Assembly: GCF_003097535.1 (NCBI RefSeq)
Contig: NZ_CP029187.1
Span: 3,488,757 to 3,552,756, forward strand
Source: Flavobacterium pallidum
GTDB taxonomy: Bacteria; Bacteroidota; Bacteroidia; Flavobacteriales; Flavobacteriaceae
Direction of reading: 5' to 3'
Length of the DNA stretch: 64,000 bases
Shown here: positions 1 through 64,000 of the stretch, one piece after another
Position numbering within the stretch: the first letter of the stretch is position 1
Layout of the letters: every line of letters starts with the position of its first letter
Notes under the pieces: generated by a model
Told to the model about the DNA's origin: nothing
The model's database searches: none
Seen by the model: only the letters and a program-made list of their open reading frames with translations
Position numbers and translations under genes: made by a program

Positions 1-2
1 TC

Positions 3-548
3 AACTGGGCCGCAAGGAAAACTTCCGGCGTACAATTAAATGATTTCAACTGCGGATTGAAAGCCTATAAAAAAGTAGTCGTAAAGAACATTGAAGTTTC
101 CGGCGAAATGCACCGTTACATCCCTGTTCTGGCAAAGAATGCCGGATTCGGGAAAATCGGGGAAAAAGTCGTGAAGCACCAGGCCCGGAAATATGGCGAG
201 ACGAAATTCGGGATGGACCGGTTCATCAACGGTTTCCTGGATTTGATTACGATTTGGTTTTTATCACGGTTCGGCAAACGCCCGATGCACCTTTTCGGGG
301 CGCTGGGATCGATGATGTTTATCATTGGATTTCTTGCCGCGGGATTTATCGGAATCAATAAGTTAATTCGTTTATACAATCACAAACCGACGGTTTTGGT
401 AACAGAAAACCCGTGGTTTTATATCGCGCTGGCAACAATGATTATCGGAACGCAATTGTTTCTCGCGGGATTTTTGGGCGAGATTATCTTGCGTACGAAA
501 AGCAATGAAGGACGGTACAAGATATCTGAAACACTGAATTTACAATAA
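3..548 (+). CDS. Glycosyltransferase family 2, C-terminal part (5'-truncated)
   Basis: The reading frame is open from base 3 at the window edge, so the N-terminal catalytic half lies outside. The first visible residues end in LNDFNCGLKAYK, a motif typical of dolichol-phosphate-mannose-synthase-like GT2 enzymes. A basic stretch with RKYGETKFGMDRF follows, then two hydrophobic segments (about bases 291-362 and 408-482) typical of the C-terminal membrane anchor in this family. The protein probably transfers a sugar from a nucleotide donor to a lipid carrier at the inner membrane face. An in-frame ATG at 57 is internal to the conserved region and is not a credible start. The sugar and acceptor cannot be told. 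Confidence 0.8.
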   Translation, partial: NWAARKTSGVQLNDFNCGLKAYKKVVVKNIEVSGEMHRYIPVLAKNAGFGKIGEKVVKHQARKYGETKFGMDRFINGFLDLITIWFLSRFGKRPMHLFGALGSMMFIIGFLAAGFIGINKLIRLYNHKPTVLVTENPWFYIALATMIIGTQLFLAGFLGEIILRTKSNEGRYKISETLNLQ

Positions 549-550
549 GA

Positions 551-637
551 CGGGGAACGCTTAGCCCCGATTGAAGCGGCATCCTTTTTCCTGTTCCTTT
601 AACAGGAAAAAGATACAGCGGAAAGCGGGAACGGCTC
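551..637 (+). ncRNA. Structured intergenic element, copy A (Flavo-1-like candidate)
   Basis: This lies between the glycosyltransferase and the phosphohexomutase. TTTTTCCTGT (586-595) pairs with ACAGGAAAAA (602-611), and CCCG (566-569) pairs with CGGG (626-629). The core reads CTTAGCCC, GAT, AGCGGCATCC, a variable hairpin, AAAAGATA, AGCGGA, AGC, GG. The same core occurs on the minus strand at 5110-5190 with a different but still paired hairpin, which argues for a conserved RNA fold. I suspect the flavobacterial Flavo-1 type of motif from memory, but the family name is unverified. It could also be a mobile or terminator-like repeat. Confidence 0.5.
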
Positions 638-655
638 CAAAAAAATAAAAATACA

Positions 656-2377
656 ATGGACAAACAAATCTTAGACAAGGCAAACGAATGGCTCACGCCC
701 GTTTTTGACAATGCGACTCAGGAAGCCATCAAAAAAATGATCGCGGATTCGCCAAAGGAACTCGAAGAAAGTTTTTACAAAAACCTGGAATTCGGGACCG
801 GCGGGATGCGCGGCGTAATGGGTGTGGGTACCAACCGCATCAATAAATACACTTTAGGAAAAAACACGCAGGGACTTTCGGATTATATGCACAGTGTTTT
901 TGCGGGAAGGGAACTAAAAGTGGCGATTGCTTATGATTGCCGTCACAACAGTGATACTTTGGCAAAGACCGTTGCGGATGTTTTTTCTGCGAATGGCATC
1001 AAAGTATACCTTTTTTCAGAATTAAGGCCGACACCTGAATTGTCGTTTGCATTGAAATACCTGAAATGCCAGGCTGGAATTGTATTGACTGCCTCGCACA
1101 ATCCACCGGAATATAACGGCTATAAAGTATATTGGGAAGATGGCGGGCAGCTTGTGCCACCGCAGGATGGCGAAATCATCAAAGTGATCGAGGCTACGGA
1201 ATACGGCGCTATTAAATTTGAAGCAAACAACGATCTGATTGAATATATTGATCACGAAGTGGATGAGGCATTTAAGAAATCCTCTATCGAAAATGCCAGT
1301 TTCAATACACCGCAGGAGGCAAAGGACGCGCTGCAGATTGTATTTACGCCTTTACACGGTACGTCAATCACCGCAGTTCCGGGCGTTTTGGAAAGTGCAG
1401 GGTATAAAAACGTGCATATCGTTCCGGAGCAGGCCGTTCCAAATGGCGATTTCCCTACTGTAAAATCCCCGAATCCCGAAGAGCCCGAAGCTTTGACGAT
1501 GGCTTTGGCCCTGGCCGATAAATTAAATGCCGATATTGTTGTGGGAACCGACCCGGATTGTGACCGACTCGGTGTTGCCGTGCGTAACAATGACGGCAGG
1601 ATGATATTGCTGAACGGAAACCAGACGATGGTGCTGATGACGCATTTCCTTTTAGAGCAATGGCGGAAAGCCGGGAAAATCAACGGAAAGCAATTCATAG
1701 GGTCTACGATTGTTTCCACCCCGATGATGATGGAACTGGGCAGCGCATATGGCGTGGAATGCAAGGTGGGGCTGACCGGTTTCAAATGGATTGCCAAAAT
1801 GATCAAGGATTTTCCCGAATTGCTGTTTATTGGTGGTGGCGAGGAAAGTTTCGGGTTTATGGTAGGTGATGCGGTTCGTGATAAAGATGCTGTGGCAGCA
1901 ACATTACTGGTTTGTGAAATCGCAGCATTGGCAAAAGCCAAGGACAGTTCAGTTTACAAGGAATTGTTACAGATGTATGTCGATTTCGGGTTTTACAAAG
2001 AACATTTGGTGTCGCTGACGAAAAAGGGCATTGAAGGATTGGCGGAAATCAACCGCATGATGGTCAATATGCGCAACAACCCGGTGCAGGAGATTAACGG
2101 TGAAAGGGTAATTGTCGTGGAGGATTACAAAAACTCAACAGCCAAAAACCTGCTCACAGGTGAAGCTGAAACGATGTCCATCCCAAAATCAGACGTATTG
2201 ATCTATTATACCGAAGACGGTGCGAAAATTGCAGCCAGGCCTTCGGGAACCGAGCCGAAAATCAAATTCTACATCAGCGTGAATGCTGAAATTTCCAGCA
2301 CAGACGATTTTGCGGAAGCGGAAAAACAGCTTGATGCCAAAATAAAAAATATCATTTCCGATTTAGGGATACAATAG
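656..2377 (+). CDS. Phosphohexomutase (phosphoglucomutase/phosphomannomutase family)
   Basis: The 573-residue protein is close to the length of PgcA-type alpha-phosphoglucomutases. It carries the phosphoserine loop TASHNP (catalytic Ser about residue 147), the metal-binding loop GTDPDCDRLG, the sugar-binding GGGEESFG and the C-terminal phosphate-binding RPSGTEPKIKFY. It should interconvert hexose 1- and 6-phosphates in the cytoplasm and so feed nucleotide-sugar synthesis, which fits the glycosyltransferase upstream. Glucose versus mannose preference cannot be decided from sequence alone. The stop codon abuts the ATG of the next gene, so the two are probably cotranscribed. Confidence 0.9.
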   Translation: MDKQILDKANEWLTPVFDNATQEAIKKMIADSPKELEESFYKNLEFGTGGMRGVMGVGTNRINKYTLGKNTQGLSDYMHSVFAGRELKVAIAYDCRHNSDTLAKTVADVFSANGIKVYLFSELRPTPELSFALKYLKCQAGIVLTASHNPPEYNGYKVYWEDGGQLVPPQDGEIIKVIEATEYGAIKFEANNDLIEYIDHEVDEAFKKSSIENASFNTPQEAKDALQIVFTPLHGTSITAVPGVLESAGYKNVHIVPEQAVPNGDFPTVKSPNPEEPEALTMALALADKLNADIVVGTDPDCDRLGVAVRNNDGRMILLNGNQTMVLMTHFLLEQWRKAGKINGKQFIGSTIVSTPMMMELGSAYGVECKVGLTGFKWIAKMIKDFPELLFIGGGEESFGFMVGDAVRDKDAVAATLLVCEIAALAKAKDSSVYKELLQMYVDFGFYKEHLVSLTKKGIEGLAEINRMMVNMRNNPVQEINGERVIVVEDYKNSTAKNLLTGEAETMSIPKSDVLIYYTEDGAKIAARPSGTEPKIKFYISVNAEISSTDDFAEAEKQLDAKIKNIISDLGIQ

Positions 2378-4210
2378 ATGGATGAAAATATAAAAAAGAT
2401 TATCCCTTTTGCGAAAAAGTACAAGGCGAATGTAGTTTGGAATATCATCCACAACATTTTATATGCGCTTTTCGGGACGATTGGTATGGTGATGATTTTT
2501 CCGGTGCTGAAAGTACTTTTCGGTCACGGGGAAAAAGTAACACAATTGCCTGAATACAATGGATTACTGCATATTGACACCTACCTGAATGATACGCTTT
2601 TTTATTATGTAAACTATTTATCGAGCAAATACGATCCAAATTATGCATTGCTGCTGACGGTTTCTTTGGTGATCATTACGTTTCTTTTCAAGAACCTTTT
2701 CGGATATCTTGGATTGCAGCACCTGACAAAAGTCAAAACCGGCGTGCTTCGGGACTTACGCGAAAAAATGTTCAAAAAAATCATCGAGCTTCCCGTACCT
2801 TATTATTCTGAGAAGCGGAAAGGCGATGTGATGGCGCGCATGCTCGGTGACGTGAACGAAGTACAAAATTCATTTTTCATGGTTTTGGAACTTATCGTAA
2901 AAGAACCGCTGACCATCCTGTTTTCGTTGATTGCCATGATTAATATCAGTTGGAAACTCACATTGTTTGTGTTTATATTCATCCCGATTTCCGGATTTGT
3001 AATTTCAAAAATCGGAAAGTCGCTTAAAAGCAAATCCGCAAAGGCACAACAGGAAAACGGACACCTGATTTCAGTAGTCGAGGAGACACTTTCTGGATTG
3101 AAGGTCGTAAAAGGCTACAATGCGGAGCATTATTTCACGACGACTTTTAACGATTCCATCAACCGACTTTACAGGATCACCAACAGCATCGGGAAGAAAA
3201 ACAACCTGGCTTCGCCCATGTCGGAATTCCTGGGCATCATCGTGATTTCGATTTTGCTTTTTTATGGCGGTAACCTCGTATTGGTTGATAAATCTTTGGA
3301 TGGCGAATTGTTTATAGCTTACATTGCGCTGGCTTACAACATCCTTACACCCGCAAAATCCATATCCAAAGCATCTTATCAGGTGAAAAATGGCCTTGCC
3401 GCTGCCGAAAGGGTCTTTGAGGTCCTTGAAGTGGAAAATTCCATCACAGACAAACCTGATGCGATTGCCTTACAGGATTTCGGGCATGAAATCCAATTGA
3501 AGAATATCAATTTTTCTTACGAAAAAGAGACCGTTTTAAAGGATTTTTCGCTTACCATCCCCAAAGGGAAAACTGTCGCATTGGTAGGGCAATCCGGAAG
3601 CGGAAAAAGCACCATTGCCAATCTGCTGACGCGTTTTTATGATGTCCAGCAAGGCGAAATCCTGATCGACGGACACAACATTAAAGATGTCACGATGCAG
3701 TCATTACGTGGCCTTACCGGACTGGTGACACAGGACAGCATCATGTTCAATGGCACCATTAAAGATAACATACGCCTTGGAAAACTGGATGCCACTGACG
3801 AAGATGTCATTGAAGCCCTGAAAATCGCCAACGCCTATGAGTTCGTAAAGGATTTGCCGGAAGGCATCCATACGAACATCGGCGACAGTGGAAATAAATT
3901 GTCAGGCGGGCAGAAACAAAGGCTGAGTATTGCGCGCGCCGTGCTGAAGAATCCGCCGATCATGATATTGGATGAAGCTACGTCCGCATTGGACACCGAA
4001 AGCGAAAAATTCGTACAGGTGGCTTTGGAAAATATGATGCAGCACCGCACTTCGGTAGTTATTGCACACAGGCTTTCGACCATCCAGAAAGCAGATGTCA
4101 TCGTTGTCATGCAAAAAGGACAGATTGTCGAAATGGGCAAACACGAAGAGTTGATGCTGTACAACGGTATTTATAAGAAACTGGTTGAAATGCAAAGTTT
4201 TGAATCCTAA
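2378..4210 (+). CDS. ABC exporter, fused permease and ATPase (MsbA-like)
   Basis: This is a 610-residue half-transporter. An N-terminal six-helix exporter domain (about residues 15-330) is followed by a nucleotide-binding domain with Walker A GQSGSGKST, signature LSGGQKQR, Walker B IMILDEATSALD and the H-loop region VIAHRLST. It would act as a homodimer in the inner membrane, exporting a lipid or hydrophobic substrate. MsbA-type lipid A/glycolipid flipping is plausible given the neighbouring glycosyl genes, but the substrate is an inference. The ATG begins directly after the preceding stop with no gap. Confidence 0.9.
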   Translation: MDENIKKIIPFAKKYKANVVWNIIHNILYALFGTIGMVMIFPVLKVLFGHGEKVTQLPEYNGLLHIDTYLNDTLFYYVNYLSSKYDPNYALLLTVSLVIITFLFKNLFGYLGLQHLTKVKTGVLRDLREKMFKKIIELPVPYYSEKRKGDVMARMLGDVNEVQNSFFMVLELIVKEPLTILFSLIAMINISWKLTLFVFIFIPISGFVISKIGKSLKSKSAKAQQENGHLISVVEETLSGLKVVKGYNAEHYFTTTFNDSINRLYRITNSIGKKNNLASPMSEFLGIIVISILLFYGGNLVLVDKSLDGELFIAYIALAYNILTPAKSISKASYQVKNGLAAAERVFEVLEVENSITDKPDAIALQDFGHEIQLKNINFSYEKETVLKDFSLTIPKGKTVALVGQSGSGKSTIANLLTRFYDVQQGEILIDGHNIKDVTMQSLRGLTGLVTQDSIMFNGTIKDNIRLGKLDATDEDVIEALKIANAYEFVKDLPEGIHTNIGDSGNKLSGGQKQRLSIARAVLKNPPIMILDEATSALDTESEKFVQVALENMMQHRTSVVIAHRLSTIQKADVIVVMQKGQIVEMGKHEELMLYNGIYKKLVEMQSFES

Positions 4211-4220
4211 AAGACAATCT

Positions 4221-4397
4221 ATGAAAAGGGAATATTTCGGAATGCTATTTATCATCATTTTTACTGGTATATTGATTTTAAGCGACTACCTTTTCGGAGG
4301 CGCGGCGTGGGATTATTTCCAGAAGTACATTGTCATCTGGGTATTGATTGCATTTTATGCCGGCCAATATTCGATGAAATTCCCTAAAGCCTTTTAA
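4221..4397 (+). CDS. Small two-helix membrane protein, unknown
   Basis: The protein is 58 residues starting at MKREYFGM. An upstream in-frame ATG at 4185 overlaps the ABC exporter, so the start at 4221, 10 bases after that gene, is preferred. Two hydrophobic segments (about residues 5-22 and 32-50) suggest a small inner-membrane protein. No family is recognised. It sits between the exporter and the DUF2971-like gene, with 1 base before the latter, so it is probably part of the same transcript. Confidence 0.6.
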   Translation: MKREYFGMLFIIIFTGILILSDYLFGGAAWDYFQKYIVIWVLIAFYAGQYSMKFPKAF

Positions 4398-4398
4398 A

Positions 4399-5100
4399 AT
4401 GTACATCCATGACGACAATATCAAGTTGCCAGACGATCCGGAAACGGTAGTATGGAAATACCTTGATTTGTCGAAATTCGTCGATTTGCTGCTTTACAAA
4501 AAACTGTTCATGTCGCGTTCCGATAAATTCGAGGACCAATATGAAGGTACTTTCAGCGAACCCACCTTCGAGGAAATCCGGAAACTCTCGATCAACAACC
4601 CGGAATTCCTTGATTATTACAAAATCCACCGGCAGCAGGTGGTCATCAGCAGCTGGCATATCAATGAATACGAATCGTTTGCGATGTGGCAGATCTTTAC
4701 CCAGAAAAGCGAAGGCCTTGCCATACAATCGACCCTGGGAAGACTGCAGGAATCGCTATCCGAAGAAAAAGACTACGAACAGCATATCGGCGAAGTGAAT
4801 TATATCGATTACAAAAAAGAATACATCCCGTTTGAAAATGCGTTCTTCCCGTTTTTATTTAAGCGGAAAAGTTTCCAGTATGAGCGTGAAGTCCGCATCA
4901 TTTCCGACATGACACCTTACAGCATGAAAATCGATAACGGCGTGAAGATCGACATCGACATCTGCAAACTCATCGAAAAAATCTACATCCACCCGAAATC
5001 GGAAAACTGGTACAAAAACCTCGTCATCGAACTGGTAAATCGCCTGGGCTTCAATTTTGATATTGAAAAATCGGATTTGGAGAGCGAGATTTTGATTTGA
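4399..5100 (+). CDS. DUF2971-like protein
   Basis: This is a 233-residue soluble protein. The N-terminal half holds a VWKYLDLSKFVDLL segment followed by LFMSRSDKFEDQYEG. The middle has SSWHINEYESFAMWQIF, and the C-terminal half has FKRKSFQYEREVRII. This order (a small N-terminal domain, 'W..nE..aMW..Y', then 'K...f..E.E.Ri') is what I remember of DUF2971. The function is unknown. Related proteins are found scattered and sometimes beside defence genes, but nothing here supports a defence role. It is the last gene of the run starting at 656. Confidence 0.65.
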   Translation: MYIHDDNIKLPDDPETVVWKYLDLSKFVDLLLYKKLFMSRSDKFEDQYEGTFSEPTFEEIRKLSINNPEFLDYYKIHRQQVVISSWHINEYESFAMWQIFTQKSEGLAIQSTLGRLQESLSEEKDYEQHIGEVNYIDYKKEYIPFENAFFPFLFKRKSFQYEREVRIISDMTPYSMKIDNGVKIDIDICKLIEKIYIHPKSENWYKNLVIELVNRLGFNFDIEKSDLESEILI

Positions 5101-5109
5101 ATTTTCATG

Positions 5110-5190
5110 AGCTATTCCGGCTGTCCGCTATATCTTTTGTGCCGAACCCCGGCTCAAAAGGATGCCGCTCCCATCCGGGCTAAGCGCACT
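5110..5190 (-). ncRNA. Structured intergenic element, copy B (Flavo-1-like candidate)
   Basis: Read on the minus strand, this matches copy A at 551-637 in its flanking core (CTTAGCCC-GAT, AGCGGCATCCTTTT, AAAAGATA, AGCGGA). The central hairpin differs but is still paired: CTTTTG (5134-5139) with CAAAAG (5155-5160), and GCCG (5141-5144) with CGGC (5150-5153). CCGG at 5117-5120 can pair with CCGG at 5175-5178. It lies just after the 3' end of the DUF2971-like gene, in opposite orientation to it. Identity as a named RNA family is not verified. Confidence 0.5.
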
Positions 5191-5243
5191 TCCTCCCAAA
5201 ACATTTCGCGAAATTTTTCCTAAAATAATCTTTCTTATAAGCT

Positions 5244-5273
5244 TTTGCGTATGTAAAGTTTTTTCTACATTTG
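5244..5273 (+). promoter_or_regulatory. Promoter of the porin-imelysin operon
   Basis: TTTG at 5244-5247, 18 bases, then TACATTTG at 5266-5273 matches the Bacteroidota -33/-7 pattern. The porin ATG follows 28 bases downstream. Confidence 0.7.
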
Positions 5274-5301
5274 CACCCTATTCTTAAACAGTCTAAATAA
5301 A

Positions 5302-6654
5302 ATGAAAAACATTTATTTGTTTTTATTGCTCTTCGCCTTCGCCTCCCATGCCCAAACCCAACAGGAAATTGACCGTCAAAAACTTAAGGAGGAAATCAAA
5401 AAGGAATTAAAAGAAGAGCTCAAAGCTGAAGTTAAGAAAGAGATCGCCAACGAAAATTTATCGGTATTCAACTGGGGGAAATTTGACCTCAATGGCTATG
5501 GCGTGGTCAATTACTACAACTACAATTATGACACGGACAGGAACCTGAAGGACAAGCTCGACGCGGAAAGGCTGAACCTGTACCTCGGTTACCAATACAA
5601 CAGATGGATCCGTTTCCAGTCCGAAATTGAATTCGAACACAACGGTACCGGCTCGACGCTGGAGCTCGACACCCAGGAGGAATTCGGGGAATACGAATCT
5701 GAAATTGAAGCCGGCGGTGAAGTAAAAGTAGAGCAGGCTTACATTGAATTTGGCATTACTCCTGCCTTTACCATCCGTGCAGGGCGCGTAAAGGTCATGT
5801 TCGGGCTTGCACAAAGCCTCGACGATCCAGATGATTATTTCACAACGCACCGTCCTGAAATGGAGAATGAAATCTTACCATTGGGGTGGTACGAAAACGG
5901 GATTGAGTTCAGCGGGAATTTTTACAAAAATAAGTTCGAATACCGTTTTTCCATTACCGGCGGACTCGACGCAACCGGCTTCAGCTCGCGCGGATGGATC
6001 AAGGATGGTTACCAGCAGCGTTTTGAAATGGCCAATGCAGAGTCCTTCGCATTCATGGGGCGCCTCGATTATAAATTTGGAAGAAGCGGTAAAAACTACG
6101 TCGGGATAGCGGGTTATGTAAACGATGCCGCAGCCAACCGCCCGAAGAACGATATGAAGGAAACTGCCTACGTCAAGATGGGTGAGGTACACGTCACTTA
6201 CGACCAGAACTATTTAAGGTTCAATTCCATTTTTCTTTTCGGCGATTTGGAAAATTCAGATATCGTGTCCAGGAGGAACGCCAGCCTATCCAATACTTTA
6301 GGTGTAAAACGCACTCCCGTTGCCAAAAACATGATCGGTTTTTCTGCGGAAGCGGGCTACGACTTAAGGCACTTCTGGGAGCCAAAAACAAGAAGATACA
6401 TCTACCCGTTCGTGCGCTACGATTATTATGACACGATGCGCAACGTGGAAGGCAATGTGGTCGACAATCCGCGCTGGGAAAGAAGTTCCATCACCGGCGG
6501 GGTGAACTGGTACGTGCTTCCGCAGATTATCGTAAAGGCACAATACTCGAACCGCAGGCTGGGCTCGCAGAATGTCAACCCATCCACACTGCTGTTCACG
6601 GGTGAAAGGCAAAAAGAAAACACATTTTCAACAGGAATCTCATACGTATTTTAA
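5302..6654 (+). CDS. Outer-membrane porin (OprO/OprP-like)
   Basis: The 450-residue protein has a signal peptide ending at HAQ (about residue 18). A highly charged stretch of Lys and Glu (about 22-49) looks like a short coiled coil. A long beta-rich domain of alternating aromatic strands follows and ends in the terminal Phe typical of outer-membrane barrels. It resembles phosphate-selective-porin O/P family channels and probably forms a trimer in the outer membrane. It is the first gene of an operon with an imelysin lipoprotein (18-base gap) and a di-heme cytochrome, so its solute may be metal-related rather than phosphate. That is an inference from context. Confidence 0.8.
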   Translation: MKNIYLFLLLFAFASHAQTQQEIDRQKLKEEIKKELKEELKAEVKKEIANENLSVFNWGKFDLNGYGVVNYYNYNYDTDRNLKDKLDAERLNLYLGYQYNRWIRFQSEIEFEHNGTGSTLELDTQEEFGEYESEIEAGGEVKVEQAYIEFGITPAFTIRAGRVKVMFGLAQSLDDPDDYFTTHRPEMENEILPLGWYENGIEFSGNFYKNKFEYRFSITGGLDATGFSSRGWIKDGYQQRFEMANAESFAFMGRLDYKFGRSGKNYVGIAGYVNDAAANRPKNDMKETAYVKMGEVHVTYDQNYLRFNSIFLFGDLENSDIVSRRNASLSNTLGVKRTPVAKNMIGFSAEAGYDLRHFWEPKTRRYIYPFVRYDYYDTMRNVEGNVVDNPRWERSSITGGVNWYVLPQIIVKAQYSNRRLGSQNVNPSTLLFTGERQKENTFSTGISYVF

Positions 6655-6672
6655 TAACAAACTATTTTTATT

Positions 6673-7758
6673 ATGAAAAAAAGAATCTTCACCCTGGCGA
6701 TGTTTGCAATGGCTTCTGCAGCTTTTGTAAATTGCAGCAATAACAACGATGGCACTATAGAAAACCCGAACGGCGCTTTATATGATGAAGTCCTTACAAA
6801 CGTCGCAAATAACGTCATTGTTGAGACTTACGACGAACTGAATACCAAAGCCACTGCGCTGAAAGCGGCAATAAATGCCATGACATTCCCTGTAACTGAA
6901 AACCAGCTTGAAGCGGTTAAGGCGGCCTGGCAGGCTACACGCGCACCGTGGGAACAGTCTGAAAGTTTTCTTTACGGACCGGTAGGAATCGAGGAAGTAG
7001 TAGATCCTGCAATAGATTCATGGCCAGTGGATGTGGCTGCGATCGAGGTAATCAAAAACAACGGTGCTGCCATTACGGCAAGTTCTTTAGCCACCAATGA
7101 TGATGCGCGCGGTTTCCATACTATCGAATATTTCATCTGGGGCATCAACAGCAACAAAGCAGCAGCGGATATCACTGCAAGGGAAGTGGAATTCCTGAAA
7201 GCGGCTGCAGATGATTTACAGCAAAACACTCAAAAACTATACGATGCCTGGAAAACAGGCGGTGGCAATTATGCGGCCAATTTCTCTAACGCAGGTGGCA
7301 CTGGAAGTGTATACCCTTCGCAAAAAGCAGCTTTGGATGAGATTTCGCAAGGGCTTTCCGGTATCGCAACCGAAGTGGCCACAGGAAAAATCGAAGAGCC
7401 TTTGAACGGGAACGGCAACGCTCCAAAACCCGAAGCAGAAGAGTCACGCTTCAGCAACAACTCTAAACTGGATTTTGCAAACAACATCCGCAGCATCCAG
7501 AATATTTACAGTGGTGACTTTAATGGTGCGACAGGCAAAGGCCTTACCGATGTCGTTTCTCTTGTAAATCCAACCCTTGATAATACCATCAAGACCAAAA
7601 TTGCTGACGCTATCAGCGCTATTGATGCCATTCCGGGTACTTTCACCAATGCCATCACAAACAACAGGACTGCAGTACAAAATGCGCAAACCAAAGTGAA
7701 CGAACTCAAGACACTCCTGGAAAGCCAACTGCAACCGCTGATCACTAACTTACAGTAA
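6673..7758 (+). CDS. Imelysin-family lipoprotein (peptidase M75 fold)
   Basis: The 361-residue protein has a lipoprotein signal with Cys21 (AAFVNC). The imelysin signature GxHxxE appears as GFHTIE at residues 147-152, followed by YFIWG. Imelysin-like proteins (ICMP, IrpA, the EfeO M75 domain) are envelope proteins linked to iron uptake, and most are not proven peptidases. Here the lipid anchor places it at the periplasm or outer-membrane leaflet, between a porin and a cytochrome-peroxidase-like protein. Iron binding or transfer is the best guess; the actual ligand is unknown. Confidence 0.85.
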   Translation: MKKRIFTLAMFAMASAAFVNCSNNNDGTIENPNGALYDEVLTNVANNVIVETYDELNTKATALKAAINAMTFPVTENQLEAVKAAWQATRAPWEQSESFLYGPVGIEEVVDPAIDSWPVDVAAIEVIKNNGAAITASSLATNDDARGFHTIEYFIWGINSNKAAADITAREVEFLKAAADDLQQNTQKLYDAWKTGGGNYAANFSNAGGTGSVYPSQKAALDEISQGLSGIATEVATGKIEEPLNGNGNAPKPEAEESRFSNNSKLDFANNIRSIQNIYSGDFNGATGKGLTDVVSLVNPTLDNTIKTKIADAISAIDAIPGTFTNAITNNRTAVQNAQTKVNELKTLLESQLQPLITNLQ

Positions 7759-7766
7759 AACCAGGG

Positions 7767-7784
7767 AAGCTCCTTCCGGGGCTT
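7767..7784 (+). other. Hairpin between imelysin and di-heme genes
   Basis: AAGCTCC (7767-7773) pairs with GGGGCTT (7778-7784) through a 4-base loop with one G-T pair. No T-run follows, so it is more likely an RNA-stability or attenuation hairpin inside the operon than a full terminator. Confidence 0.4.
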
Positions 7785-7804
7785 GCCACTTTTCAATTTG
7801 CAAA

Positions 7805-9181
7805 ATGATTCGAAAACTGTATCCAATCCTTTTATTGTCACTAGCTTTAACTTCCTGTTCAGAAGACCATGACAGTGACTATGAAAACATCGATTTGACT
7901 GAACGCATCAATGCCGGCGGCGAAACCACTATTTTCTCCACCACCACGAATGCCTTCAGCAGCCCCGCCCCTAACCTTACGGCGGCGGAAACTGACAATC
8001 ATTTCATAGGGGATTTGCTTTTCGAAGCCAGTTTTGTGACTGCTCCGGCACAGGTCAATCCTGGCTTAGGTAGCATTTATAACAATTCTGCCTGCATCAA
8101 TTGCCATCCGCGTGATGGGCGCGCTAAACATCCGACCAATGTAAATTCGGCTAACGGATTATTGATGCGCGCCAGTATCTTCGGCACAGACGAGCATGGC
8201 GGGCCTGTGGCTGTTCCGGGATTCGGATTGCAGATACAAAACCGTGCCATCAGCGGATACACTCCTGAGGCGGAATATATCGTTACTTATACAACCAAAA
8301 CGGAGACTTTTGCCGACGGTACCACAATAACGCTAAGGAAACCTGACATTACATTAACTGACACGTATATCCCGCTTCCTGCCGGGGTGATGCTTTCCAC
8401 GAGGTTGGGCACCCCGATTTTCGGATTGGGATTATTGGAAGAAGTGCCTGAAGCAAACATCACTGCACTGCAGGACATCAATGATGCCGATGGCGATGGG
8501 ATTTCAGGAAAGGCCAATTTTGTATGGAATCCATTCACGCATCAGACGGAACTCGGCCGTTTCGGATGGAAAGCTAATACTGCCAGCGTGATTGTGCAAT
8601 GTGCCGGGGCTTATGTGGAAGATATGGGGATTACCAATCCTATTTTTACGTTGGAATCCGGCCATGGGCAAACCAATGGCGGCATACCTGGCACTGAACC
8701 TGAAGTATCTATGGAGACGCTTGAAAAAGTGGCGCTTTACTGCAAAACCCTTGGCGTGCCTGCTGCACGGAATACCGATAAGAAGGAAGTAAAAAACGGC
8801 GCGAAACTCTTTGCACAACTGGATTGTGCCAAATGCCACGTGCCCAAGCAGGTTACCGGCAATGCATCGGTTGCCGCGCTGTCAAATCAGACTTTCTTTC
8901 CTTACACCGATTTACTCCTGCATGATATGGGGGAAGGCCTGGCAGACAACCGTCCGGATTTTATGGCAACGGGCACCGAATGGAAAACACGCCCGCTTTG
9001 GGGCATCGGGCTGACGAACCTCGTGAACGGCCACACCGATTTCCTGCATGACGGCCGCGCAAAAAACATCGAGGAAGCCATCCTGTGGCATGGTGGAGAG
9101 GCAGAAAATTCCAAAAACAAATACAAGAACCTCAACGCGAAACAGCGCAGCGACTTACTGGAATTTATCAATTCATTATAA
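7805..9181 (+). CDS. Di-heme oxidoreductase lipoprotein (DUF1111 family)
   Basis: The 458-residue protein has a lipoprotein signal with Cys18 (LALTSC). Two haem c attachment motifs are present: CINCH at residues 97-101 and CAKCH at 341-345. The C-terminal part has the GIGLT...FLHDGRA segment shared by this family and MauG/cytochrome c peroxidase relatives. It should carry out redox chemistry in the periplasm, with haem attached by the cytochrome c maturation system. Placement after porin and imelysin suggests oxidation of ferrous iron or of an organic ligand during uptake. This coupling is inferred, not shown. A strong terminator follows at once. Confidence 0.85.
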   Translation: MIRKLYPILLLSLALTSCSEDHDSDYENIDLTERINAGGETTIFSTTTNAFSSPAPNLTAAETDNHFIGDLLFEASFVTAPAQVNPGLGSIYNNSACINCHPRDGRAKHPTNVNSANGLLMRASIFGTDEHGGPVAVPGFGLQIQNRAISGYTPEAEYIVTYTTKTETFADGTTITLRKPDITLTDTYIPLPAGVMLSTRLGTPIFGLGLLEEVPEANITALQDINDADGDGISGKANFVWNPFTHQTELGRFGWKANTASVIVQCAGAYVEDMGITNPIFTLESGHGQTNGGIPGTEPEVSMETLEKVALYCKTLGVPAARNTDKKEVKNGAKLFAQLDCAKCHVPKQVTGNASVAALSNQTFFPYTDLLLHDMGEGLADNRPDFMATGTEWKTRPLWGIGLTNLVNGHTDFLHDGRAKNIEEAILWHGGEAENSKNKYKNLNAKQRSDLLEFINSL

Positions 9182-9185
9182 AAAG

Positions 9186-9214
9186 AAAATCCGGCATTCA
9201 CCGGATTTTTTTTT
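9186..9214 (+). terminator. Terminator of the porin-imelysin operon
   Basis: AATCCGG pairs with CCGGATT around a 6-base loop and is followed by a run of T. It begins 5 bases after the di-heme stop codon. Confidence 0.85.
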
Positions 9215-9311
9215 GCTTCACGTATCAACGAAGGGCTTAAGCAGGCTTCCTTATGTCAATCACCCGGCGAATACATGCTGCCGCAGCAGGACGAGATCCA
9301 TAAAAATGTAT

Positions 9312-9490
9312 CTATTACGTAAGCACGATATGCTATTACGTAACGGAAACAGGTGATTTCGTAACAGCGACGTTCTATTGCGTAACAACGGTAAGTGATT
9401 TCGTAAAGGCAATGTTCTATTACGTAATGGCAATAGGTGATTTCGTAACCGGGACGTTCTATTACGTAAAAACGAGTATATATTACGTAT
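9312..9490. repeat. Nine-unit 21-bp tandem repeat with TTACGTAA core
   Basis: An 11-bp core recurs with an exact 21-base step at 9312, 9333, 9354, 9375, 9396, 9417, 9438, 9459 and 9480. From the second unit on, two core forms alternate strictly: CTATTACGTAA (or TTGCGTAA) and TGATTTCGTAA. The true period is therefore 42 bp with two half units. The 10-base spacers are also partly conserved. The first core type contains the palindrome TTACGTAA. On the minus strand the array is open as 7-codon repeats (Y-V/E-I core), but there is a stop just upstream, another at about 9260, and no usable start codon. Confidence 0.9.
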
Positions 9491-9684
9491 TTTTAATTGA
9501 TTGTCAGGAATTTTATAACAATGCAGAATTTTCAGGCTTTACTGTGTAAAAAAATTGTCTGCTTTTTAATTTATCAACTACATGATACATAGGCTTTACT
9601 ATATGACTATGTGGTAAAATAACCATGGACAATTTTTCGCAAAATTCCGATGGTCATTTAAGTTTGCCTCCTGCTGCAGGTGAT

Positions 9685-9717
9685 AAAAAAAACCTTCCAG
9701 AAAATAACTGAAAGGTT
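9685..9717 (-). terminator. Terminator of the M23/TonB/lipoprotein operon
   Basis: Read on the minus strand, AACCTTTCAG pairs with CTGGAAGGTT with one mismatch and is followed by a T-run. It starts 25 bases after the stop of the 9742-10479 gene. Confidence 0.8.
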
Positions 9718-9741
9718 TTGATTATTAGGGTTGTTGCCGTG

Positions 9742-10479
9742 TTAATTTACAGGATCGTAATTCTCAGGTTTCCATTCCTTTGTCATCAGGTCTACGAAAT
9801 GGTATTTTACGACATCGTCCTTGTCAAATTCACCGTTCTTGTTGGTGTCCTCAATAGTACGGAAATACAGGCGGTTCTTTGACTCGACCACATTCCAGTC
9901 GATGAGTTCCTGGAAATCGCCCGAAAGCTTTGTAAACCTAGTCCCGCTGATGTCGCTGATGTATAAGGTCTTGATATCGCTGGCATCGAGCCTGCCGTCT
10001 TTGTTGGTGTCCATATCAGACAATGAATAGACCATCAGCTGCAGCCTGGATTTTGCCGCAACGGTATTCAGGTAGGCTGCGGTCTGGATGCACACGGGTT
10101 TTGTGGCCAGTGGACGGATTGTGGTAGAATCGATGTGCTGGAATTTCAGGTTTTGCAGAAATCCTGTGATTTCAAAAAGGTTGTAATTCGAAACAGAAAA
10201 GCTCACACGCTCCGCAGCCGATGAATTGGCAGCCGTCTTGGACCGCCCTTCGTAAATCCTGTAATCGCCGATGGGGTGGATCAGGTATTTGGTGCCCTCC
10301 ATCTGGATGGGGAGGTCGGCAATCTTGATCTGGGACGAATCGGATTTTACCTCCGCCTGTTTTCCTTTGTTATTGTCGGTATACGTGACCTTTGGCTTCT
10401 CGGGCTCATTTTCTTTACAGGCGGCCGCCAGGAATAATAACCCCAGTGCGATATATCTTGGTGTGAATTTCATATGCAT
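9742..10479 (-). CDS. Lipoprotein with two EF-hand-like calcium loops
   Basis: The 245-residue protein has a lipoprotein signal with Cys21 (LAAAC). Two EF-hand/dockerin-like loops are visible in the C-terminal half: DTNKDGRLDASD and DTNKNGEFDKDD, each rich in Asp and Asn at calcium-ligand spacing. The rest has no family I recognise. A second ATG two codons in (10473) is an equally good start. It is the last gene of a minus-strand operon behind a TonB-dependent receptor (57-base gap), so it may be an accessory lipoprotein of that receptor or a separate envelope protein. Confidence 0.75.
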   Translation of the reverse strand: MHMKFTPRYIALGLLFLAAACKENEPEKPKVTYTDNNKGKQAEVKSDSSQIKIADLPIQMEGTKYLIHPIGDYRIYEGRSKTAANSSAAERVSFSVSNYNLFEITGFLQNLKFQHIDSTTIRPLATKPVCIQTAAYLNTVAAKSRLQLMVYSLSDMDTNKDGRLDASDIKTLYISDISGTRFTKLSGDFQELIDWNVVESKNRLYFRTIEDTNKNGEFDKDDVVKYHFVDLMTKEWKPENYDPVN

Positions 10480-10536
10480 AATTTATAAGGATATCAAATA
10501 TACCATTTTCAGGTGATAAAAACGAATCAGTTTGGG

Positions 10537-13035
10537 TTAAAGCCTGGCGCTTACTTTTATGTTAAAAACCCTTGAAGTAAGGTAATTCGGTACGGCATAT
10601 TGTGATTTAGTGTACACATCCCTCACCCACGTATTGGTGATGGAATTCTGATTGTCAAAAACATTGAAGATTTCAAAACCGATCGACAAATCCTTGAATT
10701 TCCTGAGCCAATGCCCTTCAGGACGGTTCGGGTTGTTTTCGGTCATTACGTAAGAAAACCCGACATCGGCACGGCGGTAATCATTCAACCGGCTTTGGTA
10801 CACATAAGGGTCAGCATAAGAAGGGGAACCTCCTGGCAAACCGGTATTGTACACGAGATTGAGGTATAGTTTCATGCTGGGAATTTTTTTCATGAAATCC
10901 TGAAAAAGGATGCCGAATTTCAGCCTTTGGTCCGTCGGCCTGGCGATATAGCCTTTATTGTTGATGTTTTCTTCTGTTTTCATATACCCGAAACTGAGCC
11001 ATGATTCGGTCCCTTTGACAAATTCCCCATTCAGCCTCATATCAAATCCCTGCGCAAAGGCTTTGGCATTATTATCGGCAGCATAACGGATCCTGACGTT
11101 TTCCAGCGTGTAAGGATTTACGTCAGACATCGATTTATAATACGCTTCTGAAACGAGCTTGAAAGGTTTTTCGCCCCACATCTGGAAACTGTATTCATTC
11201 CCGATAACGATATGCGCCGATTGCTGTGCTTTTACATCGGTATTGACAGCACCATCGGCATCCCGCAGTTCCCTGTAAAACGGTGGCTGGTGGTATAATC
11301 CGCCGGAAATACGGAACACCATATCTGTTCCTGCCCAATTCGGCTTGATGGCAAACTGCGCACGCGGACTGAATACAGACTGGCTTTTTGATTCCAATCC
11401 GTCGCCTGAAACCTGCCATTGGTGCATCCTGACACCGGCGTTGATGGAAAATTCATGTGCCCCGAGCATGCCTTTGCGGTTCCATTGTGCATATCCTGAA
11501 ATCCTGTCTATGGTGACGTAATTCGTGGCGCGTACATTTTGATAAGGCACCAAAGGACCTGTATATGGAACGTAAGGTTGCTGGTTGTGTGGCAAATCGA
11601 CTACCGGCGGGTTCAGTGAAAATCCTGCGGAATCGATTACTTCCCATTCTACTACACGGTCGCGGATGTCTTCTTTGGTGTATTTGATGCCCCATTCGAT
11701 CATGTTGTTCTTGCGCTGCTCGCTCATTTTACTGCTGATGTCGAGGATTCCCTTCACTTCGGCATTGACAATCATGGCATCGAGGTCATTTCGTGCGTGG
11801 TTCAATTGCGAGCCAATGCCTTCGGTAAATTTCACCTCGCCGAAATCTTCGGAACCGATATTACTGTCGACTTCACCCAAACGGTATTGCGCAAGGATAT
11901 CGAAATATTCCTGCTCCACAGTATGGTAGGCCGAGCCGATGAATTTTAAGGTAAACCTGTCCGTGGCCTTGAATTCTGACTTAACCGCGCCGAAGAACGT
12001 CTGGTAACGGTCTTTTTCCTGGCCTTCATAAAATATCTGCAATGCAATCGGTTCATCAATTGTACCGAAATTGGTCTGCCTGGTCAGTGGGGTATAGTCG
12101 TATTTATTCTGTGAAATGTTCCCAAGGAAACTCCACTGCCATTTGGTGGATGGTGTAAAAGTGACGTAGGTCTGCGCATCAACAAACGACGGATGGTAAT
12201 TGGTTTCGGTCTCTTTACTGTTCACCAAAAGGCTGTTGTCACGGTAACGCACACCCGTTACGGCGGTCCATTTGCGGTTTTTGGAAACCAGGTCGACGGA
12301 CATGGCCCCGCCGAGCAGGCTGGCATCGATCGAAGCACCGAATTTCGACGGGATCCTGTACGTAATATCCAATACAGATGATAATTTATCACCGTATTTT
12401 GCCTGGAAACCACCGGCGGAGAAATCGACATTTGAAACCAGGTCGGTGTTGGTGAAGCTTAAGCCTTCCTGTTGGCCTGAGCGCACAAGGAACGGGCGAT
12501 AGACTTCGATTTCGTTGACGTATACAAGGTTTTCGTCATAATTCCCGCCGCGTGCCGAGTATTGCGAACTCAGCTCATCGTTGCCGCTTACGCCCCCCAT
12601 AGTTTTCAGGATGCTTTCCACTCCAGGCATGGCGCTTGGGTTTTTACTGATGGTCCTCGGATCAATATTAACGATTCCTTCAAGTCTGGTGCGGGTTTTG
12701 GTATTGATGACGACTTCGGGCAATTGTTCCTCGTTGGTTTTCAGCACCGGGTTGAACTCGAAATTTTCGTTGGCTTTGAGGTTTAAGATAATCCTGGCCT
12801 TCTTTAACGTGACGTGGGTGAATTCCACGTAAACATCAGCATCAGCAGGGATGTTGATCACGTAATAACCGTTTTTATCTGTGGTTGCAGAAACGGTTGT
12901 TGTTTTCACATTCACGTTTGGCACCGGTTTCTGGCTTTCGTCAAGGACAATTCCCTGAACCCTTGCCGTTTGTGCCAAAGCGTTAAACCCTATCAATAAA
13001 AATAATGAATATATGAAGCTGAATCTTGTTTTCAA
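10537..13035 (-). CDS. TonB-dependent receptor with carboxypeptidase-regulatory-like N domain
   Basis: The 832-residue protein has a signal peptide ending at LAQ (about residue 22). A carboxypeptidase-D-regulatory-like beta-sandwich (about 25-105) is followed by a plug domain (about 120-230, with SQYSARGGNYDENLVYVNEIEVYRP) and a large 22-strand-type barrel to the C terminus. It would import a TonB-energised ligand across the outer membrane. No SusD partner is adjacent, so it is not a classic glycan SusCD pair, and the ligand is unknown. It lies 11 bases after the M23 peptidase gene, indicating cotranscription. Confidence 0.85.
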   Translation of the reverse strand: MKTRFSFIYSLFLLIGFNALAQTARVQGIVLDESQKPVPNVNVKTTTVSATTDKNGYYVINIPADADVYVEFTHVTLKKARIILNLKANENFEFNPVLKTNEEQLPEVVINTKTRTRLEGIVNIDPRTISKNPSAMPGVESILKTMGGVSGNDELSSQYSARGGNYDENLVYVNEIEVYRPFLVRSGQQEGLSFTNTDLVSNVDFSAGGFQAKYGDKLSSVLDITYRIPSKFGASIDASLLGGAMSVDLVSKNRKWTAVTGVRYRDNSLLVNSKETETNYHPSFVDAQTYVTFTPSTKWQWSFLGNISQNKYDYTPLTRQTNFGTIDEPIALQIFYEGQEKDRYQTFFGAVKSEFKATDRFTLKFIGSAYHTVEQEYFDILAQYRLGEVDSNIGSEDFGEVKFTEGIGSQLNHARNDLDAMIVNAEVKGILDISSKMSEQRKNNMIEWGIKYTKEDIRDRVVEWEVIDSAGFSLNPPVVDLPHNQQPYVPYTGPLVPYQNVRATNYVTIDRISGYAQWNRKGMLGAHEFSINAGVRMHQWQVSGDGLESKSQSVFSPRAQFAIKPNWAGTDMVFRISGGLYHQPPFYRELRDADGAVNTDVKAQQSAHIVIGNEYSFQMWGEKPFKLVSEAYYKSMSDVNPYTLENVRIRYAADNNAKAFAQGFDMRLNGEFVKGTESWLSFGYMKTEENINNKGYIARPTDQRLKFGILFQDFMKKIPSMKLYLNLVYNTGLPGGSPSYADPYVYQSRLNDYRRADVGFSYVMTENNPNRPEGHWLRKFKDLSIGFEIFNVFDNQNSITNTWVRDVYTKSQYAVPNYLTSRVFNIKVSARL

Positions 13036-13046
13036 AGGCGAAGTTT

Positions 13047-14744
13047 TTATTGTTTTTTCCTAAAAAAATGCGTTTCAAAGATAGCAGAATTTCCCACATT
13101 ATCTGAAACAACCACTTTTAAATCATTCCTGCCGTCCTGGAACATATTGTCTGCAAAACGGTGTATGATCCTCCTGTTTTTATAATCATATTCGAAAAGG
13201 ATCCACTGCCCGTTAAGCCAGCCGTTATAGGTTTTAATACCGCTGAGGTTGTCCCTGATCGTCAGCTCAAGCGTGCTTTGCTTCGTAATCCATTTGCCTT
13301 CCTTGAAATTTGGATGTGAGATCACCGGCGCAACGGTATCTTTTGCGAGAACGAATTCCCCTAAATTCTTGGTGTATGATATGAAATTATTGCCTTTTCG
13401 GGTGGTGGGGTTGTAACTGAGTTTTTTACCTTCAATCGAGGCGATGAACATCTTATCGCGGTCTTTCTCAGGGGTCGACGTGTCTTCAAAAGTGATGGTA
13501 AAATTGGAATGTACCGGTACGGAGTCATCGGCGAGGGTAAGCTTTCCATCCTTAACATCAAAATTCAGGTAAAAATCATCGTAAAAAGTGTTGGCAGGAA
13601 TAAAAACCGACACATTGTCTTTGGTATAATTATTATCATTGGCTGATTTAAGCAGGTAGGCTGTCTTTTTAACCCCAACCTTTTCATCGATTGCAGGCAG
13701 GTCCGAATATTCAATAGGCACATCAATTGAAATCGCATTACGATGCGCATCGCTGATTTTAATTTTATAATTCTGCGCGAGATTCGGTGTCGCTTCAATA
13801 ATCCCGTTGCTTTTATCAGTGCGTATGATGCTCAGCGGATACGGCTGCTCCATATACAATTGCTGGATGCGCATTCCGGTGTTTTTGAGTTTGCCGTAAT
13901 CCAGTAGCGCATTTACATAACGCCCTTCATCAAATGCAAAAGTGTCGAGCTGGTAACTGAAAACCGGACTTCCATTATTAAGTGCTTCTACCTGGTAAAC
14001 GCCGCTTTTGGTATAGTTTGAATCCGTCAGATCATAAGTGCTGATCCCGAAGCCGACTTTGCCACTGACCAGGATTTTATCTGCAATATAGCTGCCATCG
14101 GGCTGTAGAGCCATATTGACAGTTTGCGGTTTGTGACATTGATTTACTACAGATTCCGCACCGATCGGGTAGACCATTAATGTGGTGATGACGGGCAGGC
14201 GCGTATCGGCAACCTGCTTATCAAACCCGAAAAGCATGGGGTTCAGGATTTTTTCAGAGATCGTATTGCGGATTTCAAAATGCAGGTGCGGACCGCCGGA
14301 ACCGCCCGTATTTCCTGAAAAGGCAATCGTATCGCCTTTCATCACAGGTAATTCACCGGGGGCAGGGAACATTTCCACTTCGAAATTCTGCTGATCGTAC
14401 TGCGCTTTTTTAATGTAAGCTTCAATAGCACCATTGGCTTTGGAAAGGTGTCCGTAAACTGTGGTGAAGCCGTTTGGATGATTGACGTAAATGGCTTTAC
14501 CGTAACCGTAAGGAGAAATCTTGATCCGTGCCACATACCCATCTGCGGCAGCGTGGACAGGCCAGCCTTCCTTCTGCTGGGTCTTAAAATCGAGGCCGGC
14601 ATGGAAATGATTGGCACGGATCTCACCGAAAGAACCCGAAAGGAATAAAGGAATATCAAGCGGCGAACGGAAATAATCTGTAGGATAGGGATTTTGGGCA
14701 AACAAACTGGCGGATAATAACAGGAAAAATAATAAGGTTTTCAT
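13047..14744 (-). CDS. M23-family metallopeptidase, periplasmic
   Basis: The 565-residue protein has a short signal peptide (ending at LFAQ). The LytM/M23 domain is at the N-terminal side, unlike most M23 proteins. The zinc ligands HxxxD appear as HAGLD (His48, Asp52), and the HLHFE motif is present at about residue 155. The rest (about 180-565) is beta-rich with no family I can name; it may recognise substrate. M23 enzymes cut peptidoglycan cross-bridges or act as activators or scaffolds. With both metal motifs intact it is probably an active endopeptidase. It is first in a three-gene operon with the TonB receptor. Confidence 0.85.
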   Translation of the reverse strand: MKTLLFFLLLSASLFAQNPYPTDYFRSPLDIPLFLSGSFGEIRANHFHAGLDFKTQQKEGWPVHAAADGYVARIKISPYGYGKAIYVNHPNGFTTVYGHLSKANGAIEAYIKKAQYDQQNFEVEMFPAPGELPVMKGDTIAFSGNTGGSGGPHLHFEIRNTISEKILNPMLFGFDKQVADTRLPVITTLMVYPIGAESVVNQCHKPQTVNMALQPDGSYIADKILVSGKVGFGISTYDLTDSNYTKSGVYQVEALNNGSPVFSYQLDTFAFDEGRYVNALLDYGKLKNTGMRIQQLYMEQPYPLSIIRTDKSNGIIEATPNLAQNYKIKISDAHRNAISIDVPIEYSDLPAIDEKVGVKKTAYLLKSANDNNYTKDNVSVFIPANTFYDDFYLNFDVKDGKLTLADDSVPVHSNFTITFEDTSTPEKDRDKMFIASIEGKKLSYNPTTRKGNNFISYTKNLGEFVLAKDTVAPVISHPNFKEGKWITKQSTLELTIRDNLSGIKTYNGWLNGQWILFEYDYKNRRIIHRFADNMFQDGRNDLKVVVSDNVGNSAIFETHFFRKKQ

Positions 14745-14887
14745 AAGTGATTGGTTTTGGCTAATATATATCCCGCAATATAAAAATAAACTGTGGCTTA
14801 CGGAACAAAACCTGCGGTTTAAAACTGCTTATTGCGTAAAATATTACGTTGCCTTCCAATAAAGTTTTGAAAAAATCCTGAAAATTA

Positions 14888-14917
14888 TTGGTATAATAAA
14901 ATAGAATACTAACTTTG
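14888..14917 (+). promoter_or_regulatory. Promoter of the coiled-coil/zapA operon
   Basis: TTG at 14888-14890, 19 bases, then TAACTTTG at 14910-14917. The first ATG is at 14945, leaving a 5' leader of about 20 bases. Confidence 0.75.
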
Positions 14918-14944
14918 TGAGATTAAGCGACGAATGGCAACTTT

Positions 14945-15235
14945 ATGAGCGAAATCGCGGAAATTATTGATACTCTGGAAGCTAGGCTGCAGAAACTTTT
15001 GACAAAACTGGAAAGTCTTGAGAAAAGTGCTGAAGGATTAAAGCAGGAGTTAAAGCAAGCCACGGTGACCATAGAGGACCAATCCAGGGAAATTGAAACG
15101 CTGAAATCACAGCACGACACGCTCAGGATCGCCAATTCATTGCTTGGCAGTGATGAAAATAAAAGAGATACAAAGCTTAAGATAAATTCATTAATCCGGG
15201 AAATTGATTATTGCATTGCGCAATTATCCGATTAG
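14945..15235 (+). CDS. Small coiled-coil protein upstream of ZapA
   Basis: The 96-residue protein is almost entirely a heptad-rich helix (about residues 5-65) with many Glu and Lys, then a short tail. It precedes zapA by 5 bases. Because of its size, coiled coil and neighbour, it may be a division-associated partner (ZapB-like in form), but I see no sequence motif that proves this. Confidence 0.75.
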   Translation: MSEIAEIIDTLEARLQKLLTKLESLEKSAEGLKQELKQATVTIEDQSREIETLKSQHDTLRIANSLLGSDENKRDTKLKINSLIREIDYCIAQLSD

Positions 15236-15240
15236 CAGGT

Positions 15241-15534
15241 ATGGACGAAAAGCTGAAAATTAAGATATCGATTGCTGACAGGGTGTATCCGCTTACGGTG
15301 GATTTCTCGCAGGAAGAAGGGCTCAGGAGCGCTTCGAGGAAAATCGATGTGATGATTAAGCAGTTTGAACAGAATTATGCTGTCCGTGACAAACAGGATG
15401 TTTTGGCCATGTGTGCGTTGCAGTTCGCGTCGCAATTGGAACAAAAACAGATTGACAACACTACGGGAAGTGATGAAACGAATGAAAGATTAAGGAAAAT
15501 CAGCGATATGCTGGGTGACTATCTCGATAAGTAA
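15241..15534 (+). CDS. zapA: Cell division protein ZapA
   Basis: The 97-residue protein starts with KLKIKISIADRVYPL and has the ZapA pattern of an N-terminal beta-hairpin domain followed by a long helix (about 60-97) for dimer and tetramer formation. ZapA binds and bundles FtsZ filaments at the Z ring in the cytoplasm. A TTG in frame at 15211 would overlap the previous gene; the ATG at 15241 gives the normal family length. Together with the structured RNA that follows, the order matches the zapA-6S RNA neighbourhood known from proteobacteria. Confidence 0.85.
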   Translation: MDEKLKIKISIADRVYPLTVDFSQEEGLRSASRKIDVMIKQFEQNYAVRDKQDVLAMCALQFASQLEQKQIDNTTGSDETNERLRKISDMLGDYLDK

Positions 15535-15561
15535 TACGTTCTTTACATAGACTAAGATACT

Positions 15562-15723
15562 GCCTACATTAGTTCAATTTGGTAAACTCAACACTAACAA
15601 TTTAGAATGAGCAAATCACCGTTACTAAAGCAAGCTGCCATTACGGGCAGATCCTTGAACAACGGGTTAGCTCAAAACTTGTCTTTTCGAGTTTATTCAT
15701 TCACCCTAATGTAGGCTTTTTTT
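15562..15723 (+). ncRNA. ssrS: Structured RNA, probable 6S RNA (6S-Flavo type)
   Basis: The region between zapA and RNase Y can fold into one long rod. The closing stem GCCTACATTAG (15562-15572) pairs exactly with CTAATGTAGGC (15706-15716) and runs into a T-run. An inner stem AAACTC (15584-15589) pairs with GAGTTT (15689-15694). A tip hairpin CTGCC (15635-15639) pairs with GGCAG (15646-15650). A rod with a large internal bulge, about 160 nt long and sited after zapA, fits 6S RNA, which binds RNA polymerase as a promoter mimic. The family name is from structure and context, not a covariance search. Confidence 0.7.
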
Positions 15724-15744
15724 ATACATAAACACTAAACAAAA

Positions 15745-17310
15745 ATGGACACAATTTTATTCATAATCATTTCCGTGATCGCTGGTATCGGCGGAGGATT
15801 CTTAATCGCTAAAACCCTGGAGAAGAAGAATGTCTCCACCCTTATCAAAAATGCCAGGAAAGAAGCCGCGCTGATCTTAAAGGATGCGAATGTTGAAGCA
15901 GAAAACAACAAAAAAGACAAGATGCTCCAGGCTAAAGAAAAATTCATCGAATTAAAGGCCGAACACGAACAGGTAATCCTGAATCGTGAGAAAAAGGTAG
16001 CCGAAATAGAGAAAAGGATCCGTGACAAGGAATCTTTAGTATCCAATGAACTGGCAAAAGCCAAGAAAATCAATGATGATTTTGAAAGCAAAACCAACGA
16101 GTATAATAATAAGATTGAAGTTCTTGATAAGAAACAGATCGAAGTTGAACGCATGCACAAAAGCCAGTTGGAACAACTTGAAGTGATTTCCGGGCTTTCT
16201 ACAGAAGATGCCAAGAACCAACTGATTGAAGGGCTTAAAGCTGAAGCTAAAAGCAATGCGATGTCTTACATTCAGGACACTTTGGAAGAAGCCAAACTGA
16301 CCGCACAGCAGGAAGCCAAGAAAATCATCATCAATACCATCCAGCGCGTTGGGACGGAAGAAGCAGTGGAAAACTGCGTTTCGGTATTCAACATTGAATC
16401 TGATGATGTAAAAGGAAGGATCATCGGTCGTGAAGGGCGTAACATCCGCGCGATTGAAGCAGCAACAGGCGTTGAGATTATCGTTGATGATACTCCGGAA
16501 GCGATTATCTTATCGTGTTTCGATCCTGTAAGAAGGGAAATCGCAAGATTGTCATTGCATAAGTTAGTTACCGACGGTCGTATTCACCCGGCAAGAATTG
16601 AAGAAGTGGTTGCCAAAACGACTAAGCAGATTGACGATGAGATTGCTGAAGTTGGAAAACGCACTGTGATTGATCTTGGCATCCACGGATTGCACCCGGA
16701 ACTGATTAAAGTGGTTGGAAGGATGAAATACCGTTCATCATATGGACAAAACCTACTACAGCACTCGCGCGAAGTGTCAAAACTTTGTGGCATCATGGCG
16801 GCTGAATTAGGTTTGAACGTAAAACTGGCAAAAAGGGCCGGATTACTGCACGATATAGGAAAAGTGCCGGATACGGAAAGTGATCTGCCACACGCACTTT
16901 TAGGAATGCAATGGGCAGAAAAATATGGTGAGAAAGAAGAAGTTTGCAACGCCATCGGGGCGCACCACGACGAAATCGAGATGAAGTCACTCCTCTCTCC
17001 TATCGTTCAGGTCTGTGATGCGATTTCAGGCGCAAGGCCAGGCGCACGCCGCCAGGTATTGGATTCTTACATCCAGAGGCTGAAAGACCTTGAGGACATC
17101 GCATTCGGGTTCCACGGTGTAAAAAATGCTTATGCCATCCAGGCCGGACGTGAACTGCGCGTCATTGTGGAAAGTGAAAAAGTATCTGACGACCATGCAG
17201 CAAGCCTTTCGTTCGATATTTCACAGAAAATCCAGACCGAGATGACTTATCCGGGCCAGGTAAAAATTACAGTAATCAGGGAAACAAGGGCGGTAAACAT
17301 CGCGAAGTAA
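15745..17310 (+). CDS. rny: Ribonuclease Y
   Basis: The 521-residue protein has the full RNase Y plan. An N-terminal membrane helix (about residues 3-25) is followed by a long coiled coil (about 30-200), a KH RNA-binding domain with [12 protein letters not shown] (about 225-240), and an HD phosphohydrolase domain with HDIGK (His369, Asp370). It is a membrane-anchored endoribonuclease that starts mRNA decay. The gene follows the probable 6S RNA by 21 bases and may be transcribed by its own promoter or by read-through from the zapA operon. Confidence 0.95.
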
Positions 17311-17338
17311 TTTCCCCCTTTATATAAAAAATAAAAAA

Positions 17339-17361
17339 GCTCCTTAAACGGAGCTTTTTTT
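17339..17361. terminator. Bidirectional terminator between rny and the response regulator
   Basis: GCTCC (17339-17343) pairs with GGAGC (17350-17354), with A-runs on the left and T-runs on the right, so it can serve both convergent genes. It overlaps the last codon of the response regulator. Confidence 0.8.
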
Positions 17362-17755
17362 ATGCAGTAAATATTTTATATATATCCGATTCGTTGATCG
17401 GCTTCAGGAAGTAATTTGCAATTTCGCTTTCAAAATCCTTGGCCTTGTTGATGTCAATATTATCATTTGATGAAGTGACGACATAAATATCAGTATGAAG
17501 TTCAAATTCTTCACGGAACTTCCGGAATTCCTCCAGGAACTGCCAGCCATCCATAATCGGCATGTTAATGTCGAGCAGGATCAAATCAGGAAATTCATTG
17601 GCATGTAATTTTTGTTTTAAGGTGTCTATCGCATCCGATCCATTTTCAAAAAAAGAAGGCGTCAGCCTGATGTCATTCTTGTTTAATAAATTCTTTAAAA
17701 TAAAATGGTAGATTTTATCGTCGTCCACCACGAACAGGTCTTTGTATTTAATCAT
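17360..17755 (-). CDS. Single-domain response regulator
   Basis: The 131-residue protein is a bare receiver domain. The acidic pocket is DDD at 11-13, the phosphoacceptor is Asp62 in LILLDINMP, the conserved Thr is in VVTSS (94) and the Lys in FLKP (118). There is no output domain, so it must act through protein contacts, as CheY- or Rcp1-like regulators do. Its start overlaps the end of the kinase gene by 8 bases, a strong sign that the two are a cognate pair. Confidence 0.9.
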   Translation of the reverse strand: MIKYKDLFVVDDDKIYHFILKNLLNKNDIRLTPSFFENGSDAIDTLKQKLHANEFPDLILLDINMPIMDGWQFLEEFRKFREEFELHTDIYVVTSSNDNIDINKAKDFESEIANYFLKPINESDIYKIFTA

Positions 17756-19265
17756 TAAAATATATTTTGAAAATGGTGCCTTTATTCACCTCGCTGTCCA
17801 CGGTAATCCTACCCCCCATGGCTTCAATCTGGTTTTTTGACATGAATAATCCCAATCCTCTTGAATTGGGGTGTTTATGAAAAGTTTTATACATTCCGAA
17901 AAGCGCATTCCCATGCTTTTCCAAATTAATTCCCAATCCATTGTCGGCGATGGAAAGCACTTTTTTGCCATCCTCGCGGTAAAAATTGTAATGGATCAGC
18001 GGCGTTTTATCAGGATGTGAATATTTTACAGCATTGGTTGAAAAATTCAAAAGGACGCTTTCGAGATAAGCAGGATTAAAATATACAGTTTCCTCACCTG
18101 GGATATCGATGCGGTACTCGACGTTATGGCGCGCAAACTCCTCCGTAAGCAGCGTCAGCATTTTCCTGAGGTAATCGCGCAGATTCAAGTGTTCCCGCAC
18201 CGGCTTGAGATCCGATTGTATTTCGACGAGTTCCTTAAGATTTGCAATGGTTTCCGCAAGATGGTTTGAATTCGTCCGAAGGTGCATCATGCTTTCATTG
18301 CGCAGCTCCTCATCATTTTCATTTTCAATCAAATCCAGCAGCATCTTGAAATTCCCGGCGTGCGAACGCAGGTTGTGAGAGACGATGTGGGCAAAATTGA
18401 GTAATTTCTTGTTCTGCTCACTCAAAAGCTGCAAAGTCTTCTGCAATTCGTTTTCCTTCTCAATCCGCGCCGATATGTTGCTGTGCGTCCCGATAACACG
18501 TAATGGTACACCGTTAATATCGCGATCGATGATTTTGCCACGGCTCAAAACCCAGCGGTATTCTTCGTTTTTCGTAAGAACCCTTTGCAGATTCTCATAA
18601 AAAGGGGTGTGGTTTTCTAAATGAAGCTGAATGTCATTCCGGTATTTTTCCTTGTCTTCAGGATGGATCCTGTCGTCCCAGACATCAATGTCAAGAATGG
18701 TATCTTTTTCATCGAAATCGAGCATTTTCATCGATTGTGAAGAAAAGAAGACCTTGTTCGTACGCACATCCAGGTCCCAGATTCCTTCGGAAGACGCTTC
18801 AAGCGCAAACTGGTAGCGTTCTTCTGAAATCTTCAGTTTCAAAGCCTGTATGCGGCTGTCGGTATGGTCATTGATGCGGCCGTAAAAAACCAGGCCGCCT
18901 TTCAGGTCTTCTTCGACGGTAGCCCTGACCTTGAACCATCGCAAACCTTTTACAGGCAGATTGCAGCGGAATTCAAAAACAAGGTTGTGCATGTTTTTCC
19001 TGGCATTGGCTATCGCTTCCATCAGCCTGTCAAAATCTTCCGGGATAATCTTGTTCCTTAAAACATCGATGGTGTAATAGTTTATTTCCTCATCTGTAAG
19101 CTCGAAGTGGTTGATTACCGATTCGCTCATAAAAGGGAAATTAATCCTTCCTTCCCCAGAAATGGTCATCTGGAAAATGAGGTCGGGAACCTGGGATAAG
19201 AGTTTATTGTAGAAATTGATCTTATCGTCCTGCTGTAAAGAATCCGCAAAGAAATCTAATTTCAT
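17748..19265 (-). CDS. Soluble PAS-domain sensor histidine kinase
   Basis: The 505-residue protein has no membrane segment. Two PAS/PAC domains (about 20-135 and 150-270) are followed by a short coiled coil and a phosphoacceptor region with HIVSHNLRSH (His297). A HATPase domain to the C terminus carries the ATP-lid motifs ADNGLGI and RGLGLFM. It should sense a cytoplasmic signal and phosphorylate the single-domain regulator encoded next to it. The signal is unknown and no conserved cofactor-binding residue is evident. Confidence 0.9.
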   Translation of the reverse strand: MKLDFFADSLQQDDKINFYNKLLSQVPDLIFQMTISGEGRINFPFMSESVINHFELTDEEINYYTIDVLRNKIIPEDFDRLMEAIANARKNMHNLVFEFRCNLPVKGLRWFKVRATVEEDLKGGLVFYGRINDHTDSRIQALKLKISEERYQFALEASSEGIWDLDVRTNKVFFSSQSMKMLDFDEKDTILDIDVWDDRIHPEDKEKYRNDIQLHLENHTPFYENLQRVLTKNEEYRWVLSRGKIIDRDINGVPLRVIGTHSNISARIEKENELQKTLQLLSEQNKKLLNFAHIVSHNLRSHAGNFKMLLDLIENENDEELRNESMMHLRTNSNHLAETIANLKELVEIQSDLKPVREHLNLRDYLRKMLTLLTEEFARHNVEYRIDIPGEETVYFNPAYLESVLLNFSTNAVKYSHPDKTPLIHYNFYREDGKKVLSIADNGLGINLEKHGNALFGMYKTFHKHPNSRGLGLFMSKNQIEAMGGRITVDSEVNKGTIFKIYFND

Positions 19266-19347
19266 CTATCGATTTAAAATAGGACGGGCTTCCGAACTAT
19301 CATTGGTTTTAAGATTTTTACAAAAATAGAAAAAATCCGTTAAAAAC

Positions 19348-20256
19348 CTATTTTCTCGGATGAAATGCATTAATTACCTGCGCAAGGTGCTTTCTGTCAA
19401 GATGAACATAAATTTCTGTAGTCGTAATGCTCTCATGCCCAAGCATCAACTGGATCGATCGAAGATCGGCACCGTTCTCGAGCAAATGCGTGGCGAAAGA
19501 ATGCCGGAAGGTATGCGGACTGATTGATTTATTGAGATTGATTTTTTCGGCAAGTTTCTTTATGATCGTAAAAACCATGGCCCGGGTCAGCTTGCGCCCG
19601 CGACGGTTCAGGTACAAAGTATCTTCGTGCCCTTTTTGTATGGGCAAATTCGGCCTGACATTTACCCTGTACAGTTCAATATATTTTTGAGTATGATTGC
19701 CAATGGGCACAAAACGCTGCTTATTTCCTTTTCCGGTAATACGGATAAAACCTTCATCAAAAAATAGGTCTGAGATTTTCAAATCGACTAATTCGGAAAC
19801 GCGCAAACCGCAACCGTATAATGTTTCGAGCATCGAGCGGTTCCTTTCAGCTTCATTATTGTCTTTCTTACCAAACCCGATAGCACCGATCAGCCTGTCA
19901 ATATCTTGAACAGAAAGCGTAGCAGGCAATTTCCGACCGATTTTGGGCGCTTCAATGAGCTCCATCGGGCTGTCTTTGCGGTAATCTTCAAAAATTAGAT
20001 AGCTGAAAAAGCTTTTCAAACCGGAAATGGTACGCGCCTGGGAACGGGCATTTACAGCTTTGGAAATATGGTAAATGAATTGCTGTATTTGTTCCGAATC
20101 AATTTTTACCGGAGAGATATCGATTTGATTTTCGTCCAGGAAAAGGCATAACTTTTCAATATCAAGCGTATAATTATTTATCGTATTGGCCGACAATCCC
20201 CTTTCTATACGAAGGTAGGACTGGTAACTCTTAATGAATGGAAGCCATTTGTTCAT
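19348..20256 (-). CDS. xerD: Tyrosine recombinase XerD
   Basis: The 302-residue protein has the catalytic set R152 (GLRVSEL), K176, H248-R251 (HTFRH), H274 (LGHES) and Y283. The N-terminal core-binding domain begins WLPFIKSYQSYLRIERG. It resolves chromosome dimers at dif with its partner. The frame extends upstream to 20328, but that extension runs through the terminator of the barrel gene; the ATG at 20256 gives the usual Xer length. An ATG at 20283, right after the terminator T-run, would add 9 residues. No integron or phage features flank it, so a housekeeping role is likely. Confidence 0.9.
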   Translation of the reverse strand: MNKWLPFIKSYQSYLRIERGLSANTINNYTLDIEKLCLFLDENQIDISPVKIDSEQIQQFIYHISKAVNARSQARTISGLKSFFSYLIFEDYRKDSPMELIEAPKIGRKLPATLSVQDIDRLIGAIGFGKKDNNEAERNRSMLETLYGCGLRVSELVDLKISDLFFDEGFIRITGKGNKQRFVPIGNHTQKYIELYRVNVRPNLPIQKGHEDTLYLNRRGRKLTRAMVFTIIKKLAEKINLNKSISPHTFRHSFATHLLENGADLRSIQLMLGHESITTTEIYVHLDRKHLAQVINAFHPRK

Positions 20257-20283
20257 AGTACAAATAACGTATTTATTGCGCAT

Positions 20284-20306
20284 AAAAAAAGCCTCCGTTG
20301 GGAGGC
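20284..20306 (-). terminator. Terminator of the barrel protein gene
   Basis: On the minus strand, GCCTCC pairs with GGAGGC around CAAC and is followed by seven T. It lies between the barrel gene and xerD. Confidence 0.85.
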
Positions 20307-20331
20307 TTTCATTTTTTATTGTCTGCAAATA

Positions 20332-20886
20332 CTAGAAGTGCAAAGCAAATCCAACACATACCTGGAACATACCGTCTTCAGTATATTTATCATTCAGGCT
20401 TGAGTTATACCTTACACCTGGCTCGATAGATACATTTTCGCCAAGGAACCAAGCATATCCAGCCTGTACACCTAGGTAAGAAGGCGTTTCAGCGTCTGGT
20501 CCTGCCTCATAGATATCTCCTGAAGCACCAGTGTAATCAACCTGTACTGGAATCATTCCCAGGATATAGTATTTTGCACCAATTTTGTAAGCAAAACCAC
20601 TTCCGTCAACTGTTCCGTCATCGAAAGAGTTGTAACCGATACCTGCTTTAATAGCAAGGTTATCCATAATGAAATAACCAGCTTCAGCACCAAGGTTCAT
20701 TTCTTTAATGTCTCCTTGTGAATTGTAGCTGAAACTTGTGTTAGCACCACGGATAGCACCAAAACCTGTGTTAGCTTCAATTAACCATTTTCCTTTTGCA
20801 GTCTGCGTGCCAGTGCTGGCAGCTTCCTGAGCATTTGCAAAACCGAAAGCCAATAATGCAACAGCTGATAAAATAATTTTTTTCAT
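20332..20886 (-). CDS. Outer-membrane beta-barrel protein
   Basis: The 184-residue protein has a clean signal peptide ending at ANAQ (about residue 20). Repeating amphipathic strands follow (GYFIMDNLAIKAGIGYN, GVQAGYAWFLGENVSIEPG) and the protein ends in Phe, the usual final residue of Bam substrates. It resembles small 8-stranded OmpX/OmpW-like barrels. The function is unknown. It is monocistronic, with its own promoter and terminator, which fits an abundant envelope protein. Confidence 0.8.
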   Translation of the reverse strand: MKKIILSAVALLAFGFANAQEAASTGTQTAKGKWLIEANTGFGAIRGANTSFSYNSQGDIKEMNLGAEAGYFIMDNLAIKAGIGYNSFDDGTVDGSGFAYKIGAKYYILGMIPVQVDYTGASGDIYEAGPDAETPSYLGVQAGYAWFLGENVSIEPGVRYNSSLNDKYTEDGMFQVCVGFALHF

Positions 20887-20916
20887 AATTCTGTTTTGTT
20901 TTTAAATTAACTGAAA

Positions 20917-20944
20917 CAAATTTATAGCGTTTCCATTTTGCAAA
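20917..20944 (-). promoter_or_regulatory. Promoter of the barrel protein gene
   Basis: On the minus strand, TTTG (20944-20941), 16 bases, then TAAATTTG (20924-20917). The spacing is a little shorter than usual. Confidence 0.55.
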
Positions 20945-21026
20945 AATTAACAAGTATTAGGAGTTATCAACAGAGTTGTTAACAAGTTATAAACAGCGGC
21001 ACTGATTTAAAATATTGTTAATTTAC

Positions 21027-21057
21027 TTGACCTCCTAATCTAATCGGATTAAATTCG
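21027..21057 (+). promoter_or_regulatory. Promoter of the 21099 barrel gene with operator-like repeat
   Basis: TTG at 21027-21029, 20 bases, then TAAATTCG at 21050-21057. The spacer holds TAATC twice (21036-21045) and the reverse GATTA (21047-21051), which touches the -7 element. A repressor or activator could bind here. Confidence 0.5.
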
Positions 21058-21098
21058 TAGGAAAGTTGTAAAAACCATTTAACCTAAAAAATGCAATT

Positions 21099-21644
21099 AT
21101 GAAAAAAGTAATCTTGTTAACAATGTTTCTGATCTTAGGCTCTGTGTCACATGCCCAGGGTGTACATTTCGGTATTAAAGGAGGAGCTAACTTTGCCAAC
21201 GTGGACGGTGACCTTAGCAACAGTAAAAGCATCACCAGCTTTCACGGCGGTATTTTTGTAGAGCTCAACCTGACGCCGAATTTCTCAATCCAGCCGGAAG
21301 CGCTTTATTCTTCGCAGGGCGCAAAAGTGGAAGGTTTTGATGATGTAAATTTCAATTATGTCAACATTCCGGTGATGGCACGGTTTTATGTTTTGCCAAA
21401 AGTACTGAGTATCGACGCAGGTCCCCAATTCGGTTTCCTGGTTGATGATGATTATGGGAATATCCCGGGCGATTACAAGTCAAAGTCTTTTGATTTTGCC
21501 ATCGGTGCCGGTGCCACTGTAAACATCGCAGCAGGCTTTTTCGCTTCGGCCCGTTACAATGTCGGATTGACAGATGCTTCGGACGAACCGGGAACAGAAA
21601 TCAAGAATATGACCGCCCAGTTATCGCTTGGTTATAAATTCTAA
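21099..21644 (+). CDS. Outer-membrane beta-barrel protein (PorT-like family)
   Basis: The 181-residue protein has a signal peptide ending at SHAQ (about residue 18), then GVHFGIKGGANFANV and further strands, with a terminal Phe. The G-x-K-G-G-x-N start and the SIQPEALYSSQGAKV strand are common to the PorT-like (outer-membrane protein beta-barrel) family of Bacteroidota. It is about as long as the neighbouring barrel at 20332 but is not an obvious close paralogue. The function is not known. Confidence 0.8.
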   Translation: MKKVILLTMFLILGSVSHAQGVHFGIKGGANFANVDGDLSNSKSITSFHGGIFVELNLTPNFSIQPEALYSSQGAKVEGFDDVNFNYVNIPVMARFYVLPKVLSIDAGPQFGFLVDDDYGNIPGDYKSKSFDFAIGAGATVNIAAGFFASARYNVGLTDASDEPGTEIKNMTAQLSLGYKF

Positions 21645-21666
21645 GCTCAGATTAAAAATATTAAAA

Positions 21667-21694
21667 GCCGATTCTTTCCGAATCGGCTTTTTTA
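21667..21694 (+). terminator. Terminator after the 21099 barrel gene
   Basis: GCCGATTC pairs with GAATCGGC around a 5-base loop, followed by a T-run. Confidence 0.9.
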
Positions 21695-21735
21695 TTTAAA
21701 CCCAAAAACATATTTTTACCAAAACAACCCAAACC

Positions 21736-22149
21736 ATGAAAATAGCCATCATCAATGGCCCAAACCTGAACCTTTTAGGGAAGCGAGAACCTGAAATTTA
21801 TGGCAGCCAGACTTTTGAAGATTATTTTGACAGCCTGAAAAATCAATTCCCAAACGTCGAGCTTACCTTTTACCAAAGCAACATTGAAGGCGAGATTATC
21901 AATTTCATCCAGCAATCCGGATTCCATTGTGACGGCATAATCCTCAATGCTGCGGCCTATACACACACTTCTATAGGTATAGGCGATGCCGTAAAAGCCA
22001 TTGCAGCGCCAGTAATTGAACTACACATTTCCAACACATTCGCAAGGGAAGAATTCCGCCATCAATCGTTTGTTTCCCCAAACGCAAAAGGCATTATTAT
22101 CGGTTTCGGATTGCAGGGTTATGCCCTGGCGATCCAATCTTTTTTATAG
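21736..22149 (+). CDS. aroQ: 3-dehydroquinate dehydratase, type II
   Basis: The 137-residue protein has the type II signature NGPNLNLLGKREPEIYG, with the catalytic Arg17 and Tyr22, then NAAAYTHTSI (Asn71) and the active-site His97 in ELHISN. It turns 3-dehydroquinate into 3-dehydroshikimate in the shikimate pathway, working as a cytoplasmic dodecamer. No other shikimate genes are nearby. Confidence 0.95.
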   Translation: MKIAIINGPNLNLLGKREPEIYGSQTFEDYFDSLKNQFPNVELTFYQSNIEGEIINFIQQSGFHCDGIILNAAAYTHTSIGIGDAVKAIAAPVIELHISNTFAREEFRHQSFVSPNAKGIIIGFGLQGYALAIQSFL

Positions 22150-22211
22150 CCTGGTGCAACCATTTCCTTACTGATCTCGTCAACATACAAAACAAAAAAC
22201 CAATAACCCAC

Positions 22212-24692
22212 ATGAAACAATTATTTACGCTCTTACTTTTATGCCTTGCCTTTACCTCATCGGCACAGATCCGGGGAACGGTTACAGACGACCAGAACGT
22301 TCCGCTTCCTTTGGTCACCGTACTGATTGAAAACACTTACAACGGCACATCAGCCAATGACCAGGGACAATATGAACTTAACATCACCAGGCCAGGCAAA
22401 TACACGCTCATTTTTCAATATTTAGGATTTAAGACTAAGAAAGTTACCGTCAATATCGACAAATTCCCATTTATTCAAAATGCGGTGCTTTCAGAAGAAA
22501 ACCTGTCCCTTTCCGAAGTGGTAATTAACACCAAAGACAATCCCGCAGACCGCCTGATTAAAAAAGCCATCGCGGCCAAAAAGGAAAATTCATCAAAAAC
22601 CGCGCGTTATACAGCCGATTTTTATTCGCGCGGAATTTTCAAACTTAAAGATATGCCGAAGAAAATTTTCGGTGAAGAAGTAGGCGATATGGACGGCATG
22701 CTCGATTCAACCGGAACCGGCATCTTATACCTTTCTGAAACGGTTTCAAAAATCACTTTTGAAAAACCGGACAACCTTAAGGAACGCATCATTGCTTCAA
22801 AAATCAGCGGAAATGACAATGGTTTCAGTTACAATACGGCTGGAGCGACGGTTTATGATTTTTATGACAATACGCTGAAATTCGGGATTAATGTGATTTC
22901 CCCGATTGCAGACAACGCCTTTAATTATTATAAATACAAACTCGAGGGTAATTTTACGGATGAAAACAACAATATCATCAGTAAAGTACGTGTAATCCCG
23001 CGTCGTGATTCCGAACCGGTTTTTGATGGATTTATTTATATCGTGGAAGATTCCTGGGCGATTTATGCAGTCGACGTTGATATAAAAGGATACCGCATCA
23101 AGCAGGAATTCCTCGATACGATGAAACTGGTGCAGAATTTCGGTTACAACCAAAACAATAAGATTTGGTCGAAGAATACACAAAGCCTTGAGTTTACGGC
23201 GGGTATTTTCGGGATTAAATTCAATGGTAAATTCAGTTATGTATACACCAATTATGATTTCAAAGATGCTTTTGCCAAAAAAACTTTCACCAATGAGATC
23301 GTAAGTTTCGAAGACAATTCGAATAAAAAAGATGACACGTACTGGAACAGCAACAGGCAGATTCCGCTGTCAGATGAGGAAAGTAAGGATTATGTCAAAA
23401 AAGACAGCATCTATAAAGTGCGCAATTCGAAAACGTACCTCGACTCGATTGACAAAAAAAATAACAGGTTCCGCTTTTTGAGCCCGATAACGGGTTACCG
23501 TTATGCTAACAGCTATGAGAAACGATCTTTTAATTACCAGGGATTGCTTAACCTCGGTTCATTAAGTTTTAATACCGTACAGGGCTGGAATATCGGCTCC
23601 GGATTTTCATACCGCAACTGGAAAGATGAGGAAAAAGGCAGGTACACTTCGGCAAATGCTGTTTTCAATTATGGCTTCGCCGAAGACAGGCTGCGTGTAA
23701 AGGGCGACTATTACCATCGTTTCAACAACCAGAATTATGCGTTTGTGGCTGTTTCGGGAGGAAGTACGGTGAGCCAGTACAATCCCGAAGAACCGATCGG
23801 GAAGTTGGTAAACTTGATCAGCACGCTGTTCTTCAAGGACAATTACATGAAACTATACAATAAGGAATATGCGGGGATTACTTACGGCAGGGATATCGCA
23901 AACGGACTCAATCTTGCAGGGCGTATCGAATACCAGCAGCGTAAGGCCTTGGTAAATAATACAGATTATACGGTCCTTAAAAACGACGATTTGTATACTT
24001 CGAACAATCCGCTGGATCCTTTCAATGATGTGCCGGCTTTTGCTACGCATCATTTGACAAAAGGATCGGTGTATGCAAGGATCAATTTCGGCAATAAATA
24101 CATTACAAGGCCGGATGGGAAAATCAATTTACGCAACCAGGATTACCCGACACTTTTCCTGACTTACGATAATGCTTTCGGTGCAAGTAAAAAGGAATAT
24201 GAATACCAATTGCTTTCAGGTCGTATTTATTATGATTTTACGGCGGGGAACAAAGGCACTTTTTCATTCAATATTAAAGGTGGAAAGTTCTTTAACGCCG
24301 ATGATATTTCGTTTATCGATTACAAACATTTCAACGGAAACCAGACCCATATTGGCAAAGACGAGCGTTACCTGAATGTATTCAACCTGTTGCCATATTA
24401 TGCAGCAAGCACGAATGATTCTTATTCTGAAACCCATATCGAATATGACGACAAAGGGTATATCATCAACAAACTTCCTTTATTGAACCTGCTTAAGGCG
24501 AAACTGATCCTCGGCGCGCACAACCTTGCCGTTCCGGACAGGAAACCGTACCAGGAATTTACGGTAGGACTGGACAATCTTGGTTTTGGGAAATTCAGGA
24601 TGCTGCGCGTAGATTATGTCAGATCATACCAAAACGGCTTTATAGGCGATGGTGTGGTTTTTGGGTTAAAGTTTTTGAATATTCTGGAGTAA
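22212..24692 (+). CDS. DUF5686 outer-membrane protein with carboxypeptidase-regulatory-like domain
   Basis: The 826-residue protein has a signal peptide ending at SSAQ (about 19). A carboxypeptidase-regulatory-like sandwich (about 20-105) ends in LSEVVINTKDNPADRLIKKAI. A long DUF5686-type region follows (about 115-826) whose later half is rich in barrel-like strands. The DNPAD...I.KAI start of the second domain is characteristic. Such proteins are common in Bacteroidota outer membranes and their role is unknown. It is not a TonB receptor: no plug domain is visible. It may be cotranscribed with aroQ (62-base gap). Confidence 0.8.
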   Translation: MKQLFTLLLLCLAFTSSAQIRGTVTDDQNVPLPLVTVLIENTYNGTSANDQGQYELNITRPGKYTLIFQYLGFKTKKVTVNIDKFPFIQNAVLSEENLSLSEVVINTKDNPADRLIKKAIAAKKENSSKTARYTADFYSRGIFKLKDMPKKIFGEEVGDMDGMLDSTGTGILYLSETVSKITFEKPDNLKERIIASKISGNDNGFSYNTAGATVYDFYDNTLKFGINVISPIADNAFNYYKYKLEGNFTDENNNIISKVRVIPRRDSEPVFDGFIYIVEDSWAIYAVDVDIKGYRIKQEFLDTMKLVQNFGYNQNNKIWSKNTQSLEFTAGIFGIKFNGKFSYVYTNYDFKDAFAKKTFTNEIVSFEDNSNKKDDTYWNSNRQIPLSDEESKDYVKKDSIYKVRNSKTYLDSIDKKNNRFRFLSPITGYRYANSYEKRSFNYQGLLNLGSLSFNTVQGWNIGSGFSYRNWKDEEKGRYTSANAVFNYGFAEDRLRVKGDYYHRFNNQNYAFVAVSGGSTVSQYNPEEPIGKLVNLISTLFFKDNYMKLYNKEYAGITYGRDIANGLNLAGRIEYQQRKALVNNTDYTVLKNDDLYTSNNPLDPFNDVPAFATHHLTKGSVYARINFGNKYITRPDGKINLRNQDYPTLFLTYDNAFGASKKEYEYQLLSGRIYYDFTAGNKGTFSFNIKGGKFFNADDISFIDYKHFNGNQTHIGKDERYLNVFNLLPYYAASTNDSYSETHIEYDDKGYIINKLPLLNLLKAKLILGAHNLAVPDRKPYQEFTVGLDNLGFGKFRMLRVDYVRSYQNGFIGDGVVFGLKFLNILE

Positions 24693-24743
24693 ATTGATAA
24701 TGAGAAAATTAAATAATTAGATATAATTTGACATAGTCAATAA

Positions 24744-24775
24744 AAAATCCCGTCACTGCGACGGGATTTTTATTT
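24744..24775. terminator. Bidirectional terminator between DUF5686 gene and murA
   Basis: AATCCCGTC pairs with GACGGGATT around a 5-base loop, with A-runs and T-runs on both sides. It serves both convergent genes. Confidence 0.85.
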
Positions 24776-24836
24776 ATACATAACGATAAGCATTATCTCA
24801 TTTTCTAATCATCTTATTTTTAATTTTCTAATTGGA

Positions 24837-26150
24837 TTAATCCTCCCGCTGGATCCTCGCACCAATTGCCCTCAACCTCGCTTCAATATCCTCATAACCG
24901 CGGTCAATCTGCTCTATATTCTGTATGGTACTGGTCCCTTTTGCGGAAAGCGCGGCGATCAGCAGGGAAATTCCGGCACGGATATCAGGGGATGACATCG
25001 TAGTGGCTTTAAGTTGCGATTTAAAATCATGCCCGATAACAACAGCACGGTGTGGGTCACATAACATAATTTTCGCACCCATATCAATCAGCTTGTCTGT
25101 AAAAAACAAACGGCTTTCAAACATCTTCTGGTGGATTAAAACGTCTCCTTTTGCCTGCGTCGCCACGACGAGAACAATACTCAATAAATCCGGCGTAAAG
25201 CCCGGCCATGGCGCATCGGCAATAGTAAGGATGGAACCATCAATATCGGTTTTGACTTCATAGCCATTGGTGTGTGCGGGAATATAAATATCGTCGCCTT
25301 TCCTTTCCAAAGTGATGCCCAGTTTACGGAACGTATTTGGGATAATCCCCAGATTGTCCCAGCTGACATTCTTAATCGTGATTTCACTTTTGGTCATCGC
25401 GGCAAGCCCGATCCAGGAACCGATTTCAATCATGTCGGGTAAAATAGTATGCGTACAGCCGCTTAATTTTTCAACGCCTTCAATCTTCAGTAAATTGGAT
25501 CCGACACCGGTAATTTTGGCACCCATCGAGTTTAGCATTTTTGACAATTGCTGCAAATAAGGTTCGCAGGCTGCGTTATAAATCGTAGTGGTCCCTTTGG
25601 CCAAAACCGCTGCCATGACAATATTCGCAGTCCCTGTAACCGATGCTTCGTCTAACAACATATCGGTTCCCTGCAATCCGTCTGCGGCTTCTACGCCATA
25701 AAAATGGTCCTCACGGTTGTAGCGGAATTTAGCACCCAGGTTGATGAATCCTTCAAAATGCGTATCGAGCCTCCTGCGCCCGATTTTATCACCGCCAGGC
25801 TTTGGAATATAACCACGCCCGTAACGCGCCAATAAAGGCCCGACGATCATAATCGATCCACGCAGCGAACCGCCTTCTTTCTTAAAAGCTTCGGTTTCGA
25901 GATAGCCCACATTTACTTCATCGGATTGAAACGTATAAGAACCTTTACCGATTTTTTCAACTTTTACGCCAAGGTTCTTAAGCAGCGTAATGAGTTTATT
26001 GACATCAATAATGTCGGGTATATTATTAATCGTAATTTTTTCGGGCGTAAGCAATACAGCGCATAAAATCTGTAAAGCTTCATTTTTTGCGCCTTGTGGC
26101 GTAATTTCTCCTTTCAGCGCAACCCCGCCTTCAATCTTAAAAGTTCCCAT
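24837..26150 (-). CDS. murA: UDP-N-acetylglucosamine 1-carboxyvinyltransferase (MurA), Asp-type
   Basis: The 437-residue protein catalyses the first committed step of peptidoglycan synthesis, transfer of enolpyruvate from PEP to UDP-GlcNAc. The N terminus has GGVALKGEITPQGAKN, in which the usual KNAAL is KNEAL. The catalytic loop reads PGGDKIGRRRLDTH, so Asp121 stands where most MurA enzymes have the Cys that fosfomycin alkylates. Asp-type MurA is known in chlamydiae and mycobacteria and is insensitive to fosfomycin while staying active. It is the last gene after DUF493 and DUF4290 genes (81-base gap to the latter). Confidence 0.95.
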   Translation of the reverse strand: MGTFKIEGGVALKGEITPQGAKNEALQILCAVLLTPEKITINNIPDIIDVNKLITLLKNLGVKVEKIGKGSYTFQSDEVNVGYLETEAFKKEGGSLRGSIMIVGPLLARYGRGYIPKPGGDKIGRRRLDTHFEGFINLGAKFRYNREDHFYGVEAADGLQGTDMLLDEASVTGTANIVMAAVLAKGTTTIYNAACEPYLQQLSKMLNSMGAKITGVGSNLLKIEGVEKLSGCTHTILPDMIEIGSWIGLAAMTKSEITIKNVSWDNLGIIPNTFRKLGITLERKGDDIYIPAHTNGYEVKTDIDGSILTIADAPWPGFTPDLLSIVLVVATQAKGDVLIHQKMFESRLFFTDKLIDMGAKIMLCDPHRAVVIGHDFKSQLKATTMSSPDIRAGISLLIAALSAKGTSTIQNIEQIDRGYEDIEARLRAIGARIQRED

Positions 26151-26231
26151 CTTATTAATTGTGAATTTTGAAATACGAATTATGGATCGGCTTTGCCAAA
26201 CCTATCATTCGTAATTCCGAATTTGAAATTG

Positions 26232-26948
26232 TTATTGTATTTTCCTGTTTTGGTTTTTGTATGTGGGATTTTGCTTCCCGTTTTTATTGATTTTCGGCTT
26301 TTGCGCAACCGGTTGTTGGTTTTTGTTTGATACTTTTTTATTGGTACGCATCAGGTCAACCGTATCGAGCAATTCCTCGGAGCCGTTCAGCAGGTCGATT
26401 TTCCCGCCCGAAAGTTCATACAAATGCTCAAAAATCACATCATCTTTCACTGTATCCTTATTCCAGCTGAGGTATGATTTTTTCATATGGTTGGCAATCA
26501 CCTTTATCAGCGCATTTTTCAGATCCGTATCTTCCCAACTGTTGGCGACATCGATCATGTATTTGATGTTGTTGCCGTAAAAGCGATATTTCGGGTAGTT
26601 TTGCGGATAAGGCAATCCGTCCGGTCTCAGCTGCAGTACTTCGCGCGACGGGATCGGATATGGGGAATCGACATCAAGCTTAAAATCAGACATAATGAAG
26701 ATCTGGTCCCATAATTTATGCTGAAAATCTGGCACATCCCGTAAATGCGGATTGAGGCTACCCATCACCTGGATGATATATTTTGCCGCCTTATTGCGTT
26801 CCTCACGGTCTTCAATAACGACGGCCTGCTCTATCAGTTTTTGCAGGTGGCGGCCGTACTCCCTGATGATCAGGTGCGGACGTTCGGCGTTGTATTCGAG
26901 TTCATTTACAACGTCATTTGCGTTTTCCTTGATATATTTCTGGTTCAT
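26232..26948 (-). CDS. DUF4290 protein
   Basis: The 238-residue protein contains EYNAERPHLIIREYGRH and DLKNALIKVIANHMKKSYLSWN, features I associate with DUF4290, a family confined to Bacteroidota and usually found next to murA. It is soluble, helical and of unknown function. The last 35 residues are basic and Asn/Gln-rich, a probably disordered tail. Its start abuts the stop of the DUF493 gene. Confidence 0.8.
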   Translation of the reverse strand: MNQKYIKENANDVVNELEYNAERPHLIIREYGRHLQKLIEQAVVIEDREERNKAAKYIIQVMGSLNPHLRDVPDFQHKLWDQIFIMSDFKLDVDSPYPIPSREVLQLRPDGLPYPQNYPKYRFYGNNIKYMIDVANSWEDTDLKNALIKVIANHMKKSYLSWNKDTVKDDVIFEHLYELSGGKIDLLNGSEELLDTVDLMRTNKKVSNKNQQPVAQKPKINKNGKQNPTYKNQNRKIQ

Positions 26949-27233
26949 TTATAAAGAAATTATGCCTTCAATGTTAGACAGCGCAACATATTTTTCAATC
27001 ACCGCTTCAGGGTTGCTCATCGTGACATTCACGGAAACAGACGTGTATTTTCCTGTTTTTGACTGATGTGTCGAAATTACGGCACCAAGGTTGTTAAAGG
27101 CATTCTCCACTTCCCTGATTTTTGCAGCATCCGTCGGGACGATAAATTTATATAAATATTCTGAAGGCCAGCTGCTTGTTGTGGATAATTCTTCCTTTAA
27201 GCGCACGTAAAATTCTTCTGTTTTCTTATCCAT
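26949..27233 (-). CDS. DUF493 (YbeD-like) small protein
   Basis: The 94-residue protein has an alpha/beta sandwich pattern with WPSEYLYKFIVPTD at the start and SKTGKYTSVSVNVTMSNPEAVI later, the layout of the DUF493/YbeD family. That fold resembles ACT-like regulatory domains, but the function is not settled. It heads the likely operon with the DUF4290 gene and murA. Confidence 0.75.
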   Translation of the reverse strand: MDKKTEEFYVRLKEELSTTSSWPSEYLYKFIVPTDAAKIREVENAFNNLGAVISTHQSKTGKYTSVSVNVTMSNPEAVIEKYVALSNIEGIISL

Positions 27234-27304
27234 TTAATTAAAATAAACGCAAATATACAGTTTTAGAATAGATTTCAGGTTAAGCGTTCCACCAATCCGC
27301 TTTT

Positions 27305-27367
27305 ATCTCATTTTCCAATTATCGAATTTTCTAATTATCAAATTATTAAATTTTCTAATTATCTCAC
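27305..27367. repeat. AT-rich repeat of AATTTTCTAATTATC units
   Basis: Three imperfect units of about 15-28 bases (ATTTTCCAATTATC, AATTTTCTAATTATC, AATTTTCTAATTATC) lie between divergent genes. Related sequence occurs at 24795-24835. It abuts a TATCTTTG -7-like box at 27368-27375 for the gene at 27393. Confidence 0.55.
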
Positions 27368-27392
27368 TATCTTTGCGCCTTATTTTCAAAAA

Positions 27393-27938
27393 GTGGATAA
27401 GGAAATTGTTGTGATTATCGGCGGTCCCGGAACTGGTAAAACTACCATCATTGACGGGCTCACGGCAAAAGGATACTGCTGCTATCCCGAGATTTCGCGC
27501 GAAGTGACCCTTGAAGCAAAAAAACAGGGTATCGAACAATTGTTCCTTGAAAATCCACTGCTGTTCAGCGAATTGTTGCTTGAAGGCCGCAAGAAACAAT
27601 TTGTCAATGCCTGCGCAGAATCACACGACATTGTATTCCTTGACCGCGGCATTCCCGATGTTTTGGCTTATATGCATTATATTGGTGACAGTTATCCGGC
27701 ACATTTTGATGCCGCCTGCCGCGAAAACACCTACACTAAAATTTTCATCCTGCCACCCTGGGAGGAAATTTATGAAAGCGATGACGAGCGCTACGAAAAT
27801 TTTGAACAGGCAAAACTCATTTACAGCCATTTAACCGAAACTTACGAAGGTTACGGATACCATCTGATTGACGTACCGAAAGGAACCGTTGAAGAACGCA
27901 TCGGTTTTATTCTGGAAAACCTGAAGGTCAAGGCCTAA
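27393..27938 (+). CDS. AAA-type ATPase/kinase, NadR-like P-loop protein
   Basis: The 181-residue protein has a P-loop GGPGTGKTT at residues 9-17 and a Walker-B-like region IVFLDRGIPDVLAY, the layout of AAA_28/NadR-type small kinases. The start codon is GTG; no ATG fits. The substrate is unknown. Related small P-loop proteins phosphorylate nucleosides or similar molecules. The gap of 108 bases before recQ argues for separate transcription. Confidence 0.75.
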   Translation: MDKEIVVIIGGPGTGKTTIIDGLTAKGYCCYPEISREVTLEAKKQGIEQLFLENPLLFSELLLEGRKKQFVNACAESHDIVFLDRGIPDVLAYMHYIGDSYPAHFDAACRENTYTKIFILPPWEEIYESDDERYENFEQAKLIYSHLTETYEGYGYHLIDVPKGTVEERIGFILENLKVKA

Positions 27939-28046
27939 AGTCTCGTTTGCAATTTTCCTTTCAGAAAGGATTATCTTTATCCTGATAAAATTTACTGAAC
28001 CCCGAATTTACAATTCGCAATCCTTTAATTCCTGATTATTCCCGCC

Positions 28047-29945
28047 ATGTCCACAGCCGTAGAAATCCTCAAAAAATATTGGAATCATGACAGTTTCCGC
28101 AGTGCGCAGCAGGAGATCATCGATTCGGTTCTGGAAGGCCGCGATACTTTTGCGCTTTTACCCACCGGTGGCGGAAAATCGATTTGCTTCCAGGTTCCGG
28201 CCATGATGAAAGACGGGATTTGCCTGGTCATTTCGCCTTTGGTCGCCTTGATGAAAGACCAGGTTTCGAATCTTGACAAAAGAAACATCAAAGCCATTGC
28301 ACTGACCGGCGGGCTCCATACTGATGAAATATCCGATCTGCTTGACAATTGTGAGTTCGGGAATTATAAATTCCTGTATTTATCGCCGGAAAGGCTGCAG
28401 TCAGACTGGATCATCGAGCGCCTGAAAAACCTTCCCATAAACCTTATCGCGATTGATGAAGCGCATTGTGTCTCGCAATGGGGGCATGATTTCCGTCCGG
28501 CATATCTTAAAATCATCAATCTCAAAACACATTTCCATAAAATCCCTTTTCTGGCACTTACCGCTTCTGCCACTGAAAAAGTTCGGGGGGACATCATTTC
28601 ACAATTGGGAATGGAGCAGGTTGCCGTTTTCCAAAAATCGTTTGAGCGCAACAATATCGCCTATATGGTTTTTGAAGCGGAAGACAAGCTACACCACATT
28701 TCCCGGATCCTGAAAAAAAACCCGCAGCCTTCAATCATTTACGTCCGAAACCGCAAATCCTGCCACGATACCGCTTCGCAACTGCAATCGCTGGGGTTTT
28801 CGGCCACCTATTACCATGGAGGGCTTTCGGCATCTGAAAAATCAAAGAACATGGCGTCCTGGATGGACGAAAAAAAGCAGGTTATTGTAGCCACCAACGC
28901 GTTCGGAATGGGCATTGACAAAGCAAATGTCAAAACTGTTATCCACATCCAGCTTCCTGAAAACATAGAGAATTATTACCAGGAATCCGGGCGCGCGGGA
29001 CGGAATGAAGAAAAGGCCTTCGCGGTGCTTTTGTTCAGCCCGTCGGATCCGGTACAGGCGGGAAATCAGTTCATTTCAGTATTGCCGGATAAGGAATTCC
29101 TGACCAGGATGTTTATTAAATTGTGTAATTATTTACGCATTGCTTACGGAGAAGGCATCGATGAAAATTTTGGTTTTAACCTGAATCATTTTTGCAGCCA
29201 ATATGAATTTCCTGTCTTAAAAACCTACAATGCTTTACAGTTCCTGGACCGCCAGGGCATCGTAACACTCTCGCAGGAATTTTCGGAAAAAGTATCGGTG
29301 CAGTTTGTCATTGATTCCAAGGAAATATTGCGGTACATGAGCCTGAATCCGAAGGAAGAACCTGTAATCGCGTCTATATTACGGAATTACAGCGGCATTT
29401 ATGATTCACCATCGGCTTTGAACTTAAGCCTCATTGCAAAGAAAAGCGGGGCATCTGAAAGCGATATCATACAGGTACTGAAAAAACTCGATGATCGTGG
29501 ACTCATTGATTACAAAGCCAAAAGCAACGATGCCACTTTGGTTTTTAATGAAATACGCGAAGACGAAAAGACCATCAACCGGGTTTCGAAATATCTTGAG
29601 AGGCAAAATCAGCAAAAAAAGGAGCAGCTTCAGGCTGTTTTAGAATATGTTACCAATAAAAACACGTGTAAAAGCCGTTTGATCCTGAAGTATTTCGGGG
29701 AAAAAGATGCAAAGGATTGCGGCATCTGCTCGTATTGCATTTCGAAACAAAAGAAACCATCATCGGGAGTTTCAATCGCCGCTGAAATCCATCATTTACT
29801 GCAATCGCAGGCATTAAATTCACGCGAAATCCAAAATCTTGTCAAACATCCGGCAGACGATATTATCTTTGCATTGAAACAGCTGATCGACCATCATGTC
29901 ATTGAAATTGGCGCCGACAACAGATATACCTTAAGCAAAAAATGA
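28047..29945 (+). CDS. recQ: RecQ-family DNA helicase
   Basis: The 632-residue protein has Walker A PTGGGKS, the DEAH-type box IDEAHCVSQWGHDFRP, the helicase-C arginine motif GRAGRNE and a four-Cys zinc site (CKSR...CGICSYC) of the RecQ-C-terminal domain. The tail (about 560-632) resembles a winged helix rather than an HRDC domain. It unwinds DNA 3' to 5' in recombination repair. A 4-base overlap with fmt shows translational coupling. A genome may carry more than one RecQ, so the symbol is by family only. Confidence 0.9.
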   Translation: MSTAVEILKKYWNHDSFRSAQQEIIDSVLEGRDTFALLPTGGGKSICFQVPAMMKDGICLVISPLVALMKDQVSNLDKRNIKAIALTGGLHTDEISDLLDNCEFGNYKFLYLSPERLQSDWIIERLKNLPINLIAIDEAHCVSQWGHDFRPAYLKIINLKTHFHKIPFLALTASATEKVRGDIISQLGMEQVAVFQKSFERNNIAYMVFEAEDKLHHISRILKKNPQPSIIYVRNRKSCHDTASQLQSLGFSATYYHGGLSASEKSKNMASWMDEKKQVIVATNAFGMGIDKANVKTVIHIQLPENIENYYQESGRAGRNEEKAFAVLLFSPSDPVQAGNQFISVLPDKEFLTRMFIKLCNYLRIAYGEGIDENFGFNLNHFCSQYEFPVLKTYNALQFLDRQGIVTLSQEFSEKVSVQFVIDSKEILRYMSLNPKEEPVIASILRNYSGIYDSPSALNLSLIAKKSGASESDIIQVLKKLDDRGLIDYKAKSNDATLVFNEIREDEKTINRVSKYLERQNQQKKEQLQAVLEYVTNKNTCKSRLILKYFGEKDAKDCGICSYCISKQKKPSSGVSIAAEIHHLLQSQALNSREIQNLVKHPADDIIFALKQLIDHHVIEIGADNRYTLSKK

Positions 29946-30889
29946 GAAAATTGAGAATTGTATTCATGGGTACGCCGGAATTCGCCGTCGGAATCCTCGA
30001 CACCATACTTAAAAACAATTATGACGTGGCCGCGGTGATTACGGCACCGGACAAACCGGCAGGCCGCGGGCAGAAAATCAAATATTCGGCGGTGAAAGAA
30101 TATGCTTTGGAACACCGCCTGAAAATCCTGCAGCCAACGAACCTGAAAGATGGCGCTTTTTTACAGGATTTGAAAAGCCTTGATGCCAATCTCCAGATCA
30201 TCGTAGCGTTCAGGATGCTTCCGAAAGCCGTTTGGGAAATGCCTGAATATGGCACATTTAACCTGCATGCCTCGCTGCTTCCACAATATCGCGGTGCTGC
30301 GCCAATCAATTGGGCGATCATCAACGGAGAGACCAAAACGGGCGTGACGACATTCTTTATTGACGATAAGATCGATACCGGTGCGATGATCCTGAGTAAT
30401 GGGATTTCGATTTTCGAAAATGAGAATGCCGGGCAGCTATACGACCGTTTGATGGAAATCGGGAGCGAAACCGTCATCGATACTCTAAAACTGATTGAAT
30501 CCGGCCCTGTAGAAACGCATATACAAACCAATTCGGCTGAATTAAAAACCGCTTACAAGCTTAACCGCGAGAACTGCAAAATCGACTGGAACCTGCCCGG
30601 GAAAGCAATCCATGACCTTATAAGGGGTTTGTCTCCTTATCCGGCAGCCTGGTGTTTTTTTGAGGATGGGAATGAACCGCAGTCCATTAAGATTTATGAG
30701 GCTGCGTTTGAAAAGGCAACTCACAACATCACTGCCGGCTTGATGAAAACCGACAAAAAAACGATTCGGGTAGCGGTTGCTGATGGTTACGTCCATATTT
30801 ACAGTCTGCAGTTTCCGGGAAAGAAAAAAATGACCGCTTCGGAATTGCTGAATGGGATGACTTTCGGAGAAGACGCAAAACTCAGCTGA
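29942..30889 (+). CDS. fmt: Methionyl-tRNA formyltransferase
   Basis: The 315-residue protein begins LRIVFMGTPEFAV and carries the formyl-folate site HASLLPQYRGAAPINWAI and the FIDDKIDTG loop, followed by an OB-like C-terminal domain. It formylates initiator Met-tRNA with 10-formyl-THF. Its ATG overlaps the recQ stop as ATGA. Confidence 0.95.
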   Translation: MRKLRIVFMGTPEFAVGILDTILKNNYDVAAVITAPDKPAGRGQKIKYSAVKEYALEHRLKILQPTNLKDGAFLQDLKSLDANLQIIVAFRMLPKAVWEMPEYGTFNLHASLLPQYRGAAPINWAIINGETKTGVTTFFIDDKIDTGAMILSNGISIFENENAGQLYDRLMEIGSETVIDTLKLIESGPVETHIQTNSAELKTAYKLNRENCKIDWNLPGKAIHDLIRGLSPYPAAWCFFEDGNEPQSIKIYEAAFEKATHNITAGLMKTDKKTIRVAVADGYVHIYSLQFPGKKKMTASELLNGMTFGEDAKLS

Positions 30890-30938
30890 CCTTGCGCCAA
30901 TACTGAGATGAAGCTGTTTTCGAAAAAAACAAACAAGT

Positions 30939-30967
30939 TTATCAACAAATGAATTGACTTATCAACA
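30939..30967 (+). other. Pair of TTATCAACA boxes upstream of HU
   Basis: TTATCAACA occurs at 30939-30947 and 30959-30967, 20 bases apart, just before the HU promoter. It differs from the DnaA box TTATCCACA at one base. Other single copies are at 20964-20972 and, reversed, 42252-42260. Confidence 0.4.
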
Positions 30968-30993
30968 AAAAAGCGAAAATCCGTCCTGAACGC

Positions 30994-31023
30994 TTGCACA
31001 GTAAGGAATTCCTGCTAAATTTG
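30994..31023 (+). promoter_or_regulatory. Promoter of the HU gene
   Basis: TTG at 30994-30996, 19 bases, then TAAATTTG at 31016-31023. The ATG follows 46 bases later. Confidence 0.75.
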
Positions 31024-31068
31024 TTTCTATTAACAGAATTTTTAACCAACAAATTAATAACTATTATT

Positions 31069-31341
31069 ATGAACAAATCAGAATTAATCGATGCAATGGC
31101 TGCTGATGCAGGAATTTCTAAAGCAGCTGCAAAAGCGGCATTAGAGTCAATGTTGAAAAATGTAGCTGGTGCTTTGAACAACGGCGGAAGAGTATCTTTG
31201 GTTGGATTCGGATCTTGGTCAGTATCTGACAGGGCTGCAAGAGACGGAAGAAACCCACAAACAGGAGCAACAATCAAGATTGCTGCTAAAAAAGTAGTAA
31301 AATTCAAAGCAGGTGCTGAATTGGAAGGCGGCTTGAAATAA
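31069..31341 (+). CDS. HU-family DNA-binding protein
   Basis: The 90-residue protein begins MNKSELIDAMAADAGISK and contains GFGSWSVSDRAARDGRNPQTGATI, the HU/IHF DNA-binding beta-arm with its conserved NPxTG tip. It bends and packages DNA as a dimer. An in-frame ATG at 30994 would overlap the promoter, so 31069 is chosen. Codon use is clearly biased (GCT, GGA, AAA), as expected of an abundant protein. It is monocistronic with a strong terminator. Confidence 0.95.
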   Translation: MNKSELIDAMAADAGISKAAAKAALESMLKNVAGALNNGGRVSLVGFGSWSVSDRAARDGRNPQTGATIKIAAKKVVKFKAGAELEGGLK

Positions 31342-31366
31342 TCACTTTTTCCAAAATATAAATGAA

Positions 31367-31391
31367 AAGCCTTCCAACGAAGGCTTTTTTT
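31367..31391 (+). terminator. Terminator of the HU gene
   Basis: GCCTTC pairs with GAAGGC around CAAC, followed by seven T. Confidence 0.85.
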
Positions 31392-31432
31392 ATTGTTATA
31401 TATAAGTTAAGTAGTAAAAACGTAAGATTATA

Positions 31433-31465
31433 TTTGGAAAATTAATTTTTTTATTGCTAAATTTA
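31433..31465 (+). promoter_or_regulatory. Candidate promoter of the YqgE gene
   Basis: TTTG at 31433-31436, 21 bases, then TAAATTTA at 31458-31465. This places the start site just before the ATG at 31482 and argues against the TTG codon at 31473. Confidence 0.45.
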
Positions 31466-31481
31466 GTAAAAATTGAGCAAA

Positions 31482-32042
31482 ATGATTTCAGACAAACTGG
31501 AGAAGGGACATTTGCTAATTGCAGAGCCATCGATAATCGGAGACCTTTCGTTCAACAGATCGGTAATACTCTTGGCAGACCACAATGCTGAAGGTTCAGT
31601 AGGTTTTATCATCAACAAACCATTGAAATACACCATTAATGAATTGGTTCCTGAAATCAATGCCAAATTTAAAATCTACAACGGCGGCCCTGTGGAGCAG
31701 GACAACCTTTATTTCATCCATAACATCCCTGAACTGATACCTAACAGCATAGAAATCTCGAACGGGATTTACTGGGGAGGTGATTTTGAATCTACAAAGG
31801 AACTCATCAACCAGGGTGAAATCAATAAGGAAAACATACGCTTCTTTTTAGGGTACACCGGATGGGAACCCAAACAGCTGGAATCTGAAATGGATTCCAA
31901 TTCCTGGATTATTGCCCGAAACGATTATGAAAACCGCATCATCGGGAAATCCACAACGAATTTCTGGAAAGAGAAGATTATTGAGTTGGGTGGCGATTAC
32001 CTGATCTGGTCTAACGCCCCGGAAAACCCGATCCTGAATTAA
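31482..32042 (+). CDS. YqgE/AlgH-family protein
   Basis: The 186-residue protein has GHLLIAEPSIIGDLSFNRSV and GSVGFIINKPL, followed by YNGGPV and WGGDF, the conserved core of UPF0301 (YqgE/AlgH). The biochemical role is unclear. The frame extends to a TTG at 31473, but the ATG at 31482 fits the family and promoter. Its stop codon overlaps that of the aminotransferase gene on the other strand (shared TTAA). Confidence 0.9.
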   Translation: MISDKLEKGHLLIAEPSIIGDLSFNRSVILLADHNAEGSVGFIINKPLKYTINELVPEINAKFKIYNGGPVEQDNLYFIHNIPELIPNSIEISNGIYWGGDFESTKELINQGEINKENIRFFLGYTGWEPKQLESEMDSNSWIIARNDYENRIIGKSTTNFWKEKIIELGGDYLIWSNAPENPILN

Positions 32043-32878
32043 CCCAATCGGATCTGTGTATTGAGTTTTTGCAATAATGTTTGCGCAAGGGAGGATCCGA
32101 ATTCCTTTTTACGGTATTTCGAAACCGGTTGTATTCCTATTATAATATTGGTGATGAAAATTTCGTCAGCCTTTTGCAAATCGAACGGTGATATAACCTG
32201 TTCCAGTACTTCCAGGTGTTCCATTTTTTTAGCCAATGCCAGAACCTGCCGGCGCATCACGCCATTTACACAGCCTTCGGACACGGGTGGCGTAACCAGT
32301 TTCCCATCAGTAAGCATAAAAACATTTCCCTGCACCGCTTCAATCACATTTTTTTCATCGTTGAGCAGCAGGCAATTCTGCAAGTCATTTTCTTTGGCAT
32401 AAATGGCGGCGGCGACATTAAGCAGCCTGTTCGTGGATTTTATACCGGAAAGCAATTGTCTGGCAACGTAAAAATCCTTGTACAGGTCAACTTCATAAGT
32501 GGTGTACCCTATCTGGTATAACGGATTCTCTAATTTTGAAACCGAAATAAGGAATGACACATTATGGTCTTCCGGCAAATATCTTCCGCCATCATTACGG
32601 TAAACTGTAATCCGTGCACGTGCGGAGGCGCTGCAATTTTCAGCATTGGCCAGGGTCAGGACCTGTTCCTCGAAATACTCCAGCGTAAAATTCATAGGGA
32701 TTTCCATACGGACAACCCGCATCGAGGCCATCAGCCTGAAATAATGATCTTCTGAAAAGAGGATCCTGCCATCGAGGATCTTTAGCGTTTCAAAGACCGC
32801 GTCACCGTAGAGAAAACCGCGATTTCCGGCCAATTGTGCATTTTCAGTTTCGAAGATTGTACCGTTAAAATTTACCAT
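32039..32878 (-). CDS. Aminotransferase class IV (PabC/IlvE/D-amino acid type)
   Basis: The 279-residue protein has the class IV pattern: RGFLYGDAVFETLKI near residues 20-33, a Lys in SGIKSTNRLLN as the likely PLP-binding residue, and NVIEAVQGNVFM. Candidate reactions are 4-amino-4-deoxychorismate lyase (PabC, folate synthesis) or a branched-chain or D-amino-acid transaminase. I favour PabC on length and overall look, but motifs alone do not settle it. It lies 51 bases behind the START-domain gene, and a terminator hairpin sits in that gap. Confidence 0.8.
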   Translation of the reverse strand: MVNFNGTIFETENAQLAGNRGFLYGDAVFETLKILDGRILFSEDHYFRLMASMRVVRMEIPMNFTLEYFEEQVLTLANAENCSASARARITVYRNDGGRYLPEDHNVSFLISVSKLENPLYQIGYTTYEVDLYKDFYVARQLLSGIKSTNRLLNVAAAIYAKENDLQNCLLLNDEKNVIEAVQGNVFMLTDGKLVTPPVSEGCVNGVMRRQVLALAKKMEHLEVLEQVISPFDLQKADEIFITNIIIGIQPVSKYRKKEFGSSLAQTLLQKLNTQIRLG

Positions 32879-32904
32879 AAAAAAAGCCCTGGATTTTTCA
32901 GGGC
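32879..32904 (-). terminator. Terminator between START-domain gene and aminotransferase
   Basis: On the minus strand, GCCCTG pairs with CAGGGC around 7 bases and is followed by seven T. The aminotransferase ATG comes directly after the T-run, so that gene probably depends on read-through or on another promoter. Confidence 0.7.
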
Positions 32905-32929
32905 AAATATAAGTTTTCTGTTCCAGTAA

Positions 32930-33322
32930 TTATACCGAACCGATGACATGTTTAAGATCGGAAATCTGGTTTTCCCAAAGCAATGCCGCTTCGTCAAGCT
33001 CACTTTCCGGAGCATAATCGATAATCATCAGGGAAACGTCTTTTGTAATCTCGTCTTCGAGGATCCTGAGCTCAAAAAAGTAATCGGTATCTTCATTATT
33101 GATGTCAATCCAACGGAATTTTATTTTTTCACCGGTCTTTTTAGAGGCTACCCTAGCCTTTTCCTCAGAATCGTCCCAGATAAAAGTGAAATATTCGCCG
33201 CGGGAATTTACATTATCAGCAAACCACTCTGACAAACCGGAAGGTGTTGATATATATTGATATAGCAGCTGTGGAGAAGAATTTATAGGGAATTCCAATT
33301 CATATTTTACTTTAACTTCCAT
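32930..33322 (-). CDS. START-like domain protein (AHSA1 type)
   Basis: The 130-residue protein begins MEVKVKYELEFPINSSP. The frame extends to an ATG at 33376, but that extension is in AT-rich leader sequence. SPQLLYQYISTPSGLSEWFAD is the usual first helix-grip region of SRPBCC proteins, and FRWID and the C-terminal long helix follow. It is a small soluble hydrophobic-ligand or chaperone-cofactor-like fold; the ligand is unknown. Confidence 0.8.
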   Translation of the reverse strand: MEVKVKYELEFPINSSPQLLYQYISTPSGLSEWFADNVNSRGEYFTFIWDDSEEKARVASKKTGEKIKFRWIDINNEDTDYFFELRILEDEITKDVSLMIIDYAPESELDEAALLWENQISDLKHVIGSV

Positions 33323-33408
33323 GAAATACAGGTAATTTTTTGGGAAATATATAGAATAAAAATTAAAAAAGCGCAATTTGAAAAATTAATTTTTTTGTAG
33401 ATTTTTAA

Positions 33409-33439
33409 TTTGCAGCCAATGAATTTAATTATATATTTG
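33409..33439 (+). promoter_or_regulatory. Promoter of tRNA-Met
   Basis: TTTG at 33409-33412, 19 bases, then TATATTTG at 33432-33439. The mature tRNA 5' end is at 33477. Confidence 0.75.
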
Positions 33440-33476
33440 CACCCGCATTCGAGAATGCAATAACCGAAAAAAAAAT

Positions 33477-33550
33477 GGCGAGGTAGCTCAGTCGGTTAGA
33501 GCGCAGGATTCATAACCCTGAGGTCACGGGTTCAACTCCCGTCCTCGCTA
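33477..33550 (+). tRNA. tRNA-Met (CAT)
   Basis: This 74-base cloverleaf has acceptor stem GGCGAGG/CCTCGCT with a G1-U72 pair, D arm GCTC...GAGC, anticodon loop TTCATAA and T arm ACGGG-TTCAACT-CCCGT, with discriminator A. The anticodon is CAT. Lack of a C1-A72 mismatch and of the full three G-C anticodon-stem pairs argues against initiator tRNA, so elongator Met is preferred; the lysidine-type Ile tRNA cannot be fully excluded. CCA is not encoded. Confidence 0.93.
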
Positions 33551-33563
33551 CAGGAAAAATAAA

Positions 33564-33592
33564 AGGCTGTAAGAATTACTTACGGCCTTTTT
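33564..33592 (+). terminator. Terminator after tRNA-Met
   Basis: GGCTGTAAG pairs with CTTACGGCC around 5 bases (one G-T pair), followed by a T-run. Confidence 0.8.
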
Positions 33593-33753
33593 CTATTTTA
33601 TGCCATTTCGGTTTATAAAATAGTCTTTTTTCTTACTTCAGATCCAACAAATTTTTAATGAAGAATAATAAATTAATTAATGTAAGATATTTCTTTCTTT
33701 AAATATAAATAATGTATTTTGTCGATGAAATTATGCTTTTTATCGATAAAAAA

Positions 33754-33785
33754 TTTGGTCGCTTGATTTTCATTTAATATGTTTG
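33754..33785 (+). promoter_or_regulatory. Promoter of the giant metalloprotease gene
   Basis: TTTG at 33754-33757, 20 bases, then TATGTTTG at 33778-33785. The in-frame ATG at 33779 lies inside the -7 box, which favours the start at 33806. Confidence 0.65.
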
Positions 33786-33805
33786 GCGTACCAAATCTGA
33801 TTAAA

Positions 33806-36800
33806 ATGAAAAAAACTACACTTCTGGCAATCTTTGCCAGTATTCTTTTTGCCCCATTATGTTTTGCCCAATCGATTAACAATTGGCAATTTAAGAAGGA
33901 GTCAGACCTACCTAAAAGCACCCGAAGTCTTAAAAGAGACATTGTTCCTGCAAGATATCAGGTATTTCACCTCGACATCAATGTGTTTAGGGAAACTTTG
34001 CATGAAGCCGTTGTCAGAGATGAAAACAATCACCTTTCACATACTGTGCTTTTGTCGTTTCCGTTTGAGGATGGACGAACTGAAATGTTCAGCATTGAAA
34101 AAGTGGATGTGCTTGCGCCTGACCTTGGAGCCAAATACCCGGAAATTCAATCGTATAGGGGCGTAAGTGTAGACAATCCGCTCAATGTGATCCATTTCAG
34201 CATGTACAATAATGAATTCCGCGGATTGATTACCGGCGAGCGCACCATCTACATCGATCCTTATGCTAAAAATGAATTCGAGAATTACATCGTATACGAC
34301 CGGTCTGACTTCGTGAGAAGTGCCGATGAAGTAATGATTTGTAATTCAATTGATGAAAAGATGGATAAGATGGATCCGGTACCGAGTACACACAGGAACT
34401 CTACGGATGCGAAATACAGGACATATGATTTGGCGGTAGCCTGTACCTCTGAATATTCAGCTTATTACGGAAATACGATTTCGGGAGTTTTAGCTGCGGT
34501 GAACACGACCATTACGCGTGTAAACAGCGTGTATGAGCGTGATCTTGCAGTTCACTTTCAATTGGTTTCGGGTGAAGATCGACTGATATACATCAACAAT
34601 GTCAATAAAGATACCCCTACTGCCGATCCTGACCCTTATGACAATTACGACGGATCACAGATGCTTAGCACCAATACTTCGAATATCACGGGACTTTTAG
34701 GTGTAAATGCTTATGATGTGGGCCACGTGTTCAGTACAGGTGGTGGGGGAATCGCCAGTACCGCACCTTGTAATGCCACTGGTAAGGGACAAGGTGTAAC
34801 AGGAATCGTTACGCCGCAGTTCGATCCTTTCGATATTGATTATGTATGCCATGAAATGGGGCATCAGTTTGGCGCCGGGCATACACAAAACAATACCTGC
34901 CAATACTCGGCTACTTCAGGTTTGGAACCGGGAAGCGCTTCCACGATTATGGGATATGCGGGAATTTGTCCTCCGAACGTACAAAATAACAGTGATGCCT
35001 ATTTTCATGCCATCAGTATCCAACAGATTACCACGCAAATTGCCGGGCACACCTGTGACCTGGAAACTACTATCGTAAATAACGAGCCTGTGATTACGGC
35101 TTTTGGAAATTATACCATTCCGATTTCAACACCCTTTGTATTAACCGGAAATGCTACTGATAGCGCTGCCGACCTGTTAACGATGACCTATTGCTGGGAA
35201 CAAATGGATGCGACGACCACAGGTTTGGCGCAAACCCCACAAAGCACGAATACCACAAGGCCACAATTCAGGTCATTTTTTCCGACCACCTCCCCTTCGA
35301 GGACTTTTCCAAACCTGAATGCGATCATCAATAATACGACACCCACCTGGGAAGTGTTGCCGAGTGTAGCCAGGACAATGAAATTCCGTTGCACGGTCAG
35401 GGATAACAACCCTGTAGGCGGACAGACCAATCAGGACAATACTACGATTACCGTCGGCAGTGCCGGGCCTTTTTCAGTGACTTCGCCGAATGCAGCTGCA
35501 ACATGGTACGTTGGGGAATCTAAAACGGTTACCTGGAACGTAAACAGTACCAATACGGCTACTTATTCGGTTAACGTCAACATCAAAATGTCGACTGATG
35601 GCGGGTTGACGTATCCGATCACTTTATTGGCTGCGACGCCAAACGACGGTACTCAGGCCATTACGGTTCCAAATAATATTGGCACCAAGAACAGGATCAA
35701 GGTCGAAGCTGCCGCAAATATCTTTTTTGATATTTCCAATGCCGATTTTGAAATCAAATCCAATAAATTCGATTTGACCACGACGCAGGCCACAGTGCCG
35801 GTATGTAAACCTGCAAGTGCCGTATATACATTAAATTACGCGCCAGCTCCCGGATTCTCAGAAGTTACAACATTTAGTGCTACCAATCTGCCATCGGGTG
35901 CCATCGTGAATTTTTCACCGGCAACAATGAGCGCCTCAGGAACAGTAACGATGACCGTTTCGGGAATGAGCAGCGTGGCCATCGGAAATTACAGCATCAA
36001 CGCTGTAGGTACATCTGCATCAGCAAATATTACCTTGCCATTGACATTAAAAGTATTTGACAGTGCCATTGGAAGCGTAGCACTAAGTTCGCCTGTAAAT
36101 GGTGCTACAAACCAAGCCACATCAGTTAACCTGCAGTGGGGCGCTTTGGCAAATGCCTCTTCCTATACTGTCGAAATCGCAGCAAATCCGAACTTCAGCA
36201 CTTTACTGGAAACAGCAACAGTGACAACCAATTCATACCAGACTACTGCACTGACAACAGGCACAATCAATTATTGGAGGGTAAAACCAATCAACGCATG
36301 TATTACCGGTGCATATTCCCCGATATCCGTATTTCAGATCGCCAGTGACTATTGCCATACTTATACCAATGAATACTATGATGGGAATAACGTTTGGGAA
36401 ACCAATAGTACCAATGCCGTCATTGCAAAAATGGATGTTCCTGATGATGTGGTCATCAGCAAAGTAAGCTTTTATATGAAGGCTACGCACGCATCGCTCG
36501 CTGATATTAAAATGCAGTTCAGCGGTCCGACAGGAATTTTTGTTGAAGTGTATAACAGGGATTGTTCAGGAGCAAACTTTGATATCACTTTTGATGATGC
36601 CGGTGTCCCGCTCACGTGCGGAAACATTGATCCATTGACGACTGCAGGCATGGAAGGAATACAGCAGGCGAGCCAGCCATTGGCGAAATTTATCGGGTCA
36701 CACTCCCTGGGAACATGGACATTATTGGCTACCGACAGGGGCGCAAATGCCAGCGGTGGAACTTTCAATGACTTAAATGTAACTATTTGCGGAAAATTAC

Positions 36801-39800
36801 AGATTGTAAATAATATTTCACTCAGCAACAATTTCTTAAATGTAACACAGGGTACAACAGCAACGTTGCTATCGTCTAACTTAACGGCCTCACAGCCAAG
36901 TGCCACGAATACTGATCTAATTTATACAATTACCGAATTGCCTGTAAGAGGCACCCTGAAAAAGAATGGTGTAAACCTTGCCGTTGGAGACACTTTTACC
37001 CAGGCTAATATTAACAGTGGGTTGATTACTTATGTCCACAATGGCGTGAATAATAGCGCTGACAGTTTCAAGTTTTCATTAACTGGTGTAAACCTTGCAT
37101 TATTGGGAGCACAGACTTTCAATTTTAATATTTGTAATGTAACCAATACTGCTTCACAAGTAAATGTGTTGTGTTTTGGAGCAAGTACAGGTAGCGCCAC
37201 AGTTGTAGCATCGGGTGGAACAGCTCCATATACCTATTTATGGTCCCCGTCAGGCGGTACTGGAGCAACTGCTTCGAATCTTGCTGCCGGGACATATACA
37301 TGTACTATTACAGACGCTACCACTTGTACAAAAAGTCAGGTATTTACGATTACACAACCAACTGCTGCGATTTCAAATACCGTTTCACAGACTAATGTGC
37401 TTTGTTTTGGTTCTGCTACGGGATCAGCTACTGTTGTCGCTTCAGGGGGAACAGGCGCTTACACTTACCTTTGGTCGCCATCCGGAGGAACGGGCGCAAC
37501 GGCTTCAAATCTTGCTGCCGGAAATTATTCCGTAAGGATTACCGATGCGAATGGTTGTTTCAAGGACCAGGCGTTTACGATTACACAACCAACTGCTCCT
37601 ATTTCAAATACTGTTTCACAGGTGAATGTACTTTGTTTTGGTTCAGCTACTGGATCTGCTACCGTAGTCGCTTCAGGCGGAACAGGCACTTACACTTACC
37701 TTTGGTCGCCATCTGGTGGAACTGCCGCAACGGCTTCAAACCTTGCTGCCGGAAATTATTCCGTAAGGATTACCGATGCGAATGGTTGTTTCAAGGACCA
37801 GGCGTTTACAATTACACAACCAACTGCTGCGATTTCAAATACCGTTTCACAGGTGAATGTACTGTGTTTCGGCTCAGCTACTGGTTCGGCTACCGTGGTC
37901 GCTTCTGGTGGAACGGGGGCTTACACTTACCTTTGGTCACCATCGGGTGGAACTGCCGCAACGGCTTCCAACCTGGCTGCCGGTAACTACTCCGTAAGGA
38001 TTACCGATGCGAATGGATGTTTCAAGGACCAGGCGTTTACGATTACACAGCCTGCCGCTGCGATTTCAAATACTGTTTCACAGGTGAATGTACTTTGTTT
38101 TGGTTCAGCTACTGGATCTGCTACTGTTGTCGCTTCAGGCGGAACAGGCGCTTATACTTACCTTTGGTCACCATCGGGTGGAACTGCCGCAACCGCTTCA
38201 AACCTTGCTGCCGGTAACTACTCCGTAAGGATTACCGATGCGAATGGATGTTTCAAGGACCAGGCGTTTACGATTTCTCAGCCTGCCGCTGCCATTTCAA
38301 ATACCGTTTCGCAGACTAATGTGCTTTGCTTTGGATCTGCTACAGGTTCTGCTTCGGTGGTCGCTTCTGGTGGAACGGGCGCTTATACTTACCTTTGGTC
38401 GCCATTTGGTGGAACTGCCGCAACCGCTTCAAACCTTGCTGCCGGTAACTACTCCGTAAGGATTACCGATGCGAATGGATGTTTCAAGGACCAGGCGTTT
38501 ACGATTACACAACCAACTGCTGCGATTTCAAATACCGTTTCACAGACTAATGTGCTTTGTTTTGGTTCTGCTACGGGATCAGCTACTGTCGTCGCTTCTG
38601 GTGGAACGGGCGCTTATACTTACCTTTGGTCACCATCGGGTGGAACTGCCGCAACCGCTTCAAACCTTGCTGCCGGTAACTACTCCGTAAGGATTACCGA
38701 TGCGAATGGTTGTTTCAAGGACCAGGCGTTTACGATTACACAACCAACTGCTCCTATTTCAAATACTGTTTCACAGGTGAATGTACTTTGTTTTGGTTCA
38801 GCTACTGGATCTGCTACTGTTGTCGCTTCAGGCGGAACAGGCGCTTACACATACCTCTGGTCACCATCGGGTGGAACTGCAGCAACCGCTTCCAACCTGG
38901 CTGCCGGTAACTACTCCGTAAGGATTACCGATGCGAATGGATGTTTCAAGGACCAGGCGTTTACGATTACTCAGCCTGCCGCTGCGATTTCAAATACCGT
39001 TTCGCAGACTAATGTGCTTTGCTTTGGATCTGCTACTGGATCTGCTTCGGTGGTCGCTTCAGGCGGAACGGGCGCTTACACGTACCTTTGGTCACCATCA
39101 GGGGGAACTGCCGCAACGGCTTCCAACCTGGCTGCCGGTAACTACTCCGTAAGGATTACCGATGCGAATGGATGTTTCAAGGACCAGGCGTTTACGATTA
39201 CTCAGCCTGCCGCTGCGATTTCAAATACGGTTTCACAGGTCAATGTATTGTGTTTTGGTTCAGCTACTGGATCTGCTTCGGTGGTCGCTTCAGGGGGAAC
39301 AGGCGCTTACACTTACCTTTGGTCACCATCGGGTGGAACTGCCGCAACGGCTTCAAACCTTGCTGCCGGAAATTATTCCGTAAGGATTACCGATGCGAAT
39401 GGTTGTTTCAAGGACCAGGCGTTTACGATTTCCCAGCCTGCCGCTGCGATTTCAAATACTGTTTCACAGGTGAATGTACTTTGTTTTGGTTCAGCTACTG
39501 GATCTGCTACTGTTGTCGCTTCAGGCGGAACAGGCGCTTATACTTACCTTTGGTCACCATCGGGTGGAACTGCCGCAACCGCTTCAAATCTTGCTGCCGG
39601 AAATTATTCCGTAAGGATTACCGATGCGAATGGATGTTTCAAGGACCAGGCGTTTACGATTTCTCAGCCTGCCGCTGCCATTTCAAATACCGTTTCACAG
39701 GTGAATGTGCTTTGCTTTGGATCTCCTACAGGTTCTGCTACTGTTGTCGCTTCTGGTGGAACGGGCGCTTACACTTACCTTTGGTCACCATCGGGTGGAA

Positions 39801-42133
39801 CTGCCGCAACCGCTTCAAATCTTGCTGCCGGAAATTATTCCGTAAGGATTACCGATGCGAATGGATGTTTCAAGGATCAGGCATTCACAATTACGCAGCC
39901 TGCCGCTGCGATTTCAAATACCGTTTCACAGACTAATGTGCTTTGTTTTGGTTCTGCTACGGGATCTGCTTCGGTGGTCGCTTCAGGGGGAACAGGCGCT
40001 TACACTTACCTTTGGTCGCCATCTGGTGGAACTGCCGCAACCGCTTCAAACCTTGCTGCCGGTAATTATTCTGTAAGGATTACCGATGCGAATGGTTGTT
40101 TCAAGAACCAGGCGTTTACGATTACACAACCAACTGCTGCCATTTCAAATACCGTTTCGCAGACTAATGTGCTTTGCTTTGGATCTGCTACAGGTTCTGC
40201 TACTGTTGTCGCTTCTGGTGGAACGGGCGCTTATACTTACCTTTGGTCACCATCGGGTGGAACTGCCGCAACGGCTTCAAATCTTGCTGCCGGAAATTAT
40301 TCCGTAAGGATTACCGATGCAAATGGTTGTTTCAAGGATCAGGCGTTTACCATTTCCCAGCCTGCCGTACTTAATAATACTTTCAGCCAGGCCAGCATCA
40401 GTTGCTATGGACAGACAGATGCGACTGCCACTGTGGTTCCTTCCGGCGGAACAGCGCCATATACTTATTCATGGTCACCCTCAGGAGGAAATGCTGCAAC
40501 GGCAACCAACCTTGCGCCTGGAAATTACACTTGTACCATTACGGATGCGCACGGATGTTCCAAAACACAAAACTTCACTATTGCCGCTCCAATAATCACT
40601 ACCTGGAACGGTACTTCGTGGAGCAATGGCTATCCTGTAGCTGGTGTAAAGGCAGTAATCAATGCCAATTATACTTCTGTTGGTGACCTGACAGCCTGTG
40701 CGCTCGAAATTAATGGCGCTATCGATGTGAATGTACTTTCAGGCCATGATTTTATTATTGCCGATAAGGTAACAGTGTCGCCATTATCTACTTTGACATT
40801 CAGGAATAATGCCAATCTGATCCAGATCAATGACGTTGTCAATACAGGCTCCATCATTTCAAAGAGGAATGCCCAAATGCGCCGTCAGGATTATGTGTAC
40901 TGGTCATCACCGGTTTATCCGCAGAATCTCCTGAGTTTTTCTCCGCTGACACTTACAAACAGGTTCTATATTTTGGATGAAACCACAAACTCCTTTGCTG
41001 CGGTAAATCCTGCAACAACCGATTTTGCAGTAGCCAAAGGATATATGATCCGGGCCCCAAATACTTTCCCTACTACTGTAACCACTTTTAACGGCCAGTT
41101 TTTAGGCGTGCCGAACAATGGTACAAAAACGATTCCGGTTACAGTTACGAACGGACAAGGGTATAACCTGATTGGAAATCCATATCCTTCAACGGTAGAT
41201 GCGGACCAGTTTTTGGCAGCCAATTCAGGAACCTTATATTTCTGGACGCATACTTCCCAGGATGCTGAAAATGGCGCGAATTATGCCACTTACAACACAA
41301 CCGGAGGTGTTGCTTCAATTGCCGGAGGTGCAACTCCGAATGGGACCATCCAGACCGGTCAGGGCTTTATCCTTGCGAAAAGCACTCCGGGAACGGCAAC
41401 TTTCACCAATGCCATGAGGACAGGTAACAATACGGGCCAATTTTTCAGGACCGGCCCGGTTGAAAAACACCGTATGTGGTTAAACCTAAACAGCTCAAGC
41501 GGTCCGGCAAACCAAATCCTTGTCGCTTATATGGATGGAGCCACCCAGGCTAAAGATGAGTCCATCGATGGGGCGTTGATTGAAAACGGAAACAGCATCT
41601 CCAGCATCATTAATAATGAAAGTTTTGTAATCCAGGGCCGTGCATTGCCTTTTGAGGATACTGATGTGGTTCCGTTGAATTTCCATGCTGAAACGCCGGG
41701 AACATACACACTCTCCATTGATCATGTTGATGGGATCTTCTCAGGAACTCAGGATATTTTCATAAAGGACAACCTGATCGGGTTGACCCATAATATCACA
41801 CAAAGTGCTTATTCGTTTGACACGAATGAGGGAACATTTGCAAACAGGTTCGAAATTGTTTATCAAAGCGCGCCATTAGGAACGGATAATCCGGTTTTCG
41901 ATGAGAACAATGTGGTGATTTACAAACACGACGGCATACTAAACGTAAAAACTTCTATGTTGCCGATGTCATCTGTAAAAATATTCGACATCAGAGGCAG
42001 GTTGATTTATGAAAAAACTGACATCAATTCAAATATGATCGAGCTGAATGATTTGAGAGCTGAAAAACAAGTACTTCTTGTACAGGTTATTTCAGAAAAC
42101 AATATTACAATCACTAAAAAAGTGGTTTATTAA
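33806..42133 (+). CDS. Giant reprolysin-like metalloprotease with SprB-type repeats, T9SS cargo
   Basis: The protein is 2775 residues from MKKTTLLAIF. A signal peptide (ending CFAQ, about 22) leads to a metzincin domain with the zinc motif HEMGHQFGAGH (residues 349-359) and a Met-turn-like STIMGY. Next come Ig- and Fn3-like modules, a proprotein-convertase P domain (about 869-996) and a cadherin-like segment (about 1000-1110). Fifteen 77-residue SprB-type repeats (about 1115-2262) follow, then a terminal module and T9SS sorting domain (about 2551-2775). It should be exported by T9SS and held at or released from the surface. Protease activity and adhesion by the repeats are inferred from families. 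It has its own promoter and terminator. Confidence 0.9.
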   Translation: MKKTTLLAIFASILFAPLCFAQSINNWQFKKESDLPKSTRSLKRDIVPARYQVFHLDINVFRETLHEAVVRDENNHLSHTVLLSFPFEDGRTEMFSIEKVDVLAPDLGAKYPEIQSYRGVSVDNPLNVIHFSMYNNEFRGLITGERTIYIDPYAKNEFENYIVYDRSDFVRSADEVMICNSIDEKMDKMDPVPSTHRNSTDAKYRTYDLAVACTSEYSAYYGNTISGVLAAVNTTITRVNSVYERDLAVHFQLVSGEDRLIYINNVNKDTPTADPDPYDNYDGSQMLSTNTSNITGLLGVNAYDVGHVFSTGGGGIASTAPCNATGKGQGVTGIVTPQFDPFDIDYVCHEMGHQFGAGHTQNNTCQYSATSGLEPGSASTIMGYAGICPPNVQNNSDAYFHAISIQQITTQIAGHTCDLETTIVNNEPVITAFGNYTIPISTPFVLTGNATDSAADLLTMTYCWEQMDATTTGLAQTPQSTNTTRPQFRSFFPTTSPSRTFPNLNAIINNTTPTWEVLPSVARTMKFRCTVRDNNPVGGQTNQDNTTITVGSAGPFSVTSPNAAATWYVGESKTVTWNVNSTNTATYSVNVNIKMSTDGGLTYPITLLAATPNDGTQAITVPNNIGTKNRIKVEAAANIFFDISNADFEIKSNKFDLTTTQATVPVCKPASAVYTLNYAPAPGFSEVTTFSATNLPSGAIVNFSPATMSASGTVTMTVSGMSSVAIGNYSINAVGTSASANITLPLTLKVFDSAIGSVALSSPVNGATNQATSVNLQWGALANASSYTVEIAANPNFSTLLETATVTTNSYQTTALTTGTINYWRVKPINACITGAYSPISVFQIASDYCHTYTNEYYDGNNVWETNSTNAVIAKMDVPDDVVISKVSFYMKATHASLADIKMQFSGPTGIFVEVYNRDCSGANFDITFDDAGVPLTCGNIDPLTTAGMEGIQQASQPLAKFIGSHSLGTWTLLATDRGANASGGTFNDLNVTICGKLQIVNNISLSNNFLNVTQGTTATLLSSNLTASQPSATNTDLIYTITELPVRGTLKKNGVNLAVGDTFTQANINSGLITYVHNGVNNSADSFKFSLTGVNLALLGAQTFNFNICNVTNTASQVNVLCFGASTGSATVVASGGTAPYTYLWSPSGGTGATASNLAAGTYTCTITDATTCTKSQVFTITQPTAAISNTVSQTNVLCFGSATGSATVVASGGTGAYTYLWSPSGGTGATASNLAAGNYSVRITDANGCFKDQAFTITQPTAPISNTVSQVNVLCFGSATGSATVVASGGTGTYTYLWSPSGGTAATASNLAAGNYSVRITDANGCFKDQAFTITQPTAAISNTVSQVNVLCFGSATGSATVVASGGTGAYTYLWSPSGGTAATASNLAAGNYSVRITDANGCFKDQAFTITQPAAAISNTVSQVNVLCFGSATGSATVVASGGTGAYTYLWSPSGGTAATASNLAAGNYSVRITDANGCFKDQAFTISQPAAAISNTVSQTNVLCFGSATGSASVVASGGTGAYTYLWSPFGGTAATASNLAAGNYSVRITDANGCFKDQAFTITQPTAAISNTVSQTNVLCFGSATGSATVVASGGTGAYTYLWSPSGGTAATASNLAAGNYSVRITDANGCFKDQAFTITQPTAPISNTVSQVNVLCFGSATGSATVVASGGTGAYTYLWSPSGGTAATASNLAAGNYSVRITDANGCFKDQAFTITQPAAAISNTVSQTNVLCFGSATGSASVVASGGTGAYTYLWSPSGGTAATASNLAAGNYSVRITDANGCFKDQAFTITQPAAAISNTVSQVNVLCFGSATGSASVVASGGTGAYTYLWSPSGGTAATASNLAAGNYSVRITDANGCFKDQAFTISQPAAAISNTVSQVNVLCFGSATGSATVVASGGTGAYTYLWSPSGGTAATASNLAAGNYSVRITDANGCFKDQAFTISQPAAAISNTVSQVNVLCFGSPTGSATVVASGGTGAYTYLWSPSGGTAATASNLAAGNYSVRITDANGCFKDQAFTITQPAAAISNTVSQTNVLCFGSATGSASVVASGGTGAYTYLWSPSGGTAATASNLAAGNYSVRITDANGCFKNQAFTITQPTAAISNTVSQTNVLCFGSATGSATVVASGGTGAYTYLWSPSGGTAATASNLAAGNYSVRITDANGCFKDQAFTISQPAVLNNTFSQASISCYGQTDATATVVPSGGTAPYTYSWSPSGGNAATATNLAPGNYTCTITDAHGCSKTQNFTIAAPIITTWNGTSWSNGYPVAGVKAVINANYTSVGDLTACALEINGAIDVNVLSGHDFIIADKVTVSPLSTLTFRNNANLIQINDVVNTGSIISKRNAQMRRQDYVYWSSPVYPQNLLSFSPLTLTNRFYILDETTNSFAAVNPATTDFAVAKGYMIRAPNTFPTTVTTFNGQFLGVPNNGTKTIPVTVTNGQGYNLIGNPYPSTVDADQFLAANSGTLYFWTHTSQDAENGANYATYNTTGGVASIAGGATPNGTIQTGQGFILAKSTPGTATFTNAMRTGNNTGQFFRTGPVEKHRMWLNLNSSSGPANQILVAYMDGATQAKDESIDGALIENGNSISSIINNESFVIQGRALPFEDTDVVPLNFHAETPGTYTLSIDHVDGIFSGTQDIFIKDNLIGLTHNITQSAYSFDTNEGTFANRFEIVYQSAPLGTDNPVFDENNVVIYKHDGILNVKTSMLPMSSVKIFDIRGRLIYEKTDINSNMIELNDLRAEKQVLLVQVISENNITITKKVVY
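37376..40378 (+). repeat. Thirteen near-identical 231-bp coding repeats (SprB-type)
   Basis: Units start at 37376 and every 231 bases up to 40148. Each codes for 77 residues beginning NTVSQ(T/V)NVLCFG, with a middle YLWSPSGGT and DANGCF near the end, so two Cys per unit. A diverged unit precedes (37145-37375) and another follows (from 40379), bounding the array as expected when the interior is homogenised by recombination. Several silent and coding variants (T/V, ATVV/ASVV, TITQPT/TITQPA/TISQPA, AACTAC/AATTAT) are shuffled among units. Confidence 0.95.
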
Positions 42134-42510
42134 GAATCCATTTTAATTTCAATTTGAAAAGGCCTTCTAATTTTTTAGGAGGCTTTTTTTATTGAAATAG
42201 GTGGAAATTGCAAATTTTCATTTCAGGTTTTGAAAAAGCGAAAACATTTTTGTTGATAACTTTTGGATAAAATCAACCATTTAAACATTCAGAAGGAGAA
42301 AATGAAGGCAAACCATCGTGAAAATTTCTTCTTAAAAAAACTACAAAAACCTATATTTTATGCGCTTTGGCGACGATTACAAACCGTTCGTCGATTTTTT
42401 TGTTAAAATTTTTACTTGAAAAGTTTTATTATTCCGAAATTAAATACTAGTTTTATCGCAGTTCTCTGAAAAAGAATAAATACATATTTTAATATCTAAC
42501 CCCAAAGGAT
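42134..42510 (+). other. 377-base intergenic region before the second giant gene
   Basis: It holds the terminator above, a reversed TTATCAACA at 42252-42260, and a second terminator-like hairpin. In that hairpin CGACGA (42371-42376) pairs with TCGTCG (42388-42393) and is followed by seven T. A TAnnTTTG box close to the start codon is not clear. The second hairpin lies 117 bases before the next ATG and could be an attenuator or the end of a small transcript. Confidence 0.45.
42158..42191 (+). terminator. Terminator of the metalloprotease gene
   Basis: GCCTTCTAA (42162-42170) pairs with TTAGGAGGC (42175-42183) with one G-T pair, followed by seven T. Confidence 0.85.
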
Positions 42511-45500
42511 ATGAAAAAAACTACCCTACTAATGGGCAGGCTAACCCTACTAGCCTGCTTACTCTTTACTGCCCTGACTTTCGGGCAATCACAAACTTTC
42601 AGTTCCACTGGAACATTTACTGTACCTGCAGGCGTAACCAGCATCCGTGTGGAAGCATGGGGCGGTGGTGGAGCCGGTGGTGGAGCGACAGGAGCTCCTT
42701 CAGCAGGCGGTGGTGGTGCCGGTGGCGCATATGTAAGAAACAATGCCATTACAGTGATACCAGGAACTACTTATACCGTAACGGTCGGAAACGGAGGTGT
42801 TGGAAGTACAGCTAACGGAGGCGCAGGAGGATCATCATGGTTTGGCACAACAGGCACAATATTGGCCGTGGGTGGAACCGGAGGAAACGCATCTGCCACA
42901 AACAACGTCACTGCAGCAGGCGCTACGGCTCCTACAACGGGCAATACCGGAGGAACCATCAACTTTTATGGTGGTAATGGCGGTACAGGTGTCACTGCCG
43001 GTGCTTCCGGCGGTGGTGGTGGTGCCAGTGCCGGTACAGGTTCAAACGGTTCGGCCGCGGTAGGTGTAACTGGTGGTCTCGCTGTTACCGGTGGTACTGC
43101 CGGAGCAAGTGGAAGTGCAACAAGCGCGGATGGTGCCAGCGCAACAGGATATGGTGCAGGTGGTGCAGGCGCAAGAACAGCTACTACAACGGACAGGGCA
43201 GGCGGAAGCGGTTCGGCGGGCCGGGTAATTATCACCTGGGTATGCCCAACTTACTCACTTACTTCTACCGTGTTACCAGCAAATAGCTGTCAGGCCGGAA
43301 CTGCAACCGTAACGTTGAACGGATCAGCTGCAAGCTTGCCTACCGGACCTTATACCGTAACATATAATCTCAGCGGCACTAATGCTGCAACAGGAAATAC
43401 CGCATCAATGACGGTATCAACCGCTGGAACTGGAACATTCACAACCAGCGCATTGGCCAATACCGGCTCGACCACTGTTACCATAACGAACCTGGCAAGC
43501 GGCGGCACATCACCTAATAACTGTAGCTCCGCTATAGGGACAAATAATACTGCAAGCGTTACTGTTATCACGGTTCCTGCCCAGCCTGGCACTATAACAG
43601 GTGATGCTGCTCCTTGCGTAGGCAGCTCACAATCTTACTCCGTAACAAATGTTGCCGGACTTACTTATAACTGGACGTTTCCTACAGGATGGACACAAAC
43701 CGCAGGAGGAACAACCAATTCCATTACAGTAACCGTAGGCAGTGGAACAGGAAATGTACAGGTTACGCCTTCAAACCTTTGCGGCCCGGGAACTGCGAGG
43801 ACTTTAGCTGTAACGCCAAATACAGTACCTTCACAACCTTCAACCATAACAGGAAGCGCAACCCCATGTAGCGGAGGAACATCAATAGCATACTCTGTAA
43901 CTAACGTTTCCGGCGTAACTTACAACTGGACATTGCCTTCAGGATGGTCACAGACAGGTGGCACCAACACCAACGCAATAACAGTCACTGCAGGAGGCGC
44001 ATCAGGAAACATCAGCGTTACGGCAACAAATGTCTGTGGAACGTCGACATCACGTACCTTGGCGGTAACTCCTACTGCCGGGCCGGCACAACCAAGCACC
44101 ATTACAGGGTCTACGAATGTATGCCAAACTTCAGTTCAAGGCTACAGTGTTACAAACGTTCCTGGTGTTACTTACACATGGACATTCCCTTCGGGTTGGA
44201 CACAAACTGCGGGAGGAACTTCAAATTCGATCAGCGTGAGTGCAGGCAGCACTTCCGGAAATATCACCGTCACCCCATCGATAGCATGCGGAAGCGGTAC
44301 GCCAAGGACATTGGCAGTTACTGCAACGGCCATGCCAACCATACTTACGACTACCCCGGGATCAAGGACAGGAGCAGGAGCAGTCAATCTTGGCGCAACC
44401 GCATCAACAGGAACGATATCATGGTTTGGGGCTGCAACGGGTGGTGTTGCTTTAGGGACAGGAACAACTTTTACGACCCCTGACATCGTTACATCCACGA
44501 CATTTTATATTGAAGTTTCGAACGGAAGCTGTACCACTTCGCCAAGAACGGGAATCTTAGCCACTGTAAACGCGCCTGAAATCGCGGTTTCCGGGAACGG
44601 CTATAACATTGCCGATGAAGATACGACACCCGAAACGACGGACTACACAGACTTTGGGACCGTAAACGTCATGATATCTTCTACCAAGACTTATACCATA
44701 CAGAATATTGGCACATTACCGCTTACTATTGGTACATTTACCATAGGCGGTGCCAACGCTTCTGAATTCGTATTACTTACTTCACCAGCAACTACTCTTG
44801 CTGCTGGTGCCACAACGACTTTCTCAGTAAAATTTACGCCAACAGCCGCCGGTGTTAGAAATGCCACTTTGTCCTTTGTGACAAATGACTCGGATGAGAA
44901 CCCGTTTAATTTCTATATAAGGGGAACCGGCGGAACTGGTGTAACACCTGAAATCAATATTCAGGGACTTGGTGTAACCATCATTGACGGAGCAGCACGC
45001 GGGCTTGTAGCTGATGGAACGCTTTTTACCACGACCACCATCGGCAGTTCTACGACCCGTACTTTTACAATCCAGAACGTAGGAACCGGCCCATTGACAT
45101 TATCAGGGGGGCCAAACTTCGCGGTAGTGACAGGAAGCGGATTTTTTACCGTACTGACACAACCTGCAGGTACCATAGCCGCGGGAAGCAGCACTACGTT
45201 CCAGGTAAGGTTCACGCCAACTTCTACCGGTAGTGCGGTAGCCATCGTAACAATCAACAACAGTGACGACGACGAAGGGATATTCGATTTCGTTATTGAA
45301 GGAACCGGCGTAATAGCCGGCCGCGATATCGGTATTGAGGGTAACGAAGTAGCGATCGCAGATGGTGCCACATCATCAAGCGTAGCGAACCAGACTGATT
45401 TCGGCATTACTGATCTGACTACTCCCATTTCCATTCCATTTAACGTGTATTCTTACGGGAATTCCACCTTAACTATCAGTTCAACAGCAATCACTGCAGG

Positions 45501-48500
45501 CAGTGGTTTCACGATCACATCATTAAGTGGAAACGTAAGTTCCGGGTCGCCAACTTCATTTGTGGTAACTTTCACGCCGACTGCAGTGGGTTCATTCTCA
45601 GCAACGGTAACCGTAAACAGCAATGCCAACAGCCCATCAACCAAAGCAGCCTTTACTTTTGTAGTCACTGCGGTAGTACAGAATCTTGCCGCGCTGACCA
45701 CTGCGCCTGGCGGGGTGACTTCGAATCTTGAATTCTGGCTGAAGGCCAACAGCGAAATCGGCGTGGTAAACGACAATGAGAATGTGAGCACCTGGAGTGA
45801 GCAGACTTTAGGAAGCACAAAAAACGCGATTGCCAAATTTTCCCGCGAGCCGAAATTTAAGAACAATGCTACAAGCAATGTCAATTTCAATCCTGTAATC
45901 ACCTTTAACGGCGCCAGTACGCTGTATGGCAACCAGGGATTCAACAACCAGGATATGTTCATTGTCCTGAAGCCTAAAAACAACATTACTTCAGCTACGA
46001 ATGCACAGGACATTTATTGCGGCGATGACCTTGCCGTAAACAAGAACAGCCAGGATGTCACAGGATTTGAGATGGGCAACACCTCTACGCGTTACGGTAC
46101 TTCAGCCGCCGACGTTGTCGCTTACAATCAGGGTGCCAATACCAGTTACGGAATTGCCGAGATAAATGCCTCAAAAATATACTCAGGCGTAAACATGTTC
46201 AACCCGAGGAGGAATACCGTATCGGGCAGGATGATGCTTTTATGCAATGGATCAACGCTTACTACAACAGAATCGCTTACAGCTTCTCCCGGTCCTTACC
46301 TGCCTTACAAAGACATTGTGAATTCAAGGTTTTGGTTGGGCCGAAGCGAATATTTCGATGCCAGTTATGAAGGCGACATCCTTGAAATCATCAATTACAG
46401 CAGCTTAAATTCGAATGCCAATAAAAGTAAAATTGAGTCTTACCTCGCTATAAAATACGGAATCACATTAGGCGTAAACGGGACCAGCGTGGATTATGTC
46501 GATTCTGACGGCACGACGATTTTCCCTTCAGCAAATGGTTTCAACTACAATATTGCCGGAATCGGAAGGGATGATAAATCCCAATTGAACCAAAAGCAAT
46601 CAAAGACAGAAAATACTGTAAACGATGTCACTATGGGCCTGACCACCATCGAGGCGCGGAATTCAGACAACACCAGTACTTTCGATGGAGACAAGAATTT
46701 CCTTATCTGGGGAAGCAATAACGGTACATTGGGGGCACAGGCACCGATTTTGGTAAACATGAGCTCCGGTATTGCAGGACTGACCACTCAGGTGGATTTC
46801 GTATCCATCGGAAGGACCTGGAAGGTTATCGAAAATGGTGGCGACGTAAAAACTGTCACAGTATCGGTACCTTCTACCCTATTGACTTCAACGATCACGC
46901 CTCCGGGAGACTTCCTGATGTTTATTTCGAGCAGCCCGATTTTCAGCCCTACGGCAGAATACAGGATCATGCGTGCCAACGGCTCAAAACTGGAAACCAC
47001 TTATGATTTTAACGGCACCACTTACATCACTTTTGGTTATGCACCTGAAAGGACTTTTGTAAGGTCGATTTCTTTTGACGGTGTAGATGATTATATGGAT
47101 GCCGGAAATGTATTAAACCTCAACAATACAAATTTCACAGTTTCGGCCTGGATTAAAAGAAATACTGCCAACAAGACTATATTATCAAAAAGAAACAGCG
47201 CATTCACTACCGGTTACGATTTATCGATCAACAGCGGCGGGTATGCTGAAATGAACTGGATGAACGGCTCGATGCAAACCATTACTTCGTCAGTGGTAAT
47301 ACCAACTGGAAAATGGCACAACATCGGTGTAACTTTTGACGGTACCAATGCACGCATGTATATTGACGGCGTTTTAGATACTACCCAGCCATTATTACCG
47401 GTGCTTACCAATACGCAATCGTTTGTTATCGCTGCCGCAGATGGCACTGCGACCACTTCTTTCTTCAACGGGACAATCGATGAGGTAAGGGTTTGGGGCA
47501 CTGCCCTGACCGCAGCCCAATTGAGGTATGTGATGAATCAGGAATTGCGCGAACACACCAATGGTACCGTCAACGGAAGCATCGTACCGCAAACAATCAC
47601 ATTAAATGAAGTGAAAAGCATCCCATGGTCAAGCGTAAGGGCGTATTACCCGATGTCGACTTATACATACACGAATGCCAAGGATATGTCCGACAATGAT
47701 TATACTGCAGCCATCAAAAACCTGATTACTGTAGATTACCAGACTGCGCCCCTGCCTTACGTTTCTGATGCCGATGGCGACTGGACCACCGATACCACCT
47801 GGAAAAACAGTGACGTACAGGATAACCCATACAGTTTTTCCATCGTTGACGGAACCACAAGGATTGGCTGGAATATCGTACAGACAAGCCATAACATCAC
47901 TACGAACACCAATAAAGTGGTTTTGGAACTGGACGTTTTAAGCAATAAGATTACTGCCGATAACGACATCAAAATCGAAGTATCCCATTACCTGAGCCTT
48001 GACGGAAAAATCGATCTTGTTGGCAAATCCCAATTGGTGCAATCTTCAGGAAGTGATTTGGATCCGACCAGCTCAGGCTCTATTGAAAGGGACCAACAGG
48101 GGCAAACGAATATTTACAACTACAATTACTGGTCATCTCCTGTAAGCGCGCCAAGTACCGTAGCAAATAATTTAGGCTACACGATCAGCGATGTATTTAA
48201 AGATGCAACAAATCCGGACAACCTTAAAAACATCAATTGGACTTATGACAGCGAGGATGGTGCGCCTACAAGCCCGATTACCATTTCAGCAAACTGGATA
48301 TACAAGTTCCAGAATGTCGGAAACGCCTATGCAAATTGGGGATACATCGGAGCAAACGGTACATTGCTGCCGGGTGAAGGGTTCACGATGAAAGGTTGCG
48401 GCGCTGCGGGTGCTACACAGAATTACACTTTTACAGGAAAACCGAACAACGGTGCGGTGACCTTGCCAATCGGTGCCGGATTCCTGAACCTTTGTGGAAA

Positions 48501-49599
48501 TCCTTATGCATCAGCACTGGATTCACAGCAATTCATCAACGACAACCTCGACTCTATAAATGGCACATTGTATTTCTGGGAGCATTATTCAACAAACGCC
48601 ACGCACGTTTATGCAGACTATCAGGGCGGTTATGCTGCTTTGACAAACGTGGGGGGAACTCCTCCGGTAGCGGCTCCGGGCATCAGCGGATTGGGCTCAA
48701 GCAGCCGAATCCCTAAAAGGTTCATCCCTGTAGGGCAAGGTTTCTTTGTCGTCGGAAACGGTACAGGGGGCACAATTAAATTCAATAACAACCAACGTTT
48801 GTTTGTTAAAGAAACCAGCGGATCATCGAATGTAATGTTCAGGAATGCCAATCAAATGAACGCTACAGCCACTAGTAACGGTGAAGGAAACCAGGACGAC
48901 AGTTATATGGTTACCGGCTTTTCAAAAATCCGCCTCGGCTATAATTCTTCAACAAATTACCACAGGCAGTTGTTGCTCGGGTTCATGAATGAATATGCTA
49001 CAAGTGCGATAGACCCAGGTTATGATGCCGTTATGTTTGACCAACTTCCTGATGACATGTACTTTCTGAACGGAGATACAAGGCTCATTATCCAGGGCGA
49101 AGGTTTTTTCAACGAAGCCAACATTTATCCTCTTGGCGTGAAGGCAGGTGTCGACGGAAACGTGCAATTTGTCATAGACGAGCTGATCAACTTTGACGAG
49201 AATCAGGATATCTACATTTATGATGATGAAGACCAGTCATACCATGACATAAAAGTAGGTCCATACGATGTGGTTTTGCCTCAGGGAACTTATGACAGCC
49301 GTTTTTCGCTAAGGTTCGTGAATTCAACTTTAGGGATTGAAAATCAACAACCTAATGGCCCGGCCATCAGTTTCACAAACAACAACAACAGCATCAACAT
49401 TCAAAACAATGAGCATCGTTTTACTGTAGACAGTGTATCCCTTTTTAATGTTTTAGGCCAAAGCCTTGAAACGTGGAAAACGGAACACAACAATGACGCA
49501 CTGCTGCAGATTCCGGTTAAACATTATGCGGCCGGAACATACATTGTAAAGATCAATACTTCTACCGGAAGTTTCAGCAAAAAAATCGTGATGAAATAA
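42511..49599 (+). CDS. Giant multidomain surface protein (Gly-rich, PKD-like, choice-of-anchor D, LamG), T9SS cargo
   Basis: The protein is 2362 residues. The signal peptide ends near LTFGQ (about 26). A Gly-rich domain (about 29-243) opening with FTVPAGVTSIRVEAWGGGG is followed by an Ig-like module, three PKD-like repeats of about 84 residues each starting QPxTITG (about 357-607), and three choice-of-anchor D modules (from about 690, 813 and 939, each with I..G....I.DG or similar). A DUF8202-like segment comes next (about 1060-1510), then a LamG jelly roll with SFDGVDDYMDAGN (about 1520-1680). The terminal module and T9SS sorting domain (about 2130-2362) end FSKKIVMK. All are binding folds; no catalytic motif is seen. 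An adhesin or matrix role is inferred. Confidence 0.88.
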   Translation: MKKTTLLMGRLTLLACLLFTALTFGQSQTFSSTGTFTVPAGVTSIRVEAWGGGGAGGGATGAPSAGGGGAGGAYVRNNAITVIPGTTYTVTVGNGGVGSTANGGAGGSSWFGTTGTILAVGGTGGNASATNNVTAAGATAPTTGNTGGTINFYGGNGGTGVTAGASGGGGGASAGTGSNGSAAVGVTGGLAVTGGTAGASGSATSADGASATGYGAGGAGARTATTTDRAGGSGSAGRVIITWVCPTYSLTSTVLPANSCQAGTATVTLNGSAASLPTGPYTVTYNLSGTNAATGNTASMTVSTAGTGTFTTSALANTGSTTVTITNLASGGTSPNNCSSAIGTNNTASVTVITVPAQPGTITGDAAPCVGSSQSYSVTNVAGLTYNWTFPTGWTQTAGGTTNSITVTVGSGTGNVQVTPSNLCGPGTARTLAVTPNTVPSQPSTITGSATPCSGGTSIAYSVTNVSGVTYNWTLPSGWSQTGGTNTNAITVTAGGASGNISVTATNVCGTSTSRTLAVTPTAGPAQPSTITGSTNVCQTSVQGYSVTNVPGVTYTWTFPSGWTQTAGGTSNSISVSAGSTSGNITVTPSIACGSGTPRTLAVTATAMPTILTTTPGSRTGAGAVNLGATASTGTISWFGAATGGVALGTGTTFTTPDIVTSTTFYIEVSNGSCTTSPRTGILATVNAPEIAVSGNGYNIADEDTTPETTDYTDFGTVNVMISSTKTYTIQNIGTLPLTIGTFTIGGANASEFVLLTSPATTLAAGATTTFSVKFTPTAAGVRNATLSFVTNDSDENPFNFYIRGTGGTGVTPEINIQGLGVTIIDGAARGLVADGTLFTTTTIGSSTTRTFTIQNVGTGPLTLSGGPNFAVVTGSGFFTVLTQPAGTIAAGSSTTFQVRFTPTSTGSAVAIVTINNSDDDEGIFDFVIEGTGVIAGRDIGIEGNEVAIADGATSSSVANQTDFGITDLTTPISIPFNVYSYGNSTLTISSTAITAGSGFTITSLSGNVSSGSPTSFVVTFTPTAVGSFSATVTVNSNANSPSTKAAFTFVVTAVVQNLAALTTAPGGVTSNLEFWLKANSEIGVVNDNENVSTWSEQTLGSTKNAIAKFSREPKFKNNATSNVNFNPVITFNGASTLYGNQGFNNQDMFIVLKPKNNITSATNAQDIYCGDDLAVNKNSQDVTGFEMGNTSTRYGTSAADVVAYNQGANTSYGIAEINASKIYSGVNMFNPRRNTVSGRMMLLCNGSTLTTTESLTASPGPYLPYKDIVNSRFWLGRSEYFDASYEGDILEIINYSSLNSNANKSKIESYLAIKYGITLGVNGTSVDYVDSDGTTIFPSANGFNYNIAGIGRDDKSQLNQKQSKTENTVNDVTMGLTTIEARNSDNTSTFDGDKNFLIWGSNNGTLGAQAPILVNMSSGIAGLTTQVDFVSIGRTWKVIENGGDVKTVTVSVPSTLLTSTITPPGDFLMFISSSPIFSPTAEYRIMRANGSKLETTYDFNGTTYITFGYAPERTFVRSISFDGVDDYMDAGNVLNLNNTNFTVSAWIKRNTANKTILSKRNSAFTTGYDLSINSGGYAEMNWMNGSMQTITSSVVIPTGKWHNIGVTFDGTNARMYIDGVLDTTQPLLPVLTNTQSFVIAAADGTATTSFFNGTIDEVRVWGTALTAAQLRYVMNQELREHTNGTVNGSIVPQTITLNEVKSIPWSSVRAYYPMSTYTYTNAKDMSDNDYTAAIKNLITVDYQTAPLPYVSDADGDWTTDTTWKNSDVQDNPYSFSIVDGTTRIGWNIVQTSHNITTNTNKVVLELDVLSNKITADNDIKIEVSHYLSLDGKIDLVGKSQLVQSSGSDLDPTSSGSIERDQQGQTNIYNYNYWSSPVSAPSTVANNLGYTISDVFKDATNPDNLKNINWTYDSEDGAPTSPITISANWIYKFQNVGNAYANWGYIGANGTLLPGEGFTMKGCGAAGATQNYTFTGKPNNGAVTLPIGAGFLNLCGNPYASALDSQQFINDNLDSINGTLYFWEHYSTNATHVYADYQGGYAALTNVGGTPPVAAPGISGLGSSSRIPKRFIPVGQGFFVVGNGTGGTIKFNNNQRLFVKETSGSSNVMFRNANQMNATATSNGEGNQDDSYMVTGFSKIRLGYNSSTNYHRQLLLGFMNEYATSAIDPGYDAVMFDQLPDDMYFLNGDTRLIIQGEGFFNEANIYPLGVKAGVDGNVQFVIDELINFDENQDIYIYDDEDQSYHDIKVGPYDVVLPQGTYDSRFSLRFVNSTLGIENQQPNGPAISFTNNNNSINIQNNEHRFTVDSVSLFNVLGQSLETWKTEHNNDALLQIPVKHYAAGTYIVKINTSTGSFSKKIVMK

Positions 49600-49920
49600 T
49601 CACCCTTTTTATCCCAGATTTGTAAAAATGGCCAAAATATTTTGGCCATTTTTTTTTGCCTTTTAATTGCCTTATGCTGATAAAAAAGAGGTGAATAAAA
49701 GCATTATGCCGGAGAATAAAAAACCTACAAAAACCCATCAGAAAAACTTATTGCGCAAAATGTTTCATTTATACCTAAAACACTGATTTTTAAAGGCTTC
49801 ATAAGGTTTAAAAAGTGCACTTTATCGATTAAAAATACATCTTAACGAGTATTTTTCAAATGTTAATTTTAACACTTTACTTTCGCACCAGATTTTAATC
49901 CCAAATCAAAATCTATAACC
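49600..49920 (+). other. 321-base intergenic region before the third giant gene
   Basis: It holds the terminator just listed, the 10-base palindrome AAGTGCACTT at 49813-49822, and a TACTTTCG -7-like box at 49878-49885 without a good TTG partner. The rest is AT-rich with no feature I can support. Confidence 0.45.
49624..49658 (+). terminator. Terminator of the second giant gene
   Basis: A near-perfect palindrome, AATGGCCAAAA-TA-TTTTGGCCATT, is followed by T-runs. Confidence 0.9.
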
Positions 49921-52900
49921 ATGAAGAAATCATACAATTTGAAACAGCTGTTTTTGCTTATCTGCGTATTTTGGTTTGCCCAAAATTCATTTGCACAAAG
50001 CACAGTAACCTACAGCTACACTACATCCGGCGCAGTACAAACTTTTACTGTCCCTTCCGGAGTTACAAGCATCACAATTGAAGCCTGGGGCGGCGGAGGC
50101 CGTGGAGGATCGAGAGTAACGAGTACAGGCCCATGTGGTGGAGGCGGTAGCGGTGGTTATTCGAAACATACGATGACTGTAACCCCGGGGACTAATTACA
50201 ACGTCGTGGTCGGTGGCGGAAGCACTACTACGGCATCCGGACAAAACACAACTTTCAACACCACTACTGTGGTTGCAAATGGCGGTGGCAGTGTCGCTGA
50301 TAACTCAAACGGAAGCGGCGCGGGTGCTGCTGCCGGAACAGGAAACGTATTCAACCGTGCGGGAGCCGCCGGTGCGAGCGTGAGCGGCGGATTAACCAAT
50401 GGTGGCGGTGGAGCTGCATCAGGAAGTGCCAATGGTGTTGCCGTAGCAGGTACAACCAATAGCGCTACCGGAGCGACTGCACCAACGGATGGCGGAAATG
50501 GTGGTAGCGGAAGATCATCATCTACCGGTGTCGGAAATCCAGGAACGGTGCCCGGCGGCGGCGGCGGCGGTGCTTACAGGACTACCAGCGGAAGTTCTGC
50601 AGGTGGAAGTGGCGCCAACGGAAAAGTGATTATCACCTATGGAATTGCGGAAATTGGCGTATTTAGCGTTTATGGAACAAACGTTGCTGACAATGATGCT
50701 ACACCCTCGGCTTCTGAAGGTACACTTTTCGGCTCGGTAAATACCGGAAGCTATCTTACAAGCGATTTCATCATTGTAAATACAGGTAACGTTGCACTCA
50801 CATTAAGCACTCCTACTTATACAGGGGATTTCAGCACATTCGGCACGGCCCCAACTACAGTGGCAGCGGGAAGTACTGCTACCCTTACCGTAAAATTCCA
50901 GCCCACTGGTACGGGAACACGTAATGGGACGATTTCCTTTAACACAAACGATGCTGACGAAGCCGTTTATAACTTCAGTCTTTCGGGAACGGGTACAGCG
51001 CCAACGATTGCAGTGACCGGAGGCGGTCCTACCCCAGCATCTATACCGAATAATGACAACTCCCCTACTGTTGCCAAAGGCTCTGATTTCGGCACCCAGG
51101 TAACTGCAGGATATGTTACGAAAACATTTACAATCACTAACAGTGGTTCAGGAGCGCTGACCATTACGGGGGTTACGCTTACAGGATCGCATGCATCGGA
51201 TTTTTCTATCATTACCGCTCCGGCAACCACAGTGGCCCCAGGCGGAACGACAACATTTTCTGTGCGATTCGATCCGTCATCCGGTGGGATACGAAAAGCG
51301 ACGGTAAATATAGCAAATGATGCCGGCTTATTTAAATTTGATATCACCGGAACCAACAATACATCAACCGCAGCGGATATTAGAGTAGAAAGCTCAGCAG
51401 GTACTGACATCCCAATGTATGCCGCTGCAAGCAGTACTTACAATACAGATTTCGGCTCAGTCAATACACTCGACACACCGGTTACGAAAACGTTCACGAT
51501 CAGGAATGAATCTGCCACCTTATTGCCGTTACCACAATCACTTACAGGAATAAGTGTAGCGGTATCAGGAACCGGATTTACCGTTTCGGCATCAACAATC
51601 GTGGCAGGAACAATATTACCAAGCGGATCAGCGACCTTTACGATACAATTTAATCCTAACGTTACAGGTGTAGTAAATGGAACGGTTACAGTAACAAACG
51701 CAGATTCGAATGAAGGGTCTTATATATTTTATGTAACCGGGACAGGGACCAATCCTGAAATTGCAATGACAGGAGGATATCCTGCTACAAATTTAGCCTA
51801 CAATGACATCACCCCTACTACTGCTGAAGGTACTGATTTTGGAGCACAATTCAATAATGGTGGTTATATTACCAGGGACTTTACGGTTACAAATTCTGGG
51901 AACGGCCCATTGAAATTCAGTGCTGTAACCGTTGCGAACACCAGTGCTTCCCAAGCAGGAAATACCGATTATACGATATCGGGAATTACAGCCGGTACAA
52001 TAGTCGCCGCAGGTGAATCTTTAAACTTCACCATTACTTATACTCCTGCCGCAACTTCTGCCGGAACAAGGACTGCTACCATTACCCTTACCAATAACGA
52101 TACCGATGAATCCAATTTCCAGATCAGGGTAACGGGTACTATTGGTGCAAATACAAGAGAAATCAATGTAAAAGGTGGTTCACCTTTAACAGACATCAAT
52201 ATGTATGACGCTGCAACGACGGCACAGGGAACCGATTTTGGCGGTATGTATGTTACCAGCGGGAGCATTTCAAAAAGTTTTACGATATACAATACAGGAA
52301 ATGCGGTGCTTTCGATAACATCGACTACAATTACTGGAACCAATGCAGCTGATTTTACGATTACGACAACACCATCTTCGAGTGTTGCGGCTACTACAGG
52401 AACCACCACTCTGACTATTAACTTTAATCCAAGCAGTGCAGGTACTAGGAGCGCGATAGTGACGATCAACAACAACGATCCTAATGAAGCTGCGTATGTA
52501 TTCTTCATTCAAGGTACCGGAAATACTTACGCCGATTCTGATGGTGACAACGTGACTGATGATGCAGATGTTGATGATGATAACGACGGAATTCTGGATA
52601 CTATTGAACAGGCTGCCTGCTCAACATTGTCAACTTCGCAAACTTCATCCAAAGTTTTCCTGAATGAGACTTTCGGTACAGGAACAACTGCGACGGACAT
52701 TGACGATAACGATCCGAATGCATCCATTGGCCCGGACTATGAGTACAATTTCAATTTGTATGACGGGCAATATGTCGTGCACAATACAGCCCAGATTACG
52801 TCTTGGGCGGATGGCCTTTGGTATAAAGGTCCCGATCATACTTCGGGTGACACAAACGGTAAAATGGCTTTGATCAATGCTGAGTATACGGCGGGACAGA

Positions 52901-55900
52901 TGTATTCCAACATCATATCAGGAGTAACCCCTAACGTAGAAGTAACATTCAGTTTTTATGCCATAAATTTGGACCGAACTGATGCTGCCGATATTGATAA
53001 CCGTATCAGACCAAATATCAGGATTGAAATAAGGAAGATTGCTGACAATTCACTTATTACTTCGCTTTCCACAGGAAATATTGCGCCAAGTCCGTCCGGC
53101 ATCGCAACGGAGTCTGACTGGATCAACTACTCCCTTACATTTACTACTTCGGAAACGGATTTCCGCGTAACTTTTATTAACAATGCCCTTGGGGGATTAG
53201 GAAACGATATTGCTTTTGATGACATTACGGTATCACAGCGTTATTGCGATATGGACCATGACGATGAAGCTGATACATTTGATTTGGACGATGATAACGA
53301 TGGAATTCCTGATGCAGTGGAAGCGGGCTTTAAAGCGTATACAAATAACAAGAGTAAAATCGATAATACCGACAATACAAAGTGGGTTGATGCCAACAAA
53401 AATGGATTGAATGACAACATTGATCCGGATTTTATCAGCAATTATTATACTGCGTATATTCCAGATACAGATGGTGACGGAATCTACGATTTCATGGACT
53501 ATGACAGCGACAATGACACGAAATTTGACATTGATGAAGCACAGGCCGATACTTTTTATTTAAGCAACACTGGTGGCTCTTATAATGGTGATGGAGATAT
53601 CGATGGTGACGGTAAGGGTGATAATGCGGATACTGACCTTGACGGAATCCTGGATTTGAACGACGACTCTACAGCCTACGGAACTACCGCAAAGGCATTT
53701 CCTACTGATACAGATGGAGATGGCACCCCGGACTATCTCGATCTAACCTCTAACGGTTCAACAAAAGATATAGCCGGTACACTTTATGCAAGCCTGGATG
53801 CTAATAATGATGGAAAGGTAGACGGAACCGCTGATGTTGATAAGGATGGTATTATGGATCTTTTTGACAGCTATAATGTTCCTTCAAGCGGAAGCGTTAT
53901 ATCTGTTGGATCTCCAAGAAATATCATCAATAAGAACCTTCTTATCGATTTTGATGGCCGCAACGATTATGCAGAAGGCGCTAATCTTTTAACAGGACTT
54001 TCGAAAGCCACCATTATGGGATGGGTAAAATTAGATACTAATTATCCTTCAACTTCCACAATCGTTTTAGGACAGGACAATTTCTATATCACCATTAGTG
54101 GCAGCGCTACAAAAAGGGTGACCGCCATAGCAGGTTCATACAGCGCAACATGGACCACTTCACTCGATGTAAGCAGGTGGTACCATGTAGCAGCAGTGTA
54201 TGACAGCAGTACAGGATTAAAATTATTTGTAAACGGAAGCCTGAAGAATACTGTTTCCGTGTCCGGAAGCCTTGGCGCAACAAGCACCAAGTTCACTATC
54301 GCTAAAAAATCAAGTGCGAGTTCTAACTATTTCAGGGGTTATATAGATGAAGTCCGTGTGTTTAACACCTCTTTGACCGATGACCAGTTACAAAAAATGG
54401 TTTACCAGAAAATCGACCAAAATGGAACCGCTATCCGTGGAGCAGTCATTCCTAAAGACATTGAATCTTCAACATGGGCAAATCTTAAAGCCTATTACAG
54501 GATGGACGACTATAAAGGCAATGTGACAGACGATTACACTCTTGCTGGGACAGACAACGGTACTAGTTCCGCTTACTGTAAAATCTACAACGTAAAATAT
54601 ATTAAGACTGAGAATACGCCTTTGCCTTTTAAAACCAAACAGGCTGGTATATTGGACAGTACTGCACTTACCGATACTTCAAATTTTATTTATGGTCCGG
54701 ATGTTACAGCAAACGATTATTCTGTAATTCAGGTACAGCACGATGTTACCTTGGGCAATAATTTAACCGGTGTTGGCCTTATAGTAGATTCAGGCAAAAA
54801 AATCACTGTAAATAATAATAATAAGATAGAAAATTCCTGGTATCTTGATCTTCAAGGCACCATCGATTTGGTAGACAAGTCACAATTGGTCCAAAGCACA
54901 AACAGTACACTGGCAACCACTACTACCGGTAAGATTGAACGCGACCAGCAGGGAACAAAAATCAGGTTTAATTATAATTATTGGTGTTCCCCTGTAAGTA
55001 CGATCTCAAGCAGCACCGTAAATAATGGTTATACCGTCGACGGTGTAATGAAAGATGGCTCTTCGGGTTCTCCGGTTAACATCGCATGGATTGATGACCA
55101 GGATGCTCCAGGGACTAGTGCCCCGATCACTTTAAGCCGTTCATGGATCTACAAATACCAGAACCTTACAAATGCATACGCAAGCTGGTCATTCGTGGGC
55201 GAATCAGGAAGCCTGTCTGCAGGTCAGGGATACACTCTTAAAGGGTCAAGTACAAGTTCTACTACGCAGAATTATGTTTTTGTAGGCAAGCCTAACAACG
55301 GTACGATTACATCACCTATTTCAGCTAGCAATTTAAATTTATCTGGAAATCCTTATCCATCAGCACTCAGTGCAATGGAATTTATTAAAGACAACCTGCC
55401 TGCTTCCAGCCCTTCAGCTAATCCAGGGACCAGTGGCGCTTTGACAGGAGCACTTTATTTCTGGGAACATTCCTCAACCAATAATTCCCATGTATATGCG
55501 AGCTACATTGGCGGTTACGGAGTATATAGTTTAGTTGGAGGTGTAGCGCCTGCCAGCGCCGCATCTGGAACAAGTGGCCAGGTGGGTACAAGCAATGTCG
55601 CACCAGGCGATTATATTCCTGTCGGACAAGGTTTCTTTGTACAAGGAAGCACTACGGGTGGTAATATTACTTTTAAAAACAGCCAAAGGGCTTTCGTAAA
55701 AGAAAATGCCAGCAACAGTACGGCGTTGATGCGCAATGCAAATGCAACACAATCTGTTCAGGAGGCTAATGACAATACTCCTTTAGCATCGGATTTAGAA
55801 AATTTCACTAAAATAAGGATTGGTTTCAACAACAATGTAAACAGTCACCGCCAGGTATTGATAGGATTTATGAATCAGAATGCTACAGATGCTTTTGATT

Positions 55901-56484
55901 TAGGTTATGATGCCTTAAATTTCGATACCAATCCAAGTGACATGTACTTCAAAACACCGGACAGCAACCTGCTGGTACAGGGTGTTGGAAGTTTTTCAGA
56001 ATCAAGCATATATCCACTGGGCGTGACTGCAGATACAGCCAGTCCTGTTTCATTCACTTTGGACGGCGTTGAAAACCTTGATGAAAATCAGGAAATTTAT
56101 ATCTATGATGCCCTTGACCAATCATACCATAATATCAGGGAAGGGATTTTCGAAACTACACTGGATGAAGGAACTTTCGAGCAACGTTTTTCATTGAGGT
56201 TCTTCAATCCTCTTGGAGTCACAAATCCTGTAGCTGAAGATCAGATCAGCGTGTTTTTCACAAGTAAAGATCAAATGCTGACTATAAAAAATACCTTGAC
56301 TTCAACAACAGTTGAATCAGCAATGCTGTTTAATGTACTTGGCCAGCAGATTGCTATATGGGATGTTAAAAATGAAAATCAGGAAAATATCCAGATTCCC
56401 GTGAAGAATATCAGCTCCGGAACTTATATTGTAAAAGTCAAAACAACTACTGGTTCTGTTTCGAAAAAGATTATCATCAGATAA
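49921..56484 (+). CDS. Giant multidomain surface protein (Gly-rich, choice-of-anchor D, TSP3-like, LamG), T9SS cargo
   Basis: The protein is 2187 residues. The signal peptide ends NSFAQ (about 26). A Gly-rich domain close to that of the preceding gene (FTVPSGVTSITIEAWGGGG) is followed by five choice-of-anchor D modules of about 120 residues (about 245-870). A DSDGDNVTDDADVDDDNDG calcium-binding TSP3-like stretch (about 875-900) comes next, then an inserted jelly-roll-like domain with FLNETFGTG (about 915-1100). More TSP3-like Asp-rich repeats follow (to about 1320), then a LamG domain (about 1340-1490) and the terminal module with T9SS sorting domain ending SKKIIIR. It is probably a calcium-stiffened surface stalk or adhesin; no enzyme motif is seen. 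Confidence 0.88.
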   Translation: MKKSYNLKQLFLLICVFWFAQNSFAQSTVTYSYTTSGAVQTFTVPSGVTSITIEAWGGGGRGGSRVTSTGPCGGGGSGGYSKHTMTVTPGTNYNVVVGGGSTTTASGQNTTFNTTTVVANGGGSVADNSNGSGAGAAAGTGNVFNRAGAAGASVSGGLTNGGGGAASGSANGVAVAGTTNSATGATAPTDGGNGGSGRSSSTGVGNPGTVPGGGGGGAYRTTSGSSAGGSGANGKVIITYGIAEIGVFSVYGTNVADNDATPSASEGTLFGSVNTGSYLTSDFIIVNTGNVALTLSTPTYTGDFSTFGTAPTTVAAGSTATLTVKFQPTGTGTRNGTISFNTNDADEAVYNFSLSGTGTAPTIAVTGGGPTPASIPNNDNSPTVAKGSDFGTQVTAGYVTKTFTITNSGSGALTITGVTLTGSHASDFSIITAPATTVAPGGTTTFSVRFDPSSGGIRKATVNIANDAGLFKFDITGTNNTSTAADIRVESSAGTDIPMYAAASSTYNTDFGSVNTLDTPVTKTFTIRNESATLLPLPQSLTGISVAVSGTGFTVSASTIVAGTILPSGSATFTIQFNPNVTGVVNGTVTVTNADSNEGSYIFYVTGTGTNPEIAMTGGYPATNLAYNDITPTTAEGTDFGAQFNNGGYITRDFTVTNSGNGPLKFSAVTVANTSASQAGNTDYTISGITAGTIVAAGESLNFTITYTPAATSAGTRTATITLTNNDTDESNFQIRVTGTIGANTREINVKGGSPLTDINMYDAATTAQGTDFGGMYVTSGSISKSFTIYNTGNAVLSITSTTITGTNAADFTITTTPSSSVAATTGTTTLTINFNPSSAGTRSAIVTINNNDPNEAAYVFFIQGTGNTYADSDGDNVTDDADVDDDNDGILDTIEQAACSTLSTSQTSSKVFLNETFGTGTTATDIDDNDPNASIGPDYEYNFNLYDGQYVVHNTAQITSWADGLWYKGPDHTSGDTNGKMALINAEYTAGQMYSNIISGVTPNVEVTFSFYAINLDRTDAADIDNRIRPNIRIEIRKIADNSLITSLSTGNIAPSPSGIATESDWINYSLTFTTSETDFRVTFINNALGGLGNDIAFDDITVSQRYCDMDHDDEADTFDLDDDNDGIPDAVEAGFKAYTNNKSKIDNTDNTKWVDANKNGLNDNIDPDFISNYYTAYIPDTDGDGIYDFMDYDSDNDTKFDIDEAQADTFYLSNTGGSYNGDGDIDGDGKGDNADTDLDGILDLNDDSTAYGTTAKAFPTDTDGDGTPDYLDLTSNGSTKDIAGTLYASLDANNDGKVDGTADVDKDGIMDLFDSYNVPSSGSVISVGSPRNIINKNLLIDFDGRNDYAEGANLLTGLSKATIMGWVKLDTNYPSTSTIVLGQDNFYITISGSATKRVTAIAGSYSATWTTSLDVSRWYHVAAVYDSSTGLKLFVNGSLKNTVSVSGSLGATSTKFTIAKKSSASSNYFRGYIDEVRVFNTSLTDDQLQKMVYQKIDQNGTAIRGAVIPKDIESSTWANLKAYYRMDDYKGNVTDDYTLAGTDNGTSSAYCKIYNVKYIKTENTPLPFKTKQAGILDSTALTDTSNFIYGPDVTANDYSVIQVQHDVTLGNNLTGVGLIVDSGKKITVNNNNKIENSWYLDLQGTIDLVDKSQLVQSTNSTLATTTTGKIERDQQGTKIRFNYNYWCSPVSTISSSTVNNGYTVDGVMKDGSSGSPVNIAWIDDQDAPGTSAPITLSRSWIYKYQNLTNAYASWSFVGESGSLSAGQGYTLKGSSTSSTTQNYVFVGKPNNGTITSPISASNLNLSGNPYPSALSAMEFIKDNLPASSPSANPGTSGALTGALYFWEHSSTNNSHVYASYIGGYGVYSLVGGVAPASAASGTSGQVGTSNVAPGDYIPVGQGFFVQGSTTGGNITFKNSQRAFVKENASNSTALMRNANATQSVQEANDNTPLASDLENFTKIRIGFNNNVNSHRQVLIGFMNQNATDAFDLGYDALNFDTNPSDMYFKTPDSNLLVQGVGSFSESSIYPLGVTADTASPVSFTLDGVENLDENQEIYIYDALDQSYHNIREGIFETTLDEGTFEQRFSLRFFNPLGVTNPVAEDQISVFFTSKDQMLTIKNTLTSTTVESAMLFNVLGQQIAIWDVKNENQENIQIPVKNISSGTYIVKVKTTTGSVSKKIIIR

Positions 56485-56507
56485 GCTAAAAACACATCAT
56501 AGTGTAC

Positions 56508-56536
56508 AAAAGGCATCCTTTAACCGGATGCCTTTT
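56508..56536 (+). terminator. Terminator of the third giant gene
   Basis: AAAGGCATCC pairs with GGATGCCTTT around 7 bases, followed by T-rich sequence. Confidence 0.8.
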
Positions 56537-56694
56537 ATTATTAATAAAGGCGCATAAAGCCAATAAAATCAATACTTTACCTACGTAAAAATACTTGGTT
56601 TGCGCCATACAACGTTAATATCTGCAACTCAACGAAAAGAATTTTTAACATTATTTTTTAGGTATATTTTTACCAAAAATAAAACCTACTAATC

Positions 56695-57477
56695 ATGAAA
56701 AATCTTTACACACGCATCAGCATCCTATTCCTCTTCGGAATGCTGATGGTGGCCCCAAAATCCTTTTCACAGGATGATGACTTCACAGAAGAAACCTTTA
56801 CGAAGCTTCGTTTAGGATTCCATTCTCACAACAATTTTTACAGGCAAATCCTTCTCGGTTTCGAAAATGACAACGCTACCGAAGGAATTGATCCGGGGTT
56901 TGACGCTGTGAACGTTTTTAACCTGCCGAATGACTTTTACTTTTTATGCGGCACTACAGAATTGTTTATACAAGGTGTTGGTTATTACAATACGAACAAT
57001 ATTTATCCTTTAGGCGTAAGGTCTAATTCTGTAGGCACCATCACTATCAATATCGACGCGGCTGAATATTGGGACCCAACGCAGGAAGTATTCATTTATG
57101 ATGCAGACAATAACACCTATTTTAATATCAAAAACGGGCCGTTTACTGCTAATGTTGGTGTTGGGACCTTCAATAACAGGTTTTCACTGCGTTTTTCTAC
57201 ACAATCCACTTTAGGAACAGGAACAATTACTGATGGAAAAATGTCCGTAAATTACATTACTTCTGAAAAAGTATTATCGTTGATAAACACAACTTCCAAT
57301 ACCGCTACAACCGTAAGCCTTTACAGCATTACCGGTCAAAAAGCAGCCTATTGGAACGTGTCTGAAATAGACCAGACAAATTTAAACCTTCCTGTATCCG
57401 GCCTTAGCGCAGGTGTTTATATTGTAAATGTCGAAACGCCGGGTGGCACCATCACGAAGAAAGTTTTACTGAAATAA
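56695..57477 (+). CDS. Mini T9SS protein: signal peptide plus stand-alone terminal module
   Basis: The 260-residue protein has a signal peptide ending KSFSQ (about 26). The mature part is only the terminal module found at the C-ends of the giants. It starts TKLRLGFHSHNNFYRQILLGF, and continues GIDPGFDAVN, FIQGVGYY, NIYPLGV, QEVFIYDAD and GTFNNRFSLRF. It closes with a type A-like sorting domain (VSLYSITGQ, GVYIVNVETPGG, KKVLLK). It carries no adhesin or enzyme domain. Possible roles are a competitor, cap, co-factor or filler for the T9SS attachment step, or the remnant of a deleted giant. I cannot tell these apart from sequence. It has its own terminator. Confidence 0.85.
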   Translation: MKNLYTRISILFLFGMLMVAPKSFSQDDDFTEETFTKLRLGFHSHNNFYRQILLGFENDNATEGIDPGFDAVNVFNLPNDFYFLCGTTELFIQGVGYYNTNNIYPLGVRSNSVGTITINIDAAEYWDPTQEVFIYDADNNTYFNIKNGPFTANVGVGTFNNRFSLRFSTQSTLGTGTITDGKMSVNYITSEKVLSLINTTSNTATTVSLYSITGQKAAYWNVSEIDQTNLNLPVSGLSAGVYIVNVETPGGTITKKVLLK

Positions 57478-57499
57478 AAATCAATCTACATCTATCAAA

Positions 57500-57527
57500 A
57501 AAGCTCCTCTACCTAAGGAGCTTTTTT
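57500..57527. terminator. Bidirectional terminator between mini T9SS gene and hisS
   Basis: AGCTCCT (57502-57508) pairs with AGGAGCT (57516-57522), with A-run before and T-run after, serving both convergent genes. Confidence 0.8.
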
Positions 57528-57530
57528 ATT

Positions 57531-58904
57531 TTATTCCTTAAGAATTTGTTCTAGTTTCCCGAAATCAACCAATTCCTGGTCACCCGTTGCCAGGTTCTTT
57601 AATGTAAATTTTTCATCAATCATCTCCTGATCCCCGACAATGACCACAAAAGGTATTTCCCTTTTATCAGCATGCTGGAATTGTTTTCCCACTTTTACAT
57701 TGTCAGGATACAACTCTGCCTTGACACCCGATTTACGCAATTTCATAATCGCTTTCATGGCATACAGCGCCTCATTTTCCCCATAATTTACAAACAGGAC
57801 TTTTGAAGTCGCATTAACCGTAGCGGGAAATAATCCCAGCTCCTCCAAAACAAGGTAAATCCTGTCCAGTCCGAAGGAAATTCCCACGCCGCTCATATTT
57901 TTCAACCCGAAAATACCTGTTAGGTCATCATATCTTCCGCCACCGCCTACAGATCCCATCAAAACGGCTTTCGGAGGCGCCACTTCAAAGATAGCTCCCG
58001 TGTAGTAGTTCAGGCCGCGTGCCAAAGTTACATCAAGGTCGAGTATGGATTTATCCAGCCCCAATGCCGCAATTTTGTCGCATATAAAGTGGAGTTCTTG
58101 CACCCCTTTCAAACCTTCATCAGAGCCTGACAACATTTGCTCCAGTTTTTCCAATTTCTTCTGAATCGAACCGGAAAACTGGAATAATGGCTGTATTTTT
58201 TTTATCGCTTCCGCAGAAATGCCTTTGTCGGTCATTTCCTTCCTGACCCCATCTTCGCCTATCTTATCCAATTTATCAAGCGCCACGGTAAAATCTATGA
58301 GTTTGTCTTTGGCACCGATAACTTCCGCAATCCCGGATAAGATCTTGCGATTGTTAATTTTGATAGTCACACCGTCTAATCCAAGTTCACTGAAAACAGC
58401 ATCATACAATTGTACCAACTCGACTTCCTGCCATAAACTTTTAGACCCCACAACATCGGCATCACATTGGAAAAACTCACGGAAACGTCCTTTTTGTGGC
58501 CTGTCTGCACGCCAAACCGGCTGGATTTGGTAACGCTTAAACGGAAATTCTATATCATTCTGATGTTGTACAACGTAGCGTGCAAAAGGCACGGTCAGAT
58601 CGTAACGTAATGCTTTTTCGGAAATTTTGGATGTCAGTTGCTTTGGGTTTTTAGAAAGCAATTCTTCCTCTGAAACTTTTTCCAGAAAGTCCCCGGAATT
58701 CAAAATCTTAAAAATCAGCCTATCCCCTTCTTCACCATATTTCCCCATCAACGTCTCCGAATTCTCAAACGATGGCGTTTCTATAGGCTGGTACCCGAAC
58801 CGTTCAAAATTGCCTTTGATAATCCCAAAAATATATTGCCTTTTCGCCACCTCTCCTGGTGAAAAATCTCTTGTCCCTTTTGGGATTCCCGGTTTTTGTG
58901 CCAT
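57531..58904 (-). CDS. hisS: Histidyl-tRNA synthetase
   Basis: The 457-residue protein is a class II synthetase. PKGTRDFSP lies near the N terminus, motif 2 reads [21 protein letters not shown], the His-binding motif [15 protein letters not shown] follows, and motif 3 is [12 protein letters not shown]. It charges tRNA-His in the cytoplasm. The length is normal. It stands alone, convergent with the T9SS genes. Confidence 0.95.
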
Positions 58905-59029
58905 TTCAATTTTATATAAGAATGAGGTTTGTCAAAACCGCAACACTCATTATTAATTATTAATTGCCAATTATAAATTGCTGATGCAAACTTAAACCAA
59001 AAATCGTAATTTCGTAGCAAACCACATCC

Positions 59030-60262
59030 ATGTTTAAACTCTTCCGGGAAAATATCCGTGTTGCTTTAGGCTCCATCCGCACCCAATTGCTACGCACCGT
59101 GTTGACAGTGCTGATTATCGCCATAGGGATTATGGCGCTGGTTGGGATCCTGACTGTGGTAGCGGCTTTGGAAAACGAACTGACCTCCAATTTTGCATCG
59201 ATGGGCGCCAATACGTTCACCATCAATCAATATGATTATTCCTCGCGCAGCAGTGAGGAGGAAAAACCACATCCAGCCATTACATTCCAGCAGGCACGGG
59301 ATTTTAAAGAACGTTTCAGTTATCCGTTTTCAACCTGCTCGTTATCATTTGCGGCTACTTCATCGGCAGAAGTTCGTTATGAATCCGAAAAAACCGACCC
59401 GGAAATCACCATTATGGGGGTCGACAATCTGTTCATCACCAATTCGGGGCTCGAAATACAATCAGGCCGTGATTTCACAGGATTCGACATTGAAAACAAT
59501 AATTACACCTGCATTTTAGGCTCTGATTTCTTAAAAGGCCTGTTCAAAAACACCCAACCGATTGGCAAGACCATTTCCATCCGCGGTGCGCGGTTTAAAG
59601 TGATCGGCGTATTGAAAGAGCGCGGTTCCACCTTTGGCAACAGCCAGGATCTACGGGTTTTCATCCCGATACAGATTGCGCGTTCACTGTTTTCGATGCC
59701 CAACACGAACTACACCATCAGTGTAATGGCGGGCAGGAATGAACTGCTGAACGCCGCTGTAGACAATGCCACCATTACGATGCGCGATGTGAGAAAACTG
59801 AGCCCGGTCGAGCAAAACGATTTCGGTGTAGTACGCAGTGACGACCTTATTAATCGTGTCATGGAAATCTCGGTATATCTTGACGGTGCGGCTTTCCTGA
59901 TCAGCATCATCACGATTTTCGGCTCGTCGATCGCGCTTATGAACATCATGATTGTCTCCGTTACGGAACGTACGCGTGAAATCGGCGTACGGAAGGCATT
60001 GGGCGCAAAAAAAACAACTATCGCCGTACAGTTTTTTATAGAAACGCTGGTCATCGGGCAATTGGGCGGATTTGTAGGTTCCATTTTTGGACTGCTGATC
60101 GGCTACATCATTTCCTCCTTTATCGGATTTGCATTTGTAATTCCCTGGGGCGCCATAGTCTGGGCATTTGTAGTAAGTTTCCTGGTGGCGATCGCTTCGG
60201 GCTTGTACCCTGCTATCAAGGCCGCCAAACTCGACCCGATTGAAGCTTTGCGTTACGAATAA
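59030..60262 (+). CDS. ABC transporter permease (MacB/FtsX type)
   Basis: The 410-residue protein has an N-terminal membrane helix (about residues 20-46), a periplasmic MacB-PCD domain (about 47-260) and three C-terminal helices of an FtsX domain, with TERTREIGVRKALGAKK in the second loop. Such permeases work with a separate ATPase in lipoprotein release, efflux or signalling. No ATPase gene is next to it, so its partner must be encoded elsewhere. The substrate is unknown. Confidence 0.88.
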   Translation: MFKLFRENIRVALGSIRTQLLRTVLTVLIIAIGIMALVGILTVVAALENELTSNFASMGANTFTINQYDYSSRSSEEEKPHPAITFQQARDFKERFSYPFSTCSLSFAATSSAEVRYESEKTDPEITIMGVDNLFITNSGLEIQSGRDFTGFDIENNNYTCILGSDFLKGLFKNTQPIGKTISIRGARFKVIGVLKERGSTFGNSQDLRVFIPIQIARSLFSMPNTNYTISVMAGRNELLNAAVDNATITMRDVRKLSPVEQNDFGVVRSDDLINRVMEISVYLDGAAFLISIITIFGSSIALMNIMIVSVTERTREIGVRKALGAKKTTIAVQFFIETLVIGQLGGFVGSIFGLLIGYIISSFIGFAFVIPWGAIVWAFVVSFLVAIASGLYPAIKAAKLDPIEALRYE

Positions 60263-60263
60263 C

Positions 60264-61106
60264 CTATATGGTTGCCTTCACCATACGGTCATTTCCATAG
60301 ATATCTTTTCGAAGTTGGATATCCTTAAAACCCATCGATTCCAATAACTGCAACATTTCCTTTCCCAAATACTGGTTGATTTCAAAATATAATTTCCCTT
60401 CAGGATGCAGGCTTTTGAGTGCCAGAGTGGCTATTTTACGGTAAAACACCAGCGCATCATCATCCGCTACAAACAATGCCAGATGTGGCTCATACGCTAA
60501 AACATTTTTGCGGATTTCATCTTTTTCCAATTCGCGTACATACGGCGGATTTGAAACGATGATGTCATAACGCTCTTCCAAATCATCGGTAGTGAGGATA
60601 TTTTTCGACAAGAAATTCACTTCTACCTGATTGATTTCTGCATTCTTTTCTGCAATAGCCAAAGCCTTTTCAGAAACATCAATGGCCGAAACCTTCGCAT
60701 CGGTAAAGCTTTTTGCCAAAGAAATGGCGATGCAGCCACTCCCCGTCCCTATGTCAAGGATTTTCGTGTTTTGATCTTTATGATCTGAAACAATCCAATC
60801 GACCAACTCTTCAGTTTCCTGCCTCGGGATCAGGACATTTTCATTCACTTCAAATGTCAACCCATAAAAAGTCGTTTTCCCTAACAGATATTGAACGGGC
60901 ACTTCATTTTTAAGCGCTTCAAGCAAATGACCCCACTTTTCAATTTCAGTAATTTCGTTATCCGGATTCAAAGCCAGATCTATTCTTTTCAAACCCCGGA
61001 GATCTTCCAATATCAGGTAAAAGAAACTCTCCGCTTCCAGTTTATCATAAATGGGAGTCAGCGTTTCGACGAATTTGGTTCTGTAATCGGTGATTTTAAC
61101 TGGCAT
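60264..61106 (-). CDS. prmC: Release factor glutamine methyltransferase PrmC
   Basis: The 280-residue protein has the N-terminal helical domain that recognises release factors and a SAM domain with ILDIGTGSGCIAISLA, the NPPY active site in IIVSNPPYV and the GNDRMVKA tail. It methylates the Gln of the GGQ motif of RF1/RF2. It stands divergently to ribD. Confidence 0.95.
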   Translation of the reverse strand: MPVKITDYRTKFVETLTPIYDKLEAESFFYLILEDLRGLKRIDLALNPDNEITEIEKWGHLLEALKNEVPVQYLLGKTTFYGLTFEVNENVLIPRQETEELVDWIVSDHKDQNTKILDIGTGSGCIAISLAKSFTDAKVSAIDVSEKALAIAEKNAEINQVEVNFLSKNILTTDDLEERYDIIVSNPPYVRELEKDEIRKNVLAYEPHLALFVADDDALVFYRKIATLALKSLHPEGKLYFEINQYLGKEMLQLLESMGFKDIQLRKDIYGNDRMVKATI

Positions 61107-61160
61107 ATCAGTGGCAATTCTGTCTACAAACCTAATGATTTTTTAGTTTACTTTTGTGTG

Positions 61161-62183
61161 ATGACTATCCACGAAAAATTCATGCGGCGCTGCCTTGAAC
61201 TTGCCCAAAACGGACTTGGAACCACCTATCCGAATCCTTTGGTGGGAAGCGTCATTGTTCATGAAGGCAAAATCATCGGCGAAGGCTGGCATCGGAAAGC
61301 CGGGGAACCTCATGCTGAAGTGAATGCAATCAATTCGGTAAAGGACACAGCGTTACTTGAAAAATCAGCTATTTATGTGAACCTGGAACCGTGCAGCCAT
61401 TTTGGAAAAACACCACCCTGCTGTGATTTGATCATTTCCAAAAAAATACCTGAAATCATTATTGGCATTACCGATCCCCATTCGAAAGTGGCAGGAGAAG
61501 GCATACGAAGGCTTCAGGAAGCAGGTAAAAAAGTAACCATCGGTGTTCTTGAAAAAGACTGCAGCGACATCAACAAACGTTTTTTTACTTTCCATAATAA
61601 AAAAAGGCCTTACATTATCCTGAAATGGGCAGAAACACCCGATGGTTTCATAGCTCCGAAAACCAAATCGGAAATTAAACCGGTCTGGATCACCAACGAA
61701 ACTTCGCGCCAATTGGTCCATAAATGGCGCAGTGAGGAACATGCTATACTGATTGGAACGCAGACTGCCGTTGATGATAACCCGACACTGACAACCAGGG
61801 ATTGGGCAGGAAAAAATCCCGTCAGAATAGTTATCGACAGGCACAACAGAATTCCAAAAGAAAATCATATATTTGATAATCAGGCGGAAACCATACTGAT
61901 TTCAGGCACTGAAATTGACTTTAATGAAAATTGTGCGGCACAAATTGCGGAATATCTGTACAAACGCAATATCCAGTCAGTTATCATTGAAGGCGGCAGA
62001 AAAACATTACAGACATTTATAGACGCTGGTTTTTGGGACGAAGCGAGAATTTTTAAAGGGAAAATTCCGTTTGGTGACGGCGTTAAAGCACCTGATATTT
62101 TGGGTACTATTTCTGAAACGCATTCCATTTCAGGAGACGAACTTTTAATGCTTACTAACAATGATCAACACAATTATTTTTGA
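61161..62183 (+). CDS. ribD: Bifunctional riboflavin protein RibD
   Basis: The 340-residue protein has an N-terminal deaminase domain with the zinc ligands HAE (about residue 50) and PCSHFGKTPPCC, and a C-terminal reductase domain. It catalyses the deaminase and reductase steps after GTP cyclohydrolase II in riboflavin synthesis. The frame is open to 60891, but those codons are antisense to prmC, so the ATG at 61161 is chosen. A TACTTTTG box ends only 4 bases before this ATG. Its end overlaps the HAD hydrolase gene by 23 bases. Confidence 0.93.
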   Translation: MTIHEKFMRRCLELAQNGLGTTYPNPLVGSVIVHEGKIIGEGWHRKAGEPHAEVNAINSVKDTALLEKSAIYVNLEPCSHFGKTPPCCDLIISKKIPEIIIGITDPHSKVAGEGIRRLQEAGKKVTIGVLEKDCSDINKRFFTFHNKKRPYIILKWAETPDGFIAPKTKSEIKPVWITNETSRQLVHKWRSEEHAILIGTQTAVDDNPTLTTRDWAGKNPVRIVIDRHNRIPKENHIFDNQAETILISGTEIDFNENCAAQIAEYLYKRNIQSVIIEGGRKTLQTFIDAGFWDEARIFKGKIPFGDGVKAPDILGTISETHSISGDELLMLTNNDQHNYF

Positions 62184-62772
62184 TTTTGGCGATGTCTTAA
62201 TCAATCTTGACAAGGAAACATCACTTAATGAATTTAAAAAACTAGGCCTTGACGGACCCAATCCGGAATTACTGAAACTCAACGATGATTTCGAGCGCGG
62301 TAAAATTACCGAAGATCAGTTCCTGGAAGGGTTTAGAAAAAACCTTCCAAATGCTTCGATAGACCAGATTAAGGCCGCGTGGAACAGCATCATTGGCGAT
62401 TTCCCACTTTATCGCCTTGAATTCCTGCAACTGCTTTCGACCAAATACAGGCTTTTCCTGCTCACGAATACAGATATCATACACATGGAGAATTTTGAAG
62501 ACCAGGTAGGGATGTCATTTGCCAGCGACTTTTACCGCTGTTTTGAAAAAGTATACTATTCCCATGAAATGGGCATGCGAAAACCAGATGAATCCATCTT
62601 CAACTTTATCCTGAAAAAACACGACCTTTCCCCGAAACGCACGCTGTTCGTCGACGATAAGAAAGAAAATACAGATGCTGCCGCGGCATTGGGGATCAAT
62701 GTCTGGAACCTACAGCCTGATGAGGATGTCGTAAACCTCTTCGAAAAGAAATTCATGGTTGTTGATGCATGA
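62161..62772 (+). CDS. HAD-family hydrolase (subfamily IA)
   Basis: The 203-residue protein has motif I DFGDVL, motif II FLLTNT, the Lys region MRKPDESIF and motif III FVDDKKENTDAA. Such enzymes remove phosphate from small metabolites. Overlap with ribD suggests it could supply the missing phosphatase that acts on the pyrimidine intermediate of riboflavin synthesis. This is a plausible inference, because the enzyme for that step differs among bacteria, and it has not been shown here. Confidence 0.85.
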   Translation: MINTIIFDFGDVLINLDKETSLNEFKKLGLDGPNPELLKLNDDFERGKITEDQFLEGFRKNLPNASIDQIKAAWNSIIGDFPLYRLEFLQLLSTKYRLFLLTNTDIIHMENFEDQVGMSFASDFYRCFEKVYYSHEMGMRKPDESIFNFILKKHDLSPKRTLFVDDKKENTDAAAALGINVWNLQPDEDVVNLFEKKFMVVDA

Positions 62773-63386
62773 ATCCAGAAGTACAAGACACTTACAAAAC
62801 CATTTCAACACCTTCAGAAGAAGCGCTTTTTAAGGAAAAAGGCAGCAAATTCTTTGGTTATGCCTTTCCGGTAAGCTCTGAAATTCAGGTGAAGGAAATC
62901 CTCGAGCAGCTTAGAACCAAGCATTACAGTGCAAGGCATTGGTGTTATGCTTACCAATTCGGGACTGAAAAAGTCACCTTTCGCACGAACGATGACGGCG
63001 AACCCAATAATAGTGCAGGAATGCCAATATATGGGCAAATCCAGTCTTTTAAAGTAACTGATGTTTTAATTGTCGTCGTGCGTTATTTTGGTGGCGTGAA
63101 ACTTGGCGTTGGCGGATTGATTTCAGCATACAGGACTGCAGCGCAAATGGCTTTGGAAAATTCCGAAATCATAGAGAAAATTATCCGTATACATTTCATC
63201 ATCCATTTTGAATATAAGAACATGAATAAGGTAATGCGGATGATCCGTGAAAATCAACTCGAAATCGTTTCCCAGAAAATGAAAACTGATTGTGAAATTG
63301 AAATATCGTGCAGAAAAAAAACTTCGCAAACAGTTTTTGAAACATTCCATTCCGCATTCGAAATTGACATCAGGATCAAGGAATAA
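62769..63386 (+). CDS. YigZ/IMPACT-family protein
   Basis: The 205-residue protein has the conserved core HYSARHWCYAYQFG, NNSAGMPIYGQI and VVVRYFGGVKLGVGGL of UPF0029 (YigZ/IMPACT), followed by a ferredoxin-like C-terminal domain. The eukaryotic member regulates translation through GCN1; the bacterial role is unknown. It overlaps the HAD gene by 4 bases (ATGA). Confidence 0.9.
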   Translation: MNPEVQDTYKTISTPSEEALFKEKGSKFFGYAFPVSSEIQVKEILEQLRTKHYSARHWCYAYQFGTEKVTFRTNDDGEPNNSAGMPIYGQIQSFKVTDVLIVVVRYFGGVKLGVGGLISAYRTAAQMALENSEIIEKIIRIHFIIHFEYKNMNKVMRMIRENQLEIVSQKMKTDCEIEISCRKKTSQTVFETFHSAFEIDIRIKE

Positions 63387-63393
63387 CAACCAT

Positions 63394-63810
63394 TTATTCG
63401 GATTTATTATCAATCTTTAAAATACGCTCCAAAATATACTCCGGAGGCATCGTCGGGCGGCCGGTTTTCATGTCTACAAACACTAAAATGGAGTTCGCAA
63501 TTGTTAATAACTCGCCTGTCTCGCTATACAGTTCATAATCAAATTCTATACGTACCGACGACTGGTTTTTTAATATAGTTTTAACAACCAACAAATCATC
63601 ATATTTGGCGGGTTTTTTATAATTCATTGTAAGGGAAACCACAGGGAGCATGATTCCATTTTCTTCCATCCACTTATAGGAAATTCCCAGGTTTCTCAGC
63701 CATTCCACGCGCCCCATCTCGAAATACTGGGCATAATTTCCGTGATAAACCACACCCATCTGGTCGGTTTCAGCATACCGTACACGTACTTCAATCTGAT
63801 GTGTTCGCAT
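63394..63810 (-). CDS. Acyl-CoA thioesterase (4HBT/YbgC type)
   Basis: The 138-residue protein is a hot-dog fold enzyme with the YAETDQMGVVYHGNY motif, whose Asp16 is the usual catalytic residue. It hydrolyses acyl-CoA thioesters; acyl length is unknown. It converges with the YigZ gene with a 7-base gap and no clear terminator between. Confidence 0.88.
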   Translation of the reverse strand: MRTHQIEVRVRYAETDQMGVVYHGNYAQYFEMGRVEWLRNLGISYKWMEENGIMLPVVSLTMNYKKPAKYDDLLVVKTILKNQSSVRIEFDYELYSETGELLTIANSILVFVDMKTGRPTMPPEYILERILKIDNKSE

Positions 63811-64000
63811 ATTTTTATTTAGACTTATTTTAACATTAATTTTACCCTATACTTACGATATTTTTTTTACAAAATCTATCCTGAATAATTTTTTTTTACA
63901 GAATTTTGTTCACATATTTGTTCTCCCGAACATAAGAGGATTTTACACTTCCGTTTTTGTAAGATAAACCATTAATAAACAAAAAATTTAGGCCAATAAT
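63811..64000. other. Upstream region of a gene beyond the window
   Basis: This is an AT-rich leader with no ORF. A CATATTTG box (63913-63920) resembles a -7 element reading rightward. From memory, flavobacterial dnaA often neighbours this thioesterase, so dnaA may follow, but no DnaA protein sequence or box is visible here. Confidence 0.3.

Follow-up and report, generated by a model that had tools for sequence, protein, structure and literature searches.

Three giant genes for T9SS proteins of about 2200-2800 aa, here called giants A, B and C, lie in the 64,000-nucleotide window of the Flavobacterium pallidum genome (the whole stretch of DNA that was analysed), and they are followed by a short gene, gene D (Table 1). 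A preliminary description had read the product of D as an exported protein without a passenger, raising the question of whether it is a functional protein or the end product of a deletion. D is very probably a maintained secreted protein; its retention in related bacteria makes it look like a genuine small protein, surface-bound or secreted, and not a broken leftover. On balance we favor the reading that D is a maintained type A T9SS substrate that delivers a free-standing RemA-type beta-sandwich, the domain preceding the C-terminal sorting domain (CTD), to the surface or medium as an accessory beside the giants.

Table 1. Features of gene D and its surroundings, with positions counted within the window
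Feature	Position	Strand	Description
Gene D, type A T9SS substrate, 260 aa	56695..57477	+	ATG to TAA; signal peptide, beta-sandwich and sorting domain
Predicted Sec signal peptide, residues 1-25	56695..56769	+	By-eye reading; cleavage expected before Q26
Short acidic linker, residues 26-35	56770..56799	+	0/10 residues changed in the F. magnum orthologue
RemA/RemZ-type beta-sandwich (passenger), residues 36-166	56800..57192	+	AF2 model; RemA and RemZ matches
Linker, residues 167-180	57193..57234	+	Predicted structure; pLDDT <50 at 172-180
Type A sorting domain (CTD), residues 181-260	57235..57474	+	PF18962, TIGR04183
hisS	57531..58904	-	Tail to tail with D, marker of the conserved locus; TIGR00442 397 bits against a cut-off of 287
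Giant A	33779..42133 (as listed; true ATG may be 33806)	+	Reprolysin-like peptidase, SprB repeats, distant RemA-type module, CTD
Giant B	42511..49599	+	Glycine-rich, PKD-like, choice-of-anchor D, LamG; terminal module ~48892-49596
Giant C	49921..56484	+	Glycine-rich, choice-of-anchor D, LamG; terminal module ~55798-56481
Terminator-like stem before D	56508-56536
Terminator-like stem-loop after D	57497..57527	+
Upstream element before D	56611..56638	+	Two A[AT]CG steps 20 bp apart
Same A[AT]CG pattern before giant C	49824-49851

The proposed architecture, a signal peptide (read by eye) followed only by the terminal module of the giants, was confirmed. Residues 30-172 modeled alone were predicted to form an all-beta sandwich (AF2, mean pLDDT 94.6, pTM 0.89), and the model of mature D consists of two domains joined by the poorly predicted residues 172-180. 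As modeled, the "terminal module" comprises a passenger domain of ~131 residues and the sorting domain, hence two domains, and the description of D as lacking a passenger had to be abandoned since a separate domain precedes its sorting domain. The CTD scored above the cut-offs of PF18962 (33.8 bits against 27) and TIGR04183 (39.8 against 23) and was the sole Pfam family above cut-off in D. In an alignment of D with RemZ, Lys256 of D was placed opposite RemZ Lys1110, a conserved CTD lysine that contacts PorV (PMC10994853), and both Lys255 and Lys256 were invariant in the alignment from the D protein search (23/23 rows). Linker 167-180 is the likely site at which the sorting domain is removed. 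No close solved-structure match to the beta-sandwich was present among the structure matches listed. The T9SS-dependent surface endonuclease family NF052644 was rejected as a candidate assignment: D scored 17.3 bits against a cut-off of 260, and the matched stretch (116-258) includes the CTD.

As had been described, D matches the ends of its two upstream neighbors along its whole length after the signal peptide, at 39-40% identity. The BLASTP matches were far above chance for both giant C (residues 33-260 of D, 39.6% over 230, E 4e-54) and giant B (residues 26-260, 39.4% over 236, E 3e-51). The broader claim that all three giants share the module held for B and C and did not hold for A beyond the superfamily level, with a match to residues 37-175 only (27% over 141, E 3e-7). 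The sequence landmarks are looser than claimed: KxRxG[FY]...RQxLxGF, IYPLGV and GT[FY]xxRFSLRF are present in B, C and D. The first of these requires G[FY], having been given with F only, as giant B has GY; giant C carries LGYDAL and VQGVGSFS instead of PGxDAV and IQGxGxxN; and D itself has EVFIYDADNN where EIYIYDxxDQ was proposed. Separately, giant A contains 15 SprB-repeat stretches and a CTD whose score exceeds the cut-offs of type A and of type C (ChiA) alike.

Sequence comparison indicates that the gliding adhesin RemA and its homologue RemZ likewise carry the beta-sandwich ahead of their sorting signals: residues 36-260 of D are homologous to RemA (E 7e-17) and residues 46-258 to RemZ (E 8e-18). 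RemA (1436 aa) and RemZ (1114 aa) of F. johnsoniae end, like D, in a beta-sandwich and a type A CTD, and share the conserved lysine with D. They differ from D in having long passengers, which in RemA include a lectin domain according to part of PMC12618676, whereas D has neither a long passenger nor a lectin domain. In the solved RemA and RemZ chains, just 75-76 CTD residues are resolved.

In the accessory reading that we favor, D would be exported by Sec and carried by SprA and PorV, and PorU-type removal of the CTD within linker 167-180 would leave a protein of ~145 residues. The freed protein would then work in trans, as a small accessory domain at the surface or in the matrix, beside giants that end in the same domain, by pairing with the giant modules or by sharing the binding partner of the giants. 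SprA, PorV and PorU were all above cut-off in a profile search of D's genome for these parts. The beta-sandwich is probably the functional product of D; that D acts together with the neighboring giants is a more tentative proposal, the features that would tie them being solely place, ancestry and the upstream pattern. If ancestry were the only tie, D would be an independent small ligand-binding protein whose exported beta-sandwich binds a sugar or protein of its own, which we consider somewhat unlikely.

A further reading, which we regard as unlikely, is that the pre-CTD beta-sandwich is a "foot" engaging the surface partner of RemA-type adhesins and that D, as a natural free foot in trans, tunes how many giants are displayed or moved. 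In section 11 of PMC12618676, RemA-HaloTag with its own CTD showed a mobile subpopulation and SprB-HaloTag with the RemA CTD was static; therefore mobility may come from something located upstream of the CTD, and the D-type module may be one candidate among all upstream parts of RemA, which is a guess. Against it stands the authors' own conclusion, as given in part of that paper, that the CTD dictates localization and dynamics.

To place D among its relatives, we used a protein search with D that returned 23 proteins including D itself (P0001-P0023). P0002-P0019 are short full-length relatives with 38-85% identity over 89-100% of D, and P0001-P0019, judged by eye, all possess the entire build including a signal peptide, the start of P0006 being set too early; P0020-P0022 are giant ends and P0023 is a separate short protein on a 1.2-kb contig. 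The phylogenetic tree comprised 78 rows: 22 short, 54 other module rows and 2 outgroup. Some of the 54 "giant" rows are in fact short or cut frames (L076, two from L079, L133, L134); left out were P0002, P0005, P0006, P0011 and P0012, near copies of kept rows, and the giant ends P0020-P0022. The orthologues sought were found, as 18 stand-alone short proteins formed a D clade (SH-aLRT 94) that excluded the 54 other module rows. Monophyly of all 22 short rows was rejected (p-AU 0.002), with short rows L054 and L066 nested within giants (starred 96), P0023 also among giants and L132 on an outer long branch. By this tree, a second short family (L054 type) arose separately at the same place as D; this type is conserved in its turn, as a search for it found 7 proteins, 4 of which are 259-264 aa long with 63-99% identity. 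The D clade is marked against the other rows by Cys85 and His45 (each 15/18 vs 0/54) and by Asn245 in the CTD (17/18 vs 0/54), counts made on rows chosen by likeness to D, a bias toward D-clade-specific residues.

Two other short forms of the module were observed. D's own genome encodes a second short signal-peptide-plus-module protein (L008, G000:C1:3134248-3134760, 287 aa) that is nearest to the module of giant A; a search with it found 26 proteins, other Flavobacterium included, of which P0024 (itself), P0025, P0026 and P0032 look complete on inspection, signal peptide included, while many of the remainder are fragments. F. paronense has two near-identical, inverted module ends (L079:9995-10705 and 11396-12403), one of them a 237-aa open frame. 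This pair, possibly an assembly fault, hints at how module ends become duplicated.

The position of D is conserved. The order giant-D-hisS was found in 5/5 D-clade loci with DNA, namely the window, F. magnum (G073), BFFFF1, MAG007 and the pond bin L056, and the L054 locus has the same order with its own short gene; the L066 contig stops short of hisS. Short signal-peptide-plus-module proteins therefore recur beside giants, both in the D clade and in the second short family at the same place. Relatives of giants B and C were both beside D in 4/5 loci (L056 has 3699 masked bases), and since they persist there D is not simply a cut-down C. Nor do the giants need D, because among 52 distinct hisS neighborhoods in the fetched loci, all picked for carrying the module, hisS adjoins a larger module gene in 46 (many truncated at the stretch end; in 29 the gene is within 200 bp) and a short gene in 6. 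In a survey of 299 genus genomes (own included), for which places were listed to about E 3e-36 and the best 8 candidates per genome were scored, 163 had a module match at 1e-20. Among the matches listed, D-clade short frames occurred in 3/299 (G000, G073, G284), so that the family appears rare and patchy, and other short frames in G145 and G221; the G023 frame is cut by the contig end.

The nearest precedent for the build of D is PorA of Porphyromonas gingivalis, which part of PMC7712824 describes as a 246-aa protein with a signal of 27, one beta-domain (Ig-like), a CTD and no other domain, and with a crystallised core of Q28-R171. D shares this architecture (its signal peptide read by eye) and size, which would suit a PorA-like sensor that remains at the surface, possibly still bearing its CTD, and signals secretion or ligand to a two-component system controlling T9SS or adhesin genes. 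However, PorA was absent from the sequence matches of D at E up to 1 and from the structure matches listed, and signaling, in which PorA acts upstream of PorXY-SigP, is a trait of PorA to which nothing ties D. Moreover, D is present in few genomes and is therefore not a core regulator. We judge such a role improbable.

Orthologues, conserved gene order and purifying selection together support the earlier view of D as a maintained gene. Between the window and F. magnum, dN of D was ~0.09, with dS undefined (saturated) by NG86 and 1.5-1.9 by YN00/ML; for the whole gene, omega was 0.064 (YN00) and 0.045 (ML), not near 1. The unsaturated L054/L066 pair gave dN 0.04, dS 0.43-0.54 and omega 0.07-0.10. 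YN00 omega for D against BFFFF1 was 0.11, and that for the CTD alone was 0.44; NG86 omega was 0.18 in the MAG007 comparison, and the signal peptide reached 0.33 when compared with F. magnum. Biopython ML was unstable, giving window-F. magnum omega values of 0.65 for the D module (26-190) and 0.68 for hisS despite low NG86 dN for both, and our conclusions on selection rest on NG86/YN00 and whole-gene agreement.

Within D, changes were fewer in the beta-sandwich than in the CTD (all p values single-test): 9/131 vs 19/80 in F. magnum (p 0.0007), 15/131 vs 35/80 in BFFFF1 (p 2e-7) and 44/131 vs 46/80 in MAG007 (p 0.0009). The most constrained part of the supposedly passenger-less protein is thus its beta-sandwich and not its sorting domain. 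The same contrast was significant in 0/3 comparisons for giant C and 1/3 for giant B (MAG007 p 0.004; BFFFF1 p 0.0504). The D module had fewer changes than that of giant C in 3/3 comparisons (p 4e-5, 0.04, 0.04) and was not significantly more conserved than that of giant B in three (p 0.21, 0.06, 0.80). It is extremely improbable that D is a spacer or deletion remnant without selected function, since, even if its domain could stem from a giant that lost its middle part and its family is patchy, orthologues persist across a large distance with intact frames and low dN, constraint is strongest in the domain itself, and the second short family has dN 0.04 against dS 0.43-0.54. An old putative derivation of D from a giant, followed by long maintenance, agrees with both the gene order and the tree, so that "functional" and "deletion product" are not true alternatives for D.

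These results suggest that the domain before the sorting signal of RemA-type adhesins is more than a spacer, because it appears from its signals to be exported alone in one clade, is most constrained there, and the same form was reached separately by a second family. Unlike the giants, the 260-aa natural construct makes binding by this domain directly testable.

Upstream of D, an A[AT]CG pattern, drawn by eye from the very sequences counted, starts 84-103 bp before 5/5 D-clade genes and 96-98 bp before 4/4 C genes; the 200 bp preceding giants A and B of the window, and those preceding both L054-type short genes, do not contain it. The pattern is compatible with C and D having a common control or a common origin. 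Closer to the gene, the stretch CAACGAAAAGAATTTTTAACA lies 45-65 bp before the D start; F. magnum has it unaltered, BFFFF1 differs from it by one change and MAG007 retains part of it. The number of terminator-like stems was 2, where shuffled sequence averaged 1.0 (sd 1.0), and sigma-70-type promoter matches numbered 2 against 3.8 by chance, for a consensus that does not cover Bacteroidota promoters.

D's genome contains 106 TIGR04183 places, 105 of them above cut-off, and D is not the smallest substrate: CTD-bearing open frames of 132, 160, 162 and 166 residues all consist, by eye, of a signal peptide and a CTD with ~15-70 residues between. Three very short type A substrates with open frames of 160-166 aa lie at G000:C1:3044900-3045900, 2074000-2075000 and 1448900-1450000. 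A protein of 107 aa (G000:C1:528989-529309; L144:4490-4810) consists of a signal peptide and a type A CTD (63.7 bits) separated by ~15 residues. Both it and D are short type A substrates, but D alone of the two has a passenger, and as read from its sequence the 107-aa protein is the truly passenger-less T9SS substrate. Matches to it were found in 38/60 genomes (own included); of the 36 other same-genus genomes among them, 35 have it as a short frame of 105-171 aa, and in the 36th (G021) the match covers the CTD part only, in a 240-aa frame. In 4/4 genomes inspected the gene follows a large gene and a ~390-aa gene, the latter without a family match in the one copy scanned. In D's own genome the large gene encodes a CarboxypepD_reg domain and a TonB-receptor plug. 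In the same 4/4 genomes the 107-aa gene also lies near a gene that matches LuxE in D's own genome.
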